NCBI RefSeq assembly: GCF_913060805.1
Contig: NZ_CAJXTC010000010.1
Span: 62,001 to 126,000 of the forward strand
Length of the DNA stretch: 64,000 nt
Direction of reading: 5' to 3'
Origin: an uncultured Draconibacterium sp.
Lineage (GTDB): Bacteria; Bacteroidota; Bacteroidia; Bacteroidales; Prolixibacteraceae
Position 1 is the first letter of the stretch. Each line of letters opens with the position of its first letter. The notes under the pieces are model-generated. The model saw only the letters and a list, made by a program, of their open reading frames with translations. It was not told where the DNA came from and made no database searches. The position numbers and the translations under genes are program-made. Positions 1 to 64,000 of this stretch are shown here, piece by piece.

Positions 1-149
1 TATTAAATGTTTGCTTCATAATTTCAAAAAAACATTTTAATTATTCTGTTGTGGCCGATTCCCAATTAATATTTATTGCTTTGTGCGCTCAAAGGCATGG
101 TATTTGTCGGAACAGAGCACAATTAAACAATTACAGAAAGATTAAAGTC

Positions 150-1262
150 GTGAAACATACAATTACTATTCTATTATTTGCATCGCTGTTTTTTACTTCG
201 TGCACCGAAAAGCCGGCAGACCAAAGCGGTTTGCCGGAAATTCTGCTGAAAAAATCGCAGGATATTTTACCCATTTCAAGTTTTGTTGAAAATCTGGATT
301 ACCTGGAATTAAAAGTAAACGAAGCCAAAATTGAGTTTGGCGATATTCTGGATGTTAAAGAGTTGGATGGCGATTTGATCATTCATCAGCGCCGGGCTCG
401 CGAAATCAGCTTTATCCGCTTTACCCGAAAAGGCGATTTTATAAATACCATTGTAAGCAATAGAGAGGGGAGTGGTAAAATTAAACAACCACTGGATATA
501 ATTTGCTATCAGAATGATTTTGCTGTATTGGCCGAAGATGGAATTTACATTGTTGGTAAAGACGGTAAATACAAAGCCAAACTAATTGCTGCCAAAATGC
601 CGGGAACTAAATTCTTTGAATCGAACAACCAGTTTTATGTGGTAAACGATGTTCCTGATTACGGGTTGTACACTGTTTATTCACAAAATGGGAATGCGAA
701 AAAAGTGTCATTTCCTGAAGATCGACTAAAAGATTTGGGACATTCGAATCTTGCAGTTTCAGGAACGAATAATATTTCACTGGTTTCGTCGTACAGCGAC
801 ACGGTTTTTGCCTATAATAATTCGGCTTTTCAACCCGAGTATTTAATTGAAAGCGACGGTTACCCATCATTTGCCGAAATGTGGCGAAACACCGGCGACA
901 AGGACGATATTGAAACGCTGAAATATATTCACAATACGCACCATTCGAAAATTAAAAGCTACTTCGAAAACAGCAATTATATTTTCCTGACCTATTGGCT
1001 GGGCTCGCATCAAACCACTGCCCTGATTAATAAGAACGGTTGGGAAGCTACGTACTTTGCCGAGGCGGTAAATAATATTGATGGTGGAATTTGGGACAAT
1101 CCATCGTTTCTTTCGCAGGCCAACGAGTTGTACATTCCGATTACCGCCTACAAAGTTAGCGGGCACAAAATTTCGGATAAACGTCATAACGAGTTCGAGA
1201 AAGTGCAACTGCATATTGCGGCTACCGGAAATCCGGTTTTAATGCGTTGCCAGCTGAAATAG
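150..1262 (+). CDS. 6-bladed beta-propeller lipoprotein
   Basis: Predicted outer-membrane or periplasmic lipoprotein of the Bacteroidota 6-bladed beta-propeller type (DUF5128-like). I chose the GTG at 150 because it puts a lipoprotein signal at the very N-terminus (VKHTITILLF..., lipobox FFTSC followed by T). The frame stays open upstream to a GTG at 51, but that would place 33 polar, non-signal residues in front. The mature part (about 350 residues) is rich in short beta-strand repeats of the kind seen in extracellular propellers, for example FIRFTRKGDFINTIVSNREG. No catalytic motif is visible. It ends 1 bp before the convergent Nudix gene, with no terminator between. Family assignment is by pattern; role unknown. 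Confidence 0.7.
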   Translation: MKHTITILLFASLFFTSCTEKPADQSGLPEILLKKSQDILPISSFVENLDYLELKVNEAKIEFGDILDVKELDGDLIIHQRRAREISFIRFTRKGDFINTIVSNREGSGKIKQPLDIICYQNDFAVLAEDGIYIVGKDGKYKAKLIAAKMPGTKFFESNNQFYVVNDVPDYGLYTVYSQNGNAKKVSFPEDRLKDLGHSNLAVSGTNNISLVSSYSDTVFAYNNSAFQPEYLIESDGYPSFAEMWRNTGDKDDIETLKYIHNTHHSKIKSYFENSNYIFLTYWLGSHQTTALINKNGWEATYFAEAVNNIDGGIWDNPSFLSQANELYIPITAYKVSGHKISDKRHNEFEKVQLHIAATGNPVLMRCQLK

Positions 1263-1263
1263 G

Positions 1264-1884
1264 TTAATCGAAATACGTTTCTGTGCGTTCACCCCGTTTA
1301 TATTCATACATCATTTTTATTTGTGCTTCGTTGTTTCGCGGAAGTGAAAGTGCCGGAAGTTCGTTTTCCTTAAACCAGCCCACGTCGCAGGTTTCCGGCC
1401 CGGTAGAAATGGTGTCACTCTGTTTTTCGCAAAGCAGAAAAATCTTGTAAACGTATTCAAAAGCCGGAGGCATATTTTGTTTTTGCTTGTCCATAATGGC
1501 CAAAAGACGCGTGGCTTTTACCTGTAATCCGGCTTCTTCCATACATTCTTTTTCCGCAACTTCGCCGGGGCTGTAAGCAATATCCGTCCATCCGCCGGGT
1601 AGTGCCCAAAGTTGATCCGCTTTTTCTTGTACCAACAGAATCTCGTCGTTTTCGTTAAAAACGACAGCTCTAACATCCACTTTGGGCGTTCGGTAACCGT
1701 TACGTTCTTCAATAACCGGTATAATATCAGAAACTGGTATGCGGGTGATTTTCTCCAGCATTTCCAGGCAGATATCTCGTATTTCCTGGTAGCGTTCAAT
1801 GTCGTAAGGAATTGTGTTGTATTCCAGCCCAATTTCCGCCAGGGCATGCAGCCGTTTTATTTTCTCGAAATAGTAGTTGCTCAT
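1264..1884 (-). CDS. Nudix hydrolase (with NUDIX_N_2-type N-terminal helix domain)
   Basis: Hydrolase of nucleoside diphosphates linked to another moiety (ADP-ribose-type substrates are common for this architecture). Residues 1-60 form a helical extension (YYFEKIKRLHALAEIGL...) as in Nudix proteins with the NUDIX_N_2 domain, followed by the catalytic domain with LPGGW and a Nudix helix KECMEEAGL. The upstream conserved Glu of the Nudix box is Tyr here (GGWTDIAYSP), a position that varies in this subfamily, so the metal site rests on the EExG glutamates. It ends YFD and is convergent with the propeller lipoprotein. The exact substrate cannot be read from the sequence. Confidence 0.88.
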   Translation of the reverse strand: MSNYYFEKIKRLHALAEIGLEYNTIPYDIERYQEIRDICLEMLEKITRIPVSDIIPVIEERNGYRTPKVDVRAVVFNENDEILLVQEKADQLWALPGGWTDIAYSPGEVAEKECMEEAGLQVKATRLLAIMDKQKQNMPPAFEYVYKIFLLCEKQSDTISTGPETCDVGWFKENELPALSLPRNNEAQIKMMYEYKRGERTETYFD

Positions 1885-1940
1885 CTTTTTAATGAATTGA
1901 TTTTGTGTGTTTGAGGTAATCTCTTTTTATACTTAAAACT

Positions 1941-2294
1941 TTACTGTTCTTTTTTTACCAGCATTAGTTTGTTGCCTTCCAGTTCAGAATATCCCTGGTC
2001 GTATACAAAATAATAAATGCGTCCGGTTTTGGTGGTGTAAGTATTGGTGAAGTAAGAAAAATTAAAGCCCTGTTTACTGAGCGTACTTTTGTAGGTAGTG
2101 GTTTTGTCTTCCGGATTCATTTCTTCCAAAATCGTGTGATTGTTTTTCAGTATACGGTTGATCTTTCGCATGTAATTCGTCGAGCCACTGGCCTTTTTAT
2201 TGTTGTAGGCATTGCGGCAACTGTCGTTGCAAAATTTCTGGTCGGCACGTCCTTTTAAGGATTCTCCACATTCGAGGCAGGTTCGTTTTTCCAT
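1941..2294 (-). CDS. Small zinc-ribbon protein, function unknown
   Basis: 117-residue protein opening with a compact zinc ribbon: CLECGESLKGRADQKFCNDSC (C5/C8 and C22/C26 pairs by eye), the treble-clef style seen in DUF2116-like proteins. The rest is a basic helix (NYMRKINRILKNN) and a small beta domain with no recognisable catalytic residues. It reads away from the phased repeat and SSB promoter at 2.3-2.4 kb, so those sites could serve it as well as ssb. Such proteins are common in Bacteroidota next to ssb or other nucleic-acid genes, but no function is established. Metal binding is inferred from the cysteines. Confidence 0.75.
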   Translation of the reverse strand: MEKRTCLECGESLKGRADQKFCNDSCRNAYNNKKASGSTNYMRKINRILKNNHTILEEMNPEDKTTTYKSTLSKQGFNFSYFTNTYTTKTGRIYYFVYDQGYSELEGNKLMLVKKEQ

Positions 2295-2346
2295 TTTTAA
2301 TTGTTTTTGTTTGAGTTGCTAAAATGCTAATATACAAAATTATATC

Positions 2347-2396
2347 CGTTTGTAAACGTTTGCAAACGTTTATTGTCGACTACAAACGTTTAAAAA
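2347..2396. repeat. Five 10-bp units phased on CG (CGTTTGNAAA-like)
   Basis: Five imperfect 10-bp units start at 2347, 2357, 2367, 2377 and 2387: CGTTTGTAAA, CGTTTGCAAA, CGTTTATTGT, CGACTACAAA, CGTTTAAAAA. The CG step recurs exactly every 10 bp, about one helical turn. Positions 2354-2371 form a perfect 18-bp palindrome (AAACGTTTGCAAACGTTT). CG-centred AAACGTTT palindromes are typical of LacI-family operators. The array lies in the divergent gap between the zinc-ribbon gene and ssb, just upstream of a -7 box, so a regulatory role is likely. Confidence 0.75.
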
Positions 2397-2420
2397 CCGG
2401 ATAGGCTTTATGCGCCACTT

Positions 2421-2428
2421 TACCTTTG
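2421..2428 (+). promoter_or_regulatory. Bacteroidota -7 box for ssb
   Basis: TACCTTTG matches the Bacteroidota primary-sigma -7 consensus TAnnTTTG. It lies 70 bp before the ssb start and 24 bp after the phased CG repeat. No clear -33 TTTG is visible at the usual distance, which would fit a promoter that depends on a protein bound at the repeat. Confidence 0.5.
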
Positions 2429-2497
2429 TTTCAACAATTGCGTTACAGGACTCGCATAAGACACAGTCCTACATTATTAACTAAAAAAAGAAATATC

Positions 2498-2839
2498 ATG
2501 AATGCATTAAGAAACAGCGTACGATTGTTAGGTCACCTGGGAGAAGATCCAAAAGTAAGACGATTAGAGAGTGGAAAAGTAGTTGCCAATTTTAATATTG
2601 CTACCAATGAAATTTACCGCGACAGCCACGGAAATAAACAAACGGAAACTACCTGGCACCGTTTAGTGGCCTGGGGAAAAAATGCCGAGGTTGCTGAAAA
2701 GTACCTGAAAAAAGGGAAAGAAATTGCCATTGAAGGAAAATTGACCAACCGCCATTGGGAAGACAAAAATGGCGAAAAACAATATATGACAGAGATTGTA
2801 ATTAACTCGCTGTTGATGCTGGATAAAGCATCGAATTAA
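2498..2839 (+). CDS. ssb: Single-stranded DNA-binding protein lacking the acidic tail
   Basis: OB-fold single-stranded DNA-binding protein. I chose the ATG at 2498 (MNALRNSVRLLGHLGEDPK), the canonical SSB N-terminus; an upstream in-frame start would overlap the -7 box. Conserved features are TTWHRLVAWGKNAEVAEKYLKKGKEIAIEGKL and the basic WEDKNGEKQYMTEI strand. The protein is only 113 residues and stops right after the OB fold (LLMLDKASN). The flexible linker and acidic DDIPF-type C-terminal peptide that recruits replication and repair proteins in housekeeping SSBs are absent. This suggests an accessory SSB rather than the replicative one. A rho-independent terminator follows. Confidence 0.9.
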   Translation: MNALRNSVRLLGHLGEDPKVRRLESGKVVANFNIATNEIYRDSHGNKQTETTWHRLVAWGKNAEVAEKYLKKGKEIAIEGKLTNRHWEDKNGEKQYMTEIVINSLLMLDKASN

Positions 2840-2860
2840 CAAGCTCTAACGTTAATCCAC

Positions 2861-2901
2861 AAAAAAGCAGTAAAGAGACTTAGTTTCGTTACTGCTTTTT
2901 T
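2861..2901. terminator. Bidirectional terminator between ssb and the globin gene
   Basis: The 13-bp inverted repeat AAAAAAGCAGTAA / TTACTGCTTTTTT (2861-2873 and 2889-2901) has A and T runs on both sides. It can end ssb on the plus strand and the globin gene on the minus strand. Confidence 0.85.
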
Positions 2902-2919
2902 GGGTTTAGTTCGGACAGT

Positions 2920-3306
2920 TCAAACCCCGACAATATCGCCCTTTAATGAATAAGCAATGGCCAACACGTCTTTTTGTGTTTGCTCGTCGATGTTATGCTT
3001 ATTCAAAGCTTTCATAATATCGTCAATAGCATGCATGTATTCGCCCTGCCCAATATTCATGCCTTTGTGCGACGATAGCATGTCTTTCCCGGTGTATTGT
3101 TCCGGACCACCACTTCCGGCTGCTAAAAAATTAATAAGGTGTTGCCGTACTTCTGCAAAATGTGCAGGATCGTCTTTTAACGGTAAAAACCGGGCATTTA
3201 CAGCCGGGTTACTCATGTGGTTGTCTACAATGTCGTCAACAATCGACGTAATTCCTTCGATGCCTCCAAGTCGTTCGTAAAGGCTTTGTTCTACTGGTGT
3301 TCCCAT
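2920..3306 (-). CDS. Group 1 truncated hemoglobin
   Basis: Small 2-on-2 heme globin that binds O2 or NO, probably in the cytoplasm. The opening QSLYERLGGIEGITSIVDDIV is the truncated-globin signature, followed by FLPLKDD and the proximal heme ligand His80 in DMLSSHKGMNIGQGEY. At 128 residues the length is right for the group. No reductase partner lies nearby; the downstream side is shared with ssb through a bidirectional terminator, and upstream lies the gene-poor stretch at 3.3-4.0 kb. NO detoxification or O2 scavenging is the usual family role and is inference here. Confidence 0.9.
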   Translation of the reverse strand: MGTPVEQSLYERLGGIEGITSIVDDIVDNHMSNPAVNARFLPLKDDPAHFAEVRQHLINFLAAGSGGPEQYTGKDMLSSHKGMNIGQGEYMHAIDDIMKALNKHNIDEQTQKDVLAIAYSLKGDIVGV

Positions 3307-3982
3307 GTTGTTTTGATTAAATGTTCCTATACAAGTTAAGGATTTGCAGATAAAAAGACAAGTAAGTATTTAAATAAGTATTGTTTCCTAAGGGAGTTTT
3401 AGAACCTAATTTTTTGTAAAAGGTCTAGGAACTATCAAGCGGATTTTTCATTCAGAGTTCAATCTCAAGCTTTCCTGGTTAGAACTGAAGAAACCGGTAA
3501 AATATTTATTACTGTTAATACCACCTGGCATTATGATACGGTTAGAGTACAGAAAAATTTATTCCTGGTAATCGCTCAAACTATCTATCATTAAAAATAT
3601 CACTAATTTAAATCTTATTCATATGATGTTTTAAGTTGAAAGAAGACTATTTTTTAGTGAAGCTTACTTTCTTGTTTTTGTTGAATATGTTGTGCTTTTT
3701 TCTTTTTTTTATCTCGTTTTACAACTCATAGTTTTTCAATGTTTTTAAGTCTTTACAGTTTGCTAAATGCTCTTGATCTGAAAAAGGGAGATTTTGTGCT
3801 AATTCATTGATTTCTAGAACTCATTCGGGCCAATAAACTTGTTTGAAAACATACGGATTCATTACAGAATTATAAAATTGTGTCTTAATTTTATCATTGG
3901 TCAGACCGCACACTTGGATAAAAAAGGTCTTCAGACCTAATCTAGTGTAGAGTAGAATTTTTAACTAATTAAACCAGAGTTT
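3307..3982. other. Gene-poor AT-rich stretch with a decayed coding remnant
   Basis: No complete gene is visible in these 676 bp. A 52-codon open stretch on the plus strand (3436-3594) reads QADFSFRVQSQAF..., then VRTEETGKIFITVNTTW, and ends in TAA. It has no start codon, but its alternating hydrophobic pattern looks like the last beta-sandwich domain of a secreted enzyme (a GH2-like C-terminal domain is one guess). The rest is T-rich with many stops. I read it as the eroded end of a lost gene, with low certainty. Confidence 0.35.
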
Positions 3983-4420
3983 ATGGCTATTCAACAAAAA
4001 GACAGAATTTACCTCGACGGAGAGTTGTTTGAGCTGTTATCAACTCCTTTAAACTCCTTTTTCGAAACGCATCCTGAAATTCCAAAATTCAGAGGAAAAA
4101 TGTCGGAATGCCGGAAAGGTTACATGGCCTCATGGCGCATCCGGAATAATGTACTTTATCTGACCGGTTTTCAGCAGGTGAGTCCCACTACAGTTATAAA
4201 CCCAAGAGATGTACTTTCCGGTCCTAAAATGGTAGCCGACTGGTACGATGGTACACTTCGCATTCCTATCGATTCTGTAATTTCAGATTCCGATGGAGGT
4301 GACGATCCTCACGAAACAGAGCTTCATATTCAAGTTCAGAGGGGTGTTGTTTACACGCACGAAATCGTCCAGAAGAAGCATGTGACTTCGAATAACTCTA
4401 AAAAGAATAACGTTTTATAA
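3983..4420 (+). CDS. Conserved hypothetical protein, 145 residues
   Basis: I cannot assign a function. The protein begins MAIQQKDRIYLDGELFELLSTPLNSFF and contains a CRKGYMASWRIRNNVLYLTGF stretch, which resembles a scattered family of small proteins with a [CW]RGYxAxWEI...LYL core found singly in many bacteria. No signal peptide, membrane segment or catalytic motif is visible. The C-terminus is polar and basic (KKHVTSNNSKKNNVL). It is monocistronic, follows the eroded stretch at 3.3-4.0 kb, and is convergent with the DUF4177-like gene. Its coding character is supported by length and normal composition. Confidence 0.65.
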   Translation: MAIQQKDRIYLDGELFELLSTPLNSFFETHPEIPKFRGKMSECRKGYMASWRIRNNVLYLTGFQQVSPTTVINPRDVLSGPKMVADWYDGTLRIPIDSVISDSDGGDDPHETELHIQVQRGVVYTHEIVQKKHVTSNNSKKNNVL

Positions 4421-4454
4421 ACGGGCATTCTAAGTTTTCAGAATAAATCACAGC

Positions 4455-4679
4455 CTATTCATAACATCGTTTGAATACAAAACGATGGTGTGTCATTTCT
4501 TCTTTTGCCTGCCAGTTTACCGTTGCCAGTTCCCAACCTTTTTTGCCCAGTTTATTCGTGTAATCGTAAAGGTTTGGGCCGGTATTCCAATCTTCCAGTT
4601 CTTGACCGTTTACGAATCGCGGGCGCCACACTTTATCCAGTTTTTCGGCGGTTAAAAACAAGTATTCCCATTTTTTCAT
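4455..4679 (-). CDS. Small DUF4177-like protein
   Basis: 74-residue protein when started at MKKWEYLFLTAEKL (ATG at 4679). An in-frame ATG nine codons upstream would add MNQVRKTTI, which is not typical of the family. The pattern MKKWEYxxL...LNxxGxxGWELxxV is the DUF4177 signature; here it reads YDYTNKLGKKGWELATVNW. This is a one-domain alpha/beta fold of unknown role. It ends FKRCYE and faces the 145-residue hypothetical gene. Confidence 0.7.
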   Translation of the reverse strand: MKKWEYLFLTAEKLDKVWRPRFVNGQELEDWNTGPNLYDYTNKLGKKGWELATVNWQAKEEMTHHRFVFKRCYE

Positions 4680-4782
4680 TATAGTTGTTTTTCGAACCTG
4701 ATTCAATTTTGAATAATTCGGATTGCTGACCAGGATTAAGTCAGTAACAGAATACAGTTGAAATTCTGTTTGGGGATCAATT

Positions 4783-5118
4783 TCAGTCTGACGAAATCAT
4801 TTTTACCGGCGCTGGTCCTGGTGGTGGAGCCGATATATCCATATCATGAAATTCCAATACCTTTTCTTTAAAACTGTTTTCAAAAGCTTCGTCAGTTGAG
4901 GCTACGCTTTGCAAAAAATTGTCGGCTCCCGGTCCTTCATGTAATGCCACTACAATCGGCCCGTCGGGCGTTTCTGCTAACCATGCATCGTGGCGTGTTA
5001 ATCCATGTTTTTTGTTGAACGCATTAAAAGCCTCGTTTTGCTCTCCACTAAGCGATTTTGCCCAATTTTTCCAGTCATCAACTTTTCCCTTTTTTAAAGG
5101 AGCAAGAATTAATCCCAT
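4783..5118 (-). CDS. Conserved hypothetical protein, 111 residues
   Basis: I do not recognise this gene beyond a hypothetical cytoplasmic protein. It begins MGLILAPLKKGKVDDWKNWAKSL and contains TPDGPIVVALHEGPGADNFLQSVA, a pattern consistent with a small ferredoxin-like (dimeric alpha/beta barrel) fold. The C-terminus is proline-rich (SAPPPGPAPVK). There is no signal peptide. It is single-gene, between the DUF4177-like gene and the beta-barrel gene, and has no evident operon partner. Confidence 0.6.
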   Translation of the reverse strand: MGLILAPLKKGKVDDWKNWAKSLSGEQNEAFNAFNKKHGLTRHDAWLAETPDGPIVVALHEGPGADNFLQSVASTDEAFENSFKEKVLEFHDMDISAPPPGPAPVKMISSD

Positions 5119-5279
5119 AACTTAAATGTTTAATAATGAATAATTTGAATAACTATTAAAATTAAGACAAATAAGTCTTTAATCAAAGATCGTGAGGTGC
5201 TAAAATTGCTGTTCTGTGTTAATAATTCTTAATCAACGGTGTACGGCGCTCTTTAAGGATAGAAGGCTGATTTCCAGAA

Positions 5280-6452
5280 TCAGAATGCCCATTTTATACG
5301 TGCATAAACCGCTTGACCGTAATCGCCGTATTCTGTCCCCTGGCGTCCTAAAAATAACTGACCATTCAACATTACTTCCCAGTTATCGCCTAACGAGTAG
5401 GTTAACGATGGACCAAGAAAAGAAGAACCGTCGCAGGGATTTAGCATTGTCGACATGTTGGCTGAGAGCAGGGGAGTAAAAGGATAACTGATTTGCCCAA
5501 ACAATTGGTATTTTCCCAACGACAGCATTTTGGCAGAGATATCAGGAGCAAAAAAACTTCGGCCTCCTGCATCGCCGGTAGTTCCGTAGCTATTGAATAA
5601 AGTTCCGAAATGCAAATACAAGCTGTTTGGGAAGGTATAATCTGCAGACACTGAAGCGACAAAAGTTTCAAAGTTTTCGGTGTCTTCTTTGTCACGCGGA
5701 CGGAACCAGGTTGCTTCTCCGCGGAATCCGGCACCTTTTATATCACCGGCCCAACCGCCGCCTAGAACATAGTCTTTACCAACCCAACCACCCAAAAACT
5801 GGATGTCGTAATTAAATTTCGAAAACCGGTACATCCCGGCAATGGCAGTTTCATCGTTATTGTGCCCGATTTTATAAACCAGTTCTGCCGATGAAGTAAC
5901 GCCGGTGTAGTATTGCATGCGAATTCCATCGGTTCCGGGGCGTTCTTCGTAATCAAAATCGAAGTAGGAAAAAGTGTTGAAAACGTCGTTAGGATTCCAA
6001 ACCAGGTTGGTGCCCCAGTTTATGCGTTGTCGTCCCAATCTTACTTGTAATTTTCCACTGGTGTAATCAATCCACGCACGATCGAGCATGGTGTGTAAAA
6101 ACCAGCTGTCGGCAGAAAGCAACACGGTTCCCAGGTCAAGGTAACCGTTGTCGGCATCCACAAAATCTTCGTAATTTGGGAATTCACGGATCATCTGCCC
6201 CATATAAATGCGGTTACGCGCTTCCAGTGCAAAGGTCAGTTTGTCCGAAGCATACCACCTGAAATTTAAACGGTTGTGTATTTCATTCAGAAAAAGGTAG
6301 TCCAACGATTTATCAGCGGAAATAGGAATCGGTTCCACCGGATGATAATACATGCCCAAATCTTTTACGTAACCATAAAATGACAGGTTTGACTGCGCCC
6401 TTAGGCCAAAGCTAAAAAGTATAAGAGATAGTATGAGTAACGATTTTTTCAT
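5280..6452 (-). CDS. Outer-membrane beta-barrel protein (DUF1302-like)
   Basis: Predicted outer-membrane barrel. A signal peptide (MKKSLLILSLILFSFGLRAQ) is followed by amphipathic strands and a C-terminal aromatic end (YARIKWAF), as expected for barrel insertion by BamA. The segment VRLGRQRINWGTNLVWNPNDVF resembles the GRQ-x-NWG motif of DUF1302-type barrels, which often accompany LolA-like proteins and transporters. It is the last gene of the minus-strand group that contains the LolA-like, FtsX-type and ATPase genes, though 157 bp separate it from the CAP-domain gene. A role as outer-membrane end of that export system is inference. Confidence 0.75.
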   Translation of the reverse strand: MKKSLLILSLILFSFGLRAQSNLSFYGYVKDLGMYYHPVEPIPISADKSLDYLFLNEIHNRLNFRWYASDKLTFALEARNRIYMGQMIREFPNYEDFVDADNGYLDLGTVLLSADSWFLHTMLDRAWIDYTSGKLQVRLGRQRINWGTNLVWNPNDVFNTFSYFDFDYEERPGTDGIRMQYYTGVTSSAELVYKIGHNNDETAIAGMYRFSKFNYDIQFLGGWVGKDYVLGGGWAGDIKGAGFRGEATWFRPRDKEDTENFETFVASVSADYTFPNSLYLHFGTLFNSYGTTGDAGGRSFFAPDISAKMLSLGKYQLFGQISYPFTPLLSANMSTMLNPCDGSSFLGPSLTYSLGDNWEVMLNGQLFLGRQGTEYGDYGQAVYARIKWAF

Positions 6453-6609
6453 TTTTGAATCTTGGTTGATCAGCTAATACTTATTTTCCAAATCTGACTA
6501 ATGTCGAATGATGATTAACGAATTGTGAATGAAGATGTAAATTGAAACGTGGTTGTTTGTGTTTCTTTCAATCGCTATTCTGAAATCGTTAATCGCTATT
6601 CGTAATTCC

Positions 6610-7278
6610 TCATTTGCTCTCCATTCCACCTGCAAAATCCATCACACACATGGTATTGTATCGTGGATGAGTACCACAAGCTACGCCAACGCTTCTAAAA
6701 TCAGGTTGAAGGAGGTTGGCGCGGTGACCACGGTTTTTCACACCATCGTCGATCAATAGAAAAATGACAATTTGTCGAGCGGAAGTATTTCCATAAGCAA
6801 TATTCTCGGCAATGCGAACCTGCCATTTACCGTAACGTTCTATACGATCTTTTGAGTTTGAACGATCCTTTCCAATATGTCCTGTTCTTCCTGTTTTAGC
6901 CTGATCTTTCTGATGATCATTGGCCGCTTTTGTCAAAAGTTTATCCGGATATAAAACCGGAGCCGGAGCAGCATTTTTCAATGCACGTACACATTCTCGC
7001 AAAGCACTTATTCCTTCTTGCGTCATTATCGATTTATCGCCGGGGTAGTGCAGTATCTTTTTGTCGTAATATTGGGCGAGGGGAGCAATATATTTCTCCG
7101 CGTATGCCGACGGATTGGAACGGAACAAATTGACTTCATAAATTACTTCCTTTTCCAGGTCCGACAAATAATTGGCATCGGCTGCAGTGTTTAATGATCT
7201 GTCTTTTGTTGCTTCTTTCGCTGAAACTGTCAGGCTCAAAGCGATTAAAATTATTGCTATCCGGATTTTCACGTTCAT
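6610..7278 (-). CDS. Secreted CAP-domain (SCP/PR-1) protein
   Basis: Extracytoplasmic CAP-domain protein. Signal peptide MNVKIRIAIILIALSLTVSA, then EVNLFRSNPSAYAEKYIAPL and the CAP cavity motifs: TGHIGKD (first His), AENIAYG (Glu) and KNRGHRANLLQPDFRSVGVAC (second His). These define the acid/His cavity that binds divalent metal in some CAP proteins. The C-terminal strand MCVMDFAGG is also typical. It lies 39 bp from the end of the ATPase gene and is probably cotranscribed with it. Bacterial CAP proteins have no single known activity. Confidence 0.9.
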   Translation of the reverse strand: MNVKIRIAIILIALSLTVSAKEATKDRSLNTAADANYLSDLEKEVIYEVNLFRSNPSAYAEKYIAPLAQYYDKKILHYPGDKSIMTQEGISALRECVRALKNAAPAPVLYPDKLLTKAANDHQKDQAKTGRTGHIGKDRSNSKDRIERYGKWQVRIAENIAYGNTSARQIVIFLLIDDGVKNRGHRANLLQPDFRSVGVACGTHPRYNTMCVMDFAGGMESK

Positions 7279-7317
7279 GCTTTTTTAATGACATCCTTGT
7301 AAACAAACAATATGCTG

Positions 7318-8001
7318 TTACTTGCTGATGTCGCTGATTATTTTTCCATCCTCGATGGTAATTACACGCCGTGCTTTGTGTACCACCCGCTGGTCGTGCG
7401 TTGAAAATATAAACGTTATTTTTTCCTCTTTATTAAGTTGCTCCATTATATCGAGCAGATTTTCGGTGGAGTGCGAATCGAGATTGGCAGTTGGCTCATC
7501 GGCCAGTACGAATTTGGGTTTCGATGCCAATGCGCGTGCCACAGCAACTCGTTGTTGTTGCCCTCCCGATAATTTTGAAGGTCTTCGGTCCATCATTTCT
7601 CCCAATCCTACTGCTTTTAATAATTCGCTGGTTCGTACATCGCGGTCGGCTTTTTTGCTTCCCTGCAAATGCATAATAAATTCCACATTTTCTTTGGCCG
7701 TCAGAACCGGAATCAGGTTATATGCCTGGAAGACAAAACCAATATTTTTCATTCTGAAGTCAGTAAGTTTTCGTGATGATAATTCATTGATTTTAACACT
7801 GTCAATTTCTACTGAACCTTCTGTGGCATCATCCAAACCTCCGATGATATTCAGCAAAGTGGTTTTTCCTGATCCGGAAGGACCAACAATGGCGGTAAAT
7901 TCGCCTTCCTCAATCGACATATTTATTCCGTTAACCGCGTGTACCGAAACGGAGCTGCCGTTATAAATTTTGTGCAGGTTTTTGATTTCTATGATATTCA
8001 T
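7318..8001 (-). CDS. ABC transporter ATP-binding protein (LolD/MacB type)
   Basis: Cytoplasmic ATPase of a type VII (MacB/LolCDE-like) ABC transporter. Walker A GPSGSGKTT at residues 40-48, Q-loop FQAYNLIPVL, signature LSGGQQQR from residue 144, Walker B FVLADEPT from 164, and switch His in FSTHDQRV are all intact. The 227-residue length and DDATEGSVEIDSVKIN segment fit the LolD subfamily. It follows two FtsX-like permease genes on the same strand and should drive them. Mechanotransmission of periplasmic cargo such as lipoproteins is the known family role; the cargo here is unknown. Confidence 0.93.
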   Translation of the reverse strand: MNIIEIKNLHKIYNGSSVSVHAVNGINMSIEEGEFTAIVGPSGSGKTTLLNIIGGLDDATEGSVEIDSVKINELSSRKLTDFRMKNIGFVFQAYNLIPVLTAKENVEFIMHLQGSKKADRDVRTSELLKAVGLGEMMDRRPSKLSGGQQQRVAVARALASKPKFVLADEPTANLDSHSTENLLDIMEQLNKEEKITFIFSTHDQRVVHKARRVITIEDGKIISDISK

Positions 8002-8056
8002 TGCTGTAGTTATTAATTCATTCTAATATTCTAATCTTCAAATATTATCGCCTGTT

Positions 8057-9277
8057 TTAGTCAGTTCTCGTTGCTTCAGCCGGATTTAGTTTTAATGCTT
8101 TTCTAGCCGGGTAAATCGCAGAAATTAAACCGGTTAAAACTACCAGTGTAATTAATATGCCTAAAGAGTGCGATGGAAATTCAGTGGCAATTTCTGTTGA
8201 CATTCCGTATTGCTCCAATCCTTGTGCAAACGCTGATAAATTGATCGGATGTTTTTCGAAAATCCGGGAAATTCCGATTCCCATCAGAATCCCGACTACA
8301 CCTCCGGTCAGGGTCAGCATAATGGATTCCAGAATGATCATGTTAAAGATCTTTCGTTTGTTCATTCCAACTGCCATCAGCATTCCAATTTCTTTTACAC
8401 GCTCCAGAACGGCCATCAGCATGGTGTTGATAATTCCGAAACACAAAGCAATGAGAATGATGAGTATAAAAATGTACATGTACTGGTCCATCGAATCGGT
8501 AATGATCGACATTTCCGGACTCAGTTCTTTCCAGGTTTGCACGTCCATTCCGGTGGCTATTTTTTGCACCGATGGTTTTACCGCTGTTGCAAAGCTGTTG
8601 TCTTTTAAAAGAATGGCAATCTCGTGAACGGCGTCGGGTTGAATGCCAATTTGCGAACGCAGATCGTTGATGTTGACGAACAAATGCATTTCATCAAAAC
8701 CGGTGTTTACGGTTTTGTAAATGCCTGCTACACGATAACCTTTCGACGATAAATCTCCATTAAAATCAACCAGCTGTACATTTATTTTGGTACCCACTTT
8801 TAAGCGAAGTTTATCCGCCAATTTTTGCCCAACGAGTACCGGAGGCATTCGGCTGGTTTTTTCAAGGTAAGTACCATCAACCAGGTGTTCCCAAATATCG
8901 GTCACCTGCTTTTCTTTTTCCGGATCGATTCCCAGCATTTTTCCGCCGCCAGTTCCGTGAGCTGCCATAATAAACGGTTCGGCAATCAGTCGGGGAGAGG
9001 CAGCTTCCACAGAATCGAGCGCTGCAATTTTTTCGGCCAACGCAAAACCATTTGGAATAAATAATTCCGATTCGGTGTTATCCAGAAAATGAGGCGCGTG
9101 CACCTGAATGTGCGACAACTCCGATTTGGTTGCCGATTCAATGCGCGAATTGTACATGCCATTCATAAATGCCATCATAAAAATGCCTGCAAAAAGACCC
9201 AGCGCAATCGCCGCAATCATTACTATACTGCGGGTTTTGCTTCGCCAAACATTTCGCCATGCTATTGAAAGTATCAT
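8057..9277 (-). CDS. ABC transporter permease (FtsX/LolE type)
   Basis: Inner-membrane permease with the FtsX/MacB layout: one N-terminal TM segment (IVMIAAIALGLFAGIFMMAFM), a large periplasmic domain of about 230 residues, and three C-terminal TM segments, including the conserved VLERVKEIGMLMAVGMNKRKIF coupling region. It ends YPARKALKLNPAEATRTD, a MacB-family hallmark. It lies between the second permease and the ATPase, and the two permeases have equal length (406 residues), as in heterodimeric LolCE-type pairs. Confidence 0.9.
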   Translation of the reverse strand: MILSIAWRNVWRSKTRSIVMIAAIALGLFAGIFMMAFMNGMYNSRIESATKSELSHIQVHAPHFLDNTESELFIPNGFALAEKIAALDSVEAASPRLIAEPFIMAAHGTGGGKMLGIDPEKEKQVTDIWEHLVDGTYLEKTSRMPPVLVGQKLADKLRLKVGTKINVQLVDFNGDLSSKGYRVAGIYKTVNTGFDEMHLFVNINDLRSQIGIQPDAVHEIAILLKDNSFATAVKPSVQKIATGMDVQTWKELSPEMSIITDSMDQYMYIFILIILIALCFGIINTMLMAVLERVKEIGMLMAVGMNKRKIFNMIILESIMLTLTGGVVGILMGIGISRIFEKHPINLSAFAQGLEQYGMSTEIATEFPSHSLGILITLVVLTGLISAIYPARKALKLNPAEATRTD

Positions 9278-9311
9278 CGTTTTAGTTTTTCGTGATTAAT
9301 TGTTAGAAGCT

Positions 9312-10532
9312 TTAACTGCGCATTGCTTTCGTGATTTTTAACCGGCTAACGTTAGTTATCGGGAAAATCGCTATAAACAGGCTGATGAGGAAAACCACAA
9401 TGATCTGGTTATAAAAGAGCGAGGCCTTCATCGAAACGAACATGTACGGTTCCATGCCATAGATTTCGGTGGCTTTCGCCATGTCGCCGGTTAGCGGAAT
9501 CGGGTTATAGAAAAAGTACAGGCAGAAAAAGTAACTGATTATCAATCCCACTGCACAACCGATAAGCCCGATAAAAAGCGTTTCGATAAAAACTAGCGAG
9601 GCTAGTTTTCGTTTTTGCATTCCCACGGCGTGTGTTACTCCAAATTCGCGCTGGCGTTCTTTTACCATCATAATTACTACGCTGAACATGCCAAATGCGA
9701 TAACCAGGTAAAGAATTCCGAGCATGATAATTCCACCGCCACGGTCGCTCTGAATTATTTGCACCAGTTCCGGTGTCATTTCTGTCCAGGTCATTATTGT
9801 ATTTTGTTCGGGCAGAATTTCTTCAATGTCTTTTTTGATGTGGTTTACACTATAGTGATCATCCGTCATTACCACCAGCGATGTCGATAATCCATAAGCC
9901 GAATAAAACTCACGGGCAGTTTCAATGTCCATGTAAACCAGCCGTTTGTTAAACTCCGCATTGGGGTGTTTTATAATTCCTTTTATTGGGAATAAACCAC
10001 TCGCACTTATTCCGTGATATCCCTGTGAGATCATCACCAGCGTGTCGCCAACGCCCAGTTCGAGGTATTTGGCCAGTCCTCCGCTTATCACCACTTCTTT
10101 ATCACCGGATTTTATAAAGTCTCCCGACTGCATTTTTTTCGAGAGGTTGGTAATCTGGTCTTCGGCTTCGGGCTCAATTCCCATTACCATGGCCGGTTTA
10201 CTTTTCATGTGGTCGGCAGCAAGTGAAAACGATTCCAGGCGGTTGGAAACCAGCGAAACGTCTTTAATATTTTTAATTTGATTTTGTAACTCAGAATCAA
10301 CCTCAAAACTATTGTCGAGCGTGCGTTCGTCCCAGTAAGCAGTATCCTGCACCTGCAAGTATCCGGTGTAGAATTTCACCGAATTATCGATCATGCTGTC
10401 GTACGAACCTTCCTGCATCGACCGCATCCACGAGGCCAGTAGCACACTGAACACAATAGATGATATGGCAATGATGGTTCGGCGTTTGTTGCGCCAGAGG
10501 TTGCGCCAGGCTAGTTTTATGTTTGTTTTCAT
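9312..10532 (-). CDS. ABC transporter permease (FtsX/LolC type)
   Basis: Second FtsX-like permease, diverged from its neighbour but with the same plan: N-terminal TM after LAWRNLWRNKRRTIIAISSIVFS, a periplasmic domain, and three C-terminal TMs with VKERQREFGVTHAVGMQKRKLASL. It ends FPITNVSRLKITKAMRS. The gap to the other permease is 34 bp, consistent with one transcript. The distinct periplasmic domains suggest an asymmetric pair, as in LolCE where one subunit binds LolA and the other the lipoprotein. That asymmetry is inference. Confidence 0.9.
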   Translation of the reverse strand: MKTNIKLAWRNLWRNKRRTIIAISSIVFSVLLASWMRSMQEGSYDSMIDNSVKFYTGYLQVQDTAYWDERTLDNSFEVDSELQNQIKNIKDVSLVSNRLESFSLAADHMKSKPAMVMGIEPEAEDQITNLSKKMQSGDFIKSGDKEVVISGGLAKYLELGVGDTLVMISQGYHGISASGLFPIKGIIKHPNAEFNKRLVYMDIETAREFYSAYGLSTSLVVMTDDHYSVNHIKKDIEEILPEQNTIMTWTEMTPELVQIIQSDRGGGIIMLGILYLVIAFGMFSVVIMMVKERQREFGVTHAVGMQKRKLASLVFIETLFIGLIGCAVGLIISYFFCLYFFYNPIPLTGDMAKATEIYGMEPYMFVSMKASLFYNQIIVVFLISLFIAIFPITNVSRLKITKAMRS

Positions 10533-10562
10533 TGGTTAATGCTTGAATGTTTTTATAATTGG

Positions 10563-10640
10563 TGTCATTTCGACGAGTAAACGAGGAGAAATCTGTTGCA
10601 TTGAAAGAGATTTCTCAGTCATTCTTCCTTCGAAATGACA
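10563..10640. repeat. Imperfect long inverted repeat (REP/BIME-like)
   Basis: The left arm begins TGTCATTTCGACGAG and ends AGGAGAAATCT; the right arm begins AGATTTCTCAGTCATTC and ends TTCGAAATGACA, so the two arms are imperfect reverse complements. It sits in the gap between the permease and LolA-like genes. A related sequence (AGATTTCTCTCTTTGTTCGAAATGACAG) recurs near 17030-17057, which suggests a dispersed family. Confidence 0.7.
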
Positions 10641-10644
10641 GTCC

Positions 10645-11388
10645 TTATCGTATCCTTTTCATATTCTGCTGCGAAAAGAAACTCTCTTTCAGATCAACAT
10701 CAAACTCAATTTTGTCAAAGATCATCACCGTTTTGTTGCCTTCTTCATCAGCCGGAATCATTTCAAGGCGTGTTGGCATTTCGCGGTCGTCCATCATTTT
10801 TACATCGGTCAGAATTTCAGTGTTTACGAGGTAACCATCTTCATCGTAAAACTCAGCTTTCAGCCAGTGCAATTCTTCTTTCGATATCCACATGATCACT
10901 TTTCCCCAAACAACGGGAGCATCTTCGTGTGGTATCAGTTCAATTTTGTAGCACGAATAACCATCAACTTCTTCCTCGCCAAGTAATTTGTTCGAATAGT
11001 CTTTTGCCATTTGCGATTCTTTAACCAAATCGTCGTTGGTAAAATCAGAACCCATCCACGACTGCATCATCATCGACGGCGGGATTTTAATCATCCGTTC
11101 AATGTTGGGAACCCAGTTCCACATTTCCTTGTCGCGTTTCAGAAAAACCTGTCCTTTTTCTTTGGCCGGAGCAGTTATATATATCAGCGAGTAGTCGTTG
11201 CCCAGGGTCCAGTTTTTCATCGAAACAGTCCGGCTCCATCCCGGGCGTTCAATAATCATGGTCATTTCGCCACGACTCGATTCACCCCTGAATTTTTCGT
11301 CGGCTTGTTTTACAATAGCTGTCATATCCTGAGCCAGTACAACAAGACCCAGAAGCATAAAAGTTAGTGTGAGTTGTATGCGTTTCAT
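10645..11388 (-). CDS. LolA-like outer-membrane lipoprotein-sorting protein
   Basis: Periplasmic carrier-type protein. Signal peptide MKRIQLTLTFMLLGLVVLAQ, then a LolA/LolB-like half-barrel (MTAIVKQADEKFRGESSRGEMTMIIE...), as in the outer membrane lipoprotein-sorting family (LolA_like). Typical sequences are WNWVPNIERMIKIPPSMMMQSWMGSDFTNDDL. It probably shuttles a hydrophobic cargo from the neighbouring FtsX-type transporter across the periplasm, by analogy with LolA and LolCDE. It lies 8 bp from the end of tetR and the pair is likely cotranscribed. Confidence 0.88.
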   Translation of the reverse strand: MKRIQLTLTFMLLGLVVLAQDMTAIVKQADEKFRGESSRGEMTMIIERPGWSRTVSMKNWTLGNDYSLIYITAPAKEKGQVFLKRDKEMWNWVPNIERMIKIPPSMMMQSWMGSDFTNDDLVKESQMAKDYSNKLLGEEEVDGYSCYKIELIPHEDAPVVWGKVIMWISKEELHWLKAEFYDEDGYLVNTEILTDVKMMDDREMPTRLEMIPADEEGNKTVMIFDKIEFDVDLKESFFSQQNMKRIR

Positions 11389-11396
11389 TTTGGTAA

Positions 11397-11987
11397 TTAT
11401 TGATTGTTAACGATTTTAAATGATGCGGCAATTACGGCCTCTTCCAATTTCTCCATGGGGAAAACATCGGGAGCAGCAACACAATACAAAAAGGCACCTT
11501 CGATTAACGACGAAATAGCCATTAAGTCACTTTCCGGATCTTTGCTGCCTTGTTCTTTAATAAAACCATAAAATAAGTTGAAAATGGGGGCGGCTTTTTC
11601 TTCGTAAGTTTCAGCAAATGTTTGTGAGATTTGAGGTTGCAACAACAACGAAAAGAACAACTTCCAGTGTTGCATGTTTTCGCGAAGTAACTTGAAATTT
11701 TGCCGGATAAAATAGATAAACTCCTCTTTAGTGAGAATCCCGTCGTGGTTAATATCCAGGTTGTCGTAAATTTCGTTAAAACCATGCTCCATCAGTTCGT
11801 CAAGAATTTCTTTTTTGCTGCTGAAGTAGTTGTAAGTTAATCCTTTGGATATTTTTGCTTTCGCTGCAATCTGGCTAATCGAAGTTGCATGATAGCCATT
11901 CTCGGCAAATAATTCCAATGCAGTTTCCATAATTAACTGCTTTTTCTGTTTTCTGATATCGTCGAATTGTTCCGGACTTCTTGGCAT
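11397..11987 (-). CDS. TetR/AcrR regulator with an EF-hand-like loop
   Basis: Repressor-type regulator. The N-terminal HTH spans about residues 12-60 (LELFAENGYHATSISQIAAKAKISKGLTYNYFSSKKEIL). The ligand domain contains DINHDGILTKEE at residues 78-89, which fits the 12-residue EF-hand calcium loop (D1, N3, D5, G6, hydrophobic 8, E12) and is flanked by helices (FNEIYDNL before, FIYFIRQNFKLL after). This is unusual for a TetR protein. It heads the LolA-like/ABC genes on the same strand and has two TGAMC-N4-GGTCA palindromes upstream. Calcium sensing is inference. Confidence 0.92.
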   Translation of the reverse strand: MPRSPEQFDDIRKQKKQLIMETALELFAENGYHATSISQIAAKAKISKGLTYNYFSSKKEILDELMEHGFNEIYDNLDINHDGILTKEEFIYFIRQNFKLLRENMQHWKLFFSLLLQPQISQTFAETYEEKAAPIFNLFYGFIKEQGSKDPESDLMAISSLIEGAFLYCVAAPDVFPMEKLEEAVIAASFKIVNNQ

Positions 11988-12004
11988 CTTATTTATTTAT
12001 TGAT

Positions 12005-12018
12005 TGAACGGTCGGTCA
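12005..12018. promoter_or_regulatory. Candidate TetR operator, site 1
   Basis: TGAACGGTCGGTCA fits TGAMC-N4-GGTCA with one arm mismatch. It lies 18 bp upstream of the tetR start, where binding would block its promoter. A second copy lies exactly 60 bp away. Confidence 0.65.
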
Positions 12019-12064
12019 AAGTTAAATGATGTATTTTGAAATTCCAAGAAAAAAGTTGATTAAT

Positions 12065-12078
12065 TGACCAATCGGTCA
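12065..12078. promoter_or_regulatory. Candidate TetR operator, site 2
   Basis: TGACCAATCGGTCA has perfect TGACC / GGTCA arms with a 4-bp centre, starting exactly 60 bp from site 1. Both sites lie in the divergent gap between tetR and the 590-residue gene, so the regulator could also act on the latter. Confidence 0.65.
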
Positions 12079-12270
12079 TTCTAAATATGGAAGATTAGAC
12101 GAAAAAGTTCAAATTTGAAATGAGTGCTTGAAAATAAATGGGAAATTAATGGACAATTTGGCCAATGCACCAATAGTTGCAAGCAAATGTAAAATAACTT
12201 GTTTTCTTTGCGTCCAATTGTTTTAACAGAACCGGGGCGTAATTAACCCCGTCATCTATAATTTACGTAA

Positions 12271-14043
12271 ATGAAAATATTTGAAGGACATTCTTTCCAT
12301 ATACCCGTTCTGGGTGTTGGATATTCAATGGACACTCCTGTAAATGTTGCACCTTTTGGAATTTCGTCGGTGATTTCGCTTGTTGATGATTCGCTGATGG
12401 AAAGTATTCGCGAATTCTATTGTAAAAAGTTCGATTTGCCGTTTACTGCCATCCCGAAAAAGGTGGACGACCACAGGGCAAAACGCATAACATCGTACCT
12501 GAATACGATGGAAGAAGTGGTAAATCAAAAGGTTGAAAGCTTAAAAGCTTCTTTGTCGAATGTTGGAGGCGAATTGGAAAAATATTACGATATGCTTCCC
12601 GAGGCATCGGAGTTGAAGGCGAAATTCAGCCACCTTGGATTTAAAAAATCGGTTTCGGAAGAGCTGAAAAAATGGGTGAACGAGAAGTTGCCGGTGGGAT
12701 CGATTGATGTGAACATTATGACCAAGCTCGACCAGGTAAACAAAAAAGATGGCGAAGAGCTTCCCATCGAGTATAACGATGCACATGCGGCGCTGCGTGG
12801 TTTTGCCAACAGTAACCTCAGTTCGTCGTTGGTACTTTCTGCCGGAATGAGCCCGCGTTTGTACAGCTATATCGAAAATTTCAAGGACTTCTTTCCTGAT
12901 ATTACGGGATCGATTAAAAAGAAAATTATTCTGAAAGTGAGCGACTTCCGATCGGCACTGGTGCAGGGGAAAATGTTGGCTGCAAAAGGACTTTGGGTTT
13001 CGGAATACCGCATTGAATCGGGTGTAAACTGTGGTGGACACGCTTTCCCTACAAACGGTGTTTTGTTTGGGCCAATTCTGGATGAATTCCGTCTGAACCG
13101 TCAGAAGTTGTTCGATACCTGCGCTGAGATTTATAAAACAGCTTTGCAGAAAAAGGAGCTTTCGCAACCGGCTGCCGAACCTGATATAAAAATTACCGCA
13201 CAAGGTGGTGTTGGAAACGTTGAGGAGCACAACTTGATGCTCGAGCATTACAACATGGACAGCGTTGGCTGGGGATCGCCGTTTATGCTGGTTCCCGAGG
13301 TTATCAGTATCGATACCGAAACCATGAATCTATTGGCCGATGGCAAGGAAAAAGACTATTACTACAGTGGATTGTCGCCGCTGGGTGTACCTTTTAACAG
13401 TATTAAAGGCGCATCGATGAGTCGGCTTCGTTTGGCGATGGCTGCCGATGGAAAAGCAGGAATGCCCTGTACAAAAGGATTTTTACGGTATAACACGGAG
13501 TATACTGAAAAGCCAATTTGTACTTCGTCGCGCCAATACCAAAGTAAGAAGCTGAAGGAACTGGAGGAGATGAATTTGCCGGAAGCAGAATACAAAAAGG
13601 CTTACGATAAAATAATCGAGCCGGAATGTTTATGTATCGGGCTTGGAATTTCGATGCTGCAATCGAAAGGGATTGCAGTGAAAGAAAACGAAAAAGTAAC
13701 CGTTTGTCCGGGACCAAACCTGGCGTATTTTTCAAAAATCTCTTCGCTGAAAGAGATGGTGGATCATATTTACGGCCGTATTAATTTGTTGGACAAAGGG
13801 TATCGTCCTCACATGTTTTTGAAGGAGCTGAGTATGTACCTCGATATTTTTAAAGAGCGTATGGAGGCTTTTCAGAAAGATACTGAAGACGTGAAAGAAA
13901 AACGTAACCTGTTGAAATTCAAGAAGAACTTGATGGACGGCATCGACTATTACAAAAACCTTTTTGGTGAGAAGAAAAAGGATGTGGTTGTCGAGCTGGA
14001 AAAACTCATTCAGAAATATTCAGTTCTGAACGTGGAATTGTAA
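12271..14043 (+). CDS. Nitronate monooxygenase/IMPDH-superfamily-like protein
   Basis: 590-residue cytoplasmic protein that I assign only to a fold. The stretch ESGVNCGGHAFP, then ITAQGGVGNVEEHN and MDSVGWGSPFMLVPEV, matches the GGH and phosphate-binding AxGGIG...GADGVxxGTxF pattern of FMN TIM-barrel enzymes such as nitronate monooxygenase. Flanking N- and C-terminal helical regions (residues 60-130 and 490-590) are extra. It contains cysteines in KPICTSS and EPECLCIG that could bind a metal or cluster. Divergent from tetR; a terminator follows. Flavin binding and substrate are inference. Confidence 0.6.
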   Translation: MKIFEGHSFHIPVLGVGYSMDTPVNVAPFGISSVISLVDDSLMESIREFYCKKFDLPFTAIPKKVDDHRAKRITSYLNTMEEVVNQKVESLKASLSNVGGELEKYYDMLPEASELKAKFSHLGFKKSVSEELKKWVNEKLPVGSIDVNIMTKLDQVNKKDGEELPIEYNDAHAALRGFANSNLSSSLVLSAGMSPRLYSYIENFKDFFPDITGSIKKKIILKVSDFRSALVQGKMLAAKGLWVSEYRIESGVNCGGHAFPTNGVLFGPILDEFRLNRQKLFDTCAEIYKTALQKKELSQPAAEPDIKITAQGGVGNVEEHNLMLEHYNMDSVGWGSPFMLVPEVISIDTETMNLLADGKEKDYYYSGLSPLGVPFNSIKGASMSRLRLAMAADGKAGMPCTKGFLRYNTEYTEKPICTSSRQYQSKKLKELEEMNLPEAEYKKAYDKIIEPECLCIGLGISMLQSKGIAVKENEKVTVCPGPNLAYFSKISSLKEMVDHIYGRINLLDKGYRPHMFLKELSMYLDIFKERMEAFQKDTEDVKEKRNLLKFKKNLMDGIDYYKNLFGEKKKDVVVELEKLIQKYSVLNVEL

Positions 14044-14067
14044 TTGTTTTCACATTACTATAATTGA

Positions 14068-14099
14068 AGCGGGATCCATTCATTTGGGTTCCGCTTTTT
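14068..14099 (+). terminator. Rho-independent terminator
   Basis: Ten-pair stem AGCGGGATCC / GGGTTCCGCT (G-U pairs allowed) with an 8-nt loop, followed by TTTT. It lies 24 bp after the 590-residue gene. Confidence 0.85.
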
Positions 14100-14136
14100 A
14101 ATGCCACAAATTTTAGATAAGTAAATTCAGAATGAA

Positions 14137-14158
14137 ACAATTTGACTGGTCAAATTGT
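14137..14158. promoter_or_regulatory. Perfect 22-bp inverted repeat upstream of the CocE-type hydrolase
   Basis: The arms ACAATTTGAC and GTCAAATTGT are exact reverse complements around a TG centre. The site lies 41 bp upstream of a TATATTTG -7 box (14199-14206). A second pair of arms, AAACAGAT (14171-14178) and ATCTGTTT (14192-14199), reaches into that box. These look like activator and operator sites for an unknown regulator. Confidence 0.6.
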
Positions 14159-14258
14159 AATTATGACAAAAAACAGATCGATGTGATGATAATCTGTTTA
14201 TATTTGGCTGCATTAAAAATCTGGTTGTCGTTCGATACCACAAATTATTAAATCATTT

Positions 14259-16163
14259 ATGAAGCGTTTTTATTTGTTCCTTTTGGTGTTTTCCCTGTTT
14301 GTGATTAGTGTTAATGTTAAAGCCGAAGATGCTGACTCGTTGTATGTTGCGACACATTATAACGAATCGGAATACTTCATTGAAATGCGCGACGGCGTAA
14401 AATTATTTACGGTGGTTTACACGCCAAAAGATGAATCGAAAACGTACCCGATGTTGATGAACCGTACATGTTATAACGTAGACGGAACTCGCAATAACAA
14501 ACTCAGAGCGCCATCAGAATACCTGATCCGTGGCGGATATATTCTTGTTTACCAGGATGTGCGCGGCCGTTATATGTCGGGCGGAACTTTTGATAATATG
14601 CGCCCCAATATTCCGGGTAACGATGTGAAAAACAAAAAGGATATTGATGAAAGTTCGGATACTTACGACACCATTGATTGGTTGATTAAAAACATAAAAG
14701 GCAACAACGGCAGAGTAGGGATTTACGGAATTTCGTATCCCGGACATTACAGTGCAGCAGCGTTGCTTGATGCGCACCCGGCTTTAAAAGCTTCTTCGCC
14801 ACAAGCCCCGATTTCTGATTTCTTTTTCGACGATTTTCACCACCAGGGAGCATTCTTGCAATCGTATATGGCTGCTTTTCCGGTGTTTGGTTACCAGAAA
14901 GATTCGTTGACCAACAAAGCGTGGTACGGCGATAAAATGATGCGTTTGTATAAAGATCGTCCTGCAAATGGTTACGAGTTTAACCTGGCGCTGGGGCCGC
15001 TAAAAAATATCACTAAAAAATACCATTACGATAACTTCTTTTGGAACCAGGTAGTAGAGCATCCGAATTACGATGAGTTTTGGCAAAAGCGTTCCATTCT
15101 GCCTCACCTGAAAGATATTAATCCTGCCGTGTTGACTGTTGGTGGTTGGTTTGATGCCGAAGATCTGTTTGGACCGATAAACATTTATAAAACCATTCAA
15201 CACAACGATCCTGATGCCAAAAGCACGATTGTAATGGGACCATGGACACACGGTGGCTGGTCGCGTGAACGTGGGCAGCAAACCATAAATCATATTTACT
15301 TTGGCGACAGTATTTCTACTTTCTTTCAGCGCGAAATGGAAAAACCATTTTTCGACTATTACTTAAAAGATGAAGGAAAAATGACTTTGCCGGAAGCTTT
15401 TATGTTCGATACCGGATTAAAAGAATGGAAAAAATATGACGAATGGCCTCCAAAAGATGTGGCTCCTGTAACCTTCTCATTCGGGGAAAATGGCAAATTG
15501 CTGATGAACGAGGAAGCCGATGCAGGTGATGAGTTTAGCTATGTTAGCGATCCTGCGAAACCGGTTCCTTACCGTTCGGAGGTTGAAGGTTTAACGTTTA
15601 CGCCACGCCTGTTTATGACCGACGATCAGCGACATGCTTCATACCGACCAGATGTGTTGACTTTTAAAACCGACATTCTGGATGAAGATGTAACTATTGC
15701 CGGCGAAATTCTGGCGCAGCTGGTGGTTTCAATGACCGGAACAGATGCTGATTTTGTGGTAAAACTGATCGATGTGTATCCGGATGATCATCCAAATTAC
15801 GAGCACAATCCTAAAAATATAATCATGGGGGGCTACCAGCAGTTGGTGCGTCACGAAGTGTTCCGTGGACGTTTCCGCGACAGTTATTCCGAGCCGAAGC
15901 CTTTCGAGCCGGGAGTACCAACTAACGTAACTGTTCCGTTACAGGATGTGTTGCATACCTTTAAAAAAGGTCATCGCATAATGATTCAGATTCACAGCAC
16001 CTGGTTTCCTTATATCGACCGCAATCCGCAAAAATATGTCGACAATATTTACAAGGCCGATGAGGAAGATTTTATCAAGTCGGAAATTACGATCCACGGA
16101 ATGTCAACTGTAAAAGCCGGTGGCGATTTACCTACTATTGAATTGATTGAAAGGGTGGATTAA
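14259..16163 (+). CDS. Secreted CocE/NonD (S15-type) hydrolase
   Basis: Periplasmic or secreted serine hydrolase of the X-Pro dipeptidyl-peptidase/cocaine-esterase family. Signal peptide MKRFYLFLLVFSLFVISVNVKA. The alpha/beta-hydrolase domain begins RDGVKLFTVVYTPK, with oxyanion Tyr region VYQDVRGRYMSGG, nucleophile Ser in GIYGISYPGHYS, Asp in GGWFDAED and His in GPWTHGGW. The last 170 residues form the jelly-roll seen in these enzymes (GEILAQLVVSMTGTDADFVVKLID). The enzymes cleave proline-containing peptides or ester/amide bonds such as glutaryl-amides; the substrate here is not determined. It is a single-gene unit with palindromes upstream. Confidence 0.9.
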   Translation: MKRFYLFLLVFSLFVISVNVKAEDADSLYVATHYNESEYFIEMRDGVKLFTVVYTPKDESKTYPMLMNRTCYNVDGTRNNKLRAPSEYLIRGGYILVYQDVRGRYMSGGTFDNMRPNIPGNDVKNKKDIDESSDTYDTIDWLIKNIKGNNGRVGIYGISYPGHYSAAALLDAHPALKASSPQAPISDFFFDDFHHQGAFLQSYMAAFPVFGYQKDSLTNKAWYGDKMMRLYKDRPANGYEFNLALGPLKNITKKYHYDNFFWNQVVEHPNYDEFWQKRSILPHLKDINPAVLTVGGWFDAEDLFGPINIYKTIQHNDPDAKSTIVMGPWTHGGWSRERGQQTINHIYFGDSISTFFQREMEKPFFDYYLKDEGKMTLPEAFMFDTGLKEWKKYDEWPPKDVAPVTFSFGENGKLLMNEEADAGDEFSYVSDPAKPVPYRSEVEGLTFTPRLFMTDDQRHASYRPDVLTFKTDILDEDVTIAGEILAQLVVSMTGTDADFVVKLIDVYPDDHPNYEHNPKNIIMGGYQQLVRHEVFRGRFRDSYSEPKPFEPGVPTNVTVPLQDVLHTFKKGHRIMIQIHSTWFPYIDRNPQKYVDNIYKADEEDFIKSEITIHGMSTVKAGGDLPTIELIERVD

Positions 16164-16387
16164 TGTTGAAGGATTGAGAATTTCGAATGATGATTAACGA
16201 TTTTTGATTGCAGAGGGATTTAGTGCTGAAAATGCATGAATGCTTTAATGCGTCAATGCTTAAGGTGTGAACCAACTTTGTGAAACTCTGTGTCTTCTTT
16301 GTGCAACTTTGTGGTTGACTTTTTTATTTGAGTTTTGAGAATTTAAATTTTGCCTATTGCAATTTTGCCAAATGAGAAAGAAGACTG

Positions 16388-16960
16388 TTACTTTCCTTTC
16401 CGTAAACGAAAACGGGTTGGATGAATAGGAAAGACTCCTTCATTTACGAATTTTACATCTTCAAGTGAATAGAAGGCTTTCGGGTTCGTAGTTTTTACGA
16501 TCAGCTCTACCTTCTTAATTTCCGAACGTTTGATGATGCTGTGAATAATACTAACTTTTTCGTTTGCCCCCTGCGCATTATGGTGAGTGATGCCATATCC
16601 CGCAGCTTTCAGATTTTCAATAAGTTTACTTGCATCTTTTTTGGTAATAATCTGAAGTTTAACAATACCAAGTGCCAGTTTTTCTTCAATCAACAGACCA
16701 ATATAATTTCCGGCAGCAAAACCCAATCCATAGGCAATGTAGCAAAGCCAGTTGTCCAGGTTTTCGATGATCTTTGTAATAGCTATTAACCAAATCAACA
16801 CTTCGAAGAATCCGAGGATTGGAGCCCAAAGTTTATGCCCTTTCGATACCATTACAATACGAATGGTTCCAATGGTTACATCCGCGATTCGGGATATAAA
16901 AATTAATCCCGGAAGCAGTAAATAAATGAATAAATTACTGTCGTAAAAACCTGTTTCCAT
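16388..16960 (-). CDS. UPF0316/DUF2179 membrane protein
   Basis: Integral membrane protein of the YebE-like UPF0316 family. Three N-terminal membrane segments cover about residues 10-85 (FIYLLLPGLIFISRIADVTIGTIRIVMVS... FFEVLIWLIAITKII), followed by a cytoplasmic DUF2179 domain with KKDASKLIENLKAAGYGITHHNAQG and KVELIVKTTNPKAFY. The family is widespread and lacks a settled function. Spacing from both neighbours exceeds 200 bp, so it is probably its own transcription unit. Confidence 0.88.
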   Translation of the reverse strand: METGFYDSNLFIYLLLPGLIFISRIADVTIGTIRIVMVSKGHKLWAPILGFFEVLIWLIAITKIIENLDNWLCYIAYGLGFAAGNYIGLLIEEKLALGIVKLQIITKKDASKLIENLKAAGYGITHHNAQGANEKVSIIHSIIKRSEIKKVELIVKTTNPKAFYSLEDVKFVNEGVFPIHPTRFRLRKGK

Positions 16961-17073
16961 AGAAGTAAATGTATGAATTCTTTCTTCATCTCGACGCAGA
17001 AAAACAGCTAAGTCTACTATTCAAAGTTACAGATTTCTCTCTTTGTTCGAAATGACAGTACCCGTACTTTTCC

Positions 17074-17093
17074 TCCCGACGCTTTGGTCGGGA
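17074..17093. terminator. Hairpin in the repeat-rich gap before RF3
   Basis: Perfect 7-bp stem TCCCGAC / GTCGGGA with loop GCTTTG, followed by ATTT. It lies 90 bp beyond the end of prfC on its downstream side, in a region that also carries the TTCGAAATGACAG repeat. It may be a terminator or part of a dispersed repeat. Confidence 0.5.
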
Positions 17094-17182
17094 TTTGGCT
17101 ATGGCCGATTTTCAATTCGATCAGCAAAGCTGTTCTCAACTTTTCCTTTTGCCTTTGTATTTTTTCCTTTTGACTTGTTCGT

Positions 17183-18757
17183 CTAGAACTCCGAAGTAAA
17201 ATGGAACTTAATGTCTTTGAATTCGTCTTGTGCCATTTGCAAAATAAACGATGAATCGGCCATAAAAACATCGCGCCCCAGTTTGTCTTTTGCCATTTTC
17301 TGGTGCTTGCGTTTTTTAAATTCGGTCAGCACTTTTTCATCGTCGCACTCAATCCAGCAGGCTTTGTGCATCGATAGTGGCTCGAAACGACATTTCGCTC
17401 CGTATTCATGTTCCAAACGATACTGTATAACTTCAAACTGCAGTTGACCAACAGTTCCAATAATTTTTCGTCCGTTAAAAGCACTGGTAAAAAGCTGCGC
17501 AACACCTTCATCCATCAACTGGTCAACACCTTTTGCCAGCTGTTTCGATTTCATTGGATCGGCATTTTCTACAAAACGGAACATCTCTGGCGAGAAGCTC
17601 GGCAGTCCTTTGAAATGGATATCTTCACCATCTGTAACGGTGTCGCCAATGATGTAGTTTCCGGTATCGGGCACACCAATAATATCTCCAGGGAAAGCCT
17701 CTTCAACAATTTCTTTTTGCGAAGCCATAAAAGCGGTCGGGCTAGAAATTCGGAACGATTTTCCCAGTCGAACATTCTTATACATTTTATTTCGTTCGAA
17801 TTTACCGGAGCAGATCTTTACGAAAGCAATTCTGCTTCGGTGGTTTGGATCAATGTTGGCATGAATTTTAAAAACAAAACCGGTAAACCCTTTTTCTTCG
17901 GGTTTTACAACACGTTCTTCGGTAGAACTTGGTTGCGGGATAGGAGAAATTTTAACGAATGAATCGAGCAGTTCCTGTACACCAAAGTTATACAGCGCAC
18001 TACCAAAAAATACCGGTGCCAGTTCTCCCGACAGGTAGTCTTCGTTATTAAATTCCGGGTAAATTCCTTCAACCAGTTCCAGTTCTTCGCGCAATACATC
18101 GGCATCTTCGCCAATATGGTCTTCCAATGTAGGATCCGAAACATCTTCAAACTTGATACGCTCTTCAATTTCCTGAATGTCGGGCGTGAAAAGTTTCAGG
18201 CTGCGGTTAAAAATATTGTAAACACCTTTAAAATCTGGGCCATTGTTAATTGGCCAACTTAGCGGGCGAACTTTAATTTTCAGCTGATCCTCGATTTCAT
18301 CCATCAAGGTAAACGGATCTCCTGCAGGGCGGTCCATTTTATTTACAAAAACGATAACCGGCGTTTTGCGCATCCGGCAAACGTTCATTAGTTTTTCGGT
18401 TTGCGGCTCAACCCCTTTTGCGGCGTCAATAACAATAATAACACTGTCAACCGCGGTAAGTGTACGGAAAGTATCTTCCTGGAAATCCTGGTGACCCGGG
18501 GTATCCAGAATGTTAACTTTGTAGCCGTTGTACTCGAAACCCATTACCGAAGTAGCCACCGAAATACCACGCTGGCGCTCGATTTCCATAAAATCGGAAG
18601 TGGCACCTTTTTTAATTTTGTTGCTTTTTACAGCACCTGCCACACGAATTGCTCCACCAAAAAGAAGCAGTTTCTCGGTTAGGGTGGTTTTTCCGGCATC
18701 CGGGTGACTCACAATTCCAAAAGTGCGACGACGTTGTATCTCTTCTAAAAAACTCAT
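17183..18757 (-). CDS. prfC: Peptide chain release factor 3
   Basis: Translational GTPase that recycles RF1/RF2 from the ribosome after peptide release. It begins [31 protein letters not shown] with an intact G1 loop, then [10 protein letters not shown] (G2), DTPGHQDF (G3), [10 protein letters not shown] (G4), and the RF3-typical C-terminal domain [17 protein letters not shown]. At 524 residues the length is normal. Upstream of the start the strand is free for about 110 bp, facing the GNAT gene. The call is secure. Confidence 0.96.
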
Positions 18758-18872
18758 TTGCTATCGTATATGTAATGCGGCCGCAAAAATAGAAAAGATA
18801 TTTTAATTCAATCTCATAAAACAGAAAGAGCTGTTTGGTGTTAAATCTAAAAACGGAAACAGAGACAACCAC

Positions 18873-19409
18873 ATGATATTTATTAATGTAGACGAACGGA
18901 AATTTGAAGCCTACAAAAACGAACTGGTGAAATTGTACATCGACTCATTTTCGGCGGGTAAAAGCTTTCAATACCATTCTGAAGAAGAAACCGAAGTCTA
19001 CCTTCGATCAATTTTTGCTGTAGGCTACGGAATTCTTGCCATGAAGGAAAATGAAATTATTGGTGCGATATTGCTAACACCCTTAAGTTTTGATGAATTG
19101 CTGCCGGAAGAAATTGCCAAGAATTTTGATATGAATCGCTCGGTTTATGTGGCCGAAATGATGGTGGAAAAATCAAAACAAGGACAGGGGATTGGTAAAA
19201 AGTTACTGACATGGTTCCTGAAAGAGGTAGACAGAAATAAGTATAATCAAGCTTTTATTCGCGTTTGGGTAGAGAACGAAGCTGCTCTTGGTTTGTATAA
19301 AAAAATGGGATTCGAGGTTTGTGCCACCATGGTTCAGCCCAAGTTACTGGCCGATAAAAGTGAAACTTTTGATTTTGAAAAGATCTATCTGCATCAGAAA
19401 CTTAGCTGA
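18873..19409 (+). CDS. GNAT-family N-acetyltransferase
   Basis: Acetyl-CoA-dependent acetyltransferase. The coenzyme-A pyrophosphate loop is KSKQGQGIGKKLL (Q/R-x-x-G-x-G/A), preceded by the strand VYVAEMMVE and followed by IRVWVENEAALGLYKKMGFEV, the classical motifs A and B. Protein or small-molecule substrate cannot be read from the sequence. It is divergent from prfC and lies 112 bp upstream of ovoA in the same direction; no terminator separates them, so shared transcription is possible. Confidence 0.9.
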   Translation: MIFINVDERKFEAYKNELVKLYIDSFSAGKSFQYHSEEETEVYLRSIFAVGYGILAMKENEIIGAILLTPLSFDELLPEEIAKNFDMNRSVYVAEMMVEKSKQGQGIGKKLLTWFLKEVDRNKYNQAFIRVWVENEAALGLYKKMGFEVCATMVQPKLLADKSETFDFEKIYLHQKLS

Positions 19410-19521
19410 TTTTCCTGTACAATAATTATCAATAACTTAAACAATTTCAATCGTTGATTTGCTATATGCTGATTATATTCGTTAATATTTTGAAACCCGA
19501 TTTTCAAGGATAGAGTAGATT

Positions 19522-21621
19522 ATGAACAATTTGATAACCCATACAACCGATTTGATTAACGGAAACGCTGAACAAAAAAAGGCAGAAATCCGCGATTATT
19601 TCCTAAAAACATATGCTCTGGATGAAAAACTTTACGAGCACTTAAAAAACGATAGAGCTTTTTATCAGCGGGCCGATCCGCTGCGGCATCCGCTAATTTT
19701 TTATTACGGACACACAGCCGTGTTTTATATCAATAAACTGGTGCTGGCTAAGATTATCGATCATCGTATAAATTCCCATTTCGAATCCATTTTTGCAATT
19801 GGAGTTGACGAAATGAGCTGGGACGATCTGAATGAATCGAATTATGATTGGCCTACCGTAAAAGAGGTGTTTAAATACCGCCAGAAAGTTAAAGAAGTGG
19901 TGCTGGATGTAATCGACTCAACTCCGCTGACTTTGCCCATTAATTGGGAGAATCCGTTTTGGATAATTATGATGGGGATTGAGCACGAGCGCATTCATAT
20001 TGAAACTTCGTCGGTGCTGATAAGGCAATTACCGCTGGAATTTATAAAGCCGAATATTTTCGACGTGCCATGCAAAGAATCGGGCGATGCACCTGAGAAC
20101 CGCATGTTAAACGTTAAGGGTGGAGAAGTGCTTATCGGCAAACCATACGATCACCGTTTTTACGGATGGGATGTTGAATATGGCGAGCATCAGGTTGAGG
20201 TTGATGATTTTAAAGCATCGGAATTCCTTGTTTCCAATGGTGAGTTTCTGGAATTTGTCAAGGATGCTGGGTACAAAACAAAAGAATACTGGACAGAAGA
20301 AGGTTGGAATTGGTGTCAATATCAGAAGGCTGAATTTCCACTGTTTTGGAGAAAACACGAGGAGAATTATTTGCTGCGACTTTTTGATCAGGAAATTGAA
20401 ATGCCATGGAACTGGCCGGTAGAACTGAATTACCTCGAGGCAAAAGCGTTTGCCAACTGGAAAACAAAACAAACCGGTAAAACTTATCGTTTGCCAACAG
20501 AAGCAGAGTGGTATCGATTGGCGGAACAGAACGGCATAAACGATGATAATTTTGAATCGGTAGAGGCAAATATTGGTTTGGAAAAGTTCGTGTCACCCTG
20601 CCTGGTAAATCAATTTAAACAAGGAGAATTTTACGATATTATCGGTAATGTGTGGCAATGGACGGAAACACCGGTTACCGGTTATCCCGGATTTAAAGTG
20701 CACCCCTTGTACGACGATTTTGCAACACCAACTTTCGACGGCAAACACAACTTGATAAAAGGCGGTTCGTGGATTTCAACGGGTAACGAAGCGACCTGGC
20801 ATGCGCGTTATGCTTTCCGCAGGCATTTTTATCAGCACGCAGGTTTTCGTTTGGTGGAATCTGAAAAACCACTGATTATTCGCAACGACTCGTATGAAAC
20901 TGATTCGGAAGTGGCCCAGTCGTGTGAGTTTAATTATGGAGAGCCGGTTTTGGGATTCGACAATTTTCCGAAAAGTATAGCCGAAATTTGCAAAGAATAT
21001 GTAGGCGACCAAAATTCTCTGAAACTTCTGGATTTGAATTGCGATACCGGACGAACAGTTTTTGAACTGTCTGATTCCTTTAAGCAGATTACGGGTCTTG
21101 ATTTTTCGGCACGTTTTATCCGAATGGCGATCCAGTTGCAGAAGCAGGGTTTTATTCGTTACATAACCAAAGACGAAGGCGAGTTGGTGCATTACAATGA
21201 CGTGCAGTTGTCGGAACTTGGACTGAATCCAAAAGATAACCTGCAGTTTATGCAGGCCGATGCCAATAATCTGAAACCAATTTACAGGGATTACGATGTT
21301 GTTCTGGCCATTAATTTATTGGAAGAGTTGTATAACCCGAAACAGTTTTTGGCGACGATTCATGAGCGATTAAATGCTGATGGAGTTCTCATTCTTGGTT
21401 CAACTTACGATTGGGAAAAGAACAATATAAAACGAGAAAACTGGCCGGGTGCATTTAAAGAAGATGGAGAGCCGGTAACTTCTTTTGAAGGAATAAAGGC
21501 TTTGTTGCAGGAACAATTTGAATTGGTGAAAGAGCCAATTAATCTGACTGCAGCAAAAACTGTCTCATCCCGAAATATTGAGGTTTCGGTGGTTGAAATC
21601 TCTGTTTGGAAAAAGCGCTAA
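19522..21621 (+). CDS. ovoA: 5-histidylcysteine sulfoxide synthase/mercaptohistidine methyltransferase (OvoA)
   Basis: Bifunctional enzyme of ovothiol A biosynthesis. The N-terminal DinB-like/FGE-sulfatase iron enzyme couples histidine and cysteine with O2 to a sulfoxide; the C-terminal domain is a SAM methyltransferase that N-methylates mercaptohistidine. The iron site HX3HXE is visible as H155-E-R-I-H159-I-E161 in GIEHERIHIETSS. FGE-like motifs follow (GEVLIGKPYDHRFYGWDVEYGEH, PTEAEWYRLAE, GNVWQW, AFRRHFYQHAGFRLV). The methyltransferase begins near residue 490 with LDLNCDTGRTVFELS and GLDFSARFIRMA. The 699-residue length fits full OvoA. A PLP lyase for the next step is not in the window. 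A strong terminator follows. Confidence 0.93.
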   Translation: MNNLITHTTDLINGNAEQKKAEIRDYFLKTYALDEKLYEHLKNDRAFYQRADPLRHPLIFYYGHTAVFYINKLVLAKIIDHRINSHFESIFAIGVDEMSWDDLNESNYDWPTVKEVFKYRQKVKEVVLDVIDSTPLTLPINWENPFWIIMMGIEHERIHIETSSVLIRQLPLEFIKPNIFDVPCKESGDAPENRMLNVKGGEVLIGKPYDHRFYGWDVEYGEHQVEVDDFKASEFLVSNGEFLEFVKDAGYKTKEYWTEEGWNWCQYQKAEFPLFWRKHEENYLLRLFDQEIEMPWNWPVELNYLEAKAFANWKTKQTGKTYRLPTEAEWYRLAEQNGINDDNFESVEANIGLEKFVSPCLVNQFKQGEFYDIIGNVWQWTETPVTGYPGFKVHPLYDDFATPTFDGKHNLIKGGSWISTGNEATWHARYAFRRHFYQHAGFRLVESEKPLIIRNDSYETDSEVAQSCEFNYGEPVLGFDNFPKSIAEICKEYVGDQNSLKLLDLNCDTGRTVFELSDSFKQITGLDFSARFIRMAIQLQKQGFIRYITKDEGELVHYNDVQLSELGLNPKDNLQFMQADANNLKPIYRDYDVVLAINLLEELYNPKQFLATIHERLNADGVLILGSTYDWEKNNIKRENWPGAFKEDGEPVTSFEGIKALLQEQFELVKEPINLTAAKTVSSRNIEVSVVEISVWKKR

Positions 21622-21641
21622 AGGGCCGGAACCAGAAAGAA

Positions 21642-21688
21642 AGAAGCCCGGAGTTTGAATTGTTCTTCAATCTCCGGGCTTCTCTTTT
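21642..21688 (+). terminator. Strong terminator after ovoA
   Basis: Perfect 12-bp stem AGAAGCCCGGAG / CTCCGGGCTTCT, extended by TTTGA/TTCAA, followed by CTTTT. It also suits the convergent C26 gene on the minus strand. Confidence 0.9.
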
Positions 21689-21714
21689 ATCATTTCTTGC
21701 TCGAAAGCATCAAT

Positions 21715-22839
21715 CTAATTCTGATTATATTTCGGCTTTTTCACATCTTTAAACGATTCGGAAATGTGTTTCCAGTAATCCTTATGAAATTTCACATCTG
21801 ATTTTCCAAGGATATCATGATACGTTTTTGGCTCATCATCCGGATGAAATATTTTCAGGTCCATATCTTCATACAACGCTGAAACTTCAGGATGAAACTG
21901 TACCGCAAAAACATGAGGATAAGTACTGTGTGCAACGCCTTCAATAATTTTTCCGTCGGGCGATAAACAGGTTACTTCCATTCCTTTTCCCAGCTTTTCA
22001 ATGGCCTGGTGGTGGCTGCTGTAAATACGTGGCGTTGCTTTTTTCGACACTTTTATGGTCTCTCCAAAAAACGGATTATCAGTAAATTGTATCGTATGCA
22101 GGTTGATGCCCATAAAAAGCGAATCCTCCTCGATTAACTGCCAGTAATTGCGGTGCATATTAGCGCGGCCAATGGCAACGGTTTCTTCGGGTGTTTCGGC
22201 GTTGTAAATTTCAGCCGGAATATCCTGTATTAAAGTTCCGCCGGTTCCCACATTCATGGTTTGCATGCCCAGGCAAAAACCGGTCACCACATAATCGGGG
22301 CGCTCGGCAAGGAAGGGCTTAAACGATTCGTCCTGGTAGCCTCCCAACAGGTGAAACATAAAAGTGGCTTCGTAATAATGACGGGCAGGAGTGTACACTC
22401 CCGATTTTGTATTCTCCTCGCCATAAATGGCAGGTGGAATATCGGCGCCTCCAAAAAATATAATCCCGATTGAGTTATCGAAAACCTTTTTCAGTTGAGC
22501 GGTAACATCGTTTTCCTGGTATAAATTTGTTTCGTTAAGGTCGCCGGTAATTTCGTGCAGAAAAAAGTTATCGAGCCCATTTTCGTTGATGTAATCCTGC
22601 GTTTTTGGGTAATCGCTTTTCTGTTTTTCGTAATAAACACCAACAAATTTTACCTTGTTTTTATTCACCTTCAGAATGTCGTTATCGGTAAGGTATTGAA
22701 TGGTTTTTATACGATGAACCGTGGGATCGCAAAGAATAATGTACTTTTTGCGGGTGTTAAAATCAGTATCGAAAAAATGTTGTGCGAACGCGTTACTAAC
22801 CAACAGAAACGCAAACAGAAGTAAAAGCAGCTTTTTCAT
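21715..22839 (-). CDS. Secreted class I glutamine-amidotransferase-like protein (C26)
   Basis: Peptidase C26/gamma-glutamyl hydrolase-like protein with a signal peptide (MKKLLLLLFAFLLVSNAFAQ) when started at 22839; an ATG 15 codons upstream gives a basic extension ahead of the signal and is less likely. The nucleophile elbow VVTGFCLGMQTMN and the His/Glu end YPHVFAVQFHPEVSALYED complete a Cys-His-Glu triad. Export is unusual for the family, where cytoplasmic PuuD-type enzymes dominate. A gamma-glutamyl peptide or conjugate hydrolase is the natural guess. It is convergent with ovoA; a link to ovothiol or glutathione-like thiols is speculative. Confidence 0.85.
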   Translation of the reverse strand: MKKLLLLLFAFLLVSNAFAQHFFDTDFNTRKKYIILCDPTVHRIKTIQYLTDNDILKVNKNKVKFVGVYYEKQKSDYPKTQDYINENGLDNFFLHEITGDLNETNLYQENDVTAQLKKVFDNSIGIIFFGGADIPPAIYGEENTKSGVYTPARHYYEATFMFHLLGGYQDESFKPFLAERPDYVVTGFCLGMQTMNVGTGGTLIQDIPAEIYNAETPEETVAIGRANMHRNYWQLIEEDSLFMGINLHTIQFTDNPFFGETIKVSKKATPRIYSSHHQAIEKLGKGMEVTCLSPDGKIIEGVAHSTYPHVFAVQFHPEVSALYEDMDLKIFHPDDEPKTYHDILGKSDVKFHKDYWKHISESFKDVKKPKYNQN

Positions 22840-22971
22840 TTTAAATAAATTAATTTTTTTTTTGACCAGAGTTTTCATCACCAAAATTAAAAGATTAGTG
22901 CTTCCAACAATGCATTGATCGTGCTATTTAAATAAAACATAATTTAGGCAGTACACATCCTATAAACTTTG

Positions 22972-22979
22972 TACATTTG
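22972..22979 (+). promoter_or_regulatory. -7 box for the prohibitin gene
   Basis: TACATTTG matches TAnnTTTG and lies 27 bp before the ATG at 23007. This supports that ATG over an in-frame TTG at 22977, which overlaps the box. Confidence 0.6.
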
Positions 22980-23006
22980 TCTAATCATATAAAAAGAAAA
23001 AAGGTT

Positions 23007-23825
23007 ATGAAATTCAATTTTAAATCATCTTACCTGGTATTGGGTGCAGTTATATTAATTGTTTTGCTGCTTTTTGGTGGCCGCATGTTTAAAATATTAA
23101 AGCCTGGTGAAAAGGCGGTAATTTTTAAGCCCTATACCACCGGTTTGGATAAGGATAATATTTTTGGTGAAGGATTCCATATAATCGCTCCATGGAACGA
23201 ACTGGAAATTTACAATGTGCGCGAACAACAGCGCGATGAAACAATGGATGTGCTGGATAAAAACGGTCTTTCAGTAAATGTTGATGTAACGGTTCGTTTT
23301 AATCCTGAATATCAGAAGATTGGATTTTTGCACGAACAATTTGGGGTTAACTTTATAAATGTGTTGGTTATCCCTGAGGTTCGATCTTCAGTACGACAAG
23401 TTGCAGGGCGTTACACAGCCGAAGAAATTTACTCAACAAAAAGGGCAGAAGTAGAGCAGACTATAATTACAGAAACACGAAAAGTGTTAAGTGAAAATTT
23501 TATCGATATGCGTGCCTTGTTAATCCGTTCGATTAATTTACCGGCTCAGATTAAAGGCGCTATTGAAAATAAGTTGCAGCAGGAACAGGAAGCGTTGGCT
23601 TATGAATTCCGTTTGAAACGTGAAGAATCGGAAGCTGAACGACGCAGAATTGAGGCAGAAGGTATTGCCAACTATAACCGCATTATCAACGCGAGTTTAA
23701 CAGATAAAATCTTAACTCAGCGTGGTATTGAGGCAACAACATCGTTGGCCGAGTCGCCTAATTCGAAAGTTGTTGTTATTGGTAGCGGCAAAGACGGGCT
23801 GCCTATTATTTTAGGAAATAATTAG
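23007..23825 (+). CDS. Prohibitin/SPFH-family membrane protein
   Basis: SPFH-domain protein anchored by one N-terminal membrane segment (YLVLGAVILIVLLLFGGRMF). The prohibitin core is clear: PGEKAVIFKPYTTGLDK, GFHIIAPWNELEIYNVREQQ, DVTVRFNPE, and ARG-like RAEVEQTIITETRKVLSENFIDMRALLIRSINLP, followed by a charged coiled coil (QEALAYEFRLKREESEAERRRIEAEG). Such proteins form large ring or cage assemblies that control membrane proteases such as FtsH. No protease gene is adjacent. The ATG at 23007 follows a TACATTTG box. Single-gene unit with its own terminator. Confidence 0.92.
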   Translation: MKFNFKSSYLVLGAVILIVLLLFGGRMFKILKPGEKAVIFKPYTTGLDKDNIFGEGFHIIAPWNELEIYNVREQQRDETMDVLDKNGLSVNVDVTVRFNPEYQKIGFLHEQFGVNFINVLVIPEVRSSVRQVAGRYTAEEIYSTKRAEVEQTIITETRKVLSENFIDMRALLIRSINLPAQIKGAIENKLQQEQEALAYEFRLKREESEAERRRIEAEGIANYNRIINASLTDKILTQRGIEATTSLAESPNSKVVVIGSGKDGLPIILGNN

Positions 23826-23848
23826 AAGCTTTAAAATAATTGAAAAAG

Positions 23849-23875
23849 CGAGCTGGTAATTACCGGCTCGTTTTG
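23849..23875 (+). terminator. Terminator after the prohibitin gene
   Basis: CGAGCTGGTAA / TTACCGGCTCG is an 11-bp inverted repeat with one G-U pair, followed by TTTTGG. It begins 23 bp after the stop codon. Confidence 0.75.
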
Positions 23876-23933
23876 GTTAAGGAAATTTTATCGAAGCTAA
23901 CTTGTTAACCCCTATCGTAACTTCGTTCCGATT

Positions 23934-23956
23934 GTCTCCGTCAGCCGACGGAGGAC
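23934..23956. repeat. GC-rich hairpin within a dispersed-type intergenic repeat
   Basis: Stem CTCCGTC / GACGGAG with loop AGCC, extended by GTC/GAC around a bulge. It is part of a GC-rich block (about 23920-23990) unlike the AT-rich surroundings. An open frame runs from the block into the thioesterase, but the block is not coding-like. Confidence 0.55.
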
Positions 23957-24009
23957 AGGAGCGCCGAAGAAGCGACAGGGGGGAGGTTACAAAGGTTGAT
24001 TTATTAAGC

Positions 24010-24492
24010 ATGAAAAAAATCAAAAATCCCTGGAAAGATCCAAAGAACATTGGCGAATACAATTGTTTTGCCTGTTCGCCATACAACAGTGCGGGCCTGC
24101 AGCTCGAGTTCTGGGAAGATGGTGACGAGATTATCACAAAATGGAAACCCGAGCGTAGTTATGAAGGCTGGATTGGCGTTTTACACGGCGGAATTCAAGC
24201 CACTCTACTCGACGAGATCGGCGGCTGGGTCGTAATGTTAAAACTAAAAACTGCCGGTGTTACCACCGATATGCAGGTGAGTTATTTAAAGGCCGTAAAA
24301 GTTTCAAAAGGCGAAGTAACCATAAAAGGCAAGCTGATAGCGCACGAGGGACGGACTGCAAAAATAAGTGCATCGCTGTACGACGGAGCCGGCGAAGAAT
24401 GCGCAAAAGCAGAGGTTTCGTACTTTGTTTTTCCTGAGAAAATAGCCAAAGCACGGTACCAATACCCCGGTTTTGAGGCATTTTACGATTAG
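24010..24492 (+). CDS. PaaI-family hotdog thioesterase
   Basis: Acyl-CoA thioesterase of the hotdog fold, 160 residues, cytoplasmic. I chose the ATG at 24010 (MKKIKNPWKDPKNIGEYNCFAC); longer in-frame starts run through a repeat-like GC-rich hairpin. The family signature is GWIGVLHGGIQATLLDEIGG, with the catalytic acid in the LLDE helix, and TTDMQVSYLKAVKVSKGEV forms the next strand. A CFACSPYNSAGL motif near the N-terminus is shared with PaaI-like proteins of this subgroup. Substrate is unknown. Confidence 0.88.
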   Translation: MKKIKNPWKDPKNIGEYNCFACSPYNSAGLQLEFWEDGDEIITKWKPERSYEGWIGVLHGGIQATLLDEIGGWVVMLKLKTAGVTTDMQVSYLKAVKVSKGEVTIKGKLIAHEGRTAKISASLYDGAGEECAKAEVSYFVFPEKIAKARYQYPGFEAFYD

Positions 24493-24544
24493 CCGATCTG
24501 CAGCCTCTGCTTGCAGACGTAATTAATTGATATGGTGATCTGAG

Positions 24545-24727
24545 TTATTCTTCTTCGTCGTCGAATTCGGAAGTATAATCAGGCATATCATCATCTTCAT
24601 CGAACTCGTCGTAAATAGAAAATTTTTGTTTAGAACTTTTGTCACGCGATCCGGCGTGTTTGTTTTGTTTTCGGTCAAATTTGTCTAATTCGGGGTAACG
24701 ATTTTTGTTTACTTTCTTTTTCATCAC
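24545..24727 (-). CDS. Small charged protein, function unknown
   Basis: 60-residue protein with a basic N-terminal half (MMKKKVNKNRYPELDKFDRKQ) and a very acidic C-terminal half (YDEFDEDDDMPDYTSEFDDEEE). No fold or function is recognised. The charge layout suggests a disordered nucleic-acid- or protein-binding tail. It lies between the thioesterase and the PorE-like gene, in its own transcription direction. Coding status rests on clean composition and absence of an overlapping gene, so it is moderately supported. Confidence 0.5.
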   Translation of the reverse strand: MMKKKVNKNRYPELDKFDRKQNKHAGSRDKSSKQKFSIYDEFDEDDDMPDYTSEFDDEEE

Positions 24728-24876
24728 GTGGGTAAACCAATGTAATTAAAAATTAAATAGTTAGATTAAATAAATTTCCGCAGGCAAAATAGAAAAAAAA
24801 TAAATAAAACAAATCTGTCGTTTATTATTTTTATAAAATTGTAAAGTTATACGGAAGTGTTTGTAATATGTTATTC

Positions 24877-26784
24877 ATGAAAAGACTTAAAAATATTGTT
24901 CTGATACTTTTTTGTGCTACTCTTTGGATTGGGGCACAGGCACAGGATTCTAAAAAATCGGACAAGTTGTTTGAAGAAGCCCGAAAGTATTATGTCGACG
25001 ATAATTATCCGGCAGCAATTGAAGCGGCTGACAAGCTTTTAAAGAAAGACCCGGAGTATGCGAGTGCTCACCTTTTGTTGGCTGAGATTTATAAAGATTT
25101 GGATTCCACCCGCCTGGAAATAAAACACCTCACCAAGGCCGTAGAATTGGATGATAACCCGCTGATTGATTTTCGTTTAGGAGAATCGTTTTATAAGCTG
25201 GGAATGTATTCCGAGGCGCTCAGTTTCTACGAGAAATACAAGGAGAATAAAAATATTCCGGAAAAGCGGCAGTTTCTGTTGGCGTGTAAAATTGCCAGTT
25301 GTCGTTTCGCACTCAACAGCATCGAGAATCCGGTGGCTTTTGAGCCCACGAATCTGGGCGACGAGATAAACACTGCCAATGATGAATATTGGCCAACGCC
25401 GTCGCTCGATGGAAAACATTTGGTTTTTACCCGTTTGATGAAAGACGGGGGCCGGCCACAGGAAGACTTTTTTATGGCCGAAATCGACTCGTTCAACTGG
25501 GACAATGCTGTGCCGATGAGCGAAGTGAATACTGCAGATAACGAAGGTGCTCAAACATTATCGGCCGATGCAAAAATACTGTTCTTTACAGCCTGTAACC
25601 GTGGAGATGGTTTGGGGAGTTGCGATATCTATTTCTCACGATTAGTTGAAGGAAAATGGACCGAACCACAAAATGCAGGAGCACCTTTAAACACTGCGTC
25701 GTGGGAAGGACAACCTTCGCTATCGTCTGATAATCATTACCTCTATTTTTCGAGTAACCGGCCCGGAGGAATGGGACAAAAAGATATTTGGCGGATTGCT
25801 TTTAACGGCTTTTCAGACGATGGAAAACCGCAATGGGGTAAGCCGGAAAATATGAAAGCTTTGAATACTTCGGGCGACGAGATTTCGCCATTCATTCATG
25901 CCAATAACCACAACTTTTACTTTGCTTCCGATACGCATGTAGGTATGGGAGGGCTCGATTTGTTTACAGCCGAAATTACCGAATATGGCGAAGTGAAAGA
26001 CCTGAAAAATATGGGTTACCCCATAAATACCTACAAAGATGATATGGGGCTGACAATTAGCTCGATTGGCGATATTGCCTATTTTTCATCAGCACGTGAA
26101 TCGGATAACGGGCTTGATATTTTTTCCTTTAATCTGGATCGTGGATTACAACCACGACCTGTTACTTACATCAAAGCAAAAGTTACAAATAGAGCAACAA
26201 CCGAACCGGTTATGGCCGATATTGAGCTTGTTAACCTGAATTCATCAGTTAGTGAACCACGCATCGAAAAAGCCGACGAAAACGGCCAGATTATGCTCGC
26301 CTTGCCTGTGGGGCGCAATTATGCATTTAATGTTTCGGAAGATGGGTTTATGTTCTACTCGCAATCTATGCGTTTAGCGGATGAGAATTCTTTGACCGAT
26401 CCGTTTATTCTGAACATTGAATTGGAACCAATAGAAGTTGGTGCCGAAATGGATCTTCACAACATTTATTACGAAACCGATTCGTTTGCGATCCTTTCGG
26501 AGTCGGAACCTGAATTGCAGAAACTGGTCGGCTTTTTGAAAAATAATGGTGGCTTAAAAGTAGAGATTCAGGGACATACCGATAGCTCGGGTAATCCGGA
26601 AAGTAACCTTGAACTTTCGAAATTAAGGGCAAAATCGGTAGTTGATTACCTTGTTGAAAATGGTATTACAAGCAGCCGTTTGCAATCGGAAGGATATGGC
26701 GATACAAAACCTGTAGCTACCAACGAAACGGTTGAAGGACGCCGGTTAAATCGTAGAACAACGATTAAAATTATTGCCAAATAA
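24877..26784 (+). CDS. OmpA-family protein with TPR and PD40 repeats (PorE-like)
   Basis: Periplasmic peptidoglycan-binding protein. Order of parts: signal peptide (MKRLKNIVLILFCATLWIGAQAQ), TPR repeats to about residue 140, PD40/WD40-like propeller (NTANDEYWPTPSLDGKHLVF, SSNRPGGMGQKDIW, ASDTHVGMGGLDLF), a carboxypeptidase-regulatory-like domain from about residue 435, and OmpA-C (YYETDSFAILSESEP, QGHTDSSGNPESN, LSKLRAKSVVDYL, RRLNRRTTI). This is the architecture of PorE of the type IX secretion system. PorE itself is a lipoprotein; this protein has an SPI-type signal without Cys, so it may be a paralogue. Confidence 0.85.
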   Translation: MKRLKNIVLILFCATLWIGAQAQDSKKSDKLFEEARKYYVDDNYPAAIEAADKLLKKDPEYASAHLLLAEIYKDLDSTRLEIKHLTKAVELDDNPLIDFRLGESFYKLGMYSEALSFYEKYKENKNIPEKRQFLLACKIASCRFALNSIENPVAFEPTNLGDEINTANDEYWPTPSLDGKHLVFTRLMKDGGRPQEDFFMAEIDSFNWDNAVPMSEVNTADNEGAQTLSADAKILFFTACNRGDGLGSCDIYFSRLVEGKWTEPQNAGAPLNTASWEGQPSLSSDNHYLYFSSNRPGGMGQKDIWRIAFNGFSDDGKPQWGKPENMKALNTSGDEISPFIHANNHNFYFASDTHVGMGGLDLFTAEITEYGEVKDLKNMGYPINTYKDDMGLTISSIGDIAYFSSARESDNGLDIFSFNLDRGLQPRPVTYIKAKVTNRATTEPVMADIELVNLNSSVSEPRIEKADENGQIMLALPVGRNYAFNVSEDGFMFYSQSMRLADENSLTDPFILNIELEPIEVGAEMDLHNIYYETDSFAILSESEPELQKLVGFLKNNGGLKVEIQGHTDSSGNPESNLELSKLRAKSVVDYLVENGITSSRLQSEGYGDTKPVATNETVEGRRLNRRTTIKIIAK

Positions 26785-26799
26785 AGATTTTTGGTATCA

Positions 26800-26807
26800 T
26801 AACTTTG
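26800..26807 (+). promoter_or_regulatory. -7 box for the PQQ-like propeller gene
   Basis: TAACTTTG matches TAnnTTTG, 51 bp before the start at 26858 and 16 bp after the PorE-like gene ends. It suggests a separate promoter. Confidence 0.4.
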
Positions 26808-26857
26808 TTAGTTGTTTCATTTGTCTACTTTTATGGTTTGTACCAAAAATCTGATAA

Positions 26858-28207
26858 ATGAAACAACTGCTTTGTACCGCATTCGTATTAGTGTGTCTTA
26901 TTTTTACCGCCTCTTCACAAGAAAAATATCTTAATCAATGGCCATCCTTTCGGGGGCCGTTTGCCAAAGGTTTTATCGAAAATTCAAAAACAGTAAGTAG
27001 CTGGAATATCGAAACCGGAGAAAATGTGCTCTGGAAAACTCAGATACCCGGCTTAGGGCATTCAAGCCCTACAATTTGGGACGATAAAATGTTTATTTCT
27101 ACAGCCGTTAGCAGTTCGGGCGATAACGAAGTAAAAATAGGTTTGTACGGGGATGGTGATGCCGTGGAAGACGAGTCCATTCATGAATTCAAATTGTATT
27201 GCCTCGATAAAAATTCCGGCGAGATCGTTTGGGAAAAACTGGCCACCAAACGTGTTCCCAAAGTAAAACGTCATACAAAAGCATCGCATGCCGATGGTAC
27301 ACCTGCAACCGATGGAAAACATGTGGTTGTTTTCTTTGGCTCAAACGGGCTGTTCTGTTACAACATGGATGGAGAATTGGTTTGGCAAAAGGAATTCGAT
27401 AAAATGAATGCCGGGCCTTACGATGTGCCCGAGTTGGAGTGGGGATTCTCAAGTTCTCCAATTATTCATAACGACAAAGTAATCATTCAATGCGATTATT
27501 TAGGCGACTGTTTTTTGGCCTCGTACGATATAAATACCGGGGAAGAAATATGGAAAACATCGCGCGAGGAAGTTTCGACCTGGAGTTCTCCAACAGTGTT
27601 TGAAAAAGATGGAAAAACACAGGTGGTGGTAAACGGCTGGAAACACATGGGCGGTTACGATTTTGAAACCGGCAAAGAGATTTGGAAAATGAGTGGAGGA
27701 GGAGATATTCCTACGCCAACACCCGTAGTTGCCAACGACCTGATATTCATAAATAATGCACACGGCCGGTATTCGCCAATTTATGCCATAAAAACAGATG
27801 CTACCGGCGACATAACTCTCGAAAAGGATGAAACGGAAAATGAAAGTATCGTTTGGAGTATAAAACGTGGTGGCGCGTATATGCAAACGCCGCTGATTTA
27901 TGGCGATTATTTATATAACCTGCGTGGAAATGGTTCGTTAAATGTATTCAATGCAACTACGGGCGAATTGATGTATAAAGAAAGTCTGGGATCGGTTGGA
28001 GGTTTTACAGCGTCGGGTGTGGCTGCCGATGGGAAGGTTTATTTGTGCTCGGAACAAGGAGATGTTTTTGTTGTTAAAGCAGGCCCTGAGTTTGAAATTT
28101 TGGAGCACAATAAAATGAACGATGTGCTTATGGCTTCACCTGCAATAAGCGGCGATGTTTTGTATTTCAGAACGCAAAAATCGGTGATTGCTGTGGGAAA
28201 TAAATAG
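26858..28207 (+). CDS. Secreted PQQ-like beta-propeller protein
   Basis: Exported eight-blade-type propeller. Signal peptide MKQLLCTAFVLVCLIFTASSQ, then WPSFRGPFAKGFIEN and repeated blade motifs of the PQQ_2 form (GENVLWKTQIPGLGHSSPTIW, DKNSGEIVWEKL, NTGEEIWKTSREEVSTWSSPT, ETGKEIWKM). No PQQ or metal-binding dehydrogenase residues are apparent, so it is more likely a structural or BamB-like propeller than a quinoprotein dehydrogenase. Proteins of this type in Bacteroidota and Planctomycetota are often annotated as outer-membrane protein assembly factor BamB-like. It may share a transcript with the PorE-like gene (73-bp gap). Confidence 0.85.
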   Translation: MKQLLCTAFVLVCLIFTASSQEKYLNQWPSFRGPFAKGFIENSKTVSSWNIETGENVLWKTQIPGLGHSSPTIWDDKMFISTAVSSSGDNEVKIGLYGDGDAVEDESIHEFKLYCLDKNSGEIVWEKLATKRVPKVKRHTKASHADGTPATDGKHVVVFFGSNGLFCYNMDGELVWQKEFDKMNAGPYDVPELEWGFSSSPIIHNDKVIIQCDYLGDCFLASYDINTGEEIWKTSREEVSTWSSPTVFEKDGKTQVVVNGWKHMGGYDFETGKEIWKMSGGGDIPTPTPVVANDLIFINNAHGRYSPIYAIKTDATGDITLEKDETENESIVWSIKRGGAYMQTPLIYGDYLYNLRGNGSLNVFNATTGELMYKESLGSVGGFTASGVAADGKVYLCSEQGDVFVVKAGPEFEILEHNKMNDVLMASPAISGDVLYFRTQKSVIAVGNK

Positions 28208-28233
28208 CCTTGGGAATTGACCTTCTAATTAGT

Positions 28234-30321
28234 TTAAGGAGTGTTATTCCCGGTGAGGCCAATTAGTATGCTGATGTAGAAATTTCGAGGATTACCCGGA
28301 TAGTAGTATCGTGGAGGGTTGCCGCCAAACGAAGGGGCATTAACAGCCAGCATTGAGGAATAATGAATATCAAAAATATTTTGAACGCCTCCGCGGATAT
28401 CAAATTTAAAGTTGTCCTTTTTTCCTTCGTACCTGATTTCTGCATTGGTTAATCCAAATGCTTCCGAGAAAGTGCTATTAGCATCGTTTACAGGCATTTT
28501 TCCGTTATAGCGGTACCAACCGTTTATCGATAAGTTTTTGATGGGGGACAAGGTGGAACCAAAACTGAATGTTTCTTTTGCAGTTCCAGGTAAAAGATTG
28601 CCGGAATAATCGTTTCCTAAATTCACAAAATCGTTAAAATGATAGTTCGCCAATGTTGTACTTCCGTATAAAGTTAGCAGCGGATTTCTGTTGTGTGTAA
28701 TGGTTACCCATGTAAATTCGGCCTCGAAACCCGGGTGCACTGATTGCCCGGCATTAACACCAACATAAGCATCTTCGCCGGTGCGATGTGCCACAAGCAG
28801 GTTGTCGATATAAATGCGGTAGTAGCTTGCCGAAAGTTTAAACCGGTTGGTAATTTGGGTTCTGAATCCCGCTTCAAAACTCCATCCCGATTCCGGTTTT
28901 ATGTCGGGATTAATACTGCCTTCAGGCATTAAGGTTTCTTCGAAAGAAGGCGTTGAAAAACCATGGCTGATATTTCCAAAAATTGAATTCTCGTGATTCA
29001 AAAGAACATTTACTCCCAAACGCGGCGACAAAACCGGTTTGTAATTTCGGTTACCCGACTGGTCGCCGTTTTCCGTAAAATGATCGGTGTATTTAAAACG
29101 TGTGAGGTTTCCGTTCAAGCCGGCAGAAATAAATACCCGCTCTTTAATGTTCGATTCCAACTGAATAAAAAGATTCTCGTATTGTCGTTTTTCATTGTTA
29201 TCCGAAAGTAGCTGATCGTTATCGTTGTCGAAAGTCTGCCAGTCGTAGGTTTCGCGGAACATTTCCAAGCCGGTCGTCATCACCATACGAAATTCTTCTG
29301 TGGCAACAACTTTTTGAATGTAAGCACGCCACCCGATGTAGTCTGACGATTCTTTCAGGCGGTTAAACGGACGCAGTTCATCCAAATCGCGGATACTTCC
29401 AAAAACACCAACCGATATTTTGCCGTCGTTAAGCGTAAAACGATTAAACGACGCGCCAAATTGCGAGTTGCTATACTCCTCAAATCCCTTTACCGAAGCC
29501 CAGTTTTGTGCAGCACTTTCCGGATCGTTTTCATAGGTTTCCAAATCGAGCGAACTCGGAATATAGCCTTTCATTTTTGTGGCTTTTAGCAAAAACTGAA
29601 GGTTCGATTTTTCCGAAAAATTGTAAATGGAATTGATGAGCAGATTGCCCCGGTTTGTCGAATTATTTTCGCGGTAACCATCGCTCGAAAGCAATGCGCC
29701 AAGTGTGTAAATCTGTAATTTATTTGCAGTAACTCCGGCCGACAGCGTGTTTTTATACGTGCCAAATGAGGCCACTGTAGTTTTGTTTTGCACAAAATCC
29801 TTTACCACAGTTTTCGGATGAAAGAGCAGCACCCCGGCCAATCCGGCACCGTACAAACTCGATGATGGTCCTTTTATGATTTCAACACGTTGAATGGCTG
29901 AGTTTTCAAGGTCTTCCAAAACGGTTTCACCATCACCGGTAGTTAACGGTATTTCGCCAAAGTAAGCTTTAATTTTGTTTGTGCCGTATGGCGTTCGCGA
30001 GCCAATTCCTCGAATGGTTAAACGATTGGTGTTAAATGTGCCGTGGTGCATTAAAATTCCGGGAATGCGGTTCAACGCATCGATGGGAGTGAGTGCATCG
30101 CCCGATTCAAGTTGCTCGGGTTGCAGCAAATTAACCGGCGCCGGTGTATTAAAAATATTATATGGCGAACGAAATGCGGTAATGGTGATTTCTTCTATCT
30201 GATCACTTAACGGCGTTGTATCCTGACGTGTGAACGGTAATTGCGCATACAACACATTTGTAGGAATAAATCCGGAAATGATCAGGAAGAGTAGAAATGT
30301 ACACCATCTCGTTTTCATCAC
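28234..30321 (-). CDS. TonB-dependent outer-membrane receptor
   Basis: Ligand-gated porin energised by TonB. A signal peptide (ending NVLYAQ) and an ITITAFRSPYNIFNTPAPVNLL TonB-box region are followed by the plug (LNRIPGILMHHGTFNTNRLTIRGIGSRTPYG; RVEIIKGPSSSLYGAGLAGVL) and a barrel that ends in an aromatic residue-rich strand (NFYISILIGLTGNNTP). It has no N-terminal carboxypeptidase-like domain and no SusD partner, so it belongs with siderophore, heme or vitamin receptors rather than SusC. The substrate is unknown. It is isolated on the minus strand. Confidence 0.92.
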   Translation of the reverse strand: MMKTRWCTFLLFLIISGFIPTNVLYAQLPFTRQDTTPLSDQIEEITITAFRSPYNIFNTPAPVNLLQPEQLESGDALTPIDALNRIPGILMHHGTFNTNRLTIRGIGSRTPYGTNKIKAYFGEIPLTTGDGETVLEDLENSAIQRVEIIKGPSSSLYGAGLAGVLLFHPKTVVKDFVQNKTTVASFGTYKNTLSAGVTANKLQIYTLGALLSSDGYRENNSTNRGNLLINSIYNFSEKSNLQFLLKATKMKGYIPSSLDLETYENDPESAAQNWASVKGFEEYSNSQFGASFNRFTLNDGKISVGVFGSIRDLDELRPFNRLKESSDYIGWRAYIQKVVATEEFRMVMTTGLEMFRETYDWQTFDNDNDQLLSDNNEKRQYENLFIQLESNIKERVFISAGLNGNLTRFKYTDHFTENGDQSGNRNYKPVLSPRLGVNVLLNHENSIFGNISHGFSTPSFEETLMPEGSINPDIKPESGWSFEAGFRTQITNRFKLSASYYRIYIDNLLVAHRTGEDAYVGVNAGQSVHPGFEAEFTWVTITHNRNPLLTLYGSTTLANYHFNDFVNLGNDYSGNLLPGTAKETFSFGSTLSPIKNLSINGWYRYNGKMPVNDANSTFSEAFGLTNAEIRYEGKKDNFKFDIRGGVQNIFDIHYSSMLAVNAPSFGGNPPRYYYPGNPRNFYISILIGLTGNNTP

Positions 30322-30435
30322 AGGCTTTTTTGTTCTCTAACCAAAGTTTATGAAAGGTAGGGAATATTTTTGAGCCGTAAAAATGTGCGAAAACGGAATG
30401 GTGAATTTGGTGTCTTTTCAGCTATTTCGCTTTGT

Positions 30436-31545
30436 TTAGACGGTAACCTTTTTTAGTCCCAACAGAAAATCTTCATTAATGCTGGCACCTAGTCCGGGCG
30501 TTTCAGTAATGGTAATTTTACCCTTGTCGCCATAAATAATACCTCCTTCAACCGGATCTTCTTCCATCATTAATGGTGTGTCAAAATCGTAATAAACAAT
30601 GTTTTTTGAAGAAAGGGAAAAATGGGCTGCTGCGGTGAATCCCAAACGCGTTTCAAGGAATCCACCAACCTGGATTTCCATTTTTGCGGCTTTAGCAAAT
30701 TTCACAATCTTCAGTGCTTTAAAAATACCACCCGATTTGCTCAGTTTAATATTGATCAGGTCGCAGGCATATAAATCGATCAATCGTTTTGCATCGATGT
30801 GATCACAGCAGGTTTCGTCGGCCATAATTGGAATAGGGCTGAATCGCCGGATCTCAGGTAGAGCCATGTAATCCCAACGCGGAATAGGCTCCTCGCAATG
30901 TTGTATTTTATAAGGTGTAAGCGCTTTTAAAATATCGAGTGCTTCTTCGGTTTTCCATCCCTGGTTGGCATCCAAACGAATCGGAATTTTTGGACCAATC
31001 GCTTCGCGAATTCTTTTAATGCTTTCCACATCCTGTTCTTTCGAGTGGCCAAGCTTTACTTTTACGATCTCAAAACCATTCTCAACAATACGTTTAGCAT
31101 CGGCAGCCATCTTTTCCGGGTTGGTAAGACTTACCGTATAATCTATTTGCATTTCCTTGTCGTTTTGCCCTCCAAGAAATTGGTAAAGTGGTACACCGAC
31201 TTTTTGCGCCGAGATGTCATACAACGCCATGTCGAAAGCACTTTTTATGCTCGAATTACCATAAATAGTTTTGTCCATTGCGTGTGTGCATGCCTCAATG
31301 TCTTCCGGGTTTTTTCCTTTTAAAACCTGGGCCAGATACTGCCCAACAATAAAACAGGTTTCCATGCTTTCGCCGTTGATCGTCATAAACGGGCTACATT
31401 CGCCAAAGCCTGTAATGCCTTGGTTTGTGTGGATAACAACGATCACATTTTGGGCGTGATACATTGGGCCTAATGAAATAACAAAAGGTTCTTTTAATTT
31501 GATGGGAGATTGGTAGATATCAATCGTGTCGATTATAAGGTTCAT
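30436..31545 (-). CDS. Enolase-superfamily dipeptide epimerase
   Basis: Member of the mandelate-racemase/muconate-lactonizing group of the enolase superfamily. Catalytic and metal residues are in place: K162-x-K164 (VKVKLG), D192 (RLDANQGW), E218 (HCEEP), D243 (MADET) and K267/K270 (NIKLSKSGG). Length 369 fits dipeptide epimerases, with an IQVGGFLETRLGFTAAAHF end. Specificity depends on the 20s and 50s loops and cannot be read; it differs from the Ala-Glu type epimerase at 54189. It lies alone, 114 bp from the TonB receptor gene on the same strand. Confidence 0.85.
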   Translation of the reverse strand: MNLIIDTIDIYQSPIKLKEPFVISLGPMYHAQNVIVVIHTNQGITGFGECSPFMTINGESMETCFIVGQYLAQVLKGKNPEDIEACTHAMDKTIYGNSSIKSAFDMALYDISAQKVGVPLYQFLGGQNDKEMQIDYTVSLTNPEKMAADAKRIVENGFEIVKVKLGHSKEQDVESIKRIREAIGPKIPIRLDANQGWKTEEALDILKALTPYKIQHCEEPIPRWDYMALPEIRRFSPIPIMADETCCDHIDAKRLIDLYACDLINIKLSKSGGIFKALKIVKFAKAAKMEIQVGGFLETRLGFTAAAHFSLSSKNIVYYDFDTPLMMEEDPVEGGIIYGDKGKITITETPGLGASINEDFLLGLKKVTV

Positions 31546-31751
31546 TGTAATAGTGCAGTTTTTTTACAAAGTTGATAAATCTTTTCAATGAATTTGTATG
31601 ACAAATGATATAATTTGACAGATTAACAAAATAATTAAGATTTAAGATCACGTTTAAATTTTGATGGAGAAGAAAAACATTAAGATCCAAATTTCAGTAA
31701 TGAATCAGGTTATATGGGAAAGAAACTTCTTTTGTCTTATCAGACGGATTT

Positions 31752-32123
31752 TACTATTTGTCTTGCCACAAATAGTAAACACAAAAGTCAAGGCTGCGCC
31801 CGCTTCCCTCGGAAAAGCTGCGCGGTGCCTGCTAAAATTCCTGAAACTCGTCGTACCTCCTCAAACAACAGTAATTTTTTGACGCCGTCACCTCTTGTTT
31901 TCCGGCTCACCGGACGAGGCCAGGCTCCGATGTTTCTGACGCTACATTAGTGGACGGCCTCTTTTGGTCTTAGCGCGGAGTTGAAATAAAACCTTAATGA
32001 GAGCGGGAAGCTTCGAGGAATCGAGGAGATCACCCGTCCGAATTTGGGTTTTATGAGAATGGAGGGTTAAGATCAAAAGGAGCCTTGATCTTTGTGCATA
32101 CTATTTGGATTAAGCCAAATAGT
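31752..32123. repeat. Structured 372-bp intergenic element, possible dispersed repeat
   Basis: Both ends carry hairpins built from the same arms, ACTATTTG and CAAATAGT (31752-31777; 32100-32123). Inside, GGCCTCTTTTGGTCTTA (about 31955) is nearly complementary to TAAGATCAAAAGGAGCC (about 32068), and ATAAAACC pairs with GGTTTTAT. The element is GC-richer than its surroundings and has no convincing ORF. It resembles a non-autonomous repeat or structured RNA. The whole 31546-32288 gap holds nothing else that I recognise except the ilvN terminator. Confidence 0.6.
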
Positions 32124-32230
32124 TTGGCCGCCGGCAGGCAGAAATTACAATCTACTTTTTGTATAAAACTGATGATTCAAATGGAATTACAGGTGATGCT
32201 TGATTCGTATATTGAAAATGGGGATGGTAA

Positions 32231-32264
32231 AAAATAAAAAAGCCCGTCAGTTTTTCTGACGGGC
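32231..32264 (-). terminator. Terminator of the ilv operon
   Basis: Stem GCCCGTCAG / CTGACGGGC with a TTTTT loop. On the minus strand it is followed by a long U-tract (TTTTTTATTTTTT). It lies 25 bp after the ilvN stop. Confidence 0.92.
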
Positions 32265-32288
32265 AGGTAGTTTTGGACTATAGATTTT

Positions 32289-32831
32289 TTAATCTAAACT
32301 TGTTAAAAACGCATCGCGCTCTTTCAGGAACTCTGATAAACGCTCGATAGGATCGCGTGTTATCGCTACTCTTCCTGAGCGGATAAACTGCATTACCTTA
32401 AACTGGTTTAACTCCTCGAACAACGCTTGTGTATCTTCCTTGTGGCCGGTCTTTTCAATTACCACATAATCTTTGGTAATTTCAAGAATACGGGCGCCAG
32501 CTTTACGAACGATCGTTTCGATAGTGTCGCTCTCGTAAATCGGTTCGATCGGAACTTTATACAAAGCAATTTCCTGGAAGATCATTTCAGCGTTGGTGTG
32601 ATAAAAAGCTTTCAATACATCGATTTGCTTTTCAATTTGGCTAACCAGTTTTACCGCCATCGCATCGGTACAGTGTATTACTATTGTAAATTTATAGATG
32701 CCCTGCAATGCCGACTCTGATACGGTAAGACTGTCGATATTTGTTTTTCTGCGTGTGAAAACGTTTGTGATCCTGGTTAAAAGACCAATGTGGTTTTCAG
32801 AATAAACTGTAAGGATATATTCTTTTCTCAT
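32289..32831 (-). CDS. ilvN: Acetolactate synthase small (regulatory) subunit
   Basis: Regulatory subunit of acetohydroxyacid synthase, the first common step of valine/leucine/isoleucine synthesis. The N-terminal ACT domain (YILTVYSENHIGLLTRITNVFTRRKTNIDSLTVS) binds valine for feedback control; the C-terminal domain contains VVIEKTGHKEDTQALFEEL and the FIRSGRVAITR end. Length 180 is typical of the longer small subunits. It follows ilvB by 34 bp as the last gene of the operon. Confidence 0.95.
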   Translation of the reverse strand: MRKEYILTVYSENHIGLLTRITNVFTRRKTNIDSLTVSESALQGIYKFTIVIHCTDAMAVKLVSQIEKQIDVLKAFYHTNAEMIFQEIALYKVPIEPIYESDTIETIVRKAGARILEITKDYVVIEKTGHKEDTQALFEELNQFKVMQFIRSGRVAITRDPIERLSEFLKERDAFLTSLD

Positions 32832-32865
32832 TTTTTCAACTTTTTTCGTTATTCAAAATCCGAAT

Positions 32866-34563
32866 TTAAGGCTCTAAAATTACATCCGAAACTGATGCAC
32901 CCGTTGGAACCATCGGGAACACATTGTCTTCTTTCTCAATTTTCACCTCCAGCAAATAAGGACCATCGTGGTCGAGCATTTTTTTGATACTTGCATCCAG
33001 ATCCTCGCGTTTGTCAACGGTGTGGCCCGGTATTCCAAATCCTTTACCGATTGTAATAAAATCGGGATTATGCAATTCAGTAAACGAATAGCGTTTTTCG
33101 AAGAATAACTGCTGCCACTGACGCACCATTCCAAGGAAGTTGTTATTCAGCAACATGATTTTAACCGGCAAATTGTTTTGCGCGATTGTTCCCAGCTCCT
33201 GAACGGTCATTTGGAAACCACCATCGCCAACAATACCAACAACAGTACGGTCGGGTGCTCCAAGTTGTGCTCCCATTGCAGCTGGCAAACAAAATCCCAT
33301 TGTTCCCAAACCTCCCGAGGTTACATTACTTCTCGATTTTTTGAATCCGAAATAACGCTGTGCGATCATTTGGTGCTGACCAACATCGGTAACAAGAACA
33401 GCCTCATTATTTGTCTTTTCTGACACAATTCTAACGGCTTCACCCATTGTCAACCCCGGTTTTGTAGGGTAAAGGTCTTTCTGAATAACCTTTTCGTTTT
33501 CAATGGCGTCGCATTTTTTAAATTCGTTATGCCAGTTTTCGTGATTGTTCGGATTTACATTGTCGATAAGCATTTTTAATGCTTTTTTCGCATCACCCAA
33601 TACGGCCACATCCGTTTTTACGATCTTATCAATTTCTGCCGGATCGATCTCAATATGAATGATCTTGGCCTTTTTGGCGTATTCGCTAACCTTGCCGGTA
33701 ACGCGGTCGTCAAAACGCATTCCCACCGCAATAATCAGGTCGGCTTCGTTGGTGAGTTTATTCGGACCGTAGTTTCCGTGCATACCCAACATTCCTACAT
33801 TAAGCGGATGATCGGTTGGCAATGCAGAAAGTCCCAATAAGGTCCAGGCTGCAGGAATTCCGGTCTTTTCAATAAACGTTTTTACTTCTTCTTCAGCATG
33901 GCTGATAATAATTCCCTGTCCAACAAACAGCAACGGTTTTTTAGCTTCGTTAATTAAATCGGCAGCCGCTTTAATCTGGTGTGGATCAATACTGGTTTCC
34001 GGTACGTAACTGCGAATTTTTTTACATTTTTCGTATTCGTATTCCAGCTCGCCAAATTGTGCATCTTTTGTTACATCAATTAAAACCGGGCCCGGACGGC
34101 CAGTTGTGGCGATATAAAAAGCCTGAGCAATTACTTTCGGAATTTCTTCGGATGTAGTAATCTGGTAATTCCATTTAGTAACTGGAATTGACATTCCCAC
34201 GATGTCCGATTCCTGGAATGCATCGGTTCCGAGCAGCGGCTCAGCTACTTGTCCGGTGATACACACCAATGGTGTTGAATCGATCATCGCATCCGCGATT
34301 CCCGTCATAAGATTAGTAGCACCTGGACCTGAAGTTGCAAAGACAATTCCAGGTTTTCCGGTGACGCGCGCATAGCCCTGGGCACCATGAATGGCTCCCT
34401 GTTCGTGGCGGGTTAAAATATGTTTTACCTCTTTGTCAAAATCATACAACGCATCGTAAACGGGCATAATTGCACCGCCCGGATACCCGAAAATGGTATC
34501 CACCCCTTCTTCCATAAGCGACAGGATCAATGCTTGTGAACCGGTAACTTTTTTTGCTGTCAT
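32866..34563 (-). CDS. ilvB: Acetolactate synthase large (catalytic) subunit
   Basis: ThDP- and FAD-dependent catalytic subunit. Recognisable are the N-terminal FGYPGGAIMPVYDALYD, the catalytic Glu loop LTRHEQGAIHGAQGYAR, the ATSGPGATNLMTGIADA segment, and the ThDP motif GDGGFQMTVQELGTIAQNN...LLNNNFLGMVRQWQ. It converts pyruvate to acetolactate (or with 2-ketobutyrate to acetohydroxybutyrate). Biosynthetic rather than catabolic type, judged by the small subunit next to it. It lies between ilvD and ilvN. Confidence 0.96.
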   Translation of the reverse strand: MTAKKVTGSQALILSLMEEGVDTIFGYPGGAIMPVYDALYDFDKEVKHILTRHEQGAIHGAQGYARVTGKPGIVFATSGPGATNLMTGIADAMIDSTPLVCITGQVAEPLLGTDAFQESDIVGMSIPVTKWNYQITTSEEIPKVIAQAFYIATTGRPGPVLIDVTKDAQFGELEYEYEKCKKIRSYVPETSIDPHQIKAAADLINEAKKPLLFVGQGIIISHAEEEVKTFIEKTGIPAAWTLLGLSALPTDHPLNVGMLGMHGNYGPNKLTNEADLIIAVGMRFDDRVTGKVSEYAKKAKIIHIEIDPAEIDKIVKTDVAVLGDAKKALKMLIDNVNPNNHENWHNEFKKCDAIENEKVIQKDLYPTKPGLTMGEAVRIVSEKTNNEAVLVTDVGQHQMIAQRYFGFKKSRSNVTSGGLGTMGFCLPAAMGAQLGAPDRTVVGIVGDGGFQMTVQELGTIAQNNLPVKIMLLNNNFLGMVRQWQQLFFEKRYSFTELHNPDFITIGKGFGIPGHTVDKREDLDASIKKMLDHDGPYLLEVKIEKEDNVFPMVPTGASVSDVILEP

Positions 34564-34634
34564 ATTGTTTACTTTTTAGCGCCGGTGCTGATGCCGGCTA
34601 TCTGTTTGTTCTTTGTTTTATTCTTTTATCTCAA

Positions 34635-36464
34635 TTAGTCAATTAATCTTACGGCTCCCATATCGGCCGATGAAACGAGGCTTGCATAAGCTTTAAGCGC
34701 TTTCGATACGTTGCGGACTCGTGTTGCAGGTTTCCATGCTTTTGCGCCTTTTGCCTCTTCTTCGTCGCGGCGTTTTTGCAATTCTTCGTCAGAAATTACA
34801 AGGTTGATAGAACGCTCGGTAATGTCGATGGCAATTTTATCGTTGTTGCGAATTAGTGCAATTGCACCGCCACCAGCTGCTTCCGGAGACACGTGGCCGA
34901 TAGACAATCCCGATGTTCCACCCGAGAAACGTCCGTCGGTTATCAGTGCACAGTGTTTATCCAGTTGCATCGATTTCAGGTACGAGGTAGGGTAGAGCAT
35001 TTCCTGCATTCCCGGTCCTCCTTTTGGCCCTTCATAACGAATAACGATAACATCACCTTTTTGAACGTCATCGCCAAGAATTCCATTCACCGCATCGTCC
35101 TGCGAATCGAAAACTTTTGCTGTTCCCGTGAATTTAAAAATCGACGGATCAACACCTGCAGTTTTTACAATACAGCCTTTTTCAGCGATGTTACCAAAAA
35201 GAACAGCTAATCCGCCGTCTTTGTTGTAGGCATTCTCGAAATCGCGGATACAACCATTGGCACGGTCATCGTCCAATTCTTTGTAGGCGCTTTGCTGCGA
35301 TCCCATAACCAGGTTTCGACCTCCACCCGGAGCCGATTTATATCGGTTTATCGCATCCTCGGTAACCGTATCACGTTTAATATCGTATTCGGCAATGGCT
35401 TCTGCCAACGTTCGTCCGTCGATACGCGAAACGTTGGTTTCCATTAAACCGCCTTTTTCCAATTCGCCCAAAATACCAAGAATACCACCGGCACGGTTAA
35501 CATCCTGAATATGGTAATGACCATTAGGCGCCACTTTACACAGGTTTGGTGTGATGCGCGAAAGCTGGTCGATATCATTCATAGTAAAGCTAACTTCGGC
35601 TTCGTGTGCAATAGCCAGCAGGTGAAGTACCGTGTTGGTTGATCCTCCCATGGCAATATCCAATTTCATTGCATTTAGAAAGGCATCGCGCGAACCAATA
35701 CTTCTTGGAAGTACCGAATCGTCGCCTTCGAAATAATATGCTTTTGTTGCTGCGATAATTTTTTGTGCAGCTTCTTCAAATAATTTCTTTCTGTTGGCGT
35801 GTGTGGCTACAATTGTTCCGTTTCCGGGAAGTGCCAAACCAATAGCTTCAGCCAGACAGTTCATCGAGTTGGCGGTGAACATTCCCGAGCATGATCCGCA
35901 GGTAGGACAAGCGTTTTCTTCCACCTTTTGCACATACGAATCAGCAATTTTGGTGTCGGCAGCCATAACCATTGCATCAACAAGGTCGAGGAATTTGTCG
36001 TCAACTTCGCCGGCTTCCATTGGCCCGCCCGAAACAAATACTGCCGGAATATTCAGGCGCATAGCGGCCATCATCATTCCCGGAGTAATTTTATCGCAGT
36101 TCGATATACAAACCATTGCATCTACTTTGTGCGCATTACACATGTACTCAACACTGTCGGCAATCACATCGCGCGACGGAAGCGAATATAACATCCCGTC
36201 GTGGCCCATTGCAATCCCATCGTCGATGGCAATGGTGTTAAATTCAGCAGCAAAATAGCCTTCTTTTTCAATTAAACTTTTTACATACTGGCCAATTTCG
36301 TGTAAATGAACATGCCCCGGAACAAACTGAGTGAACGAATTAACAATTGCAATCAAAGGTTTCCCAAAGTGTTCTTCTTTCATTCCGTTAGCTCTCCAAA
36401 GGCTGCGTGCCCCGGCCATTCTGCGGCCCTGTGTGGTTGTGTTGCTTCGTAATGTGTTATGCAT
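34635..36464 (-). CDS. ilvD: Dihydroxy-acid dehydratase
   Basis: Iron-sulfur enzyme that dehydrates 2,3-dihydroxy-isovalerate and -methylvalerate. Conserved parts are [17 protein letters not shown], the cluster cysteine motifs [15 protein letters not shown] and [19 protein letters not shown], and [20 protein letters not shown] near the C-terminus. Length 609 is normal for the IlvD/EDD family. It is the first structural gene after the attenuator, and 70 bp precede ilvB. ilvC and the leu genes are not in the window. Confidence 0.96.
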
Positions 36465-36496
36465 ACTTTTTTGTCTTTTTCTGTCTGTTATAACAT

Positions 36497-36570
36497 TAAA
36501 AAAGCCTTTCTCTGTTTTGAGAAAGGCTTATAAATATCTTTAGTATCTATACAAATTAATGACCTTTCTC
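36497..36570 (-). promoter_or_regulatory. ilv transcription attenuator
   Basis: On the minus strand the leader carries GAGAAAGG at the end of the leader peptide (36563-36570), then CCTTTCTC inside AAGCCTTTCTC (36519-36529), then GAGAAAGGCTT plus a U-run (36497-36512). Segments two and three make a perfect terminator. The first segment can instead pair with the second (8 bp) as an antiterminator. Stalling in the branched-chain run upstream would free it, as in the classic ilv attenuators of enterobacteria. Confidence 0.88.
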
Positions 36571-36627
36571 AGAACTTCCAAGAATGACAACGAGTAGGAC
36601 AATAATATTGATAGATAAAATTTTCAT
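36556..36627 (-). CDS. ilv operon leader peptide
   Basis: A 23-codon ORF too short for routine gene finding: MKILSIN, then IIVLLVVIL, then GSSEKGH and TAA. Twelve of the 23 residues are Ile, Leu or Val, nine of them consecutive. A Bacteroidota promoter (-7 TACATTTG, -33 TTTTG) stands just upstream and the attenuator terminator just downstream, before ilvD. The role as sensor of charged Ile/Leu/Val tRNAs is inferred from composition and position. Confidence 0.88.
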   Translation of the reverse strand: MKILSINIIVLLVVILGSSEKGH

Positions 36628-36646
36628 AATTTTTGTAACGATGAAA

Positions 36647-36677
36647 CAAATGTAAAAATTAAAATTTATTCTCAAAA
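36647..36677 (-). promoter_or_regulatory. ilv promoter
   Basis: On the minus strand, TTTTG (36673-36677) and TACATTTG (36647-36654) are separated by 18 bp, a good fit to the Bacteroidota -33/-7 promoter. Transcription would start about 10 bp before the leader ATG. Confidence 0.7.
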
Positions 36678-36855
36678 CGAATTGAAATCAAAATCTCGGA
36701 ATTTGAACGAATTTTAAACATATATGAAGATTTACTTCGGAATTGTAATTGTTTTGATTACAAATCTGTCAATTTTTCCCGCGTATTTGAGAAGCGTATT
36801 TTGAATGATTTTATTAATTTCAGGCTTTGCAATAAACGCAAACATAAAACTAACA

Positions 36856-38322
36856 ATGAGCCTACGCTACCATTCAATATGCCTTATCGGGTTGCTGTTT
36901 TTATTCTCCTGTGTATCAAAGCCAAACGGGGAAATTCTGAAAAATAGTGATTCGGTAAAAATTTATCCCGACTATACTGAAGTTACAATTCCTGCCAATA
37001 TTGCTCCACTTAATTTTTTGGTTGAAGAAGAAGGAGATGCTTATTATCTGAATATTTCGGGTGAAAAGGCGGGGAGATTAGCTGTTTCATCTCGAGATGG
37101 TCAATTTCGATTATCAGAAAAAAAATGGAAAAAATTGCTTGGCGAAAACCTGGGAGCAAAAATCAGCTATCTAATCTCAATTGAGAAAGATGACAAGTGG
37201 ATTCAATATCCTGTTTTTACCAATACTGTTTCTGCCGAAAAAGTTGATCCGTTTTTGTATTACCGTTTGTTATATCCGGGCTACGAAAGCTGGACCGAAC
37301 TGAGCATTGTTCAACGAAGCCTTGAAAGTTTTAAGGAAAAGGCGGTAATTCAAAATAACGTGGTTGGGCAAAATTGCGTGAACTGCCATGCTTTTAATAA
37401 CCAGAATGCCGATGATTTTATGTTTCACATGCGCGGTAATTTGGGCGGGACTTATTTTGTTGAAGATGGTGAGTTGAAAAAAGTGAACATGAAAACCAAG
37501 GAAATGCAAAACGGCGCCGTTTATCCGCGCTGGCATCCGTCGGGGAAATATGTGGCTTTCTCATCGAATAAAGTGGTGCAGCAGTTTCATTCCATGGAAA
37601 ACAAAAAGATCGAGGTTTCTGATCTGAACTCTTCGTTGGTAATGTATGACGTGGATAAAAATGAAATAATGCAGGTGCCTGTTGATCCGAAAAAGCAATT
37701 TATGGATACTTACCCGGAATGGTCGACTGACGGACATTTTTTGTATTTCTGCCGTGCTGCTCAAATTGCCGAGAATTACGATTACCGGGATATAAAATAT
37801 GATTTGTACCGGGTTGCATTCGATCCGGAGCTGCGAAAATTTTCAGAACCTGAGTTGGTTTTTGATGCTGCAGCTATTGGAAAGAGCGTTTCCTTTCCGC
37901 GGATAGCACCGGCCGGAAATGTGTTGATCTTTACCTTGCACGATTATGGTAACTTTTCTATCTGGCATAAAGAGGCCGACCTTTATTCGATTGATTTGGG
38001 GAATTTGCAGGTGAAGAAATGTGGAAACAACAGCGATTTTACCGAAAGTTACCACAGTTGGTCGTCGAATAGTAAATGGTTGGTATTTAGCAGCAAACGT
38101 GGCGATGGCCTAACAGCCCGTCCGTATATTTCTTTTATAGATGAAAACGGTGTTGCAAGTAAACCTTTTGTTTTGCCTCAGGAGGATCCCGGATTTTACA
38201 GGGATTTTGTAAAAACATTTAATATCCCTGAGTTTGCCAAAACGGATGTTGACCTTACACCGGGCGAAATTCGGGAAGCTGCCGGTAAAGAAGCTTTACA
38301 AGCCCAATGGGCAAACAATTAA
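36856..38322 (+). CDS. Heme-c/PD40-propeller lipoprotein
   Basis: Lipoprotein (MSLRYHSICLIGLLFLFSC, lipid-bearing Cys19) with one c-type heme motif C174-V-N-C177-H178 and a TolB/PD40-type propeller after it (YPRWHPSGKYVAFSSNK, YPEWSTDGHFLYFCRA, YHSWSSNSKWLVFSSKRGDG). The start at 36856 gives a clean signal; an in-frame ATG 17 codons upstream does not. A heme motif joined to a PD40 propeller suggests an envelope sensor or electron-transfer scaffold. It ends 10 bp before the membrane-protein gene, with which it should form an operon. Heme attachment is inferred from the motif. Confidence 0.85.
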   Translation: MSLRYHSICLIGLLFLFSCVSKPNGEILKNSDSVKIYPDYTEVTIPANIAPLNFLVEEEGDAYYLNISGEKAGRLAVSSRDGQFRLSEKKWKKLLGENLGAKISYLISIEKDDKWIQYPVFTNTVSAEKVDPFLYYRLLYPGYESWTELSIVQRSLESFKEKAVIQNNVVGQNCVNCHAFNNQNADDFMFHMRGNLGGTYFVEDGELKKVNMKTKEMQNGAVYPRWHPSGKYVAFSSNKVVQQFHSMENKKIEVSDLNSSLVMYDVDKNEIMQVPVDPKKQFMDTYPEWSTDGHFLYFCRAAQIAENYDYRDIKYDLYRVAFDPELRKFSEPELVFDAAAIGKSVSFPRIAPAGNVLIFTLHDYGNFSIWHKEADLYSIDLGNLQVKKCGNNSDFTESYHSWSSNSKWLVFSSKRGDGLTARPYISFIDENGVASKPFVLPQEDPGFYRDFVKTFNIPEFAKTDVDLTPGEIREAAGKEALQAQWANN

Positions 38323-38332
38323 ATCAATTGAA

Positions 38333-40093
38333 ATGACTTCAGTTCCAGATAAAACCAAAATAATATTTCGCTTTCTTCCTGCAGTGCTGCTGTTTCTGTT
38401 CGCAACTATTTTTCTGTACAGTTTTACCGACTATATTTTCTTTTATCAGGAAAAGTCGTCCTTATTTCAAGTCTCTTTTTCTTTCCTGAAACAGCACCTC
38501 GACCAACCGGGCGGAGTTCTGGAATACCTGGGACAGTTACAAATTGCCTTCTATTATTACCCTTTGGTTGGAGCGCTTATTGTGAGTTTGGAGGTTTTGC
38601 TGATTGTTTGGTTGTTAGCCAAAATCGGCAAAAAGTTAGGCGCAGAACAGTTCTTGTTCATGCCATTTTTAATTGGAGCCTTACTTTTTTACCTGCAAAC
38701 AAATTACCAATATCAGGCATTAAATAACCTTGGAATTTTAGTGCAGTTACTTCTCTTTTGGAGTCTGATAAAGAGCAAATTCAAATATCAGTGGTGGATA
38801 GTAATTGTACTTCCCATTTTGTATTTTCTGTTTGGTAGTTATTGTTTTCTGTTGCTCGGTTTGTCAAGCATTTATTTCCTACAACAAAAAAGCTGGTTGA
38901 AGTTGACATTGAGCTGGATCAGCCTTGCGGTTTTCTTTTGGATCGGTAAAGAGTACTTGTTTTTCTATACTACCGATTCGCTTTTAGTATTTCCATTTTT
39001 GACAACAGTTATCGGCGGACAGGTTGTATTATTTGGTTTGACCGTTTTATTATTACTTCTCATTCCTGTGTTTGCAAAAATTAGAATTAAGGCAATTGAG
39101 CGGATAAAAATCAGACAGATAAAATTGGCCGGATTCTCTCCCTATCTAATTTTAGTGGTGCTTGTTGTTGCTGCCTTTCAGAATATTGATGTGAAGAGTA
39201 AACACTATTTTCAGGCTGAGAAATTGTTTTACGAGCAAAAATATGACGAGCTGATTCGTTATAATTTTAACGAGCCCACCACGAACAAACTAACGTTGTT
39301 TTTAAATAATGTGGCTTTGGCCGAAACCGGGCGATTGGGCGATTCGTTTTTTAATTTCCCGCAAAGCAACGATGGAAGCACACTGTTTTTGAAGTGGCAA
39401 AATATTGGTCAGTACCTACAATTTGGCGGTTATTATTATTATGCCATTGGCGTTGTAAATGAAGCGCAGCGTTGGGCTTACGAATACACGGTAATTTATG
39501 GCTACACACCTGAAACATTAAAAATGCTGATTAAAACCGAGCTGATAAAAGGAAATTACAAGACTGCTGAAAAGTATATCTCAATTCTTGATCGATCGTT
39601 ATTTTACAAGGATGATGCAAGCTATTTCAGGAAGTTTTTGAATGATGATGCAGCCGTGCTGAACGATAAAGAATTGGGACGAAAAAAGCAGCAGGATACC
39701 AAATTCGATTTTTTTGTAAAAAGCGATACACCGTGGTTGAACCTGCTGCCTGTTTTAGATGCTGACTCGAAAAACTCGGTTGCATTGCAGTATGAACTGT
39801 CGTGGTTGATGCTTCAAAAAGATATGAAAGGCATTGTTGAATTGTTACCGGCTTTGGAAAACGCTGGACTAAAAAAGATTCCCAAAAATGTTGAAGAAGC
39901 TGTGGTGACCTACAAATTGTTGCGGGTAGGAGAGATGCCCGAGCTAAAGAAGCTGCAAATTGATCCTCAAACTGAACAGCGTTTTCAACGGTATTACCAG
40001 ATTTATCAGCAAAACCAGGCGAACAAACGTAAAGCACAAATTGCGCTGCGTGATTTTGCCGATACTTACTGGTACTATGTCTTTTTCAATTAA
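38333..40093 (+). CDS. Polytopic membrane protein (DUF6057-like)
   Basis: 586-residue membrane protein. About eight to ten hydrophobic segments fill residues 12-290 (FLPAVLLFLFATIFLYSFTDYIFFY, FLFMPFLIGALLFYL, and others). The soluble C-terminal half is helical with TPR-like periodicity (AEKLFYEQKYDELIRYNF, NVALAETGRLGD, GNYKTAEKYISILDR). I start at the ATG at 38333; a longer frame overlaps the previous gene by 29 codons and is not membrane-like. Pairing with the heme-c/propeller lipoprotein (10-bp gap) is the main clue. It stops 9 bp before the convergent MFS gene. DUF6057 is a guess from memory. Confidence 0.75.
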   Translation: MTSVPDKTKIIFRFLPAVLLFLFATIFLYSFTDYIFFYQEKSSLFQVSFSFLKQHLDQPGGVLEYLGQLQIAFYYYPLVGALIVSLEVLLIVWLLAKIGKKLGAEQFLFMPFLIGALLFYLQTNYQYQALNNLGILVQLLLFWSLIKSKFKYQWWIVIVLPILYFLFGSYCFLLLGLSSIYFLQQKSWLKLTLSWISLAVFFWIGKEYLFFYTTDSLLVFPFLTTVIGGQVVLFGLTVLLLLLIPVFAKIRIKAIERIKIRQIKLAGFSPYLILVVLVVAAFQNIDVKSKHYFQAEKLFYEQKYDELIRYNFNEPTTNKLTLFLNNVALAETGRLGDSFFNFPQSNDGSTLFLKWQNIGQYLQFGGYYYYAIGVVNEAQRWAYEYTVIYGYTPETLKMLIKTELIKGNYKTAEKYISILDRSLFYKDDASYFRKFLNDDAAVLNDKELGRKKQQDTKFDFFVKSDTPWLNLLPVLDADSKNSVALQYELSWLMLQKDMKGIVELLPALENAGLKKIPKNVEEAVVTYKLLRVGEMPELKKLQIDPQTEQRFQRYYQIYQQNQANKRKAQIALRDFADTYWYYVFFN

Positions 40094-40102
40094 AGGTTTA
40101 CT

Positions 40103-41299
40103 TTATTTCGATTTTAAGAGTTCATCGTTGTTTTTAAATAACAACATAAATGCTACCACTAAAACAACAGAACTTAGTGTGGTGATTCCCCAAATGGCAC
40201 TCCAGTTGTAACCGGCGTCGCTTTTAAAATTGGCTATTAATTCGCTGCAAATAAAATTTCCAACCAAAAGGCCGGCACCAAATGTTACCAGGAAAATAAA
40301 ACCCTGCGCCTGCGATCGTAATTCGGCAGGTGCTTTTTTGTCAATATAAATCTGGCCGCCAACATAAAAGAATCCAAATATCAATCCGTGAATAAGAATT
40401 CCGATATAATACATCCAGCTTTGGTTGATAACACCACCGGCATAAAACGAAAGGTAGCGCACTGTAAGAGCAATCAAACCCAAAATCATCACTTTTCGTA
40501 AGCCAAACTTTTTAATGGCAGGGGGAACGAGAAGTAAAAATCCCATTTCTGCCAGAACGCCCCAGTTCATGGTTACCGAAATATATTTGGTGTTGATGTT
40601 CAGCAAAAACTCGGAAAAGAACGAGTAATACATTGAAAAGGGAATAAGCGACAGAAAAGAGAAGATGATAAAAATGGCAAAGTTTTTATCGCGCATTAAT
40701 TCAACTGTTCGTAAACCAAAAGCATCAATCAGCGAACCTTTTTTCCCTTTGGCAGGAGGCGGAGTGTTCGGCAAAGTAAGGTTAACAAATACGGCAACGA
40801 TACTTACTGCTGCACCGCAATAAAAGGGAATGTTCGTGCCATCGAAATCGAAGCCCAAAAGACTTATGAAAACTACACTGAAAATACCCGATGCCACCCA
40901 GCCAATCGATCCAAACACCCTGATTTTAGGGAATTGTTCGGATGGAATGTGCGCCATGGCAATTGAACTGGTTAAACTCCAGCTGGGCATGTAACCCAAC
41001 ATGGCAATTAGCAGGAAGATAAATAGTAAATCGGGTTGATTTGTTGTTCCGGCCATTAGCAACATTACAGCATTCAGCAAATTTAACGAAGCCAGTACTT
41101 TTTGGCCCGGGAAAAAACGATCGGCCAGCATGCCAATAACCGGCGAACCGAGGCAGCCAATAGCCATCGAACTTAATATCATCGATTTTTCGAAACTGCT
41201 AACGTCGAGGTTGGTTAAATATGCAGCCAGAGGAACCCACCAAACAGCGTACATCATGTATTGGAGGAGCATCATCAAAGACAGTTTTATTCTAATCAT
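40103..41299 (-). CDS. MFS transporter (nucleoside:H+ symporter-like)
   Basis: Twelve-TM major-facilitator transporter. The 398-residue sequence resembles the NHS/NupG-type branch of Bacteroidota MFS carriers: LMMLLQYMMYAVWWVPLAAYL, GCLGSPVIGMLADRFF (A-like motif), RVFGSIGWVASGIF, GGQIYIDKKAPAELRSQAQGF. Nucleoside or sugar substrates are typical for the branch; this one is not resolved. It lies 249 bp downstream of susD with a terminator between, so it is probably not part of the Sus operon transcript. Confidence 0.8.
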   Translation of the reverse strand: MIRIKLSLMMLLQYMMYAVWWVPLAAYLTNLDVSSFEKSMILSSMAIGCLGSPVIGMLADRFFPGQKVLASLNLLNAVMLLMAGTTNQPDLLFIFLLIAMLGYMPSWSLTSSIAMAHIPSEQFPKIRVFGSIGWVASGIFSVVFISLLGFDFDGTNIPFYCGAAVSIVAVFVNLTLPNTPPPAKGKKGSLIDAFGLRTVELMRDKNFAIFIIFSFLSLIPFSMYYSFFSEFLLNINTKYISVTMNWGVLAEMGFLLLVPPAIKKFGLRKVMILGLIALTVRYLSFYAGGVINQSWMYYIGILIHGLIFGFFYVGGQIYIDKKAPAELRSQAQGFIFLVTFGAGLLVGNFICSELIANFKSDAGYNWSAIWGITTLSSVVLVVAFMLLFKNNDELLKSK

Positions 41300-41496
41300 G
41301 ACAATAGGATTTTAGGCAATGGGCAAATGCCAATGCGTTGGTTTAAGCAATAATGTTAAAATGAAGAACCGGTAACCTCTTCAGGCTCAGTTAAGAGTTG
41401 TGGGATATGAGGGCAATTCAGATCGTATTTTACAGTAGTTCAGTTAATGAAATTTGTTTTCTTATTGTAGAAAATACTAAATGAATAGGTTGATAC

Positions 41497-41525
41497 AAAA
41501 AGACCGGCTCAAGTTGCCGGTCTTT
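41497..41525 (-). terminator. Terminator after the SusCD genes
   Basis: Stem AAAAGACCGGC / GCCGGTCTTTT with a 7-nt loop, symmetrical with A and T runs. It lies 24 bp beyond the susD stop and probably ends that operon. Confidence 0.9.
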
Positions 41526-41548
41526 TATATACTAACTAAACTAAACAA

Positions 41549-43420
41549 CTAGTTGTAACCGGGATTCTGTTGCAACTGTGGAGCCTTGTTTATTTCCGTA
41601 CGTGAAATTGGTAACCAATAGTTGGCATCGTTCCATGATCTTGCATCAGCATCTGATGAAGTGTCGTAGAACCATTCGTGGCTACCATCTTCGTAATGAT
41701 AGATTTTAATTGGGTGAACCGTTTTGATAACGTCTTCCGCAATCATCCATTTACGAATCATATACCAGCGGTCGCCTTCACCAAAGAACTCTACCATACG
41801 TTCGTGGCGATACCAATCTCTGGCTTCTGCCTGGCTGGTTGTCATTTTATCAGGTAATCCTGCACGGTTACGAATCATGTTCAGTGCATCCATACCTTTT
41901 TCAACTTCGTTCAACTCAATACAAGCTTCGGCATAATCGAGAACAACCTCGGCGTACCTCATTTCAATCCATGCATTTTCGTTGTTAAAGTATTGTCCAA
42001 CGGTTGCCGGATCCTGGTATTTTTTAATGTAATAACCGTTTTTAGTACCGTTCCATGCCTCGATTGGTCCCTGGCGGGTATCCAATCCTGCAGTTTGCGA
42101 TCCATCGGCTGCTACATAATAACCTGTTTGAACACGTCCTTCAGGGTCTAAAGCTGCACCGTCAGTTGGGCGATCGATCCATTTTGCTCCATCGAAAAGA
42201 ACAGTTGCATAAAAGCGAGGTTCTCTTCCTACGTATGGGTTAATTTCCGGATCAGCTTCCAGTTCGGCAGCTGTTGCTTCGCGTAATTCAATGTCGCCCG
42301 GGGTGTATTTGTCCCAAACGAAATCACTACCATCGGCCATTTCAAATTCGCGAACTGCAAGTTCGTTCGGGCCGTTGTTTCCCCAGTTGTGGTAACCGTT
42401 AGGTCCCCACCATCTGTTTTGGGTAGTTCTGTTACCCTGAGCCTGCAAGTGCTGCACACCCCAGATAGCTTCGTCATTCCATTCGCCTCTTTGTGTAAAA
42501 ATGCTAGAGAAGTTTTCTGCATAAGCATCAACATCAGCATCGGTTAATGGAGAAGGAGGATCGTCGGTTGCACCTGTAAGTGAGTAATCACCGTAGTTTC
42601 CGTCCATGATTTCTTTGGCGATTGTTTGCGCCTGAGCCAGTAACGATTCTCTGCTGTGCGACTGGAATGAAACCAGCGGATCAGTAGAATAAGCGCCATG
42701 CATCAGTTCACCGGTACTCCAGCTTAAAATACGCGATTTTAAAGCAGCAGCAGCACCTTTTGTAGCACGTCCCTGATCCATATTATCTTTAGTTGGAAGT
42801 CCGGCAATTGCTTTATCAAGGTCGGCGATAATAAAATCAAGTGTAGCATCTAACGAAGACCTGTTGATTGACAAGAAATCTTCACCCAGTTCGAATGGCT
42901 GATCAACCAATACCAAACCGCCGTATGAGCGCATTAAGTTTACATAGTCGAAAGCGCGGATAAAATAAGCTTCGGCGATATAAGTTGCCAGGTCGGCTTC
43001 TTCATTTGCATTTTCGGTAGGCACGTTCTCCGCATTTGCAAGAAATACGTTTACGTTTTTAATGTTGCTGTATAAGCTCCACGAAATCCAGTTGAAACGC
43101 CAGTTTCCAAAGTGTCCCAATTCATCAGGGCTCATAATACCCTTAAGGAACGGGTAACCACTCGGACGGTGTATACACAATAACTCGTCGGTAGCTCCGG
43201 ACAGAAGATCTTCCCTTAAACCCAATAACATATTGTTATCAACGCCAATAAAGTCATAACATCTGCCCAAATATGCTTTTGTTAGGTTTAAGTCTTCAAA
43301 AACAGATTCCTCGTTAAAAGCGTCAACCGCCTTTTGGTCGAGAATATCGTCGCATGATGTTGTTGCAAAAATAAGCGTCAACACCAGTATCGAACCTAAT
43401 ATATTTTTCATATTCTTCAT
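41549..43420 (-). CDS. SusD/RagB-family outer-membrane lipoprotein
   Basis: Surface glycan- or peptide-binding lipoprotein that caps its SusC partner. Lipobox in IFATTSCDDILDQ; the SusD N-terminal helical domain (DLNLTKAYLGRCYDFIG, AEAYFIRAFDYVNLMRSYGGLVLVDQPF) and C-terminal NxxRNRAGL, RHERMVEFFGEGDRWYMIRKW and YWLPISRTEINKAPQLQQNPGYN end are diagnostic. Length 623. It follows susC by 20 bp. The ligand is unknown; the nearby GH29 gene suggests a fucosylated glycan. Confidence 0.94.
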   Translation of the reverse strand: MKNMKNILGSILVLTLIFATTSCDDILDQKAVDAFNEESVFEDLNLTKAYLGRCYDFIGVDNNMLLGLREDLLSGATDELLCIHRPSGYPFLKGIMSPDELGHFGNWRFNWISWSLYSNIKNVNVFLANAENVPTENANEEADLATYIAEAYFIRAFDYVNLMRSYGGLVLVDQPFELGEDFLSINRSSLDATLDFIIADLDKAIAGLPTKDNMDQGRATKGAAAALKSRILSWSTGELMHGAYSTDPLVSFQSHSRESLLAQAQTIAKEIMDGNYGDYSLTGATDDPPSPLTDADVDAYAENFSSIFTQRGEWNDEAIWGVQHLQAQGNRTTQNRWWGPNGYHNWGNNGPNELAVREFEMADGSDFVWDKYTPGDIELREATAAELEADPEINPYVGREPRFYATVLFDGAKWIDRPTDGAALDPEGRVQTGYYVAADGSQTAGLDTRQGPIEAWNGTKNGYYIKKYQDPATVGQYFNNENAWIEMRYAEVVLDYAEACIELNEVEKGMDALNMIRNRAGLPDKMTTSQAEARDWYRHERMVEFFGEGDRWYMIRKWMIAEDVIKTVHPIKIYHYEDGSHEWFYDTSSDADARSWNDANYWLPISRTEINKAPQLQQNPGYN

Positions 43421-43440
43421 TTTTCAATATTCATTAATTA

Positions 43441-46400
43441 CTAAAATGTAACTTTAACACCAAGAGCCAGCGTTCTTACAGCCGGATAGTTCATAGGAGC
43501 TCCAATTTCAGGATCGAAATTTTTCTGAGCAGCATAAATCAGGAACAGGTTGTTTCCTGCAAAATATACCTGAGCTCTTGAGATTCCCAAATCGCCAAAT
43601 ACAGTATTTGGAATGGTATAGGTAAGAACGGCATTTTTCAAACGGCAGTAAGCCATGTTATCCAGGTGGTAAGTACTCATATGGTTGTCAAACGACCAAT
43701 ATAAGTCATCGCGGTTGTAAGCTCTTGCCACATCAGTGTTGGTGTTTTCAGGTGTCCAACGGTCGTCGAAACTCCATTGGAAATAGTTACCTGCTTCACC
43801 ACGACGTCCATCTGCAATGTTCATGCGGTAATATTTACCCTGACCTTGTGCCAGTACTGATAAGTGCCAGTTTTTGTAGTCTAAATCGATAGACAAACCG
43901 TAACTAACTTCCGGCATATCTGTTTGGTCGATAAGTATACGGTCGTCGCTGGTAATTGTTCCGTCACCATCCACATCGCGGAAAATAACATCACCAGGTT
44001 TTGCTCCATCCCAGTGAGGATAGTCAAGTGCAGCCTCATCGGCAAAAATACCAATCGCATCGTACATTAACCAGGCTCCATAAGGGTGTCCGGTACGTTG
44101 TTGCCAAGGCTCTGCTCTCTCAGGTTCGTCCATAAATACCACTTCGTTGTGGTTGTACGAGAACTGACCGGTAACGTCAAGTCGAAGGTCGGATGTAATA
44201 TTTTTGTGGTAACCTGCTTCCAACTCAAAACCACGGTTGTCAACTTCAGCAATATTTTCATCAGGTAATGCTAATCCGGTGAATCCCGGAACAGAAGCAT
44301 CACGAGAAGCTAAGATATCAGAACGTTTGCTGTAGAAGAAATCAGCGTCGAACGAGATCAGGTTTTCAAGAAATTGGGATTCGAAACCAAGGTTGTAAGT
44401 AGTTTGTTTTTCCCAGGTAATATTTGGGTTTGCTACTCCTGATTGTTGAACAACAGTTTCAACTTGTTTTCCTGAGCCCATTGTTAAACCGGTTCCCAGT
44501 ACATATTTGTTCATATATTGGAAAGGACTACCAGGGTCCATACCCATTTTACCATACGAAGCTCTCAGTTTGAAGTAATTGATGAAAGCCAGATTGTTTT
44601 GCCAGAAGCTTTCTTCAGAAGCTCTCCATCCTAACATTAAACCAGGGAAATTACCCCAGCGGCTGTCAGGAGGGAATTTTAACGAACCGTCGCGACGGAA
44701 CAGTGCTTCAACTAAGTATTTTCCTGCGTAGCTGTAGTTGGCACGACCAATGATTGATTTACGTGCGTAAATTGACATCGATCCCCAGTTGTCTTTATCA
44801 GTATCAGAACCTGCGTCGATTGTTTGTACAACATCTGAAATGTAATACTTACGGAAGGCTCCAAAGTAGTTGCTGTTTTGTTCAACTTGCTCGTATGCAC
44901 CAAAAATTGAGAATGAATGGTCGCCAAAGTCGCGCGCATAATTAAAGTTGAAGTTTGCCAGCTTACGAATATTGCGGCTATAGTCTTCAGCTAATTCAGG
45001 AGCTGAATAACCACGTAATGAAGGTGTTAGATCCATATCAATTACATAACCTTCTGAATCGTAGGTTGCACTATCCCAGTTTTCGGTATAAAGTGTCCAT
45101 GGTTTACGGAATTGTTTTCTGTACCAGTTCGATACGTCGTAAGAATAATATCCGCTCAATGTTAAACCTTCAACCATTGCAGGTGTAATTGTTGCTTTGA
45201 ATGTAACCTGGTTGATGTAGTCTTTCTGATCGTCGTAACCACCTTCGAAAGTAGATGTTACAACAGGGTTATCACCATATTCAATATCCGGTCCCGGTAA
45301 TCCGTTTGGCCAGAATGACCAACGGGTAGGAAGCAGACGGGTTGATTGTCCGTAAATATCGCTTGCACTCTTTGTAGGGTACTTTTTGTTATTTAAGAAA
45401 CCGGCATAATCAACCGATGTGGTTAACCAATCGGTAATAGGAAGTTCCAGTTTTGCACGCAAATTATATTGCTTGTAATTGGTTGATTCCTGTTTGTAAA
45501 TAGCTTCTTCGTTTTTATAACCCAACGAAACGTAGTAATACATTCCGTTACTACCACCGTCAATACTGAAGTTGTGTTTGCTGGTAGTTGTCCAGTCGTC
45601 TACCAAGTCGCCAACCCAGTCACTATTTGGGTGTTGCCAAGGGTCGCGGCCACTGTAGAACAAGGCGATATCTTCATCAGAATAAGTACGCTCTTTGTTT
45701 TCGTAATCCTGGTATTCACTTAACATGGTGGCATAATCGCCTGCGTTAGTTACTTCAGGAAGGATTGTTGGAGTCATAAAACCTTGATAGAACTGGTAGT
45801 TCATTCTTGGTTTTCCTGATTTACCTCTTTTTGTGGTTACCAGAATAACACCGTTTGCAGCTGTTGAACCGTAAATTGCAGCCGATGCATCTTTCAGTAC
45901 CGATACACTTTCAATATCAACCGGGTCAACATCGCCAAGCGAACGACCAGGAATACCATCAATTACTACAAGTGGTGCAGTTAATTCAGGGTGGTCGTTA
46001 CGGTCTCCTAAAGTGGTACGTCCACGAACGAGAATAGTAGCGTTACTTTGTCCCGGCTCACCGGTTGTTTGAATACCGGTAACACCGGTCATACGACCCG
46101 ACAGTGTGTTGGTAACGTCGGCAGCAGGAATAGCTTCAATTTGCTCTCCGTTAACTGAAGATACAGAACCCACCACGTTGGCTTTTTTCTGCGAAGCGTA
46201 ACCTACGGCAATAACTTCTTCAAGACCAATTGCTTCAGCCTCAAGAGTAATGTTAATGGTTGCTTTGTTGCCAATGTTCACTTCCTGACTTCTCATTCCC
46301 ACGAATGAAAATACCAGAACTTTGGCGTCGGCAGGAATACCGGTTAAATTGTAGTTACCGTCAACATTGGTAACAATACCAACTGTTGTTCCTTTTACGA

Positions 46401-46869
46401 TTACCGATACACCCGGAAGAGGCATACCTTCTTCGTCGACAACAGTACCCGAAATAGATTTTTCCTGCGGGTTGTCTGAATTGGCAGCAGACTGTCCGTC
46501 GTTGGCTGCCGGGTAAACAATAACTTGTCGGTCAATAACCTGGTAAGCAAGATGATGTTGTGGTAAAATTTCATCTAAAATTTCTTCCACACGTGCATCA
46601 TCGGATGTTACCGACACTTTTTGATTGTCGTTCACAACGTCGTTGTTGTAAACAAACTTGAACTCGCTTTGGTCAGCGATGGTTTGAAATACTTCTTTCA
46701 GGCTGGCCTTTTTCATTTTTAAATCGAACTTAACCGATTCAGAATAAGTGCTGGCCTGCACGCTAACAACAATCGCCAGTAACAATGCCATAGTGACACC
46801 TGCTACACGTCGAAATTTTGTTAGCCATCCCGATGAACAGGAAAGCTTAGCATTAATGCATTTTTCCAT
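43441..46869 (-). CDS. SusC/RagA TonB-linked outer-membrane protein with STN domain
   Basis: TonB-dependent transporter of the SusC class. I start at the ATG at 46869; the frame extends to a TTG at 46896 that lacks support. After the signal region come an STN domain (KMKKASLKEVFQTIADQSEFKF...), which links such receptors to anti-sigma signalling, a carboxypeptidase-like domain (ISGTVVDEEGMPLPGVSVIVKG), the plug with the SusC motif GxxTLGDRN...PLVVIDGIPGR and VLKDASAAIYGSTAANGVILVTTKRG, and a barrel ending ALGVKVTF. The STN domain fits the FecR and sigma genes directly upstream. Confidence 0.95.
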   Translation of the reverse strand: MEKCINAKLSCSSGWLTKFRRVAGVTMALLLAIVVSVQASTYSESVKFDLKMKKASLKEVFQTIADQSEFKFVYNNDVVNDNQKVSVTSDDARVEEILDEILPQHHLAYQVIDRQVIVYPAANDGQSAANSDNPQEKSISGTVVDEEGMPLPGVSVIVKGTTVGIVTNVDGNYNLTGIPADAKVLVFSFVGMRSQEVNIGNKATINITLEAEAIGLEEVIAVGYASQKKANVVGSVSSVNGEQIEAIPAADVTNTLSGRMTGVTGIQTTGEPGQSNATILVRGRTTLGDRNDHPELTAPLVVIDGIPGRSLGDVDPVDIESVSVLKDASAAIYGSTAANGVILVTTKRGKSGKPRMNYQFYQGFMTPTILPEVTNAGDYATMLSEYQDYENKERTYSDEDIALFYSGRDPWQHPNSDWVGDLVDDWTTTSKHNFSIDGGSNGMYYYVSLGYKNEEAIYKQESTNYKQYNLRAKLELPITDWLTTSVDYAGFLNNKKYPTKSASDIYGQSTRLLPTRWSFWPNGLPGPDIEYGDNPVVTSTFEGGYDDQKDYINQVTFKATITPAMVEGLTLSGYYSYDVSNWYRKQFRKPWTLYTENWDSATYDSEGYVIDMDLTPSLRGYSAPELAEDYSRNIRKLANFNFNYARDFGDHSFSIFGAYEQVEQNSNYFGAFRKYYISDVVQTIDAGSDTDKDNWGSMSIYARKSIIGRANYSYAGKYLVEALFRRDGSLKFPPDSRWGNFPGLMLGWRASEESFWQNNLAFINYFKLRASYGKMGMDPGSPFQYMNKYVLGTGLTMGSGKQVETVVQQSGVANPNITWEKQTTYNLGFESQFLENLISFDADFFYSKRSDILASRDASVPGFTGLALPDENIAEVDNRGFELEAGYHKNITSDLRLDVTGQFSYNHNEVVFMDEPERAEPWQQRTGHPYGAWLMYDAIGIFADEAALDYPHWDGAKPGDVIFRDVDGDGTITSDDRILIDQTDMPEVSYGLSIDLDYKNWHLSVLAQGQGKYYRMNIADGRRGEAGNYFQWSFDDRWTPENTNTDVARAYNRDDLYWSFDNHMSTYHLDNMAYCRLKNAVLTYTIPNTVFGDLGISRAQVYFAGNNLFLIYAAQKNFDPEIGAPMNYPAVRTLALGVKVTF

Positions 46870-46984
46870 ACAATAATAGTTTAGTTTGTTAAACAATAAA
46901 ATTTAGTTCATTTAAATCTCCTGTGTAAATAGTTGATCAGACTCACAAGAAGACTTTCTTTTTTGTTCTTAATTCACATCATTT

Positions 46985-47974
46985 CTAATCTTGTCTTGAT
47001 TTTTTAGATTCTATAATTATTCCGTTATTATTTATTTTGTATTCAAATGTTTTGGCCACGCTCAGTAATTCGAGTATCCGTTCCAGCGATTCTTCTTCAA
47101 ATTCTCCCGAATATTTAAAGTTTCCGGTAACTGAGTCGGCAACAAAAATCCGTGTTTCAAAATGGCGTTCCAGCTTTTTCGAGATGCTGAACAGATCTTC
47201 ATCGTAAAACCGCAATATTCCATCGCGCCATTGAGCCGGTTTCCCCAGGTCGGTGTGCAACAGTTTCATTTTTCCGGTGTTGGTATTGAAATAAGCACGA
47301 TCGCCCGGATTTAAAATGGCAGTATTGTTATTCGTATTCGGGTTTAGCTGAACCTTTCCTTCGTACAACGAAATTTCGTGAACATCGTCGGTAGGGTAGG
47401 CAACAACATTAAAATGTGTTCCCAAAACTTTGGTTTTCAGGTTCGAGGTTTCGATTATAAAAGGCTTTTCGGCATTTGGGGCCACTTCAAAATAAGCTTC
47501 GCCAAACAGGGTTACTTCTCTTTTGTCGCCAATAAATGGTTCGCTGGCAATTAACAACGACGATGAGTTTAACCACACCTTGGTGCCGTCACTTAAAGTC
47601 ACCGTCTTAATTTCTTTGGCTCTACAACTGTACTGGTTTAGCGTTGGTGCCTGCTTTTTTTCGATAATATAGTTTATTGAAAATGCCATTGATACTATTA
47701 ATAATACAGTAGCTGCAATTCCGATCCATTTCCAGTTATTGGTTTTCGGACTTTGGTGATATGTGAATCCGAGCTTTTTTTCAGTTTGCCGGATTATAGA
47801 GTGTTTTTTTGCTCTCGGGAAATATTTCCTCCAGAAGGTATTAAGTACAGAATAGCTTCGTGCAGTGGATTTATGTTTCTCCAGCTCATTGTTGAGAAGT
47901 CCATCTTCTTCTTCGCTGATGGATTCTGTAAGCTTCTTAACAATGAGCTCGTAGGTGTCGTCTTTCTTCGTCAT
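46985..47974 (-). CDS. FecR-family anti-sigma factor
   Basis: Inner-membrane anti-sigma protein that signals from the STN domain of SusC to the ECF sigma factor. A cytoplasmic N-terminal part of about 85 residues, one TM segment (WIGIAATVLLIVSMAFSINYII), the FecR domain (YSCRAKEIKTVTLSDGTKVWLNSSSLL, GEAYFEVAPNAEKPFIIETSNLKTKVLGTHFNV) and a C-terminal DUF4974 STN-like domain (DLFSISKKLERHFETRIFV) are present. It sits between the sigma factor and susC, the usual order. Confidence 0.94.
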   Translation of the reverse strand: MTKKDDTYELIVKKLTESISEEEDGLLNNELEKHKSTARSYSVLNTFWRKYFPRAKKHSIIRQTEKKLGFTYHQSPKTNNWKWIGIAATVLLIVSMAFSINYIIEKKQAPTLNQYSCRAKEIKTVTLSDGTKVWLNSSSLLIASEPFIGDKREVTLFGEAYFEVAPNAEKPFIIETSNLKTKVLGTHFNVVAYPTDDVHEISLYEGKVQLNPNTNNNTAILNPGDRAYFNTNTGKMKLLHTDLGKPAQWRDGILRFYDEDLFSISKKLERHFETRIFVADSVTGNFKYSGEFEEESLERILELLSVAKTFEYKINNNGIIIESKKSRQD

Positions 47975-48100
47975 CTTTTGTCTTTCTACCTAAAAAGACG
48001 TTCGTAACATCTACTATACCTAATTCAACAATAAAAAAATCAATAAATATTAAATTCTAATGAAAATGGGAGAGGAGGATAACTTTTTCGGCAACTGGTT

Positions 48101-48700
48101 TTACCAGGCGAAAGAGAATAAACTGGCTTGTTTTAAAGGCGATTTTTTTGCTTTCTTTTTCTTATCGATGCCCAGTGCTTCTGTTATTTTTTTCAGTGCG
48201 GTAACCAGGTGGTTGTTTACCGTTTTTTCCGAAATGCTCATTATTGCAGCAATTTCGCGGTGTTTAAAACCATTTATTTTTGCCAGCGAAAAAGCTTCAC
48301 GGCATTTTGGAGGAAGTTCACCGATAGCTTCATAAATTTTATTCAGCATTTCTTTTTCTATTGTCTCATCATCTTTGCTTTCCACTGCCGGGAATAAAAA
48401 ATCGTTGTATTCGTCGATGAATACAATTTTTTCGTTTTTCATTTTCCTGAGATGCGACAGGCAGCTATTTTTAACTGCAATAAAAAGGTATGATCTGATA
48501 TTGTGAATATTGGGGAGCTCGGATCTTTTATGCCAAATTTTAACATAAACATCGCTTACCAGTTCTTCTGCAATTTCCTGATTGCGTACAAAACTTAAAG
48601 CGTATTGAAGTAATTCGTCAGAGGTGACTTCCATAAGGAGTTGAAAGCGTCTGGTATTTCCTTCAGCAATTAACAGTTTCGTTTTTTGGTCGTTTAGCAT
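48101..48700 (-). CDS. ECF-type RNA polymerase sigma factor
   Basis: Sigma-70 family ECF factor of the Bacteroidota FecI-like group. Region 2 (YALSFVRNQEIAEELVSDVYVKIWHKRSELPN, IRSYLFIAVKNSCLSHLRKMK) and region 4 (IGELPPKCREAFSLAKINGFKHREIAAIMSISEKTVNNHLVTALKKI) are complete. It is expected to drive its own locus (fecR, susC, susD) when released by FecR. Length 199 is normal. Its upstream neighbour on the same strand is the fucosidase. Confidence 0.95.
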   Translation of the reverse strand: MLNDQKTKLLIAEGNTRRFQLLMEVTSDELLQYALSFVRNQEIAEELVSDVYVKIWHKRSELPNIHNIRSYLFIAVKNSCLSHLRKMKNEKIVFIDEYNDFLFPAVESKDDETIEKEMLNKIYEAIGELPPKCREAFSLAKINGFKHREIAAIMSISEKTVNNHLVTALKKITEALGIDKKKKAKKSPLKQASLFSFAW

Positions 48701-48820
48701 CTAGTTTCAGCAAGTTGTGCAGCTCAATTTTTAAAGAGATACACTTTAGTTTAGTTTAATGAAAATAAAGGTAATGAACCTAGATGTAAAAAAAAAGGAT
48801 TTTTATAAAAAAGGATTTTG

Positions 48821-50467
48821 CTAATTTATTGAAATTGTTTTGTATTTACCATAAACATTGGCGTTTGGGTGTTTTGCAACCGTTCGGTACTGGTAGGTAA
48901 TTTTTTTATTCTTAACCGGAAGCCTGAACATAAAGAAGTTGTCATCTATTTCCAAATTTTTTGTTTCGGTCCATTCATTAGAAATAAGGGCATCGGTAAA
49001 TTCGGGAAGCGGGCGATACTGAAAACAAACTTTAAGATTTTCCTCGTCGCCTTGCTCAACAATACTGCCGTTAAATTGCACGTAACTCGTTCCGCCGGAT
49101 TGTATGATTTCCGCCTCGCCGGTTTCTACAACGGGGGGAACAAATGCCGGTTCAGCATTCGTAATTTTTAAAACAAGAGGATAATTCCATTTTTGATTAT
49201 TGTATAAACGTTGTGCACGCACGCAGGAAATGTGTATGCCATTTTCTTCCTGTTTGAAAAATGTGGTAGCGTTTATTTCGGGCATGTATTCAACACGTTT
49301 TCCCGATTGCCCCAATACTTCAACATTGGTATTTTCGGTACTTTTAACCGATTTTAAAATAAACTCGCGACGTTCGCCCCGCGGCCACTCCGCTTGTTTG
49401 GTTAGAATGGCATAAAGTGTTTTTTCTTCCGGTTTCCAGGTGAACCAAATATTTTCTTCGTTCGGAATAATCCATGGTTTTGTAGCTTCAATTGCTTCTC
49501 CGTTTACAAAGTTCCAGGCGGCAATTTCGCGCAACAGGTTTTCCTGTTCTTCGGCAACAGCGCCATTTGGTTTTGGCCCGATATTGAGCAGTTGGTTGCC
49601 TCCTTTTGCTCGAGTTTCAACCAGTATGTCCATTAGCTGAACACCCGTTTTATAGGTTTCGTTGGCAGGTTTGTAAGCCCACTGCGTTCCCATAGTTAAA
49701 CATGCTTCCCACGGATCGGTAACTGTGGTGCCGGGCACCGTTTGTTCCGGTGTTTCCATGGCGCCACGTGTTATCACCACATCGGGGTGAAGTTCCCATG
49801 CTACTAGTTTACATTTTTCAAGCAAAGTTCCTTCGCCACCATCGTAAAAAAGAATGTCGATGTCGCCGTATTTAGCCATTAATTCAATGGTTTGAAGTTC
49901 GTTTAACTCCACATATTTATTCATAAGGTGTTGCGGAATGTCGTTAATATTTGTGCGGCGGATTTCGAGCCCGTTTTCATGCAAAAAATGAAAATCCTCG
50001 GGAGAGAAATAAAATCCAACTGCTAATCCTGCTTCGCGCGTGGCTTCGACAAATTCTTCCAGCAAGTCTTTTTTATAAGGTGTGTTGGTAATGTTAAAGT
50101 CGGTGGTTTCGGTGTCCCACATACAAAATCCCGAGTGGTGTTTTGTGGTGAACACAATGTATTTCATTCCGGCCAATTTGGCCAGCGTTGCAATTTTTTT
50201 TGCATCAAAATCTTTAGGGTTAAACGTTTTTGGAAGCTCGTTAATGTATCGGTTCTGGTAATCTTCCGATGCCCCAACCATCGAGTGGCTGATTACAATT
50301 CCCAACTGGCTGTCGAAACTAAAATGAATAAACATACCGAAACCGAGATCACGAAACCATTCAACACGCTCGGGTTTGTTCATGTTTAATACCTCTTGGT
50401 TAGTTGTTTGCGCCCACAATGCTACCGAGAATGTTAGTAGCAGAAATGTTATGAATGATTTTATCAT
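48821..50467 (-). CDS. Secreted GH29 alpha-L-fucosidase
   Basis: Exported glycosidase acting on alpha-L-fucosyl residues. I start at the ATG at 50467, which gives a signal peptide (MIKSFITFLLLTFSVALWAQ); the frame is open for 74 codons upstream but that part is not signal-like. GH29 features are WFRDLGFGMFIHFSFDSQLG, MKYIVFTTKHHSGFCMWDTETTDFN, AVGFYFSPEDFH, and the nucleophile Asp in YGDIDILFYDGGEG. A beta-sandwich domain follows from about residue 400. It precedes the sigma gene by 120 bp and is divergent from gntR (240 bp), so it could belong to either unit. Confidence 0.9.
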   Translation of the reverse strand: MIKSFITFLLLTFSVALWAQTTNQEVLNMNKPERVEWFRDLGFGMFIHFSFDSQLGIVISHSMVGASEDYQNRYINELPKTFNPKDFDAKKIATLAKLAGMKYIVFTTKHHSGFCMWDTETTDFNITNTPYKKDLLEEFVEATREAGLAVGFYFSPEDFHFLHENGLEIRRTNINDIPQHLMNKYVELNELQTIELMAKYGDIDILFYDGGEGTLLEKCKLVAWELHPDVVITRGAMETPEQTVPGTTVTDPWEACLTMGTQWAYKPANETYKTGVQLMDILVETRAKGGNQLLNIGPKPNGAVAEEQENLLREIAAWNFVNGEAIEATKPWIIPNEENIWFTWKPEEKTLYAILTKQAEWPRGERREFILKSVKSTENTNVEVLGQSGKRVEYMPEINATTFFKQEENGIHISCVRAQRLYNNQKWNYPLVLKITNAEPAFVPPVVETGEAEIIQSGGTSYVQFNGSIVEQGDEENLKVCFQYRPLPEFTDALISNEWTETKNLEIDDNFFMFRLPVKNKKITYQYRTVAKHPNANVYGKYKTISIN

Positions 50468-50652
50468 AGCGAGAAAGATTGATGTTTTAAGGACTGTTAA
50501 AGTACTAAAAAATAGCTGGGGTGCAAGTTGTATAAATGGCCATATTTTCATTGAAAAATACAATGTTTTACAAATCAGGACTATACGATTTTTGTGCACA
50601 GAAATTTGACCATAATGATTGTGTAAATACATTTTTTCTATTAAAATGCTAC

Positions 50653-50674
50653 ATTTGTAATATGTAGTACATTT
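50653..50674. promoter_or_regulatory. GntR-type operator, site 1 (upstream of gntR)
   Basis: ATTTGTA, spacer ATATGTAG, then TACATTT. The left arm equals that of the two other copies; the right arm has changed (TACATTT against TACAAAT). The contained TGTAGTACA fits the GT-N3-AC core of FadR-subfamily GntR sites. It overlaps a TACATTTG -7 box (50650-50657) and lies 33 bp before the gntR start, suggesting autoregulation. Confidence 0.8.
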
Positions 50675-50707
50675 AAACGTATTTACCACTGACCAAAATT
50701 TACGATA

Positions 50708-51433
50708 ATGGATGAAGTCTTTAGAAAAATCGGGAGCAAGTTAACGCTGAGCCAAAAAATTGAACGTAGAATTGAAGCTGCAATTCGTGAGAAAAAATTA
50801 CCGGTAGGATCAAGGTTGCCAACCGAAAGAGAATTGTGCGAATCGTTTGGTGTTAGCCGAACGGCATTGCGCGAAGCACTGCGTCGGTTAAGTGCACGCG
50901 GACTCATAGAAATTACCAAAGGTAGTGGAATGACTGTTACCGGGCTAAAGATTGACGACGCCATTGAAAACCTGAATTTGTATTACGATATGCAGTTCGA
51001 CCATAATCTGATTGCTCAAATTATTGAAGTGCGCAGGTTATTCGAGCCCGAGATTGCAGGATTGGCAGCCAAACAACGCACACAAAACGACTTAAGCGAT
51101 ATTCAGGATAATATTGAGGCTTTTAAGGCCTGTAATCCTGACAATATTCAAATGGAGGCCGACCTGGATAATAAGTTTCATTTATTGATTGCCAAAGCAA
51201 CGCATAACCCGATTGTGCAGATTTCGATGGAGCCTATTTATTCGCTTTTGCCGCGCATGCGAAACCTGATTTACGCAAATGTAGAGGGCGAAAAAGACAT
51301 TACGCTCGAGTATCATCTGAAAATATTTGATGTAATAAACAAACAAAAAAGGGAAGAGGCAGCTGAGCTAATGAAAGTACATTTGCACCGTACAATGGAA
51401 ATCTATCAGAAATACCTGCACAACTCTATTTAG
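50708..51433 (+). CDS. GntR/FadR-family transcriptional regulator
   Basis: DNA-binding regulator, 241 residues. Residues 10-78 form the winged helix (SQKIERRIEAAIREKKLPVGSRLPTERELCESFGVSRTALREALRRLSARGLIEITKGSGMTV); the rest is an FCD ligand domain (IIEVRRLFEPEIAGLAAKQ, DLDNKFHLLIAKATHNPIV, YHLKIFDVINKQKREEAAELMKVHLHRTM) whose Asp and His residues usually bind a metal and a small carboxylate. It heads the peptidoglycan-recycling block, and three copies of one operator lie before its own gene and two other units. The effector is likely a cell-wall metabolite; that is inference. Confidence 0.95.
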   Translation: MDEVFRKIGSKLTLSQKIERRIEAAIREKKLPVGSRLPTERELCESFGVSRTALREALRRLSARGLIEITKGSGMTVTGLKIDDAIENLNLYYDMQFDHNLIAQIIEVRRLFEPEIAGLAAKQRTQNDLSDIQDNIEAFKACNPDNIQMEADLDNKFHLLIAKATHNPIVQISMEPIYSLLPRMRNLIYANVEGEKDITLEYHLKIFDVINKQKREEAAELMKVHLHRTMEIYQKYLHNSI

Positions 51434-51447
51434 GATACAACGGTTTT

Positions 51448-52881
51448 ATGAAATTTTTACAAAGCGTATTTTTTATTGGTTTGGCATTGCTCGTTTTTGC
51501 CTGTCAGAATAAAAAAGAGGAAGTGTTCGATTATCAAAATTATTTATCTCAGGGAAAATTCAAAGAAGCTGAAATCAGGTTGAATGAGCTAATTTCTGAT
51601 GATCCGCAGAACGAACAATTAGCTATTCAGCTGGAAACCATCCACCGTTTACGAAAGGAGTTTCCTTATACTCGGGCTGATGTAAAAGAACAGTTGAGCG
51701 AATACTTCCCGGATTTAACAGACGATGACCTGAACCAATGGGAAAATGCCAGGCAGCTGGAGATGCGTGTTATCGATGGTGAGAAGCGTTATTTTTCAAG
51801 GTCGGTCAGTAATTTCTTTCGTTTAAACGAAGCTGCCGGAAAGATTAAAGAAGAGAAAAATGGGAAAGCCTACGATGGTGTTGAAGATTTTCAGCAGACC
51901 GTTATTCCACAGTGGTTTGAAAAACCAATTGAGCCACGAAATCCTTTTGTTCCGCAACGCATAAAAGTAGATTATACAATTACGCTGGACGCCAATGCAG
52001 TGCCGGCAGGCGAACTGGTAAAATGCTGGTTACCTTATCCGCGAACCGGGTCGCAACGTTTGCCTAGGGTCGAATTTTTGGAAGCCAGTCAGGAGGAATA
52101 TATCATTGCTCCGAACGAAACCATGCAACGCACCGTGTATATGGAGAAAAAAGCGGTGCAAGATGAGGCGACGGTTTTTCAAATCTCCTATGTTTTTGAA
52201 ACTGCTGCACAGTGGTTCGATATAAAACCAGAAGATGTTCAGGGATACGATAAAAACTCGGAGCTATATAAAAAATATACTGCCGAGCGTTTGCCACACA
52301 TTGTGTTTAACGATCAGATAAAATCATTAGCTAAAAATATTGTTGGCGACGAAAAAAATCCGGTAAAACAAGTAGAGCTCCTGTATTATTGGATCAACGA
52401 TAATATCCCGTGGGCCGGAGCACTCGAATATTCGGTTATGCCTTGCATTCCGTGTTATGTGCTCGAAAATATGCACGGCGATTGTGGTATGCAAACCTTT
52501 TTGTTTTTGAGTATGGCTCGCAGCCTCGGAATTCCGTGTAAATGGCAAAGTGGCTGGTATTTGTTGCCGCAAACCAAAAACCTGCACGATTGGGCCGAGG
52601 TGTATTACGAAGGCGTTGGTTGGGTGCCGGTTGATCCGTCGTTTAAGCTAATCGATTCGGAAGACAAGCGCATTAAAGAGTTTTACCTGAACGGACTGGA
52701 TTGTTACCGCTTGGTGGTAAACGATGATTTTGCCCGTGAACTGGTTCCACCTAAAAAGTATTATCGAAGCGAACCTTTTGATTTTCAGAGAGGAGAGCTG
52801 GAATGGGAGGGTGGTAACTTGTATTTCGATACATGGGATTATCATCTCGATTTTGAATATTTGCCGGCTACCGAAAACTAA
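51448..52881 (+). CDS. Transglutaminase-like lipoprotein
   Basis: Envelope lipoprotein (MKFLQSVFFIGLALLVFAC, lipid Cys19) with a TPR-like N-terminal helical part (residues 25-75), a beta domain (KVDYTITLDANAVPAGELVKCWLPYP) and a transglutaminase-type papain-like core: Cys346 in MHGDCGMQTFL, His380 in NLHDWAEVYY and Asp396 in GWVPVDPSF. In prokaryotes such folds often act as proteases or amidases on peptides. It starts 14 bp after gntR, so it is cotranscribed with the regulator. A role in trimming cell-wall peptides is suggested by context only. Confidence 0.88.
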   Translation: MKFLQSVFFIGLALLVFACQNKKEEVFDYQNYLSQGKFKEAEIRLNELISDDPQNEQLAIQLETIHRLRKEFPYTRADVKEQLSEYFPDLTDDDLNQWENARQLEMRVIDGEKRYFSRSVSNFFRLNEAAGKIKEEKNGKAYDGVEDFQQTVIPQWFEKPIEPRNPFVPQRIKVDYTITLDANAVPAGELVKCWLPYPRTGSQRLPRVEFLEASQEEYIIAPNETMQRTVYMEKKAVQDEATVFQISYVFETAAQWFDIKPEDVQGYDKNSELYKKYTAERLPHIVFNDQIKSLAKNIVGDEKNPVKQVELLYYWINDNIPWAGALEYSVMPCIPCYVLENMHGDCGMQTFLFLSMARSLGIPCKWQSGWYLLPQTKNLHDWAEVYYEGVGWVPVDPSFKLIDSEDKRIKEFYLNGLDCYRLVVNDDFARELVPPKKYYRSEPFDFQRGELEWEGGNLYFDTWDYHLDFEYLPATEN

Positions 52882-52949
52882 TCGTATCTAGATGTTAAGG
52901 ATGAATTTTTCATAGAGTGATTCTCCGGAAAAATCACTTTAAAATTTAT

Positions 52950-52971
52950 ATTTGTAATATGTAATACAAAT
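52950..52971. promoter_or_regulatory. GntR-type operator, site 2 (upstream of the NlpC/P60 gene)
   Basis: ATTTGTA, spacer ATATGTAA, TACAAAT: perfect 7-bp arms with an 8-bp spacer. It overlaps a TATATTTG -7 box (52947-52954) and lies 11 bp before the start codon. It is identical over all 22 bp to the site at 57018. Confidence 0.9.
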
Positions 52972-52982
52972 CTTGTAAGGCA

Positions 52983-54170
52983 ATGAAATTTACTCACATT
53001 ATTTTTCTATTCTTTTTGGTTATGGCATCTTGTACGCAACAGCAACAATCATCTGATATTGAACAACAAGTTGATCAATTGATTGATCAGCAAATTAAAG
53101 ACAAACGCGTAGAATACTGTAAGGTAAGTGTTTCTGTAAATGATGGCAAGACGGCAATAACCGGAGCTACTGTTTCTAAAGCGACCTTTGAATCGTTGGA
53201 ATCGTTTGCATCGGAAAACGGATGTGATTTTTCTGTTGACCTGTTGCCTGATGAGACTTTTAGCGAAAATCCATGGGCAGTGGTTACTATTTCGGTTTGT
53301 AATATCCGGAGTAACGCAAGGCATTCTGCCGAAATGTTAACGCAGTCGATTATGGGTACTCCTGTTAAGGTTTACCGCAAAGAGGATGGCTGGTATTTAG
53401 TTCAAACGCCCGACCGTTATTTTGGCTGGGTTGATGGCGCAGGAATTGCTCTGAAAAGCAATGAGGAAATGGCTGAATGGAAAACATTTAAGAAAGTACT
53501 TTACAAAAATCAATATGGATTTGCTTATGCTGAAGCGGATGCGAAATCAAACATTGCAACCGATCTGGTATTAGATAACTTATTAAGTGTGGTGGATGAA
53601 ACAGCTGGATTTTATAAAACAGTTTTGGCCGACGGTCGTGAAGCTTTTGTGAAAAAGGATGAATGTATGGGCCTTGATAAATGGTACAATAAAAGTGTTG
53701 TCGCAAATGACGTGCTGGCAACCGCCGAAAAATTTATGGGCGTTCCCTATTTGTGGGGAGGTACTTCGGCAAAAATGGTCGATTGCAGTGGTTTTGTAAA
53801 ATCGGCTTATTACAATCATGGAGTAATTTTGCAACGCGATGCATCGCAGCAAACATTATACGGAGAGCTGGTTGACACCGAAAACGGATACGATACCTTA
53901 GAAGCCGGCGACCTCGTGTTTTTTGGACGAAAAGCAACTGCTGATCAACGCGAAAGAGTAACACATGTTGGGTTGTGTTTAGGCGATCAGGAGTTTATTC
54001 ATGCATCGGGAAAAGTGCGTGTAAACAGCTTGAACCGCGACAGTGAAAAATATACCGAACATTACGAAAAAGGTTTTGTACGTGCCCGCCGTATTATCGA
54101 TAACGTTGATGGCGACGGAATTGAGTGGGTGGTTGACAACGCGTTTTTCAAACAGGTTTTACCTGAATAA
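52983..54170 (+). CDS. NlpC/P60 endopeptidase lipoprotein (YkfC-like)
   Basis: Cell-wall peptide hydrolase. Lipoprotein signal MKFTHIIFLFFLVMASC (Cys17), two bacterial SH3-like domains (about residues 95-155 and 170-235), and an NlpC/P60 domain with Cys268 (MVDCSGF), His328 (THVGL) and His340 (FIHASG). This is the layout of Bacillus YkfC, which cuts the gamma-D-Glu-diaminoacid bond of peptides with a free N-terminal L-Ala, giving L-Ala-D-Glu. The next gene, 18 bp on, is the matching epimerase, exactly as in ykfBC. Substrate assignment is from homology and context. Confidence 0.93.
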   Translation: MKFTHIIFLFFLVMASCTQQQQSSDIEQQVDQLIDQQIKDKRVEYCKVSVSVNDGKTAITGATVSKATFESLESFASENGCDFSVDLLPDETFSENPWAVVTISVCNIRSNARHSAEMLTQSIMGTPVKVYRKEDGWYLVQTPDRYFGWVDGAGIALKSNEEMAEWKTFKKVLYKNQYGFAYAEADAKSNIATDLVLDNLLSVVDETAGFYKTVLADGREAFVKKDECMGLDKWYNKSVVANDVLATAEKFMGVPYLWGGTSAKMVDCSGFVKSAYYNHGVILQRDASQQTLYGELVDTENGYDTLEAGDLVFFGRKATADQRERVTHVGLCLGDQEFIHASGKVRVNSLNRDSEKYTEHYEKGFVRARRIIDNVDGDGIEWVVDNAFFKQVLPE

Positions 54171-54188
54171 CATCAAGAATCAGAAGAC

Positions 54189-55208
54189 ATGGAATTACGT
54201 TTTAAACCTTTTGAACTTCAGTTAAAACATACTTTTACGCTGGCAACCAGCTCGCGCACAACCACGCCGGTAATGTTGGTTGAGCTGGAACACGACGGAC
54301 TGATTGGATACGGAGAAGCATCGATGCCGCCGTATTTGGGCGAATCGCACGAAACGGTTAGCCGCTTTCTGAAAAAAGTGGACTTGTCGGGTTTTAGAGA
54401 TCCGTTCCGTATGGATGAAATTCTGGAATATGTGGATCAGCTGGAGTCGGGAAACCGCGCAGCAAAAGCTTGTATTGATATTGCATTGCACGATTTGGTC
54501 GGTAAAATTCTGGGGCAGCCCTGGTATAAAATCTGGGGATTAAAACCTGAAAATACGCCTTACACAACCTACACTATCGGTATTGACACGCGCGAGGTGG
54601 TAATTGAAAAAACCAAAGAGGCCGCTGAGTTCAAAATGCTAAAGGTTAAAATGGGGCGCGATAACGACAAAGAGCTGATTGAAACGATTCGATCGGTTAC
54701 CGATGTGCCTTTGTGTGTGGATGTAAACCAGGGGTGGAAAGACAAACATGAAGCTTTGGAGATGATACACTGGATGGATGAAAAGGGGATCGTTTTTGTG
54801 GAGCAGCCCATGCCTAAAGAGCAGCTGGATGATATGGCCTGGCTAACGGCACACAGTCCGCTGCCAACTATTGCCGACGAAGCTTTTCAGCGCATTCACG
54901 ATATTCCGAAATTTAAAGATGTGTATTCAGGAATAAATATTAAGCTGATGAAAAGCACCGGTATGCGCGAGGCAAAGAAAATGATTGATGTAGCGCGTGC
55001 TCTCGATATGAAGGTTATGATCGGGTGTATGACCGAAACATCGTGCGCTATTTCAGCAGCTTCGCAGTTATCGCCACTTTGCGATTGGGCCGACCTTGAC
55101 GGCGCACTGCTAATTACCAACGATGTTTTTGATGGCGTGAAGGTGATTGATGGGAAAGTTACCTTGTTCGACCTTCCCGGAATTGGCGTTGTAAAGCGCT
55201 ACCTCTAA
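54189..55208 (+). CDS. L-Ala-D/L-Glu epimerase
   Basis: Enolase-superfamily dipeptide epimerase (YcjG/YkfB type) that turns L-Ala-D-Glu from murein peptides into L-Ala-L-Glu for normal peptidases. Catalytic bases K152-x-K154 (LKVKMG) and K252/K255 (NIKLMKSTG); metal ligands D178 (CVDVNQGW), E205 (FVEQP), D230 (IADEAF). The sequence GCMTETSCAISAASQL is typical for the Ala-Glu group, and length 339 fits. It directly follows the YkfC-like gene. The other epimerase in this window (30436) is less similar and lacks this context. Confidence 0.93.
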   Translation: MELRFKPFELQLKHTFTLATSSRTTTPVMLVELEHDGLIGYGEASMPPYLGESHETVSRFLKKVDLSGFRDPFRMDEILEYVDQLESGNRAAKACIDIALHDLVGKILGQPWYKIWGLKPENTPYTTYTIGIDTREVVIEKTKEAAEFKMLKVKMGRDNDKELIETIRSVTDVPLCVDVNQGWKDKHEALEMIHWMDEKGIVFVEQPMPKEQLDDMAWLTAHSPLPTIADEAFQRIHDIPKFKDVYSGINIKLMKSTGMREAKKMIDVARALDMKVMIGCMTETSCAISAASQLSPLCDWADLDGALLITNDVFDGVKVIDGKVTLFDLPGIGVVKRYL

Positions 55209-55225
55209 TTATCTGCATAAAAAAA

Positions 55226-55268
55226 AAAGAACCGAAAAAACTGATGACTCAGTTCTGTTCGATTCTTT
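55226..55268. terminator. Bidirectional terminator between the epimerase and murQ
   Basis: Imperfect stem: AAAGAACCGAA (from 55226) against TTCGATTCTTT (55258-55268), with an inner ACTGA/TCAGT pair. A-rich on one side and T-rich on the other, in the 86-bp gap between two convergent genes. Confidence 0.65.
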
Positions 55269-55294
55269 ATCTTTCGCATAAACTTTAATCTGTC

Positions 55295-56116
55295 CTAAAC
55301 AGATTGCTGTCCTTTTTTCTTGTAATTATCGAGTACGGCCCGAACTGATCCGTGTAAAAGAAGCAGGCGTTTAGCTTCTTCAAACTCAATGGCCAGTTCG
55401 TCAACGATCATTTTCGATCCACGTTCAACCAGCTTTTTGTTGGTGAGCTGCATGTCGACCATTTTGTTGCCTTTTACGCGCCCCAGTTTTATCATCAGCG
55501 AAGTTGTGATCATATTCAGCACCATTTTCTGCGCAGTTCCGGCTTTCATTCGTGTACTTCCGGTTACAAACTCGGGGCCTACAATCGGTTCGATGGCGAT
55601 TTTTGCCACTTTGGCAATTTCCGAATCAGGATTACAGGTGATGCAAGCGGTAAGCAATCCGTTGTTATTGCCATCTTGCAAAGCACCAATAACGTAAGGT
55701 GTACCTCCCGAAGCTGCAATTCCAACAATAGTATCGCGATCATTCACCTGAAACTTCTGCAGGTCTTCCCAACCTCCGTGAATATTGTCTTCTGCGGCTT
55801 CAACAGCTTTGCGAATGGCACGGTCGCCACCGGCAATAAGGCCAATTACAACGCCATCGGGCATGCCATAAGTTGGCGGAATTTCCGATGCGTCCAAAAT
55901 ACCCAGTCGTCCGCTGGTGCCTGCGCCCAAATAAAACAAACGACCGCCTGCTTTAATGCGGTCAACCAGTTGGGTGACTAATTTTTCTATCTGTGGAATT
56001 TCTTTTTGTACGGCAACATGAATTTTTGCATCCTCGTTGTTAATTCCGGTTAACAGCTCTTCAACTGTCATCTGGTCGAGGTTGTCGTATAAAGATGATG
56101 ATTCTGTGACCCTCAT
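55295..56116 (-). CDS. murQ: N-acetylmuramic acid 6-phosphate etherase
   Basis: Cytoplasmic SIS-domain lyase that splits MurNAc 6-phosphate into GlcNAc 6-phosphate and D-lactate. Diagnostic motifs: LFYLGAGTSGRLGILDASEIPPTYG, GLIAGGDRAIRKAVEAAEDN (active-site Glu region), VGIAASGGTPYVIGAL and TGSTRMKAGTAQKMVLNMITT. At 273 residues it is a little shorter than the usual ~300, at the C-terminus. It lies 4 bp after the kinase gene, forming an operon that turns imported MurNAc into central amino-sugar metabolites. Confidence 0.96.
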   Translation of the reverse strand: MRVTESSSLYDNLDQMTVEELLTGINNEDAKIHVAVQKEIPQIEKLVTQLVDRIKAGGRLFYLGAGTSGRLGILDASEIPPTYGMPDGVVIGLIAGGDRAIRKAVEAAEDNIHGGWEDLQKFQVNDRDTIVGIAASGGTPYVIGALQDGNNNGLLTACITCNPDSEIAKVAKIAIEPIVGPEFVTGSTRMKAGTAQKMVLNMITTSLMIKLGRVKGNKMVDMQLTNKKLVERGSKMIVDELAIEFEEAKRLLLLHGSVRAVLDNYKKKGQQSV

Positions 56117-56120
56117 TTTC

Positions 56121-56957
56121 TTATAAATTGTAATGAAACTTTTTAAGTCCGTTTATAGGTTTATCAATAATATTTCCGATCTCAATTTTTCTATTGAATG
56201 CGACTTCCTTAAGTAAATCTGAATAGTGGTACGCAATCGAACCCACAAAGTTTACCGTGTAGTTTTGGTAGTCGTTATAGCGCTCAATGTTCCGGAAAAA
56301 GAAATCGGTAAAACTTCTTTTTATCAGGTTCTGAACGTAAATATGATTTCTGTTTTTGTTCAAAAATTCTGAAAATTTGGCCAGGTAGCGACTCGGGTAT
56401 TCTTCGCGATAAACAGAGTTTAAAACATCCGCCATTTCAAGGTGCAGTTCGCTTTCCATTTTTTGTTTCAGGTCTTCGGGAACGGCACGTTTAAAATAGT
56501 CGTTCATCAAAAGTTTGCCCAAATAAGCACCACTTCCTTCGTCGCCCAAAATGAAACCAAGCGTAGGAACTTTATCTACAATTTCGGAGCCATTGTAAAG
56601 GCACGAATTGGTGCCGGTACCCAGTATACAGGCAATTCCCGATGATTTCCCAAGTAACGCACGTGCGGCACCTAAAATATCGTCTTCAACAGCTATCGAC
56701 GCTTTGGGAAATACCTTTTTCAAAGCATCCGAAACAACGTGGTCGGTTTTGCCTTTTATACATCCCGCACCATAAAAATATACTTCGCTTACCTCTTCTT
56801 TTTGGTCGTTTGTGAATGTGTTTGAGAGAGTTGCAAAAATTTCTTCTGTTTGCTGGAAAAAGGGATTGATCCCGTTAGTGTTGATAATGAATTCTTTTTC
56901 AGGACTCATAAACAACCAATCGGTTTTTGATGAGCCACTGTCTGCTATTACAATCAT
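56121..56957 (-). CDS. BadF/BadG-type sugar kinase (MurNAc/GlcNAc kinase-like)
   Basis: ASKHA-fold kinase of the BadF/BadG/BcrA/BcrD family, the group of NagK and of MurK of Tannerella and Clostridium. Phosphate loop 1 MIVIADSGSSKTDW, phosphate loop 2 near ACILGTGTNSCLYNG, then PTLGFILGDEGSGAYLGKLL, which is characteristic of GlcNAc kinases. Length 278. As first gene before murQ it most likely makes MurNAc 6-phosphate (MurK role). No anhydro-MurNAc kinase or PTS gene is in the window, so this kinase would be the only entry to MurQ here. Sugar specificity is inference. Confidence 0.88.
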   Translation of the reverse strand: MIVIADSGSSKTDWLFMSPEKEFIINTNGINPFFQQTEEIFATLSNTFTNDQKEEVSEVYFYGAGCIKGKTDHVVSDALKKVFPKASIAVEDDILGAARALLGKSSGIACILGTGTNSCLYNGSEIVDKVPTLGFILGDEGSGAYLGKLLMNDYFKRAVPEDLKQKMESELHLEMADVLNSVYREEYPSRYLAKFSEFLNKNRNHIYVQNLIKRSFTDFFFRNIERYNDYQNYTVNFVGSIAYHYSDLLKEVAFNRKIEIGNIIDKPINGLKKFHYNL

Positions 56958-56995
56958 TCTGATACTATTGGTTTATTTTCAGAAATTTCCTATCG

Positions 56996-57003
56996 CAAAT
57001 GTA
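56996..57003 (-). promoter_or_regulatory. -7 box for the kinase-murQ operon
   Basis: TACATTTG on the minus strand, 38 bp before the kinase start. The operator at 57018-57039 would cover the -30 to -50 region of this promoter. Confidence 0.6.
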
Positions 57004-57017
57004 CAAAATCTTTTCTG

Positions 57018-57039
57018 ATTTGTAATATGTAATACAAAT
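57018..57039. promoter_or_regulatory. GntR-type operator, site 3 (divergent kinase-murQ and amidase promoters)
   Basis: Identical to the site at 52950: ATTTGTA, ATATGTAA, TACAAAT. It lies between two divergent -7 boxes (minus 56996-57003, plus 57046-57053) and contains the likely plus-strand -33 TTTG, so one bound dimer could control both units. Confidence 0.92.
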
Positions 57040-57045
57040 TTTGTC

Positions 57046-57053
57046 TACATTTG
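57046..57053 (+). promoter_or_regulatory. -7 box for the amidase operon
   Basis: TACATTTG fits TAnnTTTG, with TTTG 23 bp upstream (57019-57022) as a possible -33 inside the operator. It lies 25 bp before the ATG at 57079. Confidence 0.65.
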
Positions 57054-57078
57054 TTGCCATAATCTTAGTCGGAAACCT

Positions 57079-60051
57079 ATGAAGAATTTAAACCTGACTA
57101 AATCAAGAATCCTTAAAGTAAGCAAGAAAATGGCAAAATTCCTGTTTTTCTTGTTCATAATTCTCCTTTCTACTTCTGTAAGTGCTCAGGAAAAAGAATC
57201 GCTGAAAGAGCAGTTGAACAAAGTGCTGAAGCAAAAAAGCAGTTCCGCATTTTATATGGGTAACGAAAATTACCTGAACGGAAAAAGGGTGGCGCTTGAT
57301 ACTGCATACTTTTCACCGGGCAACGACACCTTGTATCTCTATTTTAATAAGGCGCTTGCCGAAATGCCTTTTAGGGAAAACAGTTTGTCGATTGTTCGCG
57401 ACTCTATTCGGAATGTATTGCCCGATTCGTTAAAAGAAATCCCTTTGAAAATTTGGGCCAATCAGTTGACATTAGAAGATTTGGTACCAAATTATTACAG
57501 AAACGAAATTTCAGTTGATAAAAACAGATTAACACCTGCAAAACGAGATAGAAGAAATGTAGTTCAAAAGTTGCGCCCTTTTGAAATTTCAGAGGGGCTT
57601 GACGGAGCAAATATAGCAATGTGGAACAGTCACGGCTGGTACTACGAACCTGCCCGCGACCGTTGGGAATGGCAGCGAGCACGTTTGTTTACTAACCTCG
57701 AAGATATTTCGCCAAGTTCGTTTGTAATCCCGTTTATTATACCGATGCTGGAAAATGCCGGAGCCAATGTTTTTAATGCACGTGAGCGTGACTGGCAGAT
57801 TCACGAGGTAGTTGTTGATAACGATCGATCTACCGGGAAAAGCAAATTCAAAAAACCAAGAAAACGCAACGACGACGAAAAAGGATTTGTTTATTCTGAA
57901 TTGATACAGGGAAACTCAAATCCTTTTCAGGAAGGAACTGCAGTAAGTTTCGAAAGCAGAAATAAATCAAATGTTGCCACCTATATTCCTGATTTCCCGG
58001 AGGCAGGAGAATACGGAGTTTATGTTTCGTATGCAAAAGGAGACGGGCCGGTAACTTATCGTGTAACACATTCGGGTGGTGTGACTGATTTTCTGGTTGA
58101 TCAGCGAATGGGTTACGGAACCTGGATCTATCTCGACAAATTTTATTTCAATGCAGGAAAAGATAAGAAGGCAGCCAAAGTAGAGCTGATCGCTCCGGCA
58201 GGCGAGGGAAAAACATTTTCTGCCGATGCTGTGCGTTTTGGTGGCGGAATGGGAAATATTGTTCGCAATGGAAGACCTGGCGGACTTGCTCGTTTTTACG
58301 AAGGTGCCCGCTACAACCTCCAATATTCAGGTGCACCCGACACGCTGGTGTGGAATCTGTACAATGGTGAAGATGATTATAAAGACGATTATATGAGTCG
58401 TGGTGAATGGGTAGACTGGTTAATGGGAGCGCCTTTTGGTCCAACGAAAAACCGAATGGCACCTGGTTTGGAAATACCTATCGATCTGGCTTTTGCATTT
58501 CATACCGACGCCGGAATTTTACCCGACAACCAGATTGTAGGAACACTGGGCATTTATTCAACCGATAGAGATACTTCTGTTTTTCCTGATGGACAATCAA
58601 AATACGCCTCACGTGATTTGACGGATCTGATCCAATCGCAGATTGTAAGCGATATAAATGCCGTGTATAAAAGCAACTGGACGCGACGCGGAATGTGGAA
58701 TTCGCAATACAGCGAAGCTTATCGTCCGCAGGTGCCAACAATGTTGCTCGAATTATTGTCGCACCAAAACCTGGAGGATGCCAAATATGTGTTGAATCCA
58801 CAATTTCGGTTTGATGTTTCGCGTGCCATTTATAAAGGAATGTTGCGCTTTATAACATCGCAAAATGGACAGGAGTATGTAGTTCAGCCTTTGCCTGTTG
58901 ATCATTTAAATGCCCGCTTTGCTAACGGAAATAAAGTGAAATTGTCATGGAAACCGGTACTCGACGAATTGGAACCAACTGCGGTACCTGAAAAATATAT
59001 GGTGTATAAACGAATTGGTGACAATGGTTTTGATAATGGAACACTTGTAACTGAGCCGGAAATTACGCTGACCGATCTGAAGCCCGGAAAAGTTTATGGA
59101 TTCAGAGTGACTGCTGTAAACGCTGGTGGCGAAAGTTTTCCGTCAGAAACTGTGGCGGTTGGAATTGCTGAAAACAGCAAAGGCGATGTGTTGATCGTAA
59201 ATGGTTTTGATCGAATTGATGGTCCTGCTATTTTTGAAACCGATACGCTGGCGGGAGTTTTGCGTTTCCTCGATCATGGAGTGGCGTATGGATACGATGT
59301 GTCGACTACCGGCGATCAGTACGATTTTGAGCGAAAATCTGTTTGGTTGGATGATGATAGCCCCGGTTTTGGAGCGAGTTATGCCGATCTGGAAACAACC
59401 ATTTTCAGAGGTAATACTTTCGATTTCTCGTTGGTTCACGGGAAAAGCCTGCTAGCCAATGGCTTTAGTTTTGTAACGTCGAGTGATGAAGCGGTAGAAG
59501 ACGGTTTGACAGAACTTGAAAACTACAAGTTGGTTGATTTGCTTTATGGCGAAGAAAAACAAACATTATTACCCGGCAAGGATTCAACGGTACACATCGA
59601 AATCTATTCTGAGAAAATGATAAATGCGCTTTCAGAATACGCTGAGAATGGTGGAAACATTTTTATGTCGGGAGCGTATGTGGGCACGGAAATTCCAAAA
59701 GATAAAACGCAAAAAGAACGAATCGGAAAGCTGTTTGGTTTTAAATGGCGAACAGATCACGCCGTAAAAAACGGACAATTTTATTCCGTGAATTCAAATA
59801 GTAACTTTACAGGAGCGTTTAACACTGATTACGTTTTGGATCAATACCCGGTTGAAGCGCCCGATGGAATTGAAGCGTTTAATGAAGATGCGAAAACGAT
59901 TTTCCGGTATGGCGAAAATGGAATCAGTGCAGGTGTTTATTACGAAAACAACTATAAATCGCTGGTGCTGGGATTTCCTTTTGAGAGTGTGAAAGAGCAG
60001 AATCAGCGTGATGCGTTAATGCGCGAAATATTGAAAATGTTAAATGATTAA
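57079..60051 (+). CDS. Two-part N-acetylmuramoyl-L-alanine amidase with golvesin-type insert
   Basis: Large exported protein, 990 residues. A signal peptide ends at SVSAQ (the ATG at residue 18 would start it directly). An Amidase_3-like catalytic domain appears split: part one 176-240 (IAMWNSHGWYYEP, His185; ARLFTNLED, Glu209), part two 465-600 (FAFHTDAG, His475; VPTMLLELLSHQN, Glu558). Between them lies a golvesin/CBM-like domain (about 285-390). An FN3 domain (605-705) and a flavodoxin-like C-terminal region follow. Such proteins are sometimes labelled xanthan lyase in databases, but the zinc-amidase pattern and the murein context argue for stem-peptide release. First gene of the plus-strand operon. 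Confidence 0.8.
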   Translation: MKNLNLTKSRILKVSKKMAKFLFFLFIILLSTSVSAQEKESLKEQLNKVLKQKSSSAFYMGNENYLNGKRVALDTAYFSPGNDTLYLYFNKALAEMPFRENSLSIVRDSIRNVLPDSLKEIPLKIWANQLTLEDLVPNYYRNEISVDKNRLTPAKRDRRNVVQKLRPFEISEGLDGANIAMWNSHGWYYEPARDRWEWQRARLFTNLEDISPSSFVIPFIIPMLENAGANVFNARERDWQIHEVVVDNDRSTGKSKFKKPRKRNDDEKGFVYSELIQGNSNPFQEGTAVSFESRNKSNVATYIPDFPEAGEYGVYVSYAKGDGPVTYRVTHSGGVTDFLVDQRMGYGTWIYLDKFYFNAGKDKKAAKVELIAPAGEGKTFSADAVRFGGGMGNIVRNGRPGGLARFYEGARYNLQYSGAPDTLVWNLYNGEDDYKDDYMSRGEWVDWLMGAPFGPTKNRMAPGLEIPIDLAFAFHTDAGILPDNQIVGTLGIYSTDRDTSVFPDGQSKYASRDLTDLIQSQIVSDINAVYKSNWTRRGMWNSQYSEAYRPQVPTMLLELLSHQNLEDAKYVLNPQFRFDVSRAIYKGMLRFITSQNGQEYVVQPLPVDHLNARFANGNKVKLSWKPVLDELEPTAVPEKYMVYKRIGDNGFDNGTLVTEPEITLTDLKPGKVYGFRVTAVNAGGESFPSETVAVGIAENSKGDVLIVNGFDRIDGPAIFETDTLAGVLRFLDHGVAYGYDVSTTGDQYDFERKSVWLDDDSPGFGASYADLETTIFRGNTFDFSLVHGKSLLANGFSFVTSSDEAVEDGLTELENYKLVDLLYGEEKQTLLPGKDSTVHIEIYSEKMINALSEYAENGGNIFMSGAYVGTEIPKDKTQKERIGKLFGFKWRTDHAVKNGQFYSVNSNSNFTGAFNTDYVLDQYPVEAPDGIEAFNEDAKTIFRYGENGISAGVYYENNYKSLVLGFPFESVKEQNQRDALMREILKMLND

Positions 60052-60063
60052 GAGACTTAAATA

Positions 60064-61524
60064 ATGACTAAAATTAACTGTTTCGTACCGGCCGCAGCCT
60101 GGTCGCAAGTGGCAGAAATGATTGGAGAATTACAGGCCAATCCTTCAGTAAATAAAATATTCTTACCCGAAAATGTGGCCAAAGAAGTCGGCGAAAAGGC
60201 AGAAGCTTTTTCGTTTGAATCTCTAACTTCTACTGCGATGGTAAAAGAAATGGCTGCCTCGTCAGAAGACGCGGATTACGTTTTGTTGCTGACAAAAGTA
60301 ACGGCCGTAAAACTGGGGCAATTTGCCATCGAGCGTTTGGTGGACACCGCAGAACTGACTGGAGCGGTAAAAGTATATTCTGATTATTACGAGGTGAAAG
60401 AAGGAAAACTGGCAACGCACCCTGTTATTGATTACCAGGAAGGCAGTTTGCGCGACGACTTTAATTTTGGTCCGCTGGTGTTGTACAAAGCCGATGCATT
60501 TCAAACGGCTGTAAAAAACATGACACAGGATTTTGAACATGCCGGCATGTATTACCTGCGATTAAAAGTGGCGCAGCAGGGCGAATTGTTCCGCATGCCT
60601 GAGTTTTTATACACTATTGACGAGACCGACAACTGCAAAAGTGGTCAGAAAATATTTGATTACGTTGATCCGAAAAACCGCCAGGTGCAGGTTGAAATGG
60701 AGCAAGCGGCAACCGAACATTTAAAAGATGTGGAGGCGTGGATAAGTCCTGATTTTACGCCGGTGGAATTGGATGAAACGGCTTTTGCGAAAAAAGCGTC
60801 GGTGGTAATTCCGGTGCGAAACCGCGAAAAAACTATTGCCGATGCAATCGAATCGGTACTGATGCAAAAAACGAATTTCGATTTTAATTTGATCGTCATC
60901 GACAATCACTCTACAGATAAAACCACTTCAATTATCCAGTCTTTTGCTGAAAAAGATGAGCGTGTGGTTCACATTATCCCGGTGCGCGAAGATCTTGGAA
61001 TTGGCGGATGCTGGAACCTTGGCGTTCACGATTCGCGCTGCGGAATGATTGCAATGCAGCTCGATAGCGACGATATTTACAAAGACGAAAATACGCTGCA
61101 AAAAGTGGTTGATGTTTTCGAAGCAGAAAAATGTGCGATGGTTGTGGGAACTTACCAGTTGGTGAATTTCGATTTGGAAGAAATACCACCGGGTATTATC
61201 GACCACAAAGAGTGGACGCCCGACAATGGAAAAAACAATGCATTGCGTATTAATGGTTTAGGTGCGCCGCGTGCTTTTTACACACCTGTATTGCGTGATG
61301 TGAAAATTCCAAATACCAGTTATGGCGAAGATTATGCAGTTGGTCTGGCGATTTCAAGAGATTATCAGATTGGCCGTATTTACGACAATTTATACCTGTG
61401 CCGCCGTTGGGATGATAATTCGGATGCGGCGCTGGATATTGTAAAAATGAATGCACACAATACCTACAAAGACAGGATACGTACCATCGAGTTAAAAGCC
61501 CGTCAAAGGAAGAACAGAGGGTAA
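60064..61524 (+). CDS. Tandem glycosyltransferase family 2 protein
   Basis: 486-residue protein without signal or membrane segment. The C-terminal half (residues 246-486) is a complete GT2 domain: ASVVIPVRNREKTIADAIES, IVIDNHSTDKT, the metal motif DSDD at 334-337 (MQLDSDDIY), and GEDYAVGL. The N-terminal half (1-235) looks like a second, degenerate GT-A domain: EDADYVLLLTKV occupies the DxD position, followed by VYSDYYEVKEGK and GPLVLYKADAF. It starts 12 bp after the amidase gene. The donor and acceptor are unknown; a soluble GT2 in a catabolic wall operon is unexpected. Confidence 0.88.
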   Translation: MTKINCFVPAAAWSQVAEMIGELQANPSVNKIFLPENVAKEVGEKAEAFSFESLTSTAMVKEMAASSEDADYVLLLTKVTAVKLGQFAIERLVDTAELTGAVKVYSDYYEVKEGKLATHPVIDYQEGSLRDDFNFGPLVLYKADAFQTAVKNMTQDFEHAGMYYLRLKVAQQGELFRMPEFLYTIDETDNCKSGQKIFDYVDPKNRQVQVEMEQAATEHLKDVEAWISPDFTPVELDETAFAKKASVVIPVRNREKTIADAIESVLMQKTNFDFNLIVIDNHSTDKTTSIIQSFAEKDERVVHIIPVREDLGIGGCWNLGVHDSRCGMIAMQLDSDDIYKDENTLQKVVDVFEAEKCAMVVGTYQLVNFDLEEIPPGIIDHKEWTPDNGKNNALRINGLGAPRAFYTPVLRDVKIPNTSYGEDYAVGLAISRDYQIGRIYDNLYLCRRWDDNSDAALDIVKMNAHNTYKDRIRTIELKARQRKNRG

Positions 61525-61535
61525 AACTATGCTTC

Positions 61536-61584
61536 GACTTCGCTCAGCATGACCGTGGCATTGTTGGTCACAGTGAGCGAAGTC
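61536..61584. repeat. Inverted repeat within the operon
   Basis: GACTTCGCTCAGCATGAC (61536-61553) and GTCACAGTGAGCGAAGTC (61567-61584) form an 18-bp stem with three mismatches and a 13-nt loop, in the 69-bp gap between the GT2 and DUF4922 genes. No U-run follows, so it may stabilise or process mRNA, or be a dispersed Bacteroidota repeat. Confidence 0.75.
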
Positions 61585-61611
61585 AAACTGTAAATGTGCA
61601 AAACAAACTTT

Positions 61612-62550
61612 ATGAATTCAATTTCAAAGGAAATAAAACAACTTCTCTCGGATCAGAAAACAGAATGGGAACTGGCAGGAAAAAACTTTGCCGGATTGGA
61701 AGGTGTGCAGGTGCGCGAGTTTCAGTTCGACGGATTTACGGTTAAAGTCCAGTTTAATCCCGGCCGAATTGTTTCGTCGGCAGCCAAAGTGGATAAAAAG
61801 TCGATTGCAGCGCGCCCGTGTTTTTTGTGTGCGGAAAATCGTCCGGCCGAGCAGCGAGGCGTAGCTTTTGGCGATTACGAGGTGTTGGTAAATCCATTCC
61901 CGATATTTCCCGAGCATTTTACCATTCCTGCTTTTGCCCACACACCACAGCAGATAAAAGGAAACTTTGGTAACATGTTAGATCTGTCGCAGGCCATGGA
62001 AGGTTTTTCCTTGTTTTACAATGGTCCAAAATGTGGCGCGTCGGCACCTGATCATTTTCATTTTCAGGCAGGGAATGCAGGATTTATGCCGCTTGATGAG
62101 GAAACGACCACATTAAAGGAAAAATACGGTGATTGCTGGGAAATCGATGAAGTGAATTACTGCGCCATAAAAGATGGTCTTCGCAACTTCTTGGTATTGG
62201 AATCGGTCGATAAAATGGTTTTGATTAATGCTTTTACACATATTTATTCAGAGCTTGAAGACCCACAAAATGACGAGGAACCGATGCTAAATATTCTTGC
62301 TCGTTATAATGATGGTGGCTGGCGAGTTCTGGTTTTTCCGCGTGCCTTGCATCGTCCTTCGCAATATTTTGCCGAAGGAGAGGAGAACATTCTGATCAGT
62401 CCGGCCTCGGTTGATATGGGCGGTGTATTGATCACTCCACAGGAAAAAGATTTTTTGAAGATCGGGAAAACCGACATTGAAAGTATAATGAAACAGGTTT
62501 TATTGCCTGTCGACCAATTCGATAAACTAACTACAAAACTTAAACAATGA
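61612..62550 (+). CDS. DUF4922 HIT-like nucleotidyltransferase/phosphorylase
   Basis: 312-residue cytoplasmic protein with a histidine-triad-type active site, H148-F-H150-F-Q152 in GASAPDHFHFQAG, as in GalT, Ap4A phosphorylase and GDP-L-galactose/ADP-glucose phosphorylases. RPCFLCAENRP (C70, C73) and NPFPIFPEHFTIP are also typical of the GalT/Apa group. I start at the ATG at 61612 (MNSISKEIKQ), six codons into the open frame. The stop overlaps the SpoIID start by 4 bp (ATGA), implying translational coupling. It may release or make a sugar nucleotide for the GT2 protein; no substrate is established. Confidence 0.85.
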   Translation: MNSISKEIKQLLSDQKTEWELAGKNFAGLEGVQVREFQFDGFTVKVQFNPGRIVSSAAKVDKKSIAARPCFLCAENRPAEQRGVAFGDYEVLVNPFPIFPEHFTIPAFAHTPQQIKGNFGNMLDLSQAMEGFSLFYNGPKCGASAPDHFHFQAGNAGFMPLDEETTTLKEKYGDCWEIDEVNYCAIKDGLRNFLVLESVDKMVLINAFTHIYSELEDPQNDEEPMLNILARYNDGGWRVLVFPRALHRPSQYFAEGEENILISPASVDMGGVLITPQEKDFLKIGKTDIESIMKQVLLPVDQFDKLTTKLKQ

Positions 62551-63878
62551 GCAGTCCAAATATTCACGTAGGCATAATGAGTGCCGATAAAATCGATTTT
62601 AAACTTCACGGAGAATACCAGCTGGTGGGTACAAAACATACTTTTTCGGGCGATGAAACAGTGCGTTTCGAAAATGGAACTTTGCAGCTTGCCGACTCCG
62701 AAATCAGTGGCGATAAATTGTATTTTATGCCGCTTGACAAGGAAAACTCGGAGTTCGAATTGAAAGATGTAACCATCGGTGTAAATTTTCACTGGGAGCA
62801 AAAGGAAGACCAGAAATTTCAGGGAGCCTTAAAGTTTATTATCGAAGAGGGACAAATTACGGCCGTAAATATTTTGTCGATTGAAGATTACCTGATCAGC
62901 GTAATTTCGTCGGAAATGAGTGCCAAAAGTTCGCTTGATTTGTTGAAAGCGCACGCTATTATTTCGCGCAGCTGGTTAATTGCACAAACCGAAAAGCAGG
63001 ATAAACTGACCGATGCCGGAGAAAGCTATGAAAGCACTTTTGAAACCGACGATGAGTATATAAAGTGGTACGACCGGGAAGATCACATAAATTTTCATGT
63101 TTGCGCCGACGATCATTGCCAGCGCTACCAAGGGACAACACGTTCGCACAACCCGAATGTGGTGAAGGCGGTAAACGAAACTGCCGGAGTGGTACTTGCA
63201 TACAAGGGCGCAATTTGTGATGCTCGTTTCTCGAAATGTTGCGGTGGAATTGCCGAACTTTTTGAGAATTGCTGGGAACCTGTAAATCATCCGTACCTTA
63301 CTGCAGTGATTGATAATCCTGCTTCTCCAAAAGGTTTTGAAACCGATCTTACGGTGGAAGAAAATGCCGTTCCGTGGTTAAAAAATGCACCGGAATCGTT
63401 TTGTAATACCGATGATGAAGAAGTGCTGAAACAGGTGCTGAACGAGTACGACTGGACGGCCAAAGATTTTTACCGCTGGACGGTGGAATACAAACAAGAT
63501 GAACTTTCTGCATTAATTCTGAAACGTTCCGGTCATGATTTCGGAAAGATTTTGGATATGATCCCGGTTGAGCGCGGTGTTTCAGGACGATTGATAAAAC
63601 TAAAAATTGTTGGTTCGAAAAAGACGTTAACAGTTGGAAAAGAGCTCGAAATCCGAAGGTGGTTGAGCGAGTCGCATCTGTACAGTTCTGCATTTCTGGT
63701 TGATAAAGTGAATGTTGTGGAAGGCGTTCCCGGAAAAATTATTCTGCGAGGAGCCGGCTGGGGGCATGGTGTTGGATTGTGCCAGATCGGTGCTGCCGTT
63801 ATGGGTCACAAAGGCTATAAATACGATGAAATTCTGAATCACTATTTTAAAAATATAGACCTCGAAAAACGATACTAA
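62547..63878 (+). CDS. SpoIID/LytB-family protein without signal peptide
   Basis: 443-residue protein of the SpoIID lytic-transglycosylase family. Catalytic Glu123 lies in SVISSEMSAKSSLDLLKAHAIISRSW; H180, C186, H190 and C191 resemble the Cys/His zinc site of Clostridioides SpoIID; and GWGHGVGLCQIGAAVMGHK (404-422) is the family hallmark. It begins MSSPNIHVGIMSADKIDF, with no signal peptide, and an in-frame TAA two codons before the ATG rules out a longer N-terminus. It should therefore stay in the cytoplasm, unlike known SpoIID proteins. Coupled to the DUF4922 gene by a 4-bp overlap. Confidence 0.9.
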   Translation: MSSPNIHVGIMSADKIDFKLHGEYQLVGTKHTFSGDETVRFENGTLQLADSEISGDKLYFMPLDKENSEFELKDVTIGVNFHWEQKEDQKFQGALKFIIEEGQITAVNILSIEDYLISVISSEMSAKSSLDLLKAHAIISRSWLIAQTEKQDKLTDAGESYESTFETDDEYIKWYDREDHINFHVCADDHCQRYQGTTRSHNPNVVKAVNETAGVVLAYKGAICDARFSKCCGGIAELFENCWEPVNHPYLTAVIDNPASPKGFETDLTVEENAVPWLKNAPESFCNTDDEEVLKQVLNEYDWTAKDFYRWTVEYKQDELSALILKRSGHDFGKILDMIPVERGVSGRLIKLKIVGSKKTLTVGKELEIRRWLSESHLYSSAFLVDKVNVVEGVPGKIILRGAGWGHGVGLCQIGAAVMGHKGYKYDEILNHYFKNIDLEKRY

Positions 63879-63879
63879 C

Positions 63880-64000
63880 ATGACCAAACGGGCGTTTCTC
63901 TCATTTGTTCTGGTGTTTGTTGCTGCAAGTGTTTTTGCACAGCAGAAAGTTATTCGAATCAATCAATTGGGCTACTTGCCGCAGTCGGTAAAGGTGGCTG
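63880..64000 (+). CDS. GH9-type protein with cellulase-N Ig domain (partial)
   Basis: Start of a gene cut by the window end. The ATG at 63880 follows the SpoIID stop by 1 bp. It encodes a signal peptide (MTKRAFLSFVLVFVAASVFAQ) and then KVIRINQLGYLPQSVKVA, the opening of the cellulase N-terminal Ig-like domain (IRxNQxGYxPxxxKxA) found in GH9 enzymes. Only 40 codons are visible, so the catalytic domain is not seen. Its place in the murein operon suggests a glycan-cleaving role on wall or related polysaccharide. Confidence 0.7.
   Translation, partial: MTKRAFLSFVLVFVAASVFAQQKVIRINQLGYLPQSVKVA

Follow-up and report, generated by a model that had tools for sequence, protein, structure and literature searches.

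A predicted GntR operator before peptidoglycan-recycling genes in a Draconibacterium genome

Three copies of an inverted repeat, ATTTGTA-N8-TACAAAT, were reported by the initial annotation in the window (the whole stretch of DNA analysed, 64 kb), which raised the question of which protein reads them and how far its control would extend. The most probable answer (about 0.83), drawn from sequence comparison, is that the adjacent FadR-subfamily GntR protein uses the repeats as its operators and would act through them as a self-limiting repressor, with a peptidoglycan-recycling regulon that extends across the genome. The features concerned were as follows.

30436..31545, minus strand: second dipeptide-epimerase-like gene, 47 bp downstream of operator 4
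31592..31606, strand not given: operator 4, short form ATTTGTATGACAAAT
50650..50657, plus strand: -7 box TACATTTG of gntR, overlapping operator 1
50653..50674, plus strand: operator 1, before gntR, reading ATTTGTAATATGTAGTACATTT
50708..51433, plus strand: gntR, FadR-subfamily (FCD) regulator, proposed repressor (PF00392 74.4 bits, cutoff 27; PF07729 78.3 bits, cutoff 24.3)
51448..52881, plus strand: tgl, transglutaminase-like lipoprotein, presumably co-transcribed with gntR (PF01841)
52947..52954, plus strand: -7 box TATATTTG, overlapping operator 2
52950..52971, plus strand: operator 2, before the NlpC/P60 and epimerase genes, exact ATTTGTAATATGTAATACAAAT, PWM score 34.5
52983..54170, plus strand: SH3 and NlpC/P60 peptidase (PF00877, PF08239)
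54189..55208, plus strand: enolase-superfamily epimerase, L-Ala-D/L-Glu type (PF13378, PF02746)
55295..56116, minus strand: murQ, MurNAc-6-phosphate etherase (TIGR00274 309.6 bits, above the cutoff of 302)
56121..56957, minus strand: BadF/NagK-type sugar kinase, presumed MurK (PF01869 and NagK matches weak, below cutoffs)
56996..57003, minus strand: -7 box TACATTTG of the leftward (murK) promoter, 14 bp from operator 3
57018..57039, strand not given: operator 3, divergent gap between murKQ and the amidase...ampG operon, exact ATTTGTAATATGTAATACAAAT
57046..57053, plus strand: -7 box TACATTTG of the rightward promoter, 6 bp from operator 3
57079..60051, plus strand: golvesin/FN3/Amidase_3-like protein (PF25275, PF00041; PF01520 below cutoff)
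60064..61524, plus strand: glycosyltransferase family 2 (PF00535)
61594..62550, plus strand: DUF4922 protein (PF16269)
62547..63878, plus strand: SpoIID/LytB-like protein (PF08486)

All three copies were real. Those at 52950 and 57018 were identical over 22 bp, as had been claimed, and the one at 50653 differed from ATTTGTAATATGTAATACAAAT at two positions, both in the right arm; variant sites also occurred in orthologous gntR promoters. The -7 boxes were identified by reading the sequence against the -7 consensus TAnnTTTG, and the overlap or adjacency described for them was found again at each site. A sigma-70 and terminator scan gave nothing above shuffles. The statement that the window held no further copy did not hold, since the short-form operator 4 was found. 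Its PWM score was 18.3 as the 22-mer 31592-31613, and was one of two exact ATTTGTNNNACAAAT sites genome-wide, both ATG/CAT-centred. The gene behind it matched L-Ala-D/L-Glu epimerase best among NCBIfam models (224.6 bits, below cutoff).

The 18-mer core TTTGTAATATGTANTACA had three exact matches in the 5.48-Mb genome, all in this cluster, and eight matches with up to two mismatches, compared with two for the reversed control; the sole additional one-mismatch match stood before nagX-GH3. ATTTGTA-N8-TACAAAT was rejected as a sufficient motif, being too common once loosened (99 genome places with up to two mismatches against 45 in the control; within the window, 14 with up to three against 9.3 expected). 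Many unrelated copies, which the initial annotation had named as counting against its proposal, were thus found in the genome for the loosened palindrome only and not for the full motif. Specificity is in the arms plus the conserved spacer together, not in the palindrome alone.

Across 43 unique sites TGT-N3-ACA was invariant or nearly so, with GT-N3-AC spacing, and site columns were 87-99% identical against 53-68% in the flanks. In most sites another arm, lying seven bases upstream, overlapped the core. The 22-bp inverted repeat first taken as the operator unit is real as a site but composite, its best-conserved unit being the GT-N3-AC core in the right half. A FadR-type TGT-N3-ACA core, which a left arm usually overlaps, appears to describe the operator better. 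The site table was made without L015 (same genome as L100), L113, L135, the epimerase rows, matches with more than five mismatches, and amidase rows where the same gap was already covered by murK; 41 of the 43 sites entered the profile alignment, the two short-form sites being left out, and 42 entered the Python matrix. When 150 of 2954 candidates in the same genome were scored with the profile, six matched at E <0.05: the three in the window, a pair upstream of nagX and a single one before a dehydrogenase gene.

The short form ATTTGT(ATG/CAT)ACAAAT, expected by chance about 0.04 times per genome, occurred at 18 sites among the 75 of 91 short-palindrome matches listed, all in GntR-bearing genomes and preceding dehydrogenase, Peptidase_S13 or second-epimerase genes. 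Among the same 75 of 91, five sites were AAT/ATT-centred, four of them in GntR-bearing genomes before regulon genes (dehydrogenase three, nlpC one) and one in the GntR-lacking genome G028; the 16 sites outside that list fall in G034, G012, G013 and G007, all GntR-bearing. The short palindrome of any centre was discarded as a signal, since overall it did not clearly exceed the reversed control. A match at 50976 inside gntR, with counterparts inside gntR of L016, L017, L304 and L312, was also set aside as an operator and is probably due to conserved codons.

Sites were also present before nagX-GH3 (NagZ-like), an FAD-linked D-lactate/D-2-hydroxyacid-type dehydrogenase gene and a PBP4 (dacB)-type gene, all on other contigs. 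The shared operator before peptidoglycan-recycling genes thus stands, but the regulon, proposed as local, reaches other contigs and 31592 and looks genome-wide. Its recycling set includes the MurQ etherase, and the 57018 operon extends beyond the window into a GH9 plus deacetylase gene and then an AmpG-like transporter gene (L144 ORFs; TIGR00901 171.7 bits, cutoff 350 not reached). The kinase is presumed to be MurK because it adjoins murQ as in Tannerella murTKQ (PMC5388701), and the gene at 57079-60051 is probably the counterpart of the Tannerella 'xanthan lyase' gene. For the epimerase at 54189-55208, the best NCBIfam models were DgcA and Ala-Glu epimerase, all below cutoff. The dehydrogenase came nearest to D-2-hydroxyglutarate dehydrogenase YdiJ (616 bits, below the cutoff of 1350) and matched LctD and D-lactate dehydrogenase in the PDB; D-lactate is its putative substrate, and the substrates of the kinase, AmpG-like and epimerase proteins are likewise predicted ones. 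A transglutaminase-like homologue had its own site in L101, L111, L123 and L124, and anmK, present in 4 of 37 genomes, had sites in all four. NagX was rejected as a Tannerella-type MurT transporter, MurT being described as a sodium-symporter/MFS-type protein (PMC5790795).

Among the 37 genomes compared, 21 had the GntR protein and 16 lacked it (no match at E 1e-40). In GntR-bearing loci whose murK start could be mapped, the murK promoter always had a site with up to four mismatches (25/25), against none in 12 GntR-lacking genomes with murKQ (13 of the 16 had murQ, all 13 were fetched and 12 showed the murK promoter). With a profile trained without murK and amidase sites, these 25 loci scored 16.6-32.4, and the best score anywhere in the 13 GntR-lacking loci was 13.1. 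Where murQ was present and murK not mapped, a site lay within 4 kb of murQ in 5/5 region-complete GntR-bearing genomes. The 18-mer core with up to one mismatch was found in 20/21 GntR-bearing against 2/16 GntR-lacking genomes. The dehydrogenase promoter, never used in training, had a site in 19 of 21 GntR-bearing genomes (18 scoring at least 18.6, G008 weak at 12.7, none found in G033 and G022), and in 0 of the 14 GntR-lacking genomes with the gene, all examined (best score 11.7). The dehydrogenase also had a site in another family (G046, L159), where a 71% GntR occurs. Comparison across relatives thus backed the claim that recycling genes are targets of one operator. These contrasts are largely clade-bound: only two changes are needed on the dehydrogenase tree, so the independent support is small and Fisher values overstate it. 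Some GntR-lacking genomes are 70-89% complete, and absence there may reflect missing sequence.

By promoter, sites with up to four mismatches were present in 18/65 loci for gntR, 15/21 for nlpC, 5/14 for nagX and 4/17 for tgl, and in 0/22 for the epimerase. Promoters without a site mostly belonged to distant orthologues or to genes internal to operons. In g26, gntR orthologues were preceded by a different palindrome, TGTATGATAGCATACA. Profile matches at E <=1 occurred in 34/37 genomes, including 13/16 GntR-lacking ones, where the best (E 0.006, G028) was inside an ftsZ-like ORF; other near-matches were inside coxB- and pheT-like ORFs or before cytochrome-c-like genes in G004 and G017, these three names being assigned by eye. 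In GntR-lacking G031 a different FadR-type gene was preceded by ATTTGTAGTACAAAT, so the core by itself does not single out the cluster GntR.

The regulator consists of a GntR winged helix and an FCD domain, and its predicted helices were consistent with GntR plus all-helical FCD architecture. Its best PDB fold match was NanR (6on4), with DhdR among the nearest folds, while the NanR model NF003011 gave 139.2 bits, below its cutoff of 260. The NanR zinc/carboxylate residues (PMC8012715) R128, D172, H176, H222 and H244 correspond to R109, D154, H158, H203 and H225, and all five were present in 41 of the 47 orthologues in alignment A2, which were taken from 61 listed. The recognition helix was identical in printed orthologues down to about 60% identity. 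The sites also agree with the FadR-subfamily consensus of GT and AC about three bases apart (PMC4494728). Since they track the presence of this GntR and have the FadR core, the adjacent protein is upheld as the predicted binder. As it keeps the NanR zinc/carboxylate residues, a MurNAc-like or D-lactate inducer is plausible by analogy, the most likely candidates being MurNAc, anhydroMurNAc, their phosphates, or D-lactate.

The site positions fit a repressor, and repression is predicted. Without inducer, GntR dimers would occupy the TGT-N3-ACA cores: at gntR-tgl and nlpC-epimerase over the -7/start region, at murKQ and amidase...ampG in the gap that separates the two divergent promoters, and also at the nagX-GH3/NagZ, FAD D-lactate-type dehydrogenase, PBP4/dacB-type and second dipeptide-epimerase-like genes. 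Wall turnover or foreign peptidoglycan would supply a carboxylated inducer and release GntR. The set would then be expressed together, and its products would cut, import, trim and epimerise, phosphorylate MurNAc, and free D-lactate for oxidation.

Other readings can be weighed against this repressor. The GntR protein could bind as an activator or mixed regulator, for which the 57018 site, upstream of both -7 boxes, and the dehydrogenase site, followed by a TAAATTTG stretch, leave room, and FCD-type activators such as CitO exist. Activators, however, rarely sit over a -7 box or start site, where the operator lies at gntR and nlpC, and NanR, the nearest fold, is a repressor, so this is quite unlikely. 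Still less likely is another reader of the sites with GntR as bystander or co-member. Although the GT-N3-AC core is common to FadR-type proteins (PMC4494728) and the G031 gene has such a site before itself, the sites follow the cluster GntR, stand before gntR itself in near relatives (the 18/65 loci in all) and combine the expected core with a conserved recognition helix. Chance or promoter-derived AT-rich matches are extremely improbable: the loose palindrome is common and at two sites the left-arm ATTTG coincides with a -7 box, whose consensus contains TTTG, but the three exact cores all fall in this cluster, site columns are conserved above their flanks, held-out targets carry sites, and the left arm at 57018 lies outside any -7 box.

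As to the signal, D-lactate or another D-2-hydroxy acid might be the primary signal, with wall genes controlled via MurQ-released lactate. The dehydrogenase is among the most consistently conserved targets, with a site also in the other family that has the 71% GntR, the pocket keeps residues that in NanR hold zinc with the ligand carboxyl and hydroxyl (PMC8012715), and DhdR is a near fold. Yet most targets (endopeptidase, epimerase, AmpG-like, NagX, AnmK) act before lactate forms, murK had a site in all 25 loci tested, and the NanR analogy suits a MurNAc-type ligand at least equally, this being, as sialic acid is, an N-acetyl sugar with a carboxyl group, which leaves the lactate signal rather unlikely. 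A broader form of the repressor reading is offered tentatively: a NanR-like, zinc-dependent GntR, from a branch that the literature searched does not describe, may sense a lactyl-bearing wall sugar (MurNAc, anhMurNAc or a phosphate of either) in the way that NanR recognises sialic acid. Recycling would run as a single carbon-source programme that begins with endopeptidases and an AmpG-type importer and extends to oxidation of the D-lactate released by MurQ, and the composite operator would be two overlapping FadR-type sites seven bases apart with two bases in common, to which two dimers could bind unequally.

In the literature searched, the example of peptidoglycan-salvage control worked out in Bacteroidota is that of Tannerella, whose regulator is quite different. 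Here one predicted switch would join release and uptake to epimerisation and MurNAc breakdown, and perhaps to the oxidation of D-lactate as well. It comes with a defined operator, a defined protein and a few candidate inducers, which make it directly testable, and the common operator points at missing pathway parts, namely the role of NagX, the GH9-deacetylase fusion and the dehydrogenase substrate.

LldR, PdhR and GlcC are FadR-subfamily regulators whose operators have GT and AC three apart. The TGT-N3-ACA core and GT-N3-AC spacing agree with such operators (PMC4494728), whereas most sites here have an overlapping second arm and the targets are peptidoglycan genes; the table of that survey holds no FadR-type regulators from Bacteroidetes. 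E. coli NanR is alike in its GntR plus FCD build, conserved zinc/carboxylate residues and fold, but it reads GGTATA-type direct repeats and controls sialic acid genes, while the sites here are quasi-palindromic TGT-N3-ACA. MurR belongs to the RpiR family, and an RpiR HTH plus SIS architecture is not that of the present regulator. The E. coli MurR/murQP system is similar in having a dedicated repressor adjoining murQ, which represses MurNAc breakdown when MurNAc-6P is absent; MurR controls the divergent murQ operon (PMC5061867), whereas the sites here reach endopeptidase, epimerase, AmpG-like, NagZ-like, PBP4-type and dehydrogenase genes. The Tannerella forsythia paper (PMC5388701) does not contain the word GntR. 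Its ampG-murTKQ operon ('xanthan lyase', glycosyltransferases, LytB, AmpG, MurK, MurQ) has nearly the same gene set, and the 57018 operon nearly that order, but in Tannerella it is one transcript, activated by GppX, a hybrid two-component protein with an AraC-like HTH (PMC5388701).

The three inverted repeats of the window were present as the initial annotation had described them, with ATTTGTAATATGTAATACAAAT found exactly at 52950 and 57018 and the copy at 50653 carrying two changes in its right arm. Boxes of the TAnnTTTG type, the consensus of the -7 box, overlapped the sites at 50653 and 52950 and flanked the site at 57018 on both strands. The 18-mer core of arms plus spacer (TTTGTAATATGTANTACA) had three exact matches in the own genome (5,484,516 bases in 79 contigs), all of them in the cluster, and eight matches at up to two mismatches versus two for the reversed control. 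The bare palindrome with N8 was far less specific than the core, with 99 places against 45 for the control; operator specificity lies in the arms together with the spacer.

The products of the cluster genes, assigned with Pfam and NCBIfam unless stated otherwise, were as follows.

gntR: FadR-subfamily GntR regulator with FCD domain
tgl: transglutaminase-like lipoprotein
nlpC: SH3-NlpC/P60 protein
cluster epimerase: enolase superfamily
MurQ: above the equivalog cutoff (NCBIfam)
murK: BadF/NagK-like kinase (weak Pfam and NCBIfam matches)
amidase operon: golvesin/FN3/amidase-like protein, GT2, DUF4922 and SpoIID
L144 1881-4334, within the ampG operon: GH9-polysaccharide deacetylase fusion

The amidase operon continued past the window into this fusion gene, whose GH9 domain is cellulase-like, and then into an AmpG-like MFS protein, which scored below the cutoff of the AmpG model. 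The nearest named genomes found, those of Draconibacterium orientale, D. sediminis and D. mangrovi, encoded a GntR that was 98% identical; all three cluster sites were also present in D. orientale and D. sediminis. By eye, SusC-like receptor, FecR-type anti-sigma and ECF sigma-like genes were seen at 43441-48700, adjoined by an alpha-L-fucosidase gene from 48821 onward, and together they look like a polysaccharide-utilisation locus.

The regulon had been proposed to be local but is not: sites were also found before nagX, a dehydrogenase gene, a dacB-type gene and a second epimerase gene. The sole one-mismatch core elsewhere in the own genome lay on contig C9 at 26412, 77 bp before a NagX/HGSNAT-like gene, which was followed by a single gene combining GH3 (NagZ-like) and beta-lactamase domains, and matching sites preceded the nagX orthologues of G005, G007, G012 and G030. 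In addition to the window, 70 flanks were examined, with some genomes represented twice, and nagX, murQ and murK were within the gntR neighbourhood in eight of them (L101, L111, L114, L123, L124, L131, L133 and L134). A profile built from 41 sites, the dehydrogenase sites being absent from training, gave six matches with E <0.05 in the own genome (150 of 2954 candidates scored): the three window sites, the nagX site, a second nagX-upstream site and a site 31 bp before the gene for a 973-aa FAD/Fe-S dehydrogenase. The nearest NCBIfam model of this dehydrogenase was D-2-hydroxyglutarate dehydrogenase, below cutoff, and its best PDB matches were LctD and D-lactate dehydrogenases. MurQ converts MurNAc-6P into GlcNAc-6P and D-lactate (PMC5790795), so a D-lactate enzyme would suit the regulon; the dehydrogenase is a putative enzyme of this kind, which fits the gene set.

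The second nagX-upstream site lay some 195 bp further upstream than the nagX site (L145 10205; C9 ~26.6 kb in the own genome, G000) and was kept in several relatives. In G004, G017 and G032 the paired sites sat between divergent nagX and anmK genes, and DNA looping between them is conceivable. On contig C22 of G000, the gene of a SusC-like receptor, possibly one for muropeptides, had a weak pair of sites (L219 6579 and 6842, scores of 19) about 220-490 bp upstream; among the matches listed, counterparts of the pair lay in G012, G024 and G030 and one in G009. An operator-like site also stood just before a GHL10 (PF02638) glycosyl hydrolase gene in the Maribellus-type genome G020 (L149 5022); this gene, which we take to resemble DigH/YddW, is plausibly another cell-wall target. 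In G004 and G017, good operator-like sites (L152 4969 and L153 4960) preceded small genes that were named cytochrome-c-like by eye and have no known peptidoglycan link.

Some targets carried a short form of the operator. Across the 37 genus genomes, ATTTGTNNNACAAAT was overall not clearly more frequent than its reversed control. In this search 75 of 91 unique sites were listed, the other 16 lying in four GntR+ genomes (those with an orthologue of the regulator), and 18 of the 75 were ATG/CAT-centred. All 18 were in GntR+ genomes, before dehydrogenase (5), Peptidase_S13 (PBP4/dacB-type, 7) and second epimerase (6) genes, with a chance expectation of 0.04 such sites per genome. The own genome had two of them, and the one in the window (ATTTGTATGACAAAT) had been missed when no further copy was reported there.

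Contig C35: short site 66 bp before the dacB-type gene, with a divergent small membrane-protein gene 30 bp away
Window 31592-31606: short site 47 bp before the second epimerase gene (30436-31545)

Among 43 unique sites, columns T13, A17 and C18 were invariant and TGT(11-13)...ACA(17-19) was near invariant, with a more variable outer left arm; identity was 87-99% in site columns and 53-68% in flanks. ATTTGT-N3-ACAAAT was kept without a good left arm before dacB, the second epimerase gene, the dehydrogenase gene of G008 and gntR of L099. Because of the near-invariant TGT...ACA and these short forms, the operator core is the right half, which forms a GT-N3-AC palindrome of the FadR type. The 22-bp repeat comprised the core and another copy of it, imperfect and displaced seven bases upstream, with two bases common to both, and this composite operator could possibly be bound by two dimers or by one dimer with an extra contact. 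The gntR site of Maribellus (L098) showed a paired change, TGTC-T-GACA, and the g26 orthologues had TGTATGATAGCATACA in place of the usual site before gntR.

At E 1e-40 the GntR orthologue occurred once per genome in 76/140 family genomes and 21/37 genus genomes. The core at up to one mismatch was found in 20/21 GntR+ versus 2/16 GntR- genus genomes; one of the two GntR- matches was inside an ftsZ-like ORF, and the counted matches of G004 and G017 had no clear status as regulon sites. Upstream sites with at most four mismatches were present at murK in 25/25 loci, amidase in 16/17, nlpC in 15/21, gntR in 18/65, nagX in 5/14, tgl in 4/17 and epimerase in 0/22. For murQ loci without a mapped murK, sites lay within 4 kb of murQ in L100 (repeated as L015), L096, L106, L107 and L132, being 47-75 bp upstream in the former two and hundreds of bases away in the latter three; L017, where the contig ended just past murQ, had no site near murQ. 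Thirteen GntR- genus genomes had murQ, and a murK-promoter site was found in none of the 12 showing that promoter. With a profile trained without murK and amidase sites, the 25 murK loci scored 16.6-32.4 and 13 GntR- control loci at most 13.1. Dehydrogenase-promoter sites were found in 19/21 GntR+ genomes, 18 scoring at least 18.6 and that of G008, whose short core is perfect, scoring 12.7, versus 0/14 GntR- genomes (best 11.7, G028); the promoters of GntR+ genomes G033 and G022 had no site. The anmK gene was present in 4/37 genomes, all GntR+, with sites in 4/4.

The GntR state requires only two changes on the dehydrogenase tree, so the contrast is largely clade versus clade, and the Fisher p values of the GntR+/GntR- contrasts should not be counted as independent support. 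Profile matches at E <=1 also occurred in 13/16 GntR- genomes. In G011, G025 and G027 (GntR-; L257, L263 and L256), a degenerate GTTTAAAAnAnGTGnAnCAAAT-like stretch stood at the dehydrogenase operator position, as either a decayed site or one read differently. GntR- genome G031 carried ATTTGTAGTACAAAT at L315 1501-1515; the gene 25 bp downstream encodes another GntR protein of the FadR type, possibly a replacement or paralogous regulator.

Site positions suggest a geometry in which GntR would act as a repressor, and the inducer would be indicated by its NanR-like FCD pocket. In alignment, R109, D154, H158, H203 and H225 of GntR corresponded to R128, D172, H176, H222 and H244 of NanR, the residues that bind zinc and the carboxylate of sialic acid there (PMC8012715), and all five were present in 41/47 orthologues. 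In the other six (L136 and L138-L142), D154, H203 and H225 were jointly replaced by I, Q and L, a putative coordinated loss of metal-dependent sensing, and 0/6 had a gntR-promoter site at up to five mismatches (L142 had one at six). The predicted GntR model had a mean pLDDT of 79.6 with NanR as top PDB match; the whole-chain TM against NanR was 0.43, so the domain arrangement is not fixed.

Known MurNAc regulators include MurR (PMC5061867) and GppX (PMC5388701). Among GntR proteins, NagR is known for GlcNAc, others have been suggested for GlcNAc clusters in Caulobacter, and regulation of ddl by a member of the superfamily is also known. No FadR-type GntR regulon of peptidoglycan recycling in Bacteroidota was among the open-access matches listed, as far as their accessible text goes, most subscription and bioRxiv papers being outside this set. 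The NanR family model does not place GntR with NanR (139.2 against a cutoff of 260). In Tannerella forsythia, the operon xanthan lyase-gtf-gtf-lytB-ampG-ybbC-murT-murK-murQ is driven by GppX, a hybrid two-component protein (PMC5388701), and this ampG operon resembles, in nearly the same order, the gene string from amidase to AmpG together with murKQ found here.
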